Virus record (IMG/VR): IMGVR_UViG_3300043313_000216
Coordinates: 1-23,653 of that record
Strand: one strand, 5' to 3'
From: a virus
Length of the DNA: 23,653 bases
In this document: in pieces, positions 1-23,653 of the stretch
How positions within the stretch are numbered: the stretch's first letter is position 1
Layout of the letters: each line of letters starts with the position of its first letter
Translations under genes and position numbers: made by a program
The notes under the pieces: generated by a model
Database searches by the model: none
Told to the model about the DNA's origin: nothing
What the model saw: only the letters and a program-made list of their open reading frames with translations

Positions 1-314
1 TTGTCGCGGGTACTGGATCGCATTTCGTGGGGGAATGCTTCATCGATGCGCCTCATGCCTGAATGTGGAGTGACTGCTTCCCAGATGGCCTTGCGGCCCT
101 GGGCATATTCGGGGAGGCAATGCCAGTAGTTGCCGGGCCGTTCCATCATCGCCATTGCGGTGGCGTGCAGGCAGATCTCGTCCTTGCCGGCGCGGCGGTG
201 CCAGACTGCGACGGCGCGCTTGCCGCCGCGCATCAGGTAGCGCCACAGGTTCTTCTGATGCTCGCGAGGTCGCCAGCGCCGGTGCGGCATGTCGATCTCG
301 ACGAGGGCGTTCAT
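1..314 (-). CDS. Terminase large subunit, N-terminal part (runs off left edge)
   Basis: The visible 104 residues are the start of the ATP-driven motor that packages DNA into the prohead. Near residues 38-46 the peptide reads VWHRRAGKDE, the Walker A-type RRxGK signature of phage terminase ATPases, followed by a hydrophobic helix with AMAMME and then PGNYWHCLPEYAQGRKAIW, typical of the adenine-binding and strand-2 region. The ATG at 314 overlaps the stop of the gene before it (ATGA), which fixes the start and fits a small/large terminase pair. Walker B and the nuclease domain lie outside the window. The family is clear from the motif; which packaging type it is (cos, pac or direct repeats) cannot be told from this fragment. 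Confidence 0.9.
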   Translation of the reverse strand, partial: MNALVEIDMPHRRWRPREHQKNLWRYLMRGGKRAVAVWHRRAGKDEICLHATAMAMMERPGNYWHCLPEYAQGRKAIWEAVTPHSGMRRIDEAFPHEMRSSTRD

Positions 315-550
315 TCGTCATCGTCCTCTAGCATTTTCCTCAACGTGACTTTGATCTCGCCCTTGATTTCGTGGGTCTGGTCTTGCGCTGGCTTGCCCCA
401 GCCGCGGTCCATCAGCATGCCGATCGCCTTCATCTTTAGCTCGTCGTCGACGTCTGGCCCATTGGCCCAGCCGGCGAGCGTCCGCACGTTGGCCTCGGTG
501 TAGGACCGGCATAGTGACTTGAGCCAGTTTGCGTCTTTTATTTCAGCCAC
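311..550 (-). CDS. Probable terminase small subunit-like protein
   Basis: A 79-residue protein that would recognise phage DNA and pass it to the large terminase. The stretch DELKMKAIGMLMDRGWGKPAQ (about residues 36-56) resembles the helical segment ending in LDRGYGKP that is common in small proteins encoded just before large terminases in proteobacterial phages. The C-terminus is acidic (LEDDDE) and its stop overlaps the large-subunit start. I chose the GTG at 550 rather than the ATGs further upstream because it lies inside the end of the preceding gene (8-bp overlap) and has the purine-rich GGAGGAGGGGAGG about 15 bases upstream; an upstream start would run through the preceding coiled-coil gene. 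No DNA-binding fold is obvious from sequence alone. Confidence 0.6.
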   Translation of the reverse strand: MAEIKDANWLKSLCRSYTEANVRTLAGWANGPDVDDELKMKAIGMLMDRGWGKPAQDQTHEIKGEIKVTLRKMLEDDDE

Positions 551-716
551 TTGACACGGGGGATTGCCTCCCCTCCTCCAGTTTGGCCACGCGATCACGC
601 AGCCGTGATAGTTCATCGGCGATGTGTTGGATGGTTTCGTCGAGGCGCACGGTGATGCGGGCCTCCAGCTCACGCATTTCGGCGTCGACGATACTGATGA
701 TTTTAGCGTTGCTCAT
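543..716 (-). CDS. Small coiled-coil protein (57 aa)
   Basis: Reads MSNAKIISIVDAEMREL at the start and continues with heptad-like spacing of I, L and V (TVRLDETIQHIADELSRLRDRVAKLEEG), so a single long amphipathic helix or coiled coil is likely. The ATG at 716 follows an AAGG ribosome site. The end overlaps the GTG start of the terminase small-subunit-like gene, so the two are probably translated together. It may be an oligomerisation partner in packaging, but nothing in the sequence shows that directly. No family recognised. Confidence 0.6.
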   Translation of the reverse strand: MSNAKIISIVDAEMRELEARITVRLDETIQHIADELSRLRDRVAKLEEGRQSPVSSG

Positions 717-788
717 GCGCAGGCCTTACGGCTGCGTGTGGGCGCCCTGCGGTGTGGAACATGCGCCTACGGCATGGCTGGCGTCAAG

Positions 789-1364
789 TCATTGGAACGC
801 CGGGATATCGTCGATTGCATCGTCGAGGCTGACGCCCTCCGGGACGCCTTGCAGGGGATCTTCGATGTTCTGGCGGCGGATGGCGACCACCTCGGCGCCT
901 GGGAAGACGATCTTGGTGTCGACCACCGTGCGGTAGTTTTCGAGCATGAGGCCGATTTCTTCGAGGGTGTAGACCACCAGGCGGCGTTCCCGGTTGATCT
1001 CGACGCCGTCCTCGTAGCTGCGCACGATGGCTGCCACGGTGCCATCGGCGAGGCCAACCTCCCAGACCACGGGGGACAGTTTGGGCGCACCCACGGTCTC
1101 GGCTGCGAGGTTGAGGCCCCGGTACGCCGCGGTCATACGGGCGGCCTGGCGCTGGACCTCCTCCAGGGTACCGTGGTCGATCGCCTGGCGGTAGAGGAAA
1201 TCCTGGCGGTCGAACTTTTCCCGGAGCGGGGTATCGACCAGCAGGCGCAGCCGACCGGCACCCCAGCGCCGTTCCATTTCGATTGCAGTGGCGTCGGCGC
1301 CATCGATGGCCGCCTGGCCTGAGATGTAGGTTCCATAGGTGCCGTTTTTCCAGCAGCGGTTCAT
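789..1364 (-). CDS. Hypothetical phage protein (191 aa)
   Basis: Begins MNRCWKNGTYGTYISGQAAI and contains ERRWGAGRLRLLVDTPLREKFDRQ and EEVQRQAARMTAAYRGLNLAAE, then a likely beta-rich part (VVWEVGLADGTVAAIVRSYEDG, RRLVVYTLEEIGLMLENY) ending in an acidic tail with DDAIDDIPAF. The start at 1364 overlaps the upstream stop by ATGA. An in-frame extension upstream exists but would overlap the whole neighbouring gene, so I reject it. Similar proteins sit beside terminase small subunits in alphaproteobacterial phages as far as I recall, but I cannot assign a function. No membrane segment or signal peptide. Confidence 0.6.
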   Translation of the reverse strand: MNRCWKNGTYGTYISGQAAIDGADATAIEMERRWGAGRLRLLVDTPLREKFDRQDFLYRQAIDHGTLEEVQRQAARMTAAYRGLNLAAETVGAPKLSPVVWEVGLADGTVAAIVRSYEDGVEINRERRLVVYTLEEIGLMLENYRTVVDTKIVFPGAEVVAIRRQNIEDPLQGVPEGVSLDDAIDDIPAFQ

Positions 1365-1594
1365 ACGCAGCCTCCAAATTCGACGGGCTCGGTTGCCTTG
1401 CCGCCCTCTTGTCGCCGCCAATTGCCGTCCGTGCCGCGGTAGAGGCGGTGGGACAGTTCGCCGTGGATCGAGACATCGAAGGTCAAGACCCAAGGGTCGA
1501 GGCGTTGCATCAGCCTGACGCAGTCGCCGTCGATCATCCTGACGTCCAGCGCCAAGGTGCCTTCGCGATTATCAAAGTCGTAATCCAGGTTCAT
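1361..1594 (-). CDS. Hypothetical protein (77 aa)
   Basis: Starts MNLDYDFDNREGTLALDVRM after a strong GAGGAAGG ribosome site and ends in EPVEFGGCV. The alternating hydrophobic and polar pattern (TLALDVRMIDGDCVRL, PWVLTFDVSIHGE) suggests a small beta-rich fold. Its stop overlaps the next start by ATGA and its own start lies inside the end of the preceding gene (23-bp overlap), which supports it being a real member of the leftward operon. Function unknown. Confidence 0.55.
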   Translation of the reverse strand: MNLDYDFDNREGTLALDVRMIDGDCVRLMQRLDPWVLTFDVSIHGELSHRLYRGTDGNWRRQEGGKATEPVEFGGCV

Positions 1595-1778
1595 TTGCCT
1601 TCCTCTTTCTGTTCTTGTGACTGACCCTCATAATCTCCTGATCCAGCAGTCTGCTTTGATGGGTTAGGATTGCCCGCCTGTGCTTGGGATGAGGGTCGTC
1701 CGACCGCTGGAAGGTCGCCTTGATCTGTTTGAGAATGGCGTTTCGTTTGTCTACCAAGGCCCTGACTTTTTCGTGCAT
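1572..1778 (-). CDS. Basic helical hypothetical protein (68 aa)
   Basis: A Lys/Arg-rich, mostly helical small protein (MHEKVRALVDKRNAILKQ at the start, VSHKNRKRKANEPG near the end) with no recognised family. I chose the ATG at 1778 because GGAGGAAGG lies directly upstream; the in-frame ATG at 1799 is inside that ribosome-site region and has no clear site of its own. It is the first gene after the 235-bp repeat-rich intergenic region, so it probably leads a sub-operon running to the terminase. The basic charge is compatible with nucleic-acid binding, but that is inference only. Confidence 0.5.
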   Translation of the reverse strand: MHEKVRALVDKRNAILKQIKATFQRSDDPHPKHRRAILTHQSRLLDQEIMRVSHKNRKRKANEPGLRL

Positions 1779-1810
1779 CTGCCTTCCTCCATTTTTCAAA
1801 ACGTTCCGGA

Positions 1811-1825
1811 CGCTACGCTACGCTA
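1811..1825. repeat. Three tandem CGCTA pentamers
   Basis: CGCTA is repeated three times head to tail, followed by a degenerate fourth unit CGCAC up to 1830. It abuts the long inverted repeat at 1830-1869 and may be part of the same origin or regulatory element, or may simply be slippage-prone DNA. Confidence 0.7.
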
Positions 1826-1829
1826 CGCA

Positions 1830-1869
1830 CTGGAACGAACGCCTGCTCAGAACAGGCGGTTCGTTCCAG
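1830..1869. other. Long inverted repeat / cruciform in the intergenic region
   Basis: The left arm CTGGAACGAACGCCTG (1830-1845) pairs with the right arm CAGGCGGTTCGTTCCAG (1853-1869) through 16 base pairs with one extra G; the loop is CTCAGAA. Each arm contains one copy of the CGTTCCA motif. No T-run follows on either strand, so a standard intrinsic terminator is unlikely. A protein-binding site or single-strand initiation hairpin fits better. Confidence 0.75.
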
Positions 1870-2013
1870 GCAACTCGTAACATCGTTCCACAACTGTTTT
1901 CAATAACTTACCATTATTTTTTATATGCTTTTGAACGTATCGTTCCAGTGGAACGAAATGGCCTTCCAGCACCCCTTTGCCGTTCCACAAAATCGTTCCA
2001 CTTTTTGCGGTAG

Positions 2014-4083
2014 CTAAACACCGGCAATACCAGGGTCATCCTCTAGTTCTTTGCGTCCTTTTGCGGTGATGCGGAACTTGGTTCCACGGCGTTCCAGCAG
2101 CTTCTCCTCGACCAACCCACTGCAGATCCTGAACACCTTGGACTTCTGCGGTCGACCGTTGCTGTCGAGGAAACTGCAGACTGTGGCGATGCCGGCGATC
2201 GAGATCTTGCGGTTGATGTTGATGGCGCGCAGGACGAGGCTCTCGTCGCTCTCCTGTCGCCCCTCGGCCAACTGCAGGGACAGTTCCGAAACAGGCTTGG
2301 CGACTACGGAGGGCATCAGGCGCCCCTCGGCGTCAACCACCTTGTCACTGTCGGCAACGTCAAGTTCAAAGGCAAGGGGTTCAAACTCAGGCCCCCTGAA
2401 CTTACCGAGCCAGTGCAGGGTGAGTTGCTTCTCGGCGTTGGCCCAGAGTGTCAGGTTGCCGTCGACCTCATTGAGGAAGGCTGACCCGCCCATGGGCAGC
2501 AGGTTGTCCCTAGCGGCGTTCTTGATGGGGTGGCAGCACACCAGCACGGCCGGCTTGCCGGGTAGGAAGGTCAGGCGCCGCAGCACCCTGGCGTAGGCGC
2601 CCTGCTGACTGTTGGAGTTGGTTTCGTCGCCCCTGAAGTAGGCCGCGGCGGTGTCGACAATGACCATGATCAGGTCACCGATCTCAGCCGCCGCTGCCTC
2701 GATCACGACCATCTGGGCCGCGATGTCGATTACGCCGGCCACGAACCGCATCTTGATCTTGGCGGCGTCAAAACCCCAGTAGTCGGCCAGTACCAGGAAC
2801 CGGGCGCGGATGTCGTCGGGGTTCTCGCCAGCCAGGATCAGGACGGTACCCCCCTTGACCTCCTGCCCGTGCATGGGGAGGGCGCGGGCAATCGTCTGGG
2901 CCATGTACATGGCGACGGCGGTCTTGCCGTGCCCCGTGCGCGCCGTCAGGCTGTAGAGGTATCCCCTCTGGAGTATGCCATCAATCAGATAGGCCGGAGG
3001 CGTGAAACCCGCCACGAACTGCGCCGCGGTCAGCACCAGCGGCAGCGGTTGGCCGGTGGCCGGGTCAACCTGCAGGGCCGCCTCCGGCTCGGGTTCGAAC
3101 TCCCCCGGCTTGGGCTTGGCCGCCTCCTCGGCGACCTTCGTGTCCCACTTCTTGACCGCGCGGCGCCACTTGTTGGCGAACAGGCTCGGACCCCGGCCCT
3201 CCTCCTCCAGCCGCTCGGTATTGTTTCTGGCGTCGTCGGGGAGCCGGGAGCGGGTATTGCGCTCATAGTCGGCCCACACCGCGTCCCTGTCGCTGTTGCT
3301 TGGCGGGATCGGGCTGTCGCGGCGCAGGCCGATCACGGCAGCCCACACCAGTTTGGTCATATACTCTTCGCGGCCGTCGATTTGGTTGCCGAAGGCGTCC
3401 TGTTCGAAGCCTGGGGATGCCGTGTTAATTTTTCCGGTTCCATTTGTGACACCCCCATACCGCTCGACCAGCGCCTCGATTGCCTCCAGCAGCCACTCCG
3501 GGGCGTCGGCGATCGGCACCTCCCACGGGGCGCGGCCGGGTAGCCACTCGTAATCCCGCCCGCTCTCGTGGCGGCTCGGCGGCAGCATGGCGAAGCCACC
3601 CTGGCCGCGGATGTCGATATTGATGCTGGTCTTGTTGGTCGGGGCGACCCAGTCGGCTGGCGCCCGGAACAGCTTCTGACGGCCCCCGCCGCCGGTGCGC
3701 TGCTCGACCGTCTCGATGTCCAGGCCGTTGTTGTGTAGCTCGAGCAGTCCATGCCACCAGCCCTCGGCCTCCGGCCCCTTCTGGTCGTCGAGGTCGGTGA
3801 CGAACACGTTGCCTGAGCAGCGACCGGTCAGGATACCCATGTTCTGGCGCCTGGCGTGATCCCCCGTGGGGCCGTACCAGCGATCGAAGGTGAATTGCGG
3901 GACAATCTCGTTTTGCAGTTCAGCCCATCGCTTCAGGTCGGGCATCTTCCACTGCCCGCCCTTCACGGCATCCTTGGCCGGCACCACCTGCAGCAGGTAG
4001 GCGCGATACATCACGGCCCATTCCGCCGGCGATGCGAAATCAGGATCAAAGTTGGAACGGTTGTCGTTTTCAGGTATATCCAT
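2014..4083 (-). CDS. Bifunctional primase-polymerase / RepA-like helicase
   Basis: A 689-residue replication protein. Residues about 20-210 look like a prim-pol primase domain: NMGILTGRCSGNVFVTDLDD (81-100) with the acidic DxD-type metal site, then IDIRGQGGFAMLPPSRHESG (156-175). Residues about 350-580 are a RecA-type hexameric helicase/AAA_25-like ATPase: Walker A TGHGKT (383-388), GENPDD sensor-like loop (419-424), Walker B with VIVDT (474-478), and CCHPIK (516-521). Residues about 605-680 resemble a winged helix (NGRPQKSKVFRICSGLVEEKLL). It would unwind and prime phage DNA, and lies directly beside the iteron-like array at 1802-2000. No DNA polymerase gene is visible in the window, so the phage may use host polymerase or encode one elsewhere. 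Confidence 0.88.
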   Translation of the reverse strand: MDIPENDNRSNFDPDFASPAEWAVMYRAYLLQVVPAKDAVKGGQWKMPDLKRWAELQNEIVPQFTFDRWYGPTGDHARRQNMGILTGRCSGNVFVTDLDDQKGPEAEGWWHGLLELHNNGLDIETVEQRTGGGGRQKLFRAPADWVAPTNKTSINIDIRGQGGFAMLPPSRHESGRDYEWLPGRAPWEVPIADAPEWLLEAIEALVERYGGVTNGTGKINTASPGFEQDAFGNQIDGREEYMTKLVWAAVIGLRRDSPIPPSNSDRDAVWADYERNTRSRLPDDARNNTERLEEEGRGPSLFANKWRRAVKKWDTKVAEEAAKPKPGEFEPEPEAALQVDPATGQPLPLVLTAAQFVAGFTPPAYLIDGILQRGYLYSLTARTGHGKTAVAMYMAQTIARALPMHGQEVKGGTVLILAGENPDDIRARFLVLADYWGFDAAKIKMRFVAGVIDIAAQMVVIEAAAAEIGDLIMVIVDTAAAYFRGDETNSNSQQGAYARVLRRLTFLPGKPAVLVCCHPIKNAARDNLLPMGGSAFLNEVDGNLTLWANAEKQLTLHWLGKFRGPEFEPLAFELDVADSDKVVDAEGRLMPSVVAKPVSELSLQLAEGRQESDESLVLRAININRKISIAGIATVCSFLDSNGRPQKSKVFRICSGLVEEKLLERRGTKFRITAKGRKELEDDPGIAGV

Positions 4084-4124
4084 GGGTGAGCCTGTATGAC
4101 GGGTAAGAGCAGAATACGGGTGAT

Positions 4125-4163
4125 GGCCGGGCAGGGTGTGAAGACCCGCCCGGCCACCTTTTT
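4125..4163 (+). terminator. Hairpin plus T-run, oriented against the operon
   Basis: GGCCGGGC-A-GGGT (4125-4137) pairs with ACCC-GCCCGGCC (4144-4155) with a single bulge and the six-base loop GTGAAG, followed on the + strand by ACCTTTTTA. This has the shape of an intrinsic terminator for rightward transcription, yet both flanking genes run leftward. Leftward RNA would still form the hairpin but with no U-run behind it. Confidence 0.55.
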
Positions 4164-4176
4164 ACCCTAGACCCGT

Positions 4177-4887
4177 TCAGCCGAAATCGTCAGCAATATT
4201 CGCCTCGGCGACAGGCGTATTGACCTTTGGTACAGGTGCCGAGCCGCCGGTCGAGGGGTAGGCGCCATTGGACTTGAGCGACGCCGTGGCCTGCGACGGC
4301 ACCACCGCCGGCCTGGCCTTGGGGACAAACACCAGATCCTTCCGTGGAGCCCAGCCACTGATACGGAACGTCGGGTGATAGTTGGTCGTTTGCCGCGCCC
4401 CGGATCCCGACTTGACCGCGGCGATCTTCTCGACCGTCAGCACCGGCAACTTGCCGGGGTTGGCATCCCTGCCCGCCAGATAATGCGGGTAGATATGCTC
4501 GATCGCCGCCAGCCACGCTTTTGATGTGCCGGCAATCTCCCGCACCGGCTCGTCGCCGCCGCAGTCGTTCGACAGCTTGAGCATGATCCGCACACCGTAC
4601 TTGTGTTGCTCGGTTGGCTGCGGCGGCACCGGATCCCCCATCCGCACCATCTGAAAGTCCGGCGCGATGCCGGGAACGAACAGGATATTGCCGACCTCGA
4701 TGTTTTCCAGATCGGCAATGAACTTGATCGTCTGGGTAATGTCGACCTCGTCGTTGATGTAATTACCGTCAGTGTCCTGCGTGCGGTCGACCCGGAAGAA
4801 CCTTCCGGCCTTGGCATTATACTTCACAACCGGGATGATTTCGCCATTGCCCGATGCCGTCTCCGGAAATCCAAATATGTTCGCCAT
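4177..4887 (-). CDS. Probable ssDNA-binding / replication accessory protein
   Basis: A 236-residue soluble protein starting MANIFGFPETASGNGEIIPV after an AAGGA ribosome site; a longer in-frame start at 4941 lacks support. The middle is beta-rich (YGVRIMLKLSND, YHPTFRISGWAPRKDLVFVP), the C-terminal 45 residues are Pro/Ala/Ser-rich, and the protein ends in ANIADDFG. A flexible linker with a short acidic, Phe-containing tip is the hallmark of single-stranded DNA-binding proteins such as bacterial SSB and T7 gp2.5, where the tip recruits partners. Its place between an exonuclease and a primase/helicase fits. I cannot place it in a named family, so the ssDNA role is inference. Confidence 0.5.
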   Translation of the reverse strand: MANIFGFPETASGNGEIIPVVKYNAKAGRFFRVDRTQDTDGNYINDEVDITQTIKFIADLENIEVGNILFVPGIAPDFQMVRMGDPVPPQPTEQHKYGVRIMLKLSNDCGGDEPVREIAGTSKAWLAAIEHIYPHYLAGRDANPGKLPVLTVEKIAAVKSGSGARQTTNYHPTFRISGWAPRKDLVFVPKARPAVVPSQATASLKSNGAYPSTGGSAPVPKVNTPVAEANIADDFG

Positions 4888-4962
4888 TTCGCATTTTCCT
4901 TTTTCGCCAATTGCGCCGATAAGGTCCGGCCGCTCGACCACTCCGGATGTCCCGGAATTGGA

Positions 4963-5691
4963 TTAGATTTTCCACGTTTCCCACGCGAACTGTCGCGCTG
5001 CGGGATCCGACCACAGGTAACTTTCCACGTCGGGCACGGTGATGCCAACAAAAAATGCCGGATCCTCCGACAATGCCATGAAGTTCTCCACGTTAATCGC
5101 CATCTGCCGCAGCGATGAACGATGCGCGGCGACGTTCTCGAGCGCGTAGCTCTCGACCTTCTTTGGCGTGACGTAGACCAGTAGCCCCGACCTGTTGCCG
5201 TTGCAATAATGCGCCACCTGCCGCGCGTGCGTCGCCTTGATCTCGGACGGCATCTTGTCGGTGGTCTTGAGATCCACCACCAGGCCATGGTGGTCCCATT
5301 CGAAATCGCTGTATCCCATGATGGGATACTGCAGCCCGTCCGGCTGCCAGGTGATCTGCGCCTGCACCCGGTCGGGGGCGCCGTACTCCCGCAACGCCTC
5401 CAGTCCGAAATTGACCATCTCCGGGATGCCGTCGCGCACCTTCTGGCGCCGGCTGTCGCCGGACAATGCGGTGAGGGCGTCGTAACGTGTCATGGCGATT
5501 TCGGTGCAGGCGGCGGCGTCGACCCACTCCTTCAGGCCATGCGCGACGCCGGCCTCCACCGCCGTGCCGCGGTGCATCTGCGGACTGCCCTGGCGCTTGA
5601 AGCCGAGAACCTTCTCGGCCACCCACATTGCCGGCGACATCGAGAACGTGTTCAGCGATGACGGCGAGTGGTGCGTAAAGTCGTTGATCAT
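4963..5691 (-). CDS. PD-(D/E)XK exonuclease (RecB/Cas4-like)
   Basis: A 242-residue nuclease probably used for recombination or end processing of replicating phage DNA. Family motifs are in order: HRGTAVE (40-46; the RG...E of motif I), IMGYSDFEWD (124-133, catalytic D129), VVDLKTT (138-144, D140 and K142 as the DxK pair) and ATHARQVAHY (153-162, the QxxxY motif). The ATG at 5691 has GGAG five to six bases upstream and overlaps the preceding stop by ATGA. Length fits phage RecB-type exonucleases. No iron-sulphur Cys set like that of Cas4 is visible, so a plain RecB-like exonuclease is favoured. It precedes the SSB-like gene, a common exonuclease plus ssDNA-protein recombination pair. Confidence 0.85.
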   Translation of the reverse strand: MINDFTHHSPSSLNTFSMSPAMWVAEKVLGFKRQGSPQMHRGTAVEAGVAHGLKEWVDAAACTEIAMTRYDALTALSGDSRRQKVRDGIPEMVNFGLEALREYGAPDRVQAQITWQPDGLQYPIMGYSDFEWDHHGLVVDLKTTDKMPSEIKATHARQVAHYCNGNRSGLLVYVTPKKVESYALENVAAHRSSLRQMAINVENFMALSEDPAFFVGITVPDVESYLWSDPAARQFAWETWKI

Positions 5692-5897
5692 GCAATCTCC
5701 AAAAATTTGCAAATGTCATCGAAGTCGGCTTCGACGTAGGTGCCTTCTTCTTCACTCTCGGAGCCAAAGTAAAAGATGGTAATGCCGTCGCGATGACCGG
5801 GCTGGATTGCCGTTACCCTCGCAAGATTGACTACAGTTGGTTTTTCATCGTTAAGACCATTGAATTTCCTGAAAAAGATTGTTTTGTCAGACGTCAT
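5688..5897 (-). CDS. Small acidic hypothetical protein (69 aa)
   Basis: Begins MTSDKTIFFRKFNG and carries VVNLARVTAIQP and ITIFYFGSESEEEGTYVEAD, then a helix DFDDICKFLEIA. The pattern (short strands, an acidic loop, a terminal helix) suggests a small alpha/beta fold. Both ends are fixed by ATGA overlaps, with the VRR-NUC gene upstream and the exonuclease gene downstream; longer in-frame starts would run through the nuclease gene. Wedged between two nucleases it may modulate one of them, but that is only suggested by position. Confidence 0.6.
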   Translation of the reverse strand: MTSDKTIFFRKFNGLNDEKPTVVNLARVTAIQPGHRDGITIFYFGSESEEEGTYVEADFDDICKFLEIA

Positions 5898-6253
5898 TTC
5901 AACACTCCCCATAGTTTCAGAATTTTCTCTGCCTCCTCGAATGATCGGGCAATGGCGTATGGATGCCCCAGCGCGAGGCAGATCTGCTGGAAATTCTTCT
6001 GCTCGATCGACTGCCGGCCGGTTTTGGTTTTCATCTCCATCCATGCCATCCTGCCGCCGGGGAGCATGACGCCGAGGTCGGCGAGGCCGGAGCGCAGGCC
6101 CTCGCGCTTCATCCTGGCGCCCATGCGCAAGGTGCGGATACCGGCGTTGGGGATCGAGAAGCAATAAAACGCGCCCTTCTTGCCCATGATCTCGAGCAGC
6201 TCGATCACCATCACCTGCAGCTTGTGCTCCTCGTCGCCGCGCTTCTTGATCAT
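5894..6253 (-). CDS. VRR-NUC domain nuclease
   Basis: A 119-residue single-domain nuclease of the VRR-NUC group within the PD-(D/E)XK superfamily, whose members cut branched DNA such as Holliday junctions or flaps. Visible signature: FSIPNAGIRTLRMGARMKREG (about 32-52), SGLADLGVMLP (55-65, D59), MAWMEMKTKTGRQS (69-82, E73 and K75) and the following Gln-rich helix (EQKNFQQ). The start at 6253 overlaps the GcrA-like stop by ATGA; upstream in-frame sequence belongs to the shadow of that gene. In phages such stand-alone enzymes usually act in recombination or in resolving DNA before packaging. Confidence 0.88.
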   Translation of the reverse strand: MIKKRGDEEHKLQVMVIELLEIMGKKGAFYCFSIPNAGIRTLRMGARMKREGLRSGLADLGVMLPGGRMAWMEMKTKTGRQSIEQKNFQQICLALGHPYAIARSFEEAEKILKLWGVLK

Positions 6254-6672
6254 GCGTACTGCTTCCGCCCAGGATGGTAGGCCAGGTCGCAGTGTTTGCT
6301 GCAGTAGACCTGGCCTACCTCCTGCGGCTGGCCGCAATACAGGATGTCGGGCCAAGTGCCGATCGGCCACTTGCAGTCGACGTAGTCCCGCAGCTGATAG
6401 ATCGTGATCAGGCCGGCGTGCTCCGGGGGGCGCGGCTTGGGCTTGGGCCGCGGCTTGTAGACGTATTGCCGGATCTTGCGTGGCCGTGGATCCCGTGGCG
6501 GCATGGCGAGCCTCCTGCTTTTCCCGATACAGGCGTTCTTGGTGAGGGTGATGTTGAACTCCTTCGACAGCATCGGAGCGATCGTGCTGAACGGGTAGTT
6601 CTCTGGCGCCTCCAGCAACTGCTGAAGGCGCTGGGTCAGGCCCGGCGTGTCGTTCCAGAGTGAGGTACTCAT
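6250..6672 (-). CDS. GcrA-family transcription regulator (phage-encoded)
   Basis: A 140-residue homologue of GcrA, the alphaproteobacterial cell-cycle regulator that binds sigma-70 RNA polymerase and acts at promoters carrying CcrM-methylated GANTC. The N-terminal DNA-binding part has the family pattern TKNACIGKSRRLAMPPR (44-60; compare TRNAVIGKxHRLGL). A basic Pro/Lys linker (62-83) follows, then the conserved C-terminal block: CKWPIG (100-105), PDILYCG (108-114), VYCSKHCDLAY (122-132), with C100, C113, C124 and H127 or C128 as possible metal ligands. The usual MSWTDE start is altered to STSLWNDTP, and the first helix is longer. The gene is coupled by ATGA overlaps on both sides within the early operon. 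In the phage it may redirect host RNA polymerase or cell-cycle genes (inference). Confidence 0.87.
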   Translation of the reverse strand: MSTSLWNDTPGLTQRLQQLLEAPENYPFSTIAPMLSKEFNITLTKNACIGKSRRLAMPPRDPRPRKIRQYVYKPRPKPKPRPPEHAGLITIYQLRDYVDCKWPIGTWPDILYCGQPQEVGQVYCSKHCDLAYHPGRKQYA

Positions 6673-6926
6673 GGCGAGGGGTTCTCATGGGCCTGGCCGT
6701 TGAGGAACTTCTTGTGCGCCGTCAGCACGCCTTCGCCAAAGGTATGCAGCCGCTTTTCCATGTCGGAAAGCAGTTTGCTGTATTCGTTAACCTGGGCGGT
6801 GATGCCCTCGGACAATGTATTGACGCTGTCTTGCAAATTCTTGGCCTCGGCGACGTTGTCGTCCGCGGCTTTCTTCAGCGACGCAATCAGCTGCTCGCCG
6901 AGGTCTATAAAACTGTGCTTGGTCAT
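6669..6926 (-). CDS. Coiled-coil hypothetical protein (85 aa)
   Basis: MTKHSFIDLGEQLIASLKKA begins an almost fully helical protein with long heptad-like stretches (NLQDSVNTLSEGITAQVNEY, LLSDMEKRLHTFGEGVLTA). No cysteine, membrane segment or catalytic motif. Start follows GAAGG at suitable spacing; the stop overlaps the GcrA-like start (ATGA). A role as oligomerising partner of the neighbouring regulator is possible only by position. Function unknown. Confidence 0.6.
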   Translation of the reverse strand: MTKHSFIDLGEQLIASLKKAADDNVAEAKNLQDSVNTLSEGITAQVNEYSKLLSDMEKRLHTFGEGVLTAHKKFLNGQAHENPSP

Positions 6927-6957
6927 GGGTGCCTTCGTTTGGTTGGAGTGGTGCCCC

Positions 6958-7013
6958 CCGGAACCGAGCGGGATAGCAAAGTTCCGGGAGGACTAGCCGC
7001 GCGGATGGGCTAG
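6958..7013 (-). promoter_or_regulatory. Leader with two hairpins between the HTH gene and the early operon
   Basis: In this 92-bp gap (6927-7018), CCGGAAC (6958-6964) pairs with GTTCCGG (6981-6987), and CTAGCC (6993-6998) pairs with GGCTAG (7008-7013). Neither is followed by a U-run in the direction of transcription. They may pause or stabilise the leftward RNA after the HTH gene; no function can be assigned from sequence. Confidence 0.35.
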
Positions 7014-7018
7014 GGGGC

Positions 7019-7231
7019 TTATGCCCGCGCGGTGTTGGGTTGCGGCAGGTTGGCGAAATCATTCGCCGTTACCTGCCCGTTTGTTGCCTTGTGGATACGG
7101 GTCAGCACGTCGGGGTGCGGGAACCGCTCGCCGAGGCGGTAGCGGCCGACCGTGTGGCGGCTGACACCGAGCTTGCGGGCAAACTCCGCGTCGGTCATGC
7201 CGTTGATGTCTAGGTATGATGCAAGTTTCAT
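7019..7231 (-). CDS. HTH (XRE/Cro-type) repressor-like protein
   Basis: A 70-residue DNA-binding protein. Residues 12-40 form a helix-turn-helix: MTDAEFARKLGVSRHTVGRY, with the AxxLGVSxxTV core, then RLGERFPHPDVLTRIHKATNG. Small single-domain proteins of this type act as Cro-like repressors in alphaproteobacterial prophages. I chose the ATG at 7231, not the in-frame start at 7312, because the longer version would cover an operator and promoter and adds a low-complexity N-terminus. The start lies 11 bases from palindrome O1, so autoregulation is likely. It is the first gene of the leftward early transcript. There is no dimerisation or autoprotease domain, so it is more like Cro than lambda CI. 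Confidence 0.82.
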   Translation of the reverse strand: MKLASYLDINGMTDAEFARKLGVSRHTVGRYRLGERFPHPDVLTRIHKATNGQVTANDFANLPQPNTARA

Positions 7232-7237
7232 CCGAAA

Positions 7238-7266
7238 AGCCTGCCACCAATTTGGTGACACGTCAA
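7238..7266 (-). promoter_or_regulatory. Putative leftward promoter (HTH gene)
   Basis: On the minus strand a -35-like TTGACG (7266-7261) is followed by a 17-base spacer made of operator O1 and then CAGGCT (7243-7238), a poor -10 match. Transcription would begin at or within a base or so of the ATG at 7231, implying a leaderless mRNA; there is also no good Shine-Dalgarno before that ATG. The weak -10 makes this tentative. Confidence 0.4.
7242..7260. promoter_or_regulatory. Operator O1
   Basis: TGCCACC-AATTT-GGTGACA, a 19-bp palindrome with one mismatch, matching the same consensus as O2 (TGTCACC-N5-GGTGACA). It lies in the spacer of the putative leftward promoter and just upstream of the HTH gene. 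Confidence 0.75.
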
Positions 7267-7300
7267 CTGAAATTATTTTAGGGTTGCGTGAAGATTGTTG

Positions 7301-7329
7301 TTGCACTGTCACCAGAACGGTGACATAGT
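7301..7329 (+). promoter_or_regulatory. Putative rightward promoter of the small-gene operon
   Basis: TTGCAC (7301-7306), a 17-base spacer, and CATAGT (7324-7329; four of six matches to TATAAT). The spacer is filled by operator O2. The predicted start near 7336 leaves about 26 bases of leader containing the AGGA ribosome site of the first small gene. Confidence 0.55.
7307..7325. promoter_or_regulatory. Operator O2
   Basis: TGTCACC-AGAAC-GGTGACA, a perfect 7-5-7 palindrome of 19 bp. It starts directly after the -35 hexamer of the rightward promoter, in the same register as O1 on the other side. A repressor bound here would block RNA polymerase. Confidence 0.8.
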
Positions 7330-7361
7330 CTGATCACACCAGACGAACAGGAACCCTGACA

Positions 7362-7520
7362 ATGACCAAGTTGCTCACCGCCTACCGCGCCGCCCCGACC
7401 CCCGCCAACGCCAAGAAGCTGGTTGCCTACGTTCGCAAGCACTCCTTCACGCTGTGCTTCATGGATGCCGCCGGCATCGCCACCCTCGCCGAGGCCGAGC
7501 GCACAGTCGATGCCTCCTAG
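7362..7520 (+). CDS. Small hypothetical protein, first gene of rightward operon (52 aa)
   Basis: Reads MTKLLTAYRAAPTPANAKKL then a short strand-like FTLCFM and AAGIATLAEAERTVDAS. Preceded by AGGA at about nine bases and lying 30-odd bases after the predicted rightward start point, so it would be the first protein made from this promoter. Part of it (DAAGIATLAEAE) resembles DATGIAQSLEAS in the next gene. No known family. Confidence 0.6.
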   Translation: MTKLLTAYRAAPTPANAKKLVAYVRKHSFTLCFMDAAGIATLAEAERTVDAS

Positions 7521-7540
7521 CCCCACCCCACCGCTCTCAC

Positions 7541-7565
7541 GCCCGGCGCCGAAAGGCTACCGGGC
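7541..7565 (+). other. GAAA-tetraloop RNA hairpin between two small genes
   Basis: GCCCGG (7541-7546) pairs with CCGGGC (7560-7565), and inside it GCC-GAAA-GGC (7548-7557) forms a second stem closed by a stable GNRA-type loop. No U-run follows, so it is more likely an mRNA-stability, processing or partial-termination element than a simple terminator. Confidence 0.5.
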
Positions 7566-7602
7566 TTGAGGCAGTAGTGAAACCCTGACAAGGACAAAGC
7601 AG

Positions 7603-7782
7603 ATGACCACCGAACCAACCCGCACCGCGACCTTCGACCCCAGCCGTTATGTCCTGAAATATTGGACCTCACCGAACCAGTTTTGCGAACGGCCATGCCA
7701 AACGCTGGCGCAAGCCTACCGCTTGGTAGACGCCACAGGCATCGCTCAGTCGCTCGAGGCATCTGTATGGGGCCGCAAATGA
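7603..7782 (+). CDS. Small hypothetical protein (59 aa)
   Basis: MTTEPTRTATFDPSRYVLKY is followed by SPNQFCERPCQTLAQAYRLV and a C-terminal DATGIAQSLEASVWGRK. Ribosome site AAGGA eight bases before the ATG. Its leader repeats AACCCTGACA found before the first small gene, and its end shares a D-A-x-G-I-A motif with that protein, suggesting an old local duplication. The stop overlaps the next start by ATGA. Function unknown. Confidence 0.6.
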   Translation: MTTEPTRTATFDPSRYVLKYWTSPNQFCERPCQTLAQAYRLVDATGIAQSLEASVWGRK

Positions 7783-7877
7783 CCGACATCACCGCCGTCC
7801 TCGCCGCCGCCATCACCGTGGCGCTGCTCGTCTCAATCTACGCCCTGATCATCACTGAAAGGACACCCCCGCTGTGA
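7779..7877 (+). CDS. Tiny single-span membrane protein (32 aa)
   Basis: The reading frame gives MTDITAVLAAAITVALLVSI and YALIITERTPPL: one hydrophobic helix (about residues 5-24) with a short polar tail, so an inner-membrane peptide. The ATG overlaps the previous stop and the TGA overlaps the GTG of the next gene, which argues that it is translated. Phage peptides of this sort may act in lysis timing or superinfection exclusion, but nothing here is specific. Confidence 0.5.
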   Translation: MTDITAVLAAAITVALLVSIYALIITERTPPL

Positions 7878-8071
7878 AGTATCCCCGCACCGTCTACTTT
7901 CCCGAGAACGACCGCCGCGTTGTCGTCAACATCATGCCCGGCCCCGGCGCCAAGTTCTCGGCAGTCCTCGCCGACCCCGGCCCCGACTATGGCATCCTCG
8001 CGTGGGGCCTCGGCGACACCGAGCTGGCGGCGATCGCCGACCTCGCCCGCGAACTGGAGGGCGCGGAGTGA
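7874..8071 (+). CDS. Hypothetical protein (65 aa)
   Basis: Starts with GTG in a GTGA overlap with the membrane peptide gene. The sequence (MKYPRTVYFPENDRRVVVNI, then GAKFSAVLADPG, and a C-terminal helix DTELAAIADLARELEGAE) suggests two or three strands followed by a helix. No cysteine or membrane segment. No recognised family. Confidence 0.58.
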   Translation: MKYPRTVYFPENDRRVVVNIMPGPGAKFSAVLADPGPDYGILAWGLGDTELAAIADLARELEGAE

Positions 8072-8250
8072 ACCGGGATCTTGCCGAGGAAGCCGCTGCC
8101 ATGATCATGAAACTAGCCGACCGGTTAGAAGAAAAAATGGCCCGCATCGCGGCGCTGGAGGCGGCGCTGCGCAAGATTGACGATACGTCATACGACTACA
8201 ATGCCGTGAAGATCGCCCGCGGCGCCCTCACACCGGAGCAGGAGAAATGA
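8068..8250 (+). CDS. Helical hypothetical protein (60 aa)
   Basis: GTG start at 8068 in a GTGA overlap; an internal ATG at 8101 is possible but would break the coupling. It has a coiled-coil N-terminal half (MIMKLADRLEEKMARIAALE) and ends RKIDDTSYDYNAVKIARGAL, a tail often seen in small tailed-phage proteins with IAxxAL endings. Function unknown. Confidence 0.6.
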   Translation: MNRDLAEEAAAMIMKLADRLEEKMARIAALEAALRKIDDTSYDYNAVKIARGALTPEQEK

Positions 8251-8594
8251 GAAACTACCTTCTTATCGCAATGCTGCTCGCCACGCCGGCCACAGCGGCT
8301 GACCCCGACACCCTCACCCGCGAGGACCGGGCGCTGTATCTCAAATGCGCCCACGTCCTCGGCGGTAGTTCCAACGCCATGATGTTCATGGGGGCGGTCG
8401 ACCTGTCGACTTGGTCGCGGGAGGAACTGCAGCTGTGCATCGAGCCGCGGCCGTTCGCCGAGGCGCCACCCCCGAAGCCGGTAAAGACCGCCGCCGTGGC
8501 GCCCGAGCCGACGCCGGAAAGCAACATCTGCACCCGTAAGGGGTTGAGAAAGGTTACGACCAGGGGAGGCAAGAGTTGGAGGTGCAGAAAGTGA
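8247..8594 (+). CDS. Secreted/periplasmic protein with four cysteines (115 aa)
   Basis: Residues 1-18 (MRNYLLIAMLLATPATAA) are a clear Sec signal peptide with an ATA-A cleavage site. The mature protein has a helical part with C34 and C64, a Pro/Ala linker (70-90), and a basic C-terminal knuckle from NICTRKG to SWRCRK with C95 and C113. It would act in the periplasm, where the two Cys pairs may form disulfides or bind metal. Start overlaps the previous stop by ATGA. Secreted small proteins in phage early or moron operons can alter host envelopes, but this one is unassigned. Confidence 0.65.
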   Translation: MRNYLLIAMLLATPATAADPDTLTREDRALYLKCAHVLGGSSNAMMFMGAVDLSTWSREELQLCIEPRPFAEAPPPKPVKTAAVAPEPTPESNICTRKGLRKVTTRGGKSWRCRK

Positions 8595-8728
8595 GCATCC
8601 GCCGCATGATCCCCATGGGTGTGGTGCAGCGCCGCTGCATCGTATGTGGCTACCTGATCAACGCCACCGGCCACGCACTGACCGCGCATGAACTGAAATG
8701 CCTGAAAATACCGGAGCCAGACAAATGA
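8591..8728 (+). CDS. Zinc-knuckle-like mini-protein (45 aa)
   Basis: GTG start in a GTGA overlap. It reads VSIRRMIPMGVVQRRCIVCG and continues with YLINATGHALTAHELKCLKI. The spacing C-x2-C ... H-x4-H-x3-C gives a possible C2HC zinc site in a very small basic protein, compatible with a DNA-, RNA- or protein-binding factor. Both ends are coupled to neighbours. No named family recognised. Confidence 0.55.
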   Translation: MSIRRMIPMGVVQRRCIVCGYLINATGHALTAHELKCLKIPEPDK

Positions 8729-8913
8729 GCGACCGCCGCGTGGAGGAGGCCGTCGACGCGATAGCGTCCTCCCTGAAGATAATCGCCAGCATGCTGGCGA
8801 ACGAGGAAACCTTCCCGGAAGTTTCCAGGCAGGAACAGGCGCTGTGGGATGTTCGTAGTCTCATCACGTTTATCTTGGACGAAATCCGAAAACAAAAGGA
8901 CACTGTGCAATGA
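8725..8913 (+). CDS. Helical hypothetical protein (62 aa)
   Basis: I place the start at the ATG at 8725 (MSDRRVEEAVDAIASSLKII), which overlaps the previous stop by ATGA, not the in-frame ATG at 8698 inside the preceding gene. Mostly helical: an amphipathic first half and a second half with ALWDVRSLITFILDEIRKQK. The stop overlaps the next start. Function unknown. Confidence 0.58.
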   Translation: MSDRRVEEAVDAIASSLKIIASMLANEETFPEVSRQEQALWDVRSLITFILDEIRKQKDTVQ

Positions 8914-9200
8914 GCCAGATGATAAGCATCCACCGGGATCTGTCCGTTCTATTCGGGGAGCGCCTCCACAAGCAGATCATGGAAGCCTTGAGCCTCGGCG
9001 AGGTGGCCGACATACCCCAGCGGGATACCCTCGACATGATCCTGGCATTCCTGCTGGCCGAGCTAACCTGCGGGGCGTGGTCCTACGGCATGAGCGAGGA
9101 AAGGTTTCTCAGTACTTGCCAAATGGCCTATCGTAAAACAAAAAAGGCGCTCGACGCCGTCGACAAGAAGAAGAAGGCAGAGCGGAAGAGCCGCCACTGA
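8910..9200 (+). CDS. Hypothetical protein with basic tail (96 aa)
   Basis: Starts MSQMISIHRDLSVLFGERLH in an ATGA overlap and contains TLDMILAFLLAELTCGAWSY, a hydrophobic helix, then a strongly basic end AVDKKKKAERKSRH. The hydrophobic stretch is interrupted by E and C, so a buried helix of a soluble protein is as likely as a membrane segment. Last gene before a 70-bp gap (9201-9270) that holds a weak hairpin GGTGC-ATTCC-GCACC (9234-9248). Function unknown. Confidence 0.58.
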   Translation: MSQMISIHRDLSVLFGERLHKQIMEALSLGEVADIPQRDTLDMILAFLLAELTCGAWSYGMSEERFLSTCQMAYRKTKKALDAVDKKKKAERKSRH

Positions 9201-9270
9201 ATGCAACGCCGAGCGCCAGCGATGACGCTCCACGGTGCATTCCGCACCATCCTCTGATCAGGAGACTACC

Positions 9271-9921
9271 ATGCGCAGACTACTGTTAGCAGCCACTGCT
9301 TTAATTGCATTAGCGGCACCAGCCAGTGCCGACATTATTCTTGACACAAACGGCCTCGGCGGCACCGGCAACAACGTGGTGTTCAACCGCGTGTTCAATA
9401 CCAACACGGTTCTCGGCACATTGAACGGCCAGAACCAGGAGGTAGTTCGTTTTACCGATCGATCCGGCAACGGTGGTTTCACCGCGACCGCCGGGCAGAA
9501 CGGCAACGACATCAAACTGTTTAACACCTTCGATCTAGACATCACGGTGTTCGACCGCACCAACATCACCCAGCTTGGCGTCACCCGCGAGGTGTTCTCT
9601 CTGGTGGGTAGCGGCACGGTGGCCTTCCACGTTACGGCGCTGGAAGCGGACGGTACGTTCAAGACCTTCAACTTTGCCGACACTCTGAAGAACGGCCAGA
9701 ACGGCTACGACTTCACCGCCATCAAGGGTGAGAAAATCTGGGACATGGATATCGTCCTGGGTCCGAACACCAACGTCACGGCGTTCGAACACTATCGTAT
9801 CGATGTGACGCCGAATGTCGGCGCCGTACCGGAGGCCAGCACCTGGATGATGCTATTGGCAGGCTTCGCCGGCCTCGGGCTTATGGCCCGCCGCCGCAGG
9901 GACACTTTCCGAGTGGCTTAA
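9271..9921 (+). CDS. PEP-CTERM (PEPxxWA-type) exported protein
   Basis: 216 residues. A Sec signal peptide (1-20, ALAAPASA cleavage) leads an Asn/Thr/Gly-rich, probably beta-sandwich body (21-180). The C-terminus has the tripartite PEP-CTERM sorting signal: VPEASTWMM (186-194, the second P of PEP replaced by A), a hydrophobic segment LLAGFAGLGLMA (195-206), and an RRRR cluster (207-210). Known family behaviour is recognition by a host exosortase and display or release at the cell surface, often linked to extracellular polysaccharide. I take the ATG at 9271 with AGGAG upstream (9260-9264), not the in-frame start at 9235. Base use looks slightly more AT-rich than its neighbours. This is host-type cargo inside a phage operon; I do not recognise the body domain. 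Confidence 0.85.
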   Translation: MRRLLLAATALIALAAPASADIILDTNGLGGTGNNVVFNRVFNTNTVLGTLNGQNQEVVRFTDRSGNGGFTATAGQNGNDIKLFNTFDLDITVFDRTNITQLGVTREVFSLVGSGTVAFHVTALEADGTFKTFNFADTLKNGQNGYDFTAIKGEKIWDMDIVLGPNTNVTAFEHYRIDVTPNVGAVPEASTWMMLLAGFAGLGLMARRRRDTFRVA

Positions 9922-9942
9922 TCGCGGTCGGATTGTGGGCGG

Positions 9943-9980
9943 GGGCGCGGTTCTTGTCAGGGGCCGCGCCCTTCGTTTAT
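9943..9980 (+). terminator. Intrinsic terminator-like hairpin after the PEP-CTERM gene
   Basis: GGGCGCGG (9943-9950) pairs with CCGCGCCC (9964-9971), with a 13-base loop, followed by TTCGTTTAT. It sits just after the rightward operon and before the converging leftward genes, where a terminator would be expected. The T-run is imperfect. Confidence 0.6.
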
Positions 9981-10153
9981 CGTATCGGCGAGCCGAACAC
10001 CCCGATGCCGAGAATGCCGATCAGAATAAACAGCACGAACCAGCTCCCAAACGGCGCCCACGGCGCGCCGGATGGCCGCCATGGGTTCATGCCCCAGACG
10101 CCAAAGAGCAGCGTGATGACCCACAAAAGCCAGAACCACACGTTCGCACCCAT
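9977..10153 (-). CDS. Small two-helix membrane protein (58 aa), holin-like candidate
   Basis: MGANVWFWLLWVITLLFGVW gives one transmembrane helix; a Pro/Trp-rich loop (NPWRPSGAPWAPFGSW) and a second helix (FVLFILIGILGIGVFG) follow. The start at 10153 has a near-perfect AGGAGGTGACC ribosome site made partly by the stop codon region of the upstream lipoprotein gene. It is the last gene of the virion operon, where lysis genes often lie, so a holin-like role is possible. No endolysin is next to it, and small two-span proteins are common, so I leave the function open. Confidence 0.6.
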   Translation of the reverse strand: MGANVWFWLLWVITLLFGVWGMNPWRPSGAPWAPFGSWFVLFILIGILGIGVFGSPIR

Positions 10154-10155
10154 GG

Positions 10156-10347
10156 TCACCTCCTGTTGCCGACGCAGCGCGCAATCTGCACGGGCGTTTT
10201 GGCCAACTGCTTGCACTGCACCTCGGCCTGGATCGCATCAGCCTCGGCCTTCTGGTAGACGTTGGGGTCGTATAGCTCGACACCGATGCGTTGCTGGGCG
10301 CAGCCTGTTAGCGCCAGTATCGCAACGATGGCGAGGGCTTTGATCAT
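10156..10347 (-). CDS. Small lipoprotein (63 aa)
   Basis: MIKALAIVAILALTGCAQQR is a lipoprotein signal with the lipobox LTGC, so Cys16 should be lipidated and the mature chain of about 48 residues anchored in a membrane facing the periplasm. It has two further cysteines (QCKQL and ARCVG). The ATG at 10347 overlaps the tail fibre stop by ATGA; a longer start at 10368 would not. Outer-membrane spanin subunits (Rz1 type) are small lipoproteins in this position, but they are usually Pro-rich and paired with an embedded i-spanin, which is not seen. An entry-exclusion lipoprotein is an alternative. Confidence 0.65.
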   Translation of the reverse strand: MIKALAIVAILALTGCAQQRIGVELYDPNVYQKAEADAIQAEVQCKQLAKTPVQIARCVGNRR

Positions 10348-11666
10348 AATGTGGCCCAAACCCCCCAAACGCCGCCCATTCTGACGCGGGTGTATCTGAC
10401 GGTTAACGGGTTCACTAAACTAAATGCGGTGCCACCCATGAACGTGCGAAATGCCGCGAACGTGCCGGTATAGTTCATGACCATGGAGCCGAGGGCCATC
10501 CAAATTGTATTGTCGGCAGTGTCGCGCCACAGCGACCCGTTTTCAATAAAACGTGTCGGCGGTGCCGGTACCCAAGGCTGAACAGAAGTTGTCGATAGCG
10601 CCCAACAACCAGGGACAACGCTCGCGCGAGCAGACGCGAACGTCCCTGTGTAGTTAATGAGATGGAAGTTGGTGACTACCCAGGTTGTATTGTCGGCAAC
10701 GTCGAGCGCCAGAGTCCCGACCTCATACGCTTGCGTTGGTGGACCGCCAAACCATGCCGGAGCTGTTGTTCCAGCGATATAAGCAGTCAGATCACGCAGC
10801 TCCACCACCAGATTGTTGAGATCCTGCCCATAAACGATGCCGTTAAAGGCATGCCCGGCGGCAGGCGAGTTGGTCGTTCCTGTAGCCGTCGAATAGATCG
10901 GTCCCATCGCAGGTATCGAATTGTAGTCGGTGATGAGCGTGCCGTTCGTGACGCCTACAGCGGACACAACTAAGTTGGGGATCGTCACTGCGCCAGTGGC
11001 ATTGTTGATCGTGATGGGGCGTAATGCGTTGGCAGCGCCGTCTGGGGTGCCGTTGTTGGTGAGCAAAAAGGACGATTGCCCCGCGTTGTTGTTCAGGATC
11101 AGGCTATAGTCGCTGGCCCGCATGCGAATGAGGTTGCCGTCGCCGGTAACCTTGAACTCGCCGGGGACGGCCAATACCCCCGTCATGGTGTCGCCAGCCC
11201 GATTTACTTTGGGGGCGACGGCCGCGCTGATTTCACTCGTTAAGGCGGTTGCAGTGTCGACCCACGCGCCCCACACCCCCGCCACCTTGCGCCTGACGTA
11301 CAGGGCGCCGTCGACCTGATCGCGGGCCTCGACCACGATGTCATTGCTGCCGGCCATGTACACAACGCCGTAAAAGGCGTGCGCGTTCGGCGCGCCGGTG
11401 GCAGCCGCTAGGCTATAGAACGATCCTGCCAGCCAAGTATGGCTGTCGAAATTAGAGACTAACTGCCCGGCTTTTTCCGCGCTGAGATTGGTCAGTGCGC
11501 CGTCAGCGGATGTCGCCCCGGTGCCGCCGGCTATGATCGGCCGCGCCGCGTTGAGGTCGTTCTTCACGTCGTCGGTGAAGCCATTGTAGACCACGCTCTC
11601 GATCGTGGTGCCCTCGATCACGTCGGGGAACGGCCGGTAATACTGTTGGGATCCATCGCGCGGCAT
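10344..11666 (-). CDS. Tail fibre / receptor-binding protein
   Basis: 440 residues. The N-terminal part (1-40) probably attaches to the tail (YYRPFPDVIEGTTIESVVYNG). RPIIAGGTGATSADGALTNL (42-61) is the collar motif typical of tail fibres, and residues 73-137 resemble a pyocin-knob domain ending YVRRKVAGVWGAW. A shaft-like beta section follows (VNRAGDTMTGVL and on, about 154-235). A second knob-like repeat starts near 247 but is interrupted after VVELRD (287-292) by two tandem copies of a module of about 65 residues, and resumes with TRVRMGGVWGVWATL at the C-terminus. Start at 11666 overlaps the previous stop (TAATG) with GAGGAG upstream. It would bind the host surface. One of only three GANTC sites in the window lies in the inserted module. 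Confidence 0.82.
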   Translation of the reverse strand: MPRDGSQQYYRPFPDVIEGTTIESVVYNGFTDDVKNDLNAARPIIAGGTGATSADGALTNLSAEKAGQLVSNFDSHTWLAGSFYSLAAATGAPNAHAFYGVVYMAGSNDIVVEARDQVDGALYVRRKVAGVWGAWVDTATALTSEISAAVAPKVNRAGDTMTGVLAVPGEFKVTGDGNLIRMRASDYSLILNNNAGQSSFLLTNNGTPDGAANALRPITINNATGAVTIPNLVVSAVGVTNGTLITDYNSIPAMGPIYSTATGTTNSPAAGHAFNGIVYGQDLNNLVVELRDLTAYIAGTTAPAWFGGPPTQAYEVGTLALDVADNTTWVVTNFHLINYTGTFASARASVVPGCWALSTTSVQPWVPAPPTRFIENGSLWRDTADNTIWMALGSMVMNYTGTFAAFRTFMGGTAFSLVNPLTVRYTRVRMGGVWGVWATL

Positions 11667-13237
11667 TATGGTTGCTCCTCGGGCTGCATGACGCCGCGTA
11701 GTCGCAGCTGCTCCAGCACTTGATTGGTAATCGCGTTGCGACTGCTTTCCGCGAAATTGTTGAGCCCTGGGCCAGCTACGATCGGAGCCTGCGCGGCCCA
11801 CTCGCGGTACAGCGGCGAGCGCATCGCCATCTTGCCCTCCAACTCGCGGGCGTGGTTCATCGTCATGCGGTTACTGATGCCCTTCGCGGCGGCACCTGCG
11901 ACCGGGATAGCCGCCCCGAGCAATGGCGTCAGATCACCGGTCGCCAATGCAGCAGCGACGCCGCCGCCTCCTGCCGTCAATCCGCCGATGCCGCGGGCAT
12001 AATTGCCAGCGGTGCGCAAGGTGTTGGCGACCGCCTCGCCGCGCGTCACGTCGCGAATGTCGGCCTTTTCTTCTGGGTTGTACCACTTGCCCTCGCGGCT
12101 CTTGGGATTGAGCAGTGCGACTAGCTTTTGCCGATAAGTGTTACCCGCGTTCTGGGCAGAATTGGCGGTGTTGAAGCGATCATCCGCGTACTGGTTGGTG
12201 TTCTCGACGGTTTCGGTGCGCTTGCCGGCACGGTAGTCGCCGCGCGCGTCGTTGATGAGGCTCGTGATACGGTTCCGCTGGGCATCACTACCGCTGGCCT
12301 GCGCGATCGGCGACGCCATGAAGCGATCAAGAAAGTCGCGAACCTGGCGAGCGCCGACCTCGTTGACACCAGTAAGTTTCTGACGAAGGGCGTCGATATC
12401 TTTAGGGGTAACGGTTGGTGCGTCTGGATCGGCTTGCAGCCTGCCGGAACGGGCATCGTTGATCGTGTGCCAAACGGTTTTTGACTTGTCTGGATCGGTG
12501 ATCCCGTAAAGGCGTTTCTCCAGTGCATCCATTGCCCCCCTGAACTGGTCGGTGCGGTAATCTATCGGCACAGAGTGCGTATCGGTATAGCGTTGAGAGG
12601 CCGACTGCTTCAACCTGGCGGCGTCCGGCACCGGGGCAGTGTTGCGCGGCGCCACGTCGGCGAACTTGCCGAAGGGCGCCCCGAGCGCAGCCCCGAACGC
12701 GCCGCCGACTAGCGCATTGTTAGCGTAATCCGAGGGGTTGCCGGAGTAGGTGTGGCCGGCAGCTTGCGCCCCGCCGATCAGCCCGCCCTCGAGGCCGTAG
12801 CCGGCCACCCTGGCCGCAACCCCAGGAAGCCCCTTGGCGGCCCCGCCCAGCGCCGCGGCGGTGCCCCGGCCTATGGCGCCGGCTCCGGGTACAAACGCCT
12901 GCGCGGTGCCTCCGGCCACGTCTCCGACCACAGACAAATAGGGACTGCGCTCCCGGCGCATTGCACTGTCGGCGACCGCCTGGTCGACGCCGGCGGAATA
13001 GCTTGGCGCGTCTCCCTGCAGGGCGCGCTGTACGCCCTCCAGCCGATCACGCATGCCGAGCGAGAACGTGTTGGATGCGGGCTTCATAAAGTCAGCGACA
13101 TTGCCCATCAGCGTCGCTGGCGGCGGCGCATTGGCGGGCGCCGGCAAGAACGGGTTGCCGGAGATCGGCACCTGCGGCGGCGCCACTACCGAGGGGCGGG
13201 GGTCGTCGCTGTCGAGAAAGGGGTTGCGCTCTGCCAT
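11666..13237 (-). CDS. Gly/Ala-rich internal (ejection-type) virion protein
   Basis: 523 residues. The N-terminus is Pro-rich with NPFL repeated at 5-8 and 28-31. Residues about 103-190 and 400-450 are Gly/Ala-rich hydrophobic segments with GxxxG-like spacing, resembling membrane-inserting stretches in phage ejection proteins. The centre is charged and helical, with many Asp and Arg residues (DALRQKLTGVNEVGARQVRD). In podoviruses such proteins sit in the capsid and enter the cell envelope with the DNA. It follows the transglycosylase gene directly (TGATG overlap), and both begin MAE(R/Q)NP. No enzyme motif seen. The role is inferred from composition and neighbours. Confidence 0.55.
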   Translation of the reverse strand: MAERNPFLDSDDPRPSVVAPPQVPISGNPFLPAPANAPPPATLMGNVADFMKPASNTFSLGMRDRLEGVQRALQGDAPSYSAGVDQAVADSAMRRERSPYLSVVGDVAGGTAQAFVPGAGAIGRGTAAALGGAAKGLPGVAARVAGYGLEGGLIGGAQAAGHTYSGNPSDYANNALVGGAFGAALGAPFGKFADVAPRNTAPVPDAARLKQSASQRYTDTHSVPIDYRTDQFRGAMDALEKRLYGITDPDKSKTVWHTINDARSGRLQADPDAPTVTPKDIDALRQKLTGVNEVGARQVRDFLDRFMASPIAQASGSDAQRNRITSLINDARGDYRAGKRTETVENTNQYADDRFNTANSAQNAGNTYRQKLVALLNPKSREGKWYNPEEKADIRDVTRGEAVANTLRTAGNYARGIGGLTAGGGGVAAALATGDLTPLLGAAIPVAGAAAKGISNRMTMNHARELEGKMAMRSPLYREWAAQAPIVAGPGLNNFAESSRNAITNQVLEQLRLRGVMQPEEQP

Positions 13238-15468
13238 CAGCCGCCCCTCGCCTTCTTGCGCGCCAACCGCTCAATCCGCGCCAATTCCAGATCCGCGGCG
13301 CCTGGGCCGTAGGCCTCATCGAATTGCGCCCGCACCTTGGCTGCCTGAGTAGGGTCGGCCTGCGCATCCGTCAGCATCTTGATGTGCGAGCCTGGCCCGG
13401 TCGGTCCGTGGCTGCTGCGGTAACGCAATTCGGCAGGCTCGCCGGAGAGGTAATGGTCGACCTGTTCCTCGTAACTGTTGATCTTGCGGTGGTTGATCTC
13501 GGCGGCCCGGTCCATGATGGTTTTAATGGTTTTCATCTGGAAATTCGGATCGGTGGCCTGGATGCCCTGCGCGATCTTCACGTCCGCGTCGGACACCTTG
13601 CCGCCGACACCGTTGATGGTTTCGATAGCCTCCGTAAGTCCAGACTTCAGAGCGGCCTGCATGATCTCGGTGTTGGCGGCGAGGTTGCCCTTCATACCAT
13701 TATTAAAGGCCCAATCGGCGAATTTCGCCTGGGCGATCTTCATGTTGGCACCATAGCCGGTGATGACGCCGTCGTTGATGGCCTTGCGTGCCAACTGTTG
13801 CGCGCTTTGAGCCTTGATGGCTTGGTCGACACTGGACTTGTCTTTGTCCATGCGCGCGTAGAACTTGTCGGGATCTTCGCCGGTGCGCACCTTGATACGG
13901 AGATCTACAGCCTTGCTGGCTAGTTCCTGACGCGATTTTTCTTCTTCTGTGATCTGCTTATGGGCGCCGGACTTTTGTGCCTCTTGTAGTTTTAACGCCT
14001 CGTCACGCTGTTTCAGTTTGTCTTTGTAGACATCCAGGTTGCGTGCATCCTCGAATTGGCGCTTCGCCGTCTCCTGGGCGATGATCTGCTTGGCCGGCCC
14101 GGTGACATATTCGTTGTGCGGATTTCGGCGCAGTTCCTCGTAGGCGCGCTGTTCTGGCCCCGACATCGGAGTTTTGGGCGGGATCTGCGGCTCCGGGCCA
14201 ACATTCATAATGTAGCCGGCTGGCGGCACTGCAGGCTGTGCCTGCGCCACCTGCGGCGGTGCCGCCGTGATCGGCCTGGCCGGCGGTGCCGACCTAACGG
14301 GGAAACCAGTCGCCGACGGCGACGGGGAGCCGTCGAACGCCATTATCGGGGCGTCGACGGGCGGCGTAGGGTTTTGTTGCGGACCTCCTTGGGCCGTGAC
14401 CGCAGCCGCTATGGCATCGCGCGGGTTCACCGGCCGCTCCGGCATGCCGTAGTAGCCCTTGATCGCCGCGGCGGCCTGCTGCGGGCCTGCGGAGGGCGGT
14501 ACGTTGTTGAGGGCGAGGTTGCGTGGGGTGGCATTGCCGGTGCCGGTCAGCATGTTTGCTGCCGTTCCGGCACCCTGCTGGTGCGCCAGCGCCAGGTCAG
14601 CCATGGTCGGTGGCCGCTGCAGCCGGCGCTCCAAGGTCGCCGCGTTGTCGTCGGTGAATTGCCGGAAGGCATCCGCCGACGCCATGTCGTCGTCTGGGTT
14701 GGCGAGGCCGTACTGTCGGGCGGTGCCGGGCACAAACTGAAACAGGCCGCGGGCGCCGGTGCTCGACACCTCGCCGGGGCGAGCCTGCTCTGCCGACCCT
14801 GTCTGCGAGGTGTAGGCCTGCATGTCGGGATTGTTGGGGTAGGCCCGCTCGGCGGCGGCCTGCCCACGGGCGGTGCCCTGCCGCTTCATGCCAGCCTGCG
14901 CGTCGATCAGATTGTAGCCGCCGTCCGTCGGGCTGGCGACGCGGGGAGGCGCTGCCGCCGGCGGCCGTGCCATGGCGCGCGGGTCCAGCATCGACGCCGG
15001 CTGCTCGGTCGGTAAAGCAAAACCGGGCACCGACTGCTCCCGCTGCGGCATGAACAAGGCCGACGCCGGTTGCTCGCCGGGCGGCGTGGTGACCAGTGGC
15101 GGCGCCGGCTGCACGTCCACCGGAGCCGGTGCCGGCACGATCGCGCGCTCAATGGCGGCGACGGCAGGCTCCACAGCGGCTGCCGGGGCGTAGGGTACGG
15201 CGGCCGGCGAAGCCCCGGCAATGCGGTCAGTAGCCGCCCGACCCTGCGCCTGATCCGCCAGATCCGCCTGCCCCATCTCGCGCGTAATACGGCGCTCGCG
15301 GAAGGCGTCGCCGAGTGCCGCGATGCCCTCGCCGAGGTTCTTCGGCGCGTTGCGCTTGTTCGTCAGCATCGCCAGCGCAATGCGCTGCCGCAGCTGCTGA
15401 TTGATGTTGGGGTCGTTCTGGTTATAGATGAAGGACTGCAGCGCCTCCAGCGGGTTCTGCTCTGCCAT
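13237..15468 (-). CDS. Virion protein with lytic transglycosylase (SLT-like) domain
   Basis: 743 residues. The N-terminal 180 are helical then Pro/Ala-rich. Residues about 185-345 form a soluble lytic transglycosylase-like domain: SSTGARGLFQFVPGTARQYG (235-254) is the GLxQ core, then ADLALAHQQGAGTAANML (290-307). A candidate catalytic Glu is E227 in GSAEQARPGE, one residue closer to the core than usual. A second Pro-rich stretch leads into a long charged helical C-terminal half (KQRDEALKLQEAQKSGAHKQ and on). It would cut peptidoglycan locally during DNA entry. Together with the Gly/Ala-rich neighbour it makes up a probable ejectosome. Confidence 0.8.
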   Translation of the reverse strand: MAEQNPLEALQSFIYNQNDPNINQQLRQRIALAMLTNKRNAPKNLGEGIAALGDAFRERRITREMGQADLADQAQGRAATDRIAGASPAAVPYAPAAAVEPAVAAIERAIVPAPAPVDVQPAPPLVTTPPGEQPASALFMPQREQSVPGFALPTEQPASMLDPRAMARPPAAAPPRVASPTDGGYNLIDAQAGMKRQGTARGQAAAERAYPNNPDMQAYTSQTGSAEQARPGEVSSTGARGLFQFVPGTARQYGLANPDDDMASADAFRQFTDDNAATLERRLQRPPTMADLALAHQQGAGTAANMLTGTGNATPRNLALNNVPPSAGPQQAAAAIKGYYGMPERPVNPRDAIAAAVTAQGGPQQNPTPPVDAPIMAFDGSPSPSATGFPVRSAPPARPITAAPPQVAQAQPAVPPAGYIMNVGPEPQIPPKTPMSGPEQRAYEELRRNPHNEYVTGPAKQIIAQETAKRQFEDARNLDVYKDKLKQRDEALKLQEAQKSGAHKQITEEEKSRQELASKAVDLRIKVRTGEDPDKFYARMDKDKSSVDQAIKAQSAQQLARKAINDGVITGYGANMKIAQAKFADWAFNNGMKGNLAANTEIMQAALKSGLTEAIETINGVGGKVSDADVKIAQGIQATDPNFQMKTIKTIMDRAAEINHRKINSYEEQVDHYLSGEPAELRYRSSHGPTGPGSHIKMLTDAQADPTQAAKVRAQFDEAYGPGAADLELARIERLARKKARGG

Positions 15469-16866
15469 CTATGCGGCCCTCAGTATGCTGCCCATGACCC
15501 GTTCGGGGTAGATCCGCTTGCTGCCGTCCGCGCCGGTGGTGACCGCGCTCTTGTTGATCCGCTCGACATCCTGCGCCATCGGGCCGACATGGCGCTCTGC
15601 CTCGCCCTTGTAGGACCACTCCGAGATGGGCAACTGCTTGCGCTTGCCGTCTTGGCCCGCCGCGAACACCGTCCCCATCGGCACGATGTTCTCCTTGGCG
15701 CGCTCGTCGGACAGGATGCTGGCACCGGCACCGAGAATGCCGCCCATGGTCGACTGCCAGTTCTGGTTCTGGGCCTGATAGTTGCCCATCTGCTGGTTGA
15801 AATTTTGATTGATCAACCCACCGATGTCGGTGGTGGCGATCTGGCTGCCCGGCGTATTGATCCAGTTCGGCGACTGCACCTGGCTGCCTGACATCAGCGA
15901 GGTGATCTCGTTGATCGGCTGATTGCGGGCGGCGTACTGCTCCTGCAAATAGGCGTTGCGGGCGGTGTTGGAGGCGTTGAAGCCGCTTTGCGCCTGCGCC
16001 AGCTGCTGCGCCAGGCCAGCATTGCCGAAGGCGGCCTGCGCCGCGTTCTGGGTGAACTGCTGCCCTTGACCGGCATTGGCGAAAGTGCCGCGCCCCAGTT
16101 CCTGCTGGTACTGCTGCCCCTGCGCGGCGTTCTGGAAGGCGGCCAGCGAGCCCGCCATCTGGTTCATGCGCTGCTGCTCGGAGCCGGCCTGCCCGACCGC
16201 GGCGAACCGGGCGTCATTGGCCTGCCGGTTGTAGTCATCCATGGCGCTGGCGTAGGCCTGGCTGCCGTACCTGATGCCCTGGTCGGCTAGGCGCTGCTCG
16301 ATGTTGCCGCGCTCGCGCTCCAACTGCGGGTTCATTCTCTGCATCAAGCTGTCTTCGACCCGCTGCCGATCGGCGCTGAAATTATCCTCGGGGCCGTAGG
16401 TCTTGGTGATGGCACCGGCGTCGCCAAACTGGGTCTGGATTGGCCCGCCAGCGTTAAATGAGGTCGCCGCCTTCTGTGCGTTCAGGATGCTGTTGGGGTC
16501 GCCGCGGGCCGGCCCGCCGCTGTTCGGGTCGAACGGCGTCGACAGCAGGCTGGAAACGCGCCCCGACTGCGCATTAGCCATCCCCGCCAAGTTGTAGGCG
16601 GCGGCCTCCTGCTGGCCCTGGATGGCCTGCTGCTGCGCCGACGGCGTCTGCGTCGCGGTGAACGACGGGATGTCGTAAACCTGCCCGGTGGTGGGATCAC
16701 TCCACTGATAGTTGCCGGTCTGGTTGTAGGTCAGGCTGCCCTGCGGCGTGACCTGGTTGACCTGGTTCAGGTATTTATTGGCGATCGCGGTGCCGACATT
16801 AGTGCCGGTCGCGGCTGCGGCCGTTGCGTATGGATTGGGCGGCTGCGGGGGGTCTGGCTTGGACAC
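15469..16866 (-). CDS. Tail-associated protein with C-terminal S74 intramolecular chaperone
   Basis: 465 residues. The N-terminus is Pro-rich (PPQPPNPYATAAA), followed by Gln/Asn/Ala-rich helical sequence. Residues about 240-295 hold three imperfect copies of a unit like AAFQNAAQGQQ (242-252), TFANAGQGQQF (261-271) and AAFGNAGLAQQL (278-289). The C-terminal LSDERAKENI (385-394) with S386 and K391, then SEWSYKGEAERHVGPMAQDV, is the peptidase S74 autocleaving chaperone domain that helps trimers of fibres or tailspikes fold. Cleavage before S386 would release about 80 residues. Starts directly after the Pro-rich gene; stop and next start are adjacent (TAGATG). Confidence 0.8.
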   Translation of the reverse strand: MSKPDPPQPPNPYATAAAATGTNVGTAIANKYLNQVNQVTPQGSLTYNQTGNYQWSDPTTGQVYDIPSFTATQTPSAQQQAIQGQQEAAAYNLAGMANAQSGRVSSLLSTPFDPNSGGPARGDPNSILNAQKAATSFNAGGPIQTQFGDAGAITKTYGPEDNFSADRQRVEDSLMQRMNPQLERERGNIEQRLADQGIRYGSQAYASAMDDYNRQANDARFAAVGQAGSEQQRMNQMAGSLAAFQNAAQGQQYQQELGRGTFANAGQGQQFTQNAAQAAFGNAGLAQQLAQAQSGFNASNTARNAYLQEQYAARNQPINEITSLMSGSQVQSPNWINTPGSQIATTDIGGLINQNFNQQMGNYQAQNQNWQSTMGGILGAGASILSDERAKENIVPMGTVFAAGQDGKRKQLPISEWSYKGEAERHVGPMAQDVERINKSAVTTGADGSKRIYPERVMGSILRAA

Positions 16867-16875
16867 GGTTAGCTC

Positions 16876-17211
16876 CTATTGCCGTGGCGGCTGGCCGCCC
16901 GGCTGCATTTGCGGCTGCATCATCGGCGGCTGGCCCGGCATCGGTACGCCGCCCGGCATCGGCGGCAGCCCCGCCTGCGGCGGCATGCCAGGCTGCAGCG
17001 GCATCGCGCTCGGCGGCATTCCGCCACCGACCGGCGCCCCCTGCGGCGGTGCGCCAGGCGGCGGCGTCCGCGGCATCTGCATCTGCGGCGGTGTGGTCTG
17101 CGGCATCTGCGGCATTGGCGTCTGCGGAGGCGGCGAGGCGATGTTCATCAGCGCCCGCGTGATTGCATCACGCTGGTCGTTGACGCCTGTGTTCAGGTAT
17201 GGGCTGGGCAT
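16876..17211 (-). CDS. Pro/Met/Gln-rich low-complexity virion-operon protein (111 aa)
   Basis: After a short ordered start (MPSPYLNTGVNDQRDAITRA) the rest is proline, methionine, glutamine and glycine, for example GGMPPSAMPLQPGMPPQ, so it is probably disordered. The N-terminal motif NDQRDAITRALM (11-22) closely matches SAQRDALARVIM in the Gly-rich protein at 17693-19168, suggesting that the two bind the same partner. The start overlaps the acetyltransferase stop (TGATG). The sequence is a genuine frame: the overlaps and the ordered N-terminus support it. Function unknown; a flexible linker or head/tail decoration is possible. Confidence 0.55.
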   Translation of the reverse strand: MPSPYLNTGVNDQRDAITRALMNIASPPPQTPMPQMPQTTPPQMQMPRTPPPGAPPQGAPVGGGMPPSAMPLQPGMPPQAGLPPMPGGVPMPGQPPMMQPQMQPGGQPPRQ

Positions 17212-17693
17212 CAGGCGGCCTCCTCGAGCTTCTGTTCGGTATCAGGCCGCCTTCGATTGATATTGTAGCGGCTATTCTCCCAGTCCTCCACCGTCAATGT
17301 GCCGACTACGCCGTCGCGATCGCGACCGCCGAGCCGTTTGATGTAGTGGAGCGAGAAACCTACGGACGCCATGATCCGCAGCACGATGGCGTTGTCGGCC
17401 ATGGTGGTCTTGATCACCATCTGGCAGCCGACCTGGTAAAACGGGTAGTCGTACATGATCTGGACGGTGCGCCGGGATAACCAGTTGGTGCCGGGGATCG
17501 CGGCGCCCGAGATCTCGATGGTGCCGACCTCGGGGCACCAGTTGCGGTAGACCAGCCCGCCGACCAGATTGCCTTCCTCGTTGATGACACCGATCGCGGC
17601 GCACTTGCCGAAGCCGCGCTCGCGGCATTCGGGGATCAGCTGCGCCACGAATTTGGCGACAACCTCATCATGGCCGAAGATGTAATCCAGCAT
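17211..17693 (-). CDS. GNAT-like N-acetyltransferase in the virion operon
   Basis: 160 residues with a GNAT-like course: KCAAIGVINEEGNLVGGLVY (about 31-50) as strands 2-3, IEISGAAIPGTNWLSRRTVQ (strand 4 and the acetyl-CoA helix start), then QMVIKTTMADNAIVLRIMAS, where DNxxxxR is the conserved Asn region, and VGFSLHYIKRLGGRD. The classic RxxGxG pyrophosphate loop is not clear, which is common in phage versions. I use the ATG at 17693 because GGAGG is six bases upstream, rather than the GTG at 17696. Target unknown; it may modify a virion protein such as the neighbouring low-complexity ones, or a host protein after co-injection. Confidence 0.72.
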   Translation of the reverse strand: MLDYIFGHDEVVAKFVAQLIPECRERGFGKCAAIGVINEEGNLVGGLVYRNWCPEVGTIEISGAAIPGTNWLSRRTVQIMYDYPFYQVGCQMVIKTTMADNAIVLRIMASVGFSLHYIKRLGGRDRDGVVGTLTVEDWENSRYNINRRRPDTEQKLEEAA

Positions 17694-19168
17694 CACCAGC
17701 CTCCACCGCCATCGCCGTCGCCGGAACTACTGCTGCCGCTGCCGCCTTCGCCGCCGATACCGCCCGCGTCACCTGTGCCGCCGTCACCGCCAACGCCGCC
17801 CGCGGTGCCGCCACCTTGGCCGCCGCCCTCGCCGCCGGCATTACCGCCAGTACCGCTGTCGCCGCCAAGGCCGCTGTCGCCCGCTCCGACACCGGCACCA
17901 CCGGGGCCACTGTCACCACCGGGACCGGGACCGCCTGCAGCGGTGCCGCCGCCTTCGCCGGCGCTGTCGCCAGTGCTGGCACCGCCGCCGATACCGGCCG
18001 CGCTGCCGGTGCCGCCATCGGCGCCGGAGCCGCTTGCGCCGCCCTGACCTTCGCCGCCGATGCCGCCAATGCCGCCGCTATCGCCAACGCCGCCCGTCGC
18101 CCCTGCGTCGGAGCCAATGCCGCCCATGCTGCCGCCCATGCCTGTCGCGCCCGCGTCGGAGCCGATGCCGCCCATACCGGACGGTGTGCCAGGCGCGCTC
18201 GGGCCGAAGCCGCCAATGCCGTCGGTGGCGTTAGCGGTGGCAGCAGCGTTCGCGTTCATGCCCATCGCCTGGTTGGTGCCTTCGTCGTAGCCGAAGGTCG
18301 CCATGTTCTGGGCCGCTTGGTCCTCGGCCTGCACGACAGAAGGCGTATTGGCAAAGGCATTCAGGCCCTGGGTCATAGCCTGGGTCATGGCCTGCGCTAT
18401 CGACGGGTTAGACAGCGCATTTGTCATGCCGGGCGTGGCTGGCGCATCTTCCGATACTGGTCCTGTAGGCGGCGCGGGCGCTGGCGCCGGGGAGGGCGCG
18501 GGTGCCGGCGCGGGGCTGACCGCCGTAGATGGCTGCCCTTGAGGGCCAACCGTGGTGTTTGGCCCCATCGTCGAGAACCCCTCGTTGGGGCCTATGACGC
18601 CCAGCGGCGCGTTCGGCCCCTCCGGGTCCGCCAGGGTCGGATCCATCGCCTGATCGACCTCGTTAAACGTGTTCCAGCCCACCGGCGGATTGGCGAGCGT
18701 CGGGGTGACACTCGGATCGGTGACCGAGAGATCGGCGATCGGCGCGCTGGTGACCACGCCAGCCGGGTTGGCCGGGCCTTGTGTCACACCGGGCGAAGAT
18801 GACGTGCCGGGATCGCCTTCGACACCGACATTGGTGTTGGAGGGATCGCCGAAACCGAGGCCAGTGCCGGGGCTGGAGGCGGGTCCGGGTCCGGGTCCAG
18901 GACCGCTCGCAGCCGTACTGCCGCCCTCGCCGGCGCTGTCGCCCCCGCCGCCGCCCCAGTTGCTGGTATCCATGATGACGCGCGCCAGCGCGTCGCGCTG
19001 GGCGCTGACGGGGTCAGGCGCCCGGTAGAAATTGAACGGGTCCGGCGCCGGCGGGCGCTTCAGGTTTCGCGCGTTCCAGGCGTTCACCGCGGCCTCGGAC
19101 GCCGCATCGCCATAGATCCACGCCGGCGCGAACAGCCCACCCAATGCGCCTGTCTGGTCATACGGCAT
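17693..19168 (-). CDS. Gly/Pro/Ala-rich low-complexity virion-operon protein (491 aa)
   Basis: An ordered start (MPYDQTGALGGLFAPAWIYG; DAASEAAVNAWNARNLKRPP) leads to SAQRDALARVIM (55-66), shared with the Pro-rich protein two genes away. Then come Gly/Ser/Pro-rich stretches, a possibly ordered part about 195-300 (VGWNTFNEVDQAMDP, SNPSIAQAMTQAMTQGLNAF), and a C-terminal third that is nearly all Gly, Asp, Ser, Ala and Thr with repeats of GGIGSDAGATG. It ends GDGDGGGGW. The Gly/Asp pattern may bind calcium or form a flexible fibre, but this is inference. A long open frame on the opposite strand is a composition effect. Confidence 0.6.
   Translation of the reverse strand: MPYDQTGALGGLFAPAWIYGDAASEAAVNAWNARNLKRPPAPDPFNFYRAPDPVSAQRDALARVIMDTSNWGGGGGDSAGEGGSTAASGPGPGPGPASSPGTGLGFGDPSNTNVGVEGDPGTSSSPGVTQGPANPAGVVTSAPIADLSVTDPSVTPTLANPPVGWNTFNEVDQAMDPTLADPEGPNAPLGVIGPNEGFSTMGPNTTVGPQGQPSTAVSPAPAPAPSPAPAPAPPTGPVSEDAPATPGMTNALSNPSIAQAMTQAMTQGLNAFANTPSVVQAEDQAAQNMATFGYDEGTNQAMGMNANAAATANATDGIGGFGPSAPGTPSGMGGIGSDAGATGMGGSMGGIGSDAGATGGVGDSGGIGGIGGEGQGGASGSGADGGTGSAAGIGGGASTGDSAGEGGGTAAGGPGPGGDSGPGGAGVGAGDSGLGGDSGTGGNAGGEGGGQGGGTAGGVGGDGGTGDAGGIGGEGGSGSSSSGDGDGGGGW
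18094..18175. repeat. 48-bp-period direct repeat in the Gly-rich gene
   Basis: Two 34-nt units (18094-18127 and 18142-18175) are almost identical and encode the repeated peptide GGIGSDAGATG. The period of 48 bp is 16 codons, so repeat gain or loss would keep the frame. Confidence 0.7.
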
Positions 19169-19179
19169 CGATCGGTCCC

Positions 19180-20808
19180 CTAGACGTTGACACCCACACG
19201 TTCGAACGTCGCTGCCAAGCTAATCATTTCGATATCCGGCTTGGCCCGCTGCGCCATCGTAATCTGCACGATCGGCGCATGGCTAAAGCCAGTCATGCCG
19301 ATCGATACCCACCCGGTATTGCGCACCACCGGCGTCGGGATTGCCACGTCCCACTTGGCCTCGTCCCACAGCCCTTCATCCCACAGATCCCGTTGGCCGG
19401 GGTCAACCCCCGCAGAGGGCGGCGAGGGGATGGTCACCACATAGTCGGTAGTGGCGGATATTTGCGGAATGAACAATTCAGCCGATCGCGCCCGAAACGC
19501 AACACGCGACTGCCGCCAGGTGATGGTCTGCGACGGCGACGAAAACATTTCCCAGCCGCCGACCAGGGTCGCAGTATAGGGCACACCGTTGTCGTAGCCG
19601 GTGCGGTTGGCGCGCATGATCTGGCCTTTTTGCGTGCCGAAGAACATGCTGTCGCCCTTGCGCATGAAGCACATGGCGTCCCAGCCGGTGAACCTTGACC
19701 AGGCGCCGGTCGCGGTGCTGGCGACCAGGCAGCGCCGTATGTTGCCGGAGCCGCCGGGGAGCGTCACGAACAGCCCCTCGTATTCGTCCCATTTGCACAT
19801 CGACCAGTGATATTCGCGCTTGTCGATCACCTCGTTCGTCCACATCGGCTTGATCTGCCGGGTGATGGCAGACAACTCCAGTTCCGCCTTGTCCTTGGTA
19901 ATGGCGCCAGACAGCGGCAGGATGCCGTCGACGGTGGCGACCAGTAATTCGCCGCCGATCGATATGTGGGCGTTCATCCCCAATGGCGGCGAGAGGCTGT
20001 AGCGGCCCTCCTGGCGCCAGTTGGTGGCGGTAGTGGGATCACTGCCGGTGAAGATGATGGCCTCACCCTGGTTGGTCATAAACACGCACTTGTCGTCAAT
20101 GCCGTCGCCGGCGTCGATTGACCAGGTGGCGCCAAACAACAGCTTGCCGCCCTTCGAGGCCGCGCCTGCGAGCGGGATCATACTGGCTGCACCGCCGATC
20201 GAGTTGATGCCGAGCACCCAAGCGTTCATCGAGTCCTTCTCGATGAAGAACAGCCGGTTGCGATAATTCCAGACGTAGACGAACTTGGTGCCGGCGGGTG
20301 GTCCGGTAATGTCGGCCGCTGTCATTGTCGTCCAGGTGGTGCCGTCATAGCGCATCGGACTATCGCCGGCGTCGTTGACCACGATCAGCCACTCGCCGGC
20401 GGCGTTCGACATCTGCGCCGCGGCGTAATTGCCGCTGGTGCGGGTGTTAGCGATCTCGACAGGCCCGCCTGTCGGCGGCGGGCCGACCGAAACAGGTACG
20501 CTGACGTTGTAGATCTTGGTGGGGGTGCAGGCGAATATCTCATGGATATTGCCACTGACATATTCGAACGCCGAAATCACCGGCGCTGTCTCAGGCAATT
20601 GGCACCACAATTCACAGCCGCCGCGCAGCGCCAGGCCGCGCATGTTCGGCTTCCAGTTGTCGCAGACAACGGCGCCGCCGGCCTGCATGAAAGTCTCGTT
20701 TTCGTTCAGCACCAGGCCGCGGGTCGGAGCCGACAGCGTCACTGTTTCCAGCTTCGCCGCCACCTGCACCGGCACTGCCACCCGCTTGAACGCCTGGTGC
20801 TGGCTCAT
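19180..20808 (-). CDS. Tail hub / DNA-stabilisation-like beta-rich protein
   Basis: 542 residues, mainly beta, with many WD-like short strands (FVYVWNYRNRLFFIEKDSMN, WSMCKWDEYEGLFVTLPGGS, WSRFTGWDAMCFMRKGDSMF) as in propeller-like phage proteins such as P22 gp10 or tail tubular protein B. The N-terminal PTRGLVLNENETFM and the following VVCDNWKPNMRGLALRGG are typical of the plug/hub start that lists a gene-specific surface. It would sit below the connector and close the capsid or form the tail tube. The ATG at 20808 overlaps the connector stop (ATGA). Function is assigned by fold resemblance and by gene order after capsid and connector. Confidence 0.6.
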   Translation of the reverse strand: MSQHQAFKRVAVPVQVAAKLETVTLSAPTRGLVLNENETFMQAGGAVVCDNWKPNMRGLALRGGCELWCQLPETAPVISAFEYVSGNIHEIFACTPTKIYNVSVPVSVGPPPTGGPVEIANTRTSGNYAAAQMSNAAGEWLIVVNDAGDSPMRYDGTTWTTMTAADITGPPAGTKFVYVWNYRNRLFFIEKDSMNAWVLGINSIGGAASMIPLAGAASKGGKLLFGATWSIDAGDGIDDKCVFMTNQGEAIIFTGSDPTTATNWRQEGRYSLSPPLGMNAHISIGGELLVATVDGILPLSGAITKDKAELELSAITRQIKPMWTNEVIDKREYHWSMCKWDEYEGLFVTLPGGSGNIRRCLVASTATGAWSRFTGWDAMCFMRKGDSMFFGTQKGQIMRANRTGYDNGVPYTATLVGGWEMFSSPSQTITWRQSRVAFRARSAELFIPQISATTDYVVTIPSPPSAGVDPGQRDLWDEGLWDEAKWDVAIPTPVVRNTGWVSIGMTGFSHAPIVQITMAQRAKPDIEMISLAATFERVGVNV

Positions 20809-21647
20809 GGCGTGGCACCAGGGAAGTACAGCGTTTGCGTCGGGATTGCGATCCGGCCGCCAATCCGGTTGCCGATGATGATCGGCGCCGGCTGGTCGTG
20901 ACCCATGGAGACCGCCATCGCGTCGCCGTACGTCCCAAGATCTTCAGCGTAGGGCGACCCCTTCTGCGCCTTCCACTGCCAGATCATCGCTAGCTTCAGC
21001 AGCCGCTCATCAAGCACGAACCGGTCGCCATCGCTCTGAAACACGTCGCCGTAGCCGCCACCGGCCAATGCGATGCAATTTTTATGGAGGTAGGTGAAAT
21101 AGGCCGTGGTCCCGACCGACATGGCCGGGAAGATGTGTATCTTGCCGCCGTACATCGTCCACTCGCCAGATGAGCTGTCACTGGCGCCGTCGACACGGCG
21201 CGACATCCACTGGTCAGGGTCTGCAATGAATAGCATCGGCGTCTGCGACGATGTCGAGCACCAGACGTTAGTGGTCAGCAGCATGCGCTTGTAGTCGACC
21301 GGCAGGTCGAACGCCGTCCTAAACACGGCACCATCGACCGACTCAGTCCATGTCCCGGTCGTCGCCGTCAGGGTCTGCCCGACGATTGCAGATCCGGTGA
21401 TAACAGGTAGACCCGCGTTGACTGGCGGCAAGGCGACGGCGCCGCTTTCCTCTGTCCCTGTCAGGGTCGCCGTCGTCCGCAGCCGGGTCCAGTCCCGGTT
21501 ATCGTAAGCGATGCGCTGCGCCATCTCGTTGGCGAGCGACAGCATTTCAAACATGGTGCGGTTGACGGAGATGTTGGAGAACACCGACTGCGGCGCGGTT
21601 ACGCCGACAGTCGCGCAGACGTCCCTCACCACCGTCAACAGCGTCAT
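20805..21647 (-). CDS. Connector / tail-tube A-like protein with Ig-like insert
   Basis: 280 residues. The start MTLLTVVRDVCATVGVTAPQ, the helix MFEMLSLANEMAQRIAYDNR, and DWTRLRTTATLTG are characteristic of short-tail connector proteins (P22 gp4/T7 gp11-like adaptors). FDLPVDYKRMLLT and the later VLDERLLKLAMIWQWKAQKG complete the pattern. Between TLTG (about 64) and the FDLP motif (113-116), where relatives usually have only a few residues, about 45 residues are inserted, including PVITGSAIVGQTLTATTGTW, which matches the Ig-like repeats of surface proteins. It joins portal and tail hub. The stop overlaps the next start by ATGA. Confidence 0.65.
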   Translation of the reverse strand: MTLLTVVRDVCATVGVTAPQSVFSNISVNRTMFEMLSLANEMAQRIAYDNRDWTRLRTTATLTGTEESGAVALPPVNAGLPVITGSAIVGQTLTATTGTWTESVDGAVFRTAFDLPVDYKRMLLTTNVWCSTSSQTPMLFIADPDQWMSRRVDGASDSSSGEWTMYGGKIHIFPAMSVGTTAYFTYLHKNCIALAGGGYGDVFQSDGDRFVLDERLLKLAMIWQWKAQKGSPYAEDLGTYGDAMAVSMGHDQPAPIIIGNRIGGRIAIPTQTLYFPGATP

Positions 21648-21648
21648 G

Positions 21649-22365
21649 TCAGGCTACTTTCTCAGGCCGCACGCTCTCTGCCATCCGCACCAGCGTCTTG
21701 CGGTTCATGTTCTCGGCGCCAATCGGCTTTTGCCCGCTGTGCGTCGCGATGTACTCGCGTAGTTGCGTCAGGTCCATGTTGTCGAACTCGCTGCCTGTGG
21801 CTTGTTCGACAGACTTTTTGTGCGCAGCATCTTCCTCAAGAATGACGTTACGGGCGCGCAACTGCTCCAACTGCGCCAACAGCTGCATGTTGGGCGCCGT
21901 TGCCATGCTTTCCTTGATGTAATCGTCGGCCTTGTTCTTCATCTCGCGCCCGCCGGGGCCGAGGTTCTTCAGTTCCTCGCCGTCGATGCCGGCCAGCTGC
22001 TCGATCGTGTAGACGTTCTGCGCGCGAAGCTCGGCACGCCTTGCGTCGGTCAGGAACGGCACGAGGTCGAGCGGCGTGCCGATCTTGGTCTGCGACACGT
22101 CGCGCTTGAACTGCTGGTACTGATGCCGAAACCGCTCGGCGTAAGTCTCGGCGCGCTGCTGCCGGGTCATGGGGTCGGTAACCCAGCGAGTGAAATCGGT
22201 CGACGGGAATACCTTGACGTCAGGGGAGCCGGCAGATCGGATCTCGCAGACCTCTTTATCTTCAAAAATAGGCCGACCTTCGGCTAGGCTTTTTGCGTCG
22301 TCCTTTATGGGGACATGCTTAAACAGAACAACGAGCAGTTCGTCCGGGTCTTGATTACGCATCAT
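21649..22365 (-). CDS. Head-associated hypothetical protein with HhH- and LEM-like motifs
   Basis: 238 residues. The N-terminal half is charged (MRNQDPDELLVVLFKHVPIK), then a helical part with TRQQRAETYAERFRHQYQQF. YTIEQLAGIDGEELKNLGPG followed by KADDYIKES looks like a helix-hairpin-helix or SAM-like motif (about 125-155), and the C-terminus LTQLREYIATHSGQKPIGAE, then NRKTLVRMAESV, resembles small SAP/LEM/Rho-N type DNA-binding modules. I use the ATGATG at 22365 because AGGAAGG lies just before it; the in-frame start at 22383 overlaps that site. It lies directly after the major capsid gene, so a head-completion or internal DNA-contact role is plausible. Confidence 0.55.
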   Translation of the reverse strand: MMRNQDPDELLVVLFKHVPIKDDAKSLAEGRPIFEDKEVCEIRSAGSPDVKVFPSTDFTRWVTDPMTRQQRAETYAERFRHQYQQFKRDVSQTKIGTPLDLVPFLTDARRAELRAQNVYTIEQLAGIDGEELKNLGPGGREMKNKADDYIKESMATAPNMQLLAQLEQLRARNVILEEDAAHKKSVEQATGSEFDNMDLTQLREYIATHSGQKPIGAENMNRKTLVRMAESVRPEKVA

Positions 22366-22472
22366 AGAGTTTCCTTCCTTCATTGAAACGATCAGGGGCC
22401 GCCTCCGTGGAAGGAAGGCGATTACCTACACGTCGGCGACCCCATCGTCCGCAACCTGAGTAGGCCGCAGAT

Positions 22473-23492
22473 TTACGCGCCAGGGGCGCTATCGTAGAGC
22501 CGCCAGTTAAACATCGGGTTCACCATCGTGAGTTCACCCATAAAGCCGATGAACTGCGCGATGGCGTCCTTATCTATAGGCATCTGTCCATCACCATCGA
22601 ACAACTTGTCGAAGTTGCGCGAGGGGTGATAGCGCATGCGAAGGCTGTCGGTGTTGAGGCCAAATGTGGTGTTCGCCGGCATGTTGGAGCCGATGCCGCC
22701 GTCCAGCACGATTTCAGCACGTTTGCCGCCGCCGATATACTCCAGCGCACTGAACCCAAGGGTGCCGAGCGAAGTGTTGCTGGTCTGGCGCTGGATTGCG
22801 ATGGTCGCCGCGTCATATGCCGCATAATGCTCCGGCGACATGATCAAGAGGTCGGCGTAGTCACGGCCGCGAGACTGCTTGGTCATGGCGTAGTTGAGCA
22901 GCGGGCGGATCGTGGTGGAGTTGACCTGGGTGCCGCCGGCAAGAACCGAGTTGGCGTCGAACGTCTTGGTCTGCCAGATCGAGTTGGTGACGCGATCAAT
23001 GCCGCCATAGACGCCGTTGGCCGGAAGCACGGGCACCGCCCACGCAAGGCCGGTCAACTGCTTGTTGCCGTTTGCCGTGCCGTCGGAATAGATCGCGGCG
23101 TCCATCGCATCTTCCAGACTGCGCTCGGCAGCTGTCAGATAGTTTTCGAACACGTCCATGATCTGCGCGGAGCCTTGGTTGTTCAGGATCTCCTGCAGGC
23201 TCAAGATGATCGGAACGACAACCATTTTCGGCGTGTAGACGGCGTCGCTGAACAGGTCGATCGCCGGATTGAGCAGCTGATCATAGCCGCTATACCATTG
23301 AACAACCTGCTTTGAGATCTGCAGCGTCTCGCGAATTGCCGGCCCTGAATAGGTTTTCCAGAGGCCTTTGCGCTTCAAAACGGCGAGCAGCGCGTTGTTG
23401 TTGGAAACCATGTCTTGGTAGCCTGACGATCGATCTTCGACCGCCATCGACAGCACTTGCGTATACTGCGCGGTAAGTCCAGTTAAGGCCAT
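22473..23492 (-). CDS. Major capsid protein (HK97-fold type)
   Basis: 339 residues. The N-terminal part (MALTGLTAQYTQVLSMAVED; then SGYQDMVSNNNALLAVLKRK) and the motifs VQWYSGYDQLLNPAIDLFSD, PIILSLQEILNNQG, and ERSLEDAMDAAIYSDGTANG with KQLTGLAWAV match the major capsid family of many proteobacterial podo- and siphoviruses. The end (NPMFNWRLYDSA) fits the family. It builds the icosahedral shell. The ATG follows GGAGAGG. The 107-bp gap on its downstream side (22366-22472) has a weak hairpin (CGCCT 22400-22404 with AGGCG 22416-22420) that may separate capsid from later transcripts and so favour high capsid expression; that is tentative. Confidence 0.83.
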   Translation of the reverse strand: MALTGLTAQYTQVLSMAVEDRSSGYQDMVSNNNALLAVLKRKGLWKTYSGPAIRETLQISKQVVQWYSGYDQLLNPAIDLFSDAVYTPKMVVVPIILSLQEILNNQGSAQIMDVFENYLTAAERSLEDAMDAAIYSDGTANGNKQLTGLAWAVPVLPANGVYGGIDRVTNSIWQTKTFDANSVLAGGTQVNSTTIRPLLNYAMTKQSRGRDYADLLIMSPEHYAAYDAATIAIQRQTSNTSLGTLGFSALEYIGGGKRAEIVLDGGIGSNMPANTTFGLNTDSLRMRYHPSRNFDKLFDGDGQMPIDKDAIAQFIGFMGELTMVNPMFNWRLYDSAPGA

Positions 23493-23528
23493 GATGCCTC
23501 TCCACGGGGTTCAGATTAAAGACAAAGG

Positions 23529-23653
23529 TCAGCTGTTGAGACGCTGCATAGCGTTCTCAAGGGCCTCTCTCGGTGAACCGCTTGGTTTCTGTTTTCGGGA
23601 CGCTCCGTTTGAGGGAGCCACGTCGGGCGAACCAGAAATGCTACGGTCAGTCT
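23529..23653 (-). CDS. C-terminal end of a head/scaffold-type protein (partial, enters from right edge)
   Basis: The last 40 codons of a leftward frame are visible. They are polar and Ser/Pro/Lys-rich (SISGSPDVAPSNGASRKQKP) and end SPREALENAMQRLNS before TGA at 23529-23531. A flexible tail with a short amphipathic helix at the very C-terminus, lying directly before the major capsid gene, is the usual form and place of a scaffold protein. The gene start is outside the window, and a protease or other head protein cannot be excluded. Confidence 0.5.
   Translation of the reverse strand, partial: TDRSISGSPDVAPSNGASRKQKPSGSPREALENAMQRLNS

Follow-up and report, generated by a model that had tools for sequence, protein, structure and literature searches.

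A GcrA-family gene in the replication operon of a phage lineage with GANTC-depleted genomes

The locus and its GcrA-family protein

The window, by which we mean the whole 23,653-base virus contig analysed here, has no near match among deposited phages. Its minus strand carries a replication operon headed by an XRE/Cro-type regulator (Table 1), the likely start of which is the ATG at 7231, judging from conservation in a related genome (G005). Within this operon, a 140-residue open reading frame with an ATG start encodes a GcrA-like protein. The gene overlaps its neighbours on both sides, sharing an ATGA (6669–6672) with the upstream 85-residue gene and meeting the ATG (6253) of the downstream VRR-NUC gene at its own stop. 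It lies ahead of the PD-(D/E)XK, phrog_9528-like and primase-polymerase genes, in agreement with a preliminary description of this DNA, which had placed it in the replication operon.

Table 1 Features of the window discussed in the text
Feature	Position	Strand	Basis
Primase-polymerase / AAA helicase	2014–4083	-	PF09250 E 1e-19, PF13481 E 3e-20
Conserved replication-operon protein	4177–4941	-	Weak phrog_9528 match
PD-(D/E)XK exonuclease-like	4963–5712	-	PF12705 E 5e-6
VRR-NUC nuclease / Holliday-junction resolvase-like, overlaps gcrA stop	5894–6253	-	PHROG 824 E 6e-26; VRR_NUC sub-threshold
Phage GcrA-like protein, 140 aa	6250–6672	-	Pfam, AlphaFold model, dN/dS
Sigma-interacting domain, residues 86–137, CKWPIG..YCG..YCSKHC	6262–6417	-	5yix_B fold match, dN/dS
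Short basic Pro/Lys/Arg linker, residues 59–85	6418–6498	-	Translation, lower pLDDT
N-terminal HTH DNA-binding domain, residues 1–58	6499–6672	-	Modelled secondary structure, alignment with C. crescentus GcrA
Recognition helix KNACIGKSRR, residues 45–54	6511–6540	-	Alignments; cellular form RNAVIGKVHR
Five-residue insertion E38–T42, before recognition helix	6547–6561	-	Alignments of lineage, cellular and viral GcrAs
Coiled-coil-like gene, 85 aa, directly upstream of gcrA	6669–6926	-	Cluster 19 in the window, G005, G022, G029, G038
XRE/Cro-type HTH regulator, head of operon	7019–7231	-	PF01381 E 5e-6
Control region, two operator-like palindromes around TTGACG (7261–7266)	7242–7325		Sequence
Span holding the window's only three GANTC sites (10712, 20231, 21340), all inside structural genes	10712–21344		Site search

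The palindromes of the control region, TGTCACC-N5-GGTGACA (7307–7325) and TGTCACC-N5-GGTGGCA (7242–7260), are conserved in three related genomes (G001, G002 and G005), and related ones occur in a fourth (G030). Other genomes of the lineage described below have different palindromes positioned after TTGAC. The palindromes of the window flank a promoter-like TTGAC box upstream of the XRE gene, and the pattern across genomes suggests immunity-type switches in phages that have no integrase. A promoter scan, of a kind that covers alphaproteobacterial promoters poorly, found no Escherichia coli-type σ70 promoter at 5800–8300. Elsewhere in the window, a plus-strand gene (9235–9921) encodes an unusual cargo for a phage: a protein whose start resembles a signal peptide and which bears a PEP-CTERM sorting motif (PF07589, E 5e-6).

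The preliminary description had recognized a GcrA homologue, and a Pfam profile search bears this out, matching residues 88–137 in the C-terminal part of the 140-residue frame to GcrA (PF07750; E 4.4e-12; 47.1 bits, cut-off 26.9); all six of the first relatives also scored above the cut-off. When searched against the PDB with phmmer, the protein found Caulobacter crescentus GcrA (7ye1, E 1.6e-5), with the helix–turn–helix (HTH) and C-terminal segments aligning separately. The core and C-terminal motifs previously quoted for it, TKNACIGKSRRL, CKWPIG, YCG and YCSKHC, are all present in the translation. Comparison with close relatives gave a dN/dS of 0.21–0.24 for the whole gene, indicating purifying selection, which was strongest on the sigma-interacting domain (0.07–0.18) and also evident on the HTH (0.19–0.33). 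Homology and purifying selection rule out a chance open reading frame, and the gene encodes a real GcrA-family protein.

An AlphaFold model built from 14 lineage sequences (mean pLDDT 81.6) places the helices of the HTH domain at residues 12–21, 28–39 and 45–54. The three best PDB matches of this model in Foldseek were all C. crescentus GcrA (7ye1_G, 5yix_B and 7ye2_G). Against 5yix_B, the C. crescentus sigma-interacting domain bound to σ70 region 2, Foldseek gave an r.m.s.d. of 1.6 Å over 48 columns (TM 0.78 by target length) and VIA-align 1.8 Å over 46 residues (Z 6.6). Binding of the phage protein to σ70 region 2 would be consistent with this modelled fold. The HTH part of the model fits many HTH proteins in fold searches and is generic rather than GcrA-specific; separate crystal structures of the GcrA DNA-binding domain were absent from the match list, so the comparison for this domain is a generic one.

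The layout of an HTH, a basic linker and a C-terminal domain is common to the window protein and C. crescentus GcrA (PDB 7ye1, 7ye2, 5yix, 5yiu, 5yiv, 5yiw and 5z7i), as are the HTH motif T-R/K-N-A-x-I-G-K-x-x-R-L and the C-terminal motif CxWPxG..CG..YCxxH. With about 33% identity overall, the window protein is the shorter (140 against 173 residues) and has a linker of about 27 rather than 62 residues; a basic Pro/Lys linker had been noted before. It further differs from C. crescentus GcrA in being phage-encoded, in having a five-residue insertion and in belonging to a genome that is itself nearly free of GANTC.

An extended HTH in a widespread phage lineage

The insertion lies directly before the recognition helix: TKNACIGKSRRL aligns with C. 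crescentus TRNAVIGKVHRL, and the five extra residues precede the window version. About two further residues follow the conserved Trp near the N terminus, and the two changes together account for the altered N terminus of the preliminary description. All 14 aligned lineage proteins carry the insertion relative to C. crescentus GcrA, as do most of 46 viral loci, but none of 31 cellular GcrAs drawn evenly across alphaproteobacterial genomes. The same 14 proteins retain the first Trp, three residues of the recognition helix (Thr, Gly and Arg) and six of the sigma domain (C, P, C, G, C and H). Because the phage lineage and cellular GcrA have much the same recognition helix, the protein may still recognize GANTC and do so on host DNA, although the insertion in the HTH leaves an altered DNA target possible.

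In a maximum-likelihood tree, the lineage GcrAs form one clade opposite the cellular GcrAs (96/95 support), together with one long-branched virus from outside the lineage; the tree has no outgroup and many long branches, which limits how the placement of this clade can be read. No placement outside the GcrA family was found, and the motifs of the recognition helix and sigma domain are retained. Searched directly against bacterial genomes, the window protein found no close relative, and the GcrA profile found three weak ones.

A search of IMG/VR with the capsid protein recovered 436 relatives, the largest of about 40–44 kb. The structural genes of the window are podovirus-like (major head protein phrog_9953, phrog_6121, N-acyltransferase, amidase and transglycosylase), and the window belongs to a widespread podovirus-like phage lineage of about 42 kb. 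Its soil setting is suggested by a soil phage relative and by the setting of many contigs rather than by sample records. The host is probably a member of the Hyphomicrobiales, because, among cultured relatives, Rhizobium phage RHph_I3_18 has the closest capsid (61%) and two genomes of this order contain prophages with capsid identities of 55% and 49%. We detected no GcrA in the sequence read around these two prophages, whose ends are not mapped and one of which lies on a contig that ends nearby. Nor was a phage RNA polymerase recognized among the window proteins scanned, and the host polymerase is therefore the expected enzyme.

GcrA is retained across the lineage, being present in eight of ten near-complete genomes and undetected in G027 and G035. 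It is linked to three types of replication module: one with a prim-pol (the window, G005 and G030), one with a D5_N helicase (G016, G022 and G044) and a third type (G006, G029 and G038). In the capsid-found set, GcrA occurs in 7/9 near-complete genomes without an integrase against 1/5 integrase-bearing or prophage members, a split that is suggestive but involves too few members to claim.

Another conserved element of these phages is a hairpin on the minus strand (window positions 22384–22472), in the gap that separates the major capsid gene from the next; GACGTGTAGG and CCTTCC are invariant in it. We found 29 distinct copies, in the same post-capsid place where mapped. Across 15 relatives, seven of the eight pairs of the outer stem show compensatory changes and 97.5% of cells are paired, a value that no shuffled or slid control approached; the fold z is -4.3. 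The element has no Rfam match and looks like an undescribed structured RNA.

GcrA is also known from several other phage groups (PMC3556154, PMC6630229, PMC9437464), including a phage from coral that CRISPR evidence connects with Rhizobiales (PMC11309003). It is annotated in Agrobacterium phage Atu_ph08, Rhizobium phages RHph_X2_24 and X2_30, Caulobacter phage DMCA and Brevundimonas jumbo phages, as well as in phages recorded as infecting Synechococcus or Microcystis. In the DMCA and Ssp-JY42 proteins, the loop before the recognition helix has the same length as in the lineage. The GcrA-encoding phages with recorded Synechococcus and Microcystis hosts are L194 and L196, the latter with a capsid 39% identical to that of the window; these recorded cyanobacterial hosts may be wrong, the true ones being alphaproteobacterial culture companions. 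A precedent in gene context is gp222 of the phiCbK-like Caulobacter phages, a GcrA encoded near replication genes and proposed to act on host S-phase genes (PMC3556154). Like it, the window gene lies in the replication or early region of a phage that probably infects Alphaproteobacteria. Unlike the lineage proteins, gp222 has no five-residue insertion, and it falls outside their clade, among non-lineage viral and cellular sequences.

GANTC avoidance with and without GcrA

The preliminary description had taken the phage to lack GANTC, the site of CcrM and GcrA. The window is nearly purged of it but retains three copies (Table 1), against 87.7 (s.d. 9) in dinucleotide shuffles, and the site is absent from the examined stretches of all six first relatives. 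Pooled lineage loci hold 125 sites; the expectation from a third-order model is 1439, and no other of the 16 xyNy'x' palindromes has so low a ratio. When 14 contigs are pooled, the GANTC 5-mers come out at ratios of 0.037 and 0.044, the next lowest 5-mer at 0.45. About five loci (L042–L045 and L058) keep GANTC, and contigs G024 and G025, of about 31 kb each, have 44 and 46 sites; no GcrA was found in this subgroup, whose contigs are partial. G025 carries an integrase, unlike most of the lineage. Nine G024 proteins scanned with Pfam included no methyltransferase that might protect GANTC.

Because phages without GcrA avoid the site too, GANTC avoidance is not linked to GcrA. Three lineage members yielded no GcrA; of these, G027 has one site, and G035 and G041 (the latter a 30-kb partial contig) have none. 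In sampled stretches of reference phages, mostly 25 kb and with expectations from a first-order model, Caulobacter phage Cd1, with no GcrA annotated in the stretch, has 0 sites in 25 kb against about 104 expected; RHEph01 has 14 against 147, PBC5 26 against 127 and Colossus 38 against 143, and there is little avoidance in N4-like DSS3phi2 (131 against 167) or Stenotrophomonas phage BUCT555 (115 against 170). The Cd1 stretch (L199; GU393987, bases 1–25000) carries an RNA polymerase of its own. By the same measure, GcrA-bearing phages of other lineages, mainly of Alphaproteobacteria, range from 3 against 104 (RHph_X2_24) through 19 in 25 kb against 146 (phiCbK, here unlike the window) to 87 against 131 (RHph_X2_30). 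The earlier pairing of a nearly GANTC-free genome with GcrA is real, but on its own it does not imply an altered target, avoidance also being found in G027, G035, G041 and Cd1 and several GcrA phages keeping the site; the paradox is weaker than it was made out to be.

Two explanations for GANTC use can be set aside: GcrA as the cause of the loss, since phages without it avoid the site as well, and a phage methyltransferase of the CcrM type, since PF01555, the one methyltransferase family searched for lineage-wide, occurred in 0/50 records. Cellular alphaproteobacterial genomes also under-use GANTC (PMC3973325). We found no report of GANTC avoidance in phages in the literature searched, which is no proof of novelty. 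With the genome nearly purged of sites, phage GcrA has scarcely any GANTC to use on the phage's DNA.

Possible targets of the phage GcrA

We give a probability of roughly one half to the reading that phage GcrA attaches to host σ70 and works in trans at methylated host promoters. It would be a σ70 cofactor made early, alongside the replication genes; its C-terminal domain would dock on region 2 of the host primary sigma factor, and its HTH would direct that holoenzyme to host promoters with CcrM-methylated GANTC, so that host replication, nucleotide and division functions rise irrespective of cell-cycle stage. The phage genome, almost free of GANTC, would offer CcrM no substrate and GcrA no target, leaving the protein to act in trans. 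Such a role agrees with cellular GcrA, which docks on σ70 region 2 through its sigma-interacting domain and enhances open-complex formation where promoters are methylated (PMC7403470), and with the replication and nucleotide functions found among GcrA-regulated genes and genes reduced in a ccrM deletion (PMC3556154, PMC3973325). Gill et al. proposed trans action on the host for phiCbK GcrA (PMC3556154). Crl, RbpA and GrgA, which are unrelated proteins, likewise act through sigma region 2 and not region 4 or alpha; the phage sigma-binding proteins AsiA, Gp39 and P7 target region 4 and repress (PMC7403470).

We favour action on the host because both domains and the recognition helix are kept, the host polymerase is apparently used and GANTC is nearly absent. 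We also count for it the family and fold matches; the probable Hyphomicrobiales host; the purifying selection, most marked on the sigma-interacting domain but evident on the HTH as well; the retention of GcrA in most near-complete genomes across three replication modules; and the early operon placement with its overlap of the VRR-NUC gene. Against it, the insertion before the recognition helix could alter DNA specificity, GcrA is dispensable in some members (the near-complete G027 and G035 avoid GANTC yet have no detectable GcrA), and a lytic phage with nucleases may depend only briefly on host transcripts.

The insertion invites a tentative alternative, possible but rather unlikely, in which the extended HTH reads another, methylation-independent site in phage promoters and brings host polymerase to middle or late phage promoters, and the lack of GANTC in the genome holds host GcrA off. 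The missing GANTC leaves some room for such action on phage DNA because GcrA can bind GANTC-less DNA, one such region being known for the host protein (PMC3667746); the specificity of the insertion to phage GcrAs, their separate clade and the want of a recognized phage polymerase among the scanned window proteins point the same way. However, the recognition helix is almost identical to that of cellular GcrA, and word-enrichment analysis of intergenic regions in nine lineage genomes gave no convincing common promoter motif: the strongest enriched word is part of the post-capsid hairpin, and TTGAC-type promoters in the lineage carry genome-specific operator-like palindromes. We consider it doubtful that the extended-HTH phage GcrAs form a distinct functional class, σ70 region-2 activators at a methylation-independent phage-promoter site that would, with the GANTC purge, split host RNA polymerase into host (m6A-GANTC) and phage pools.

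The strong conservation of the sigma-interacting domain would also fit a decoy that occupies σ70 region 2, displaces host GcrA, silences its regulon and frees polymerase for phage promoters. The short linker could hinder simultaneous reach to DNA, and the GcrA-annotated protein of Rhizobium phage RHph_X2_24 keeps the sigma domain with a diverged N terminus. Such a role is nevertheless improbable, being weakened because the HTH is under selection as well; the HTH is present in 14/14 aligned lineage proteins, and a pure decoy would not need it. Recent capture of a host gcrA as cargo of little use to the phage, for which one could cite the related genes in Alphaproteobacteria and the two near-complete members without GcrA, is very improbable given the supported phage clade apart from cellular GcrA, the purifying selection and the persistence across replication modules.

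Isolated genomes with a phage-borne GcrA have been on record since 2012 (phiCbK; PMC3556154), and we found no tested function for it in the literature. New here are the separate extended-HTH clade, its persistence across replication modules and the GANTC-purged genomes. Here GcrA is a gene that a widespread lineage of soil phages conserves, in an HTH form of its own and in genomes stripped of the CcrM/GcrA site. Strong GANTC avoidance occurs in several alphaproteobacterial phages, with GcrA or without it. Enterobacterial phages avoid GATC, and GANTC avoidance in alphaproteobacterial phages is a possible analogue. The purged genomes permit a clean test, for any GANTC-dependent effect of phage GcrA should fall on the host.
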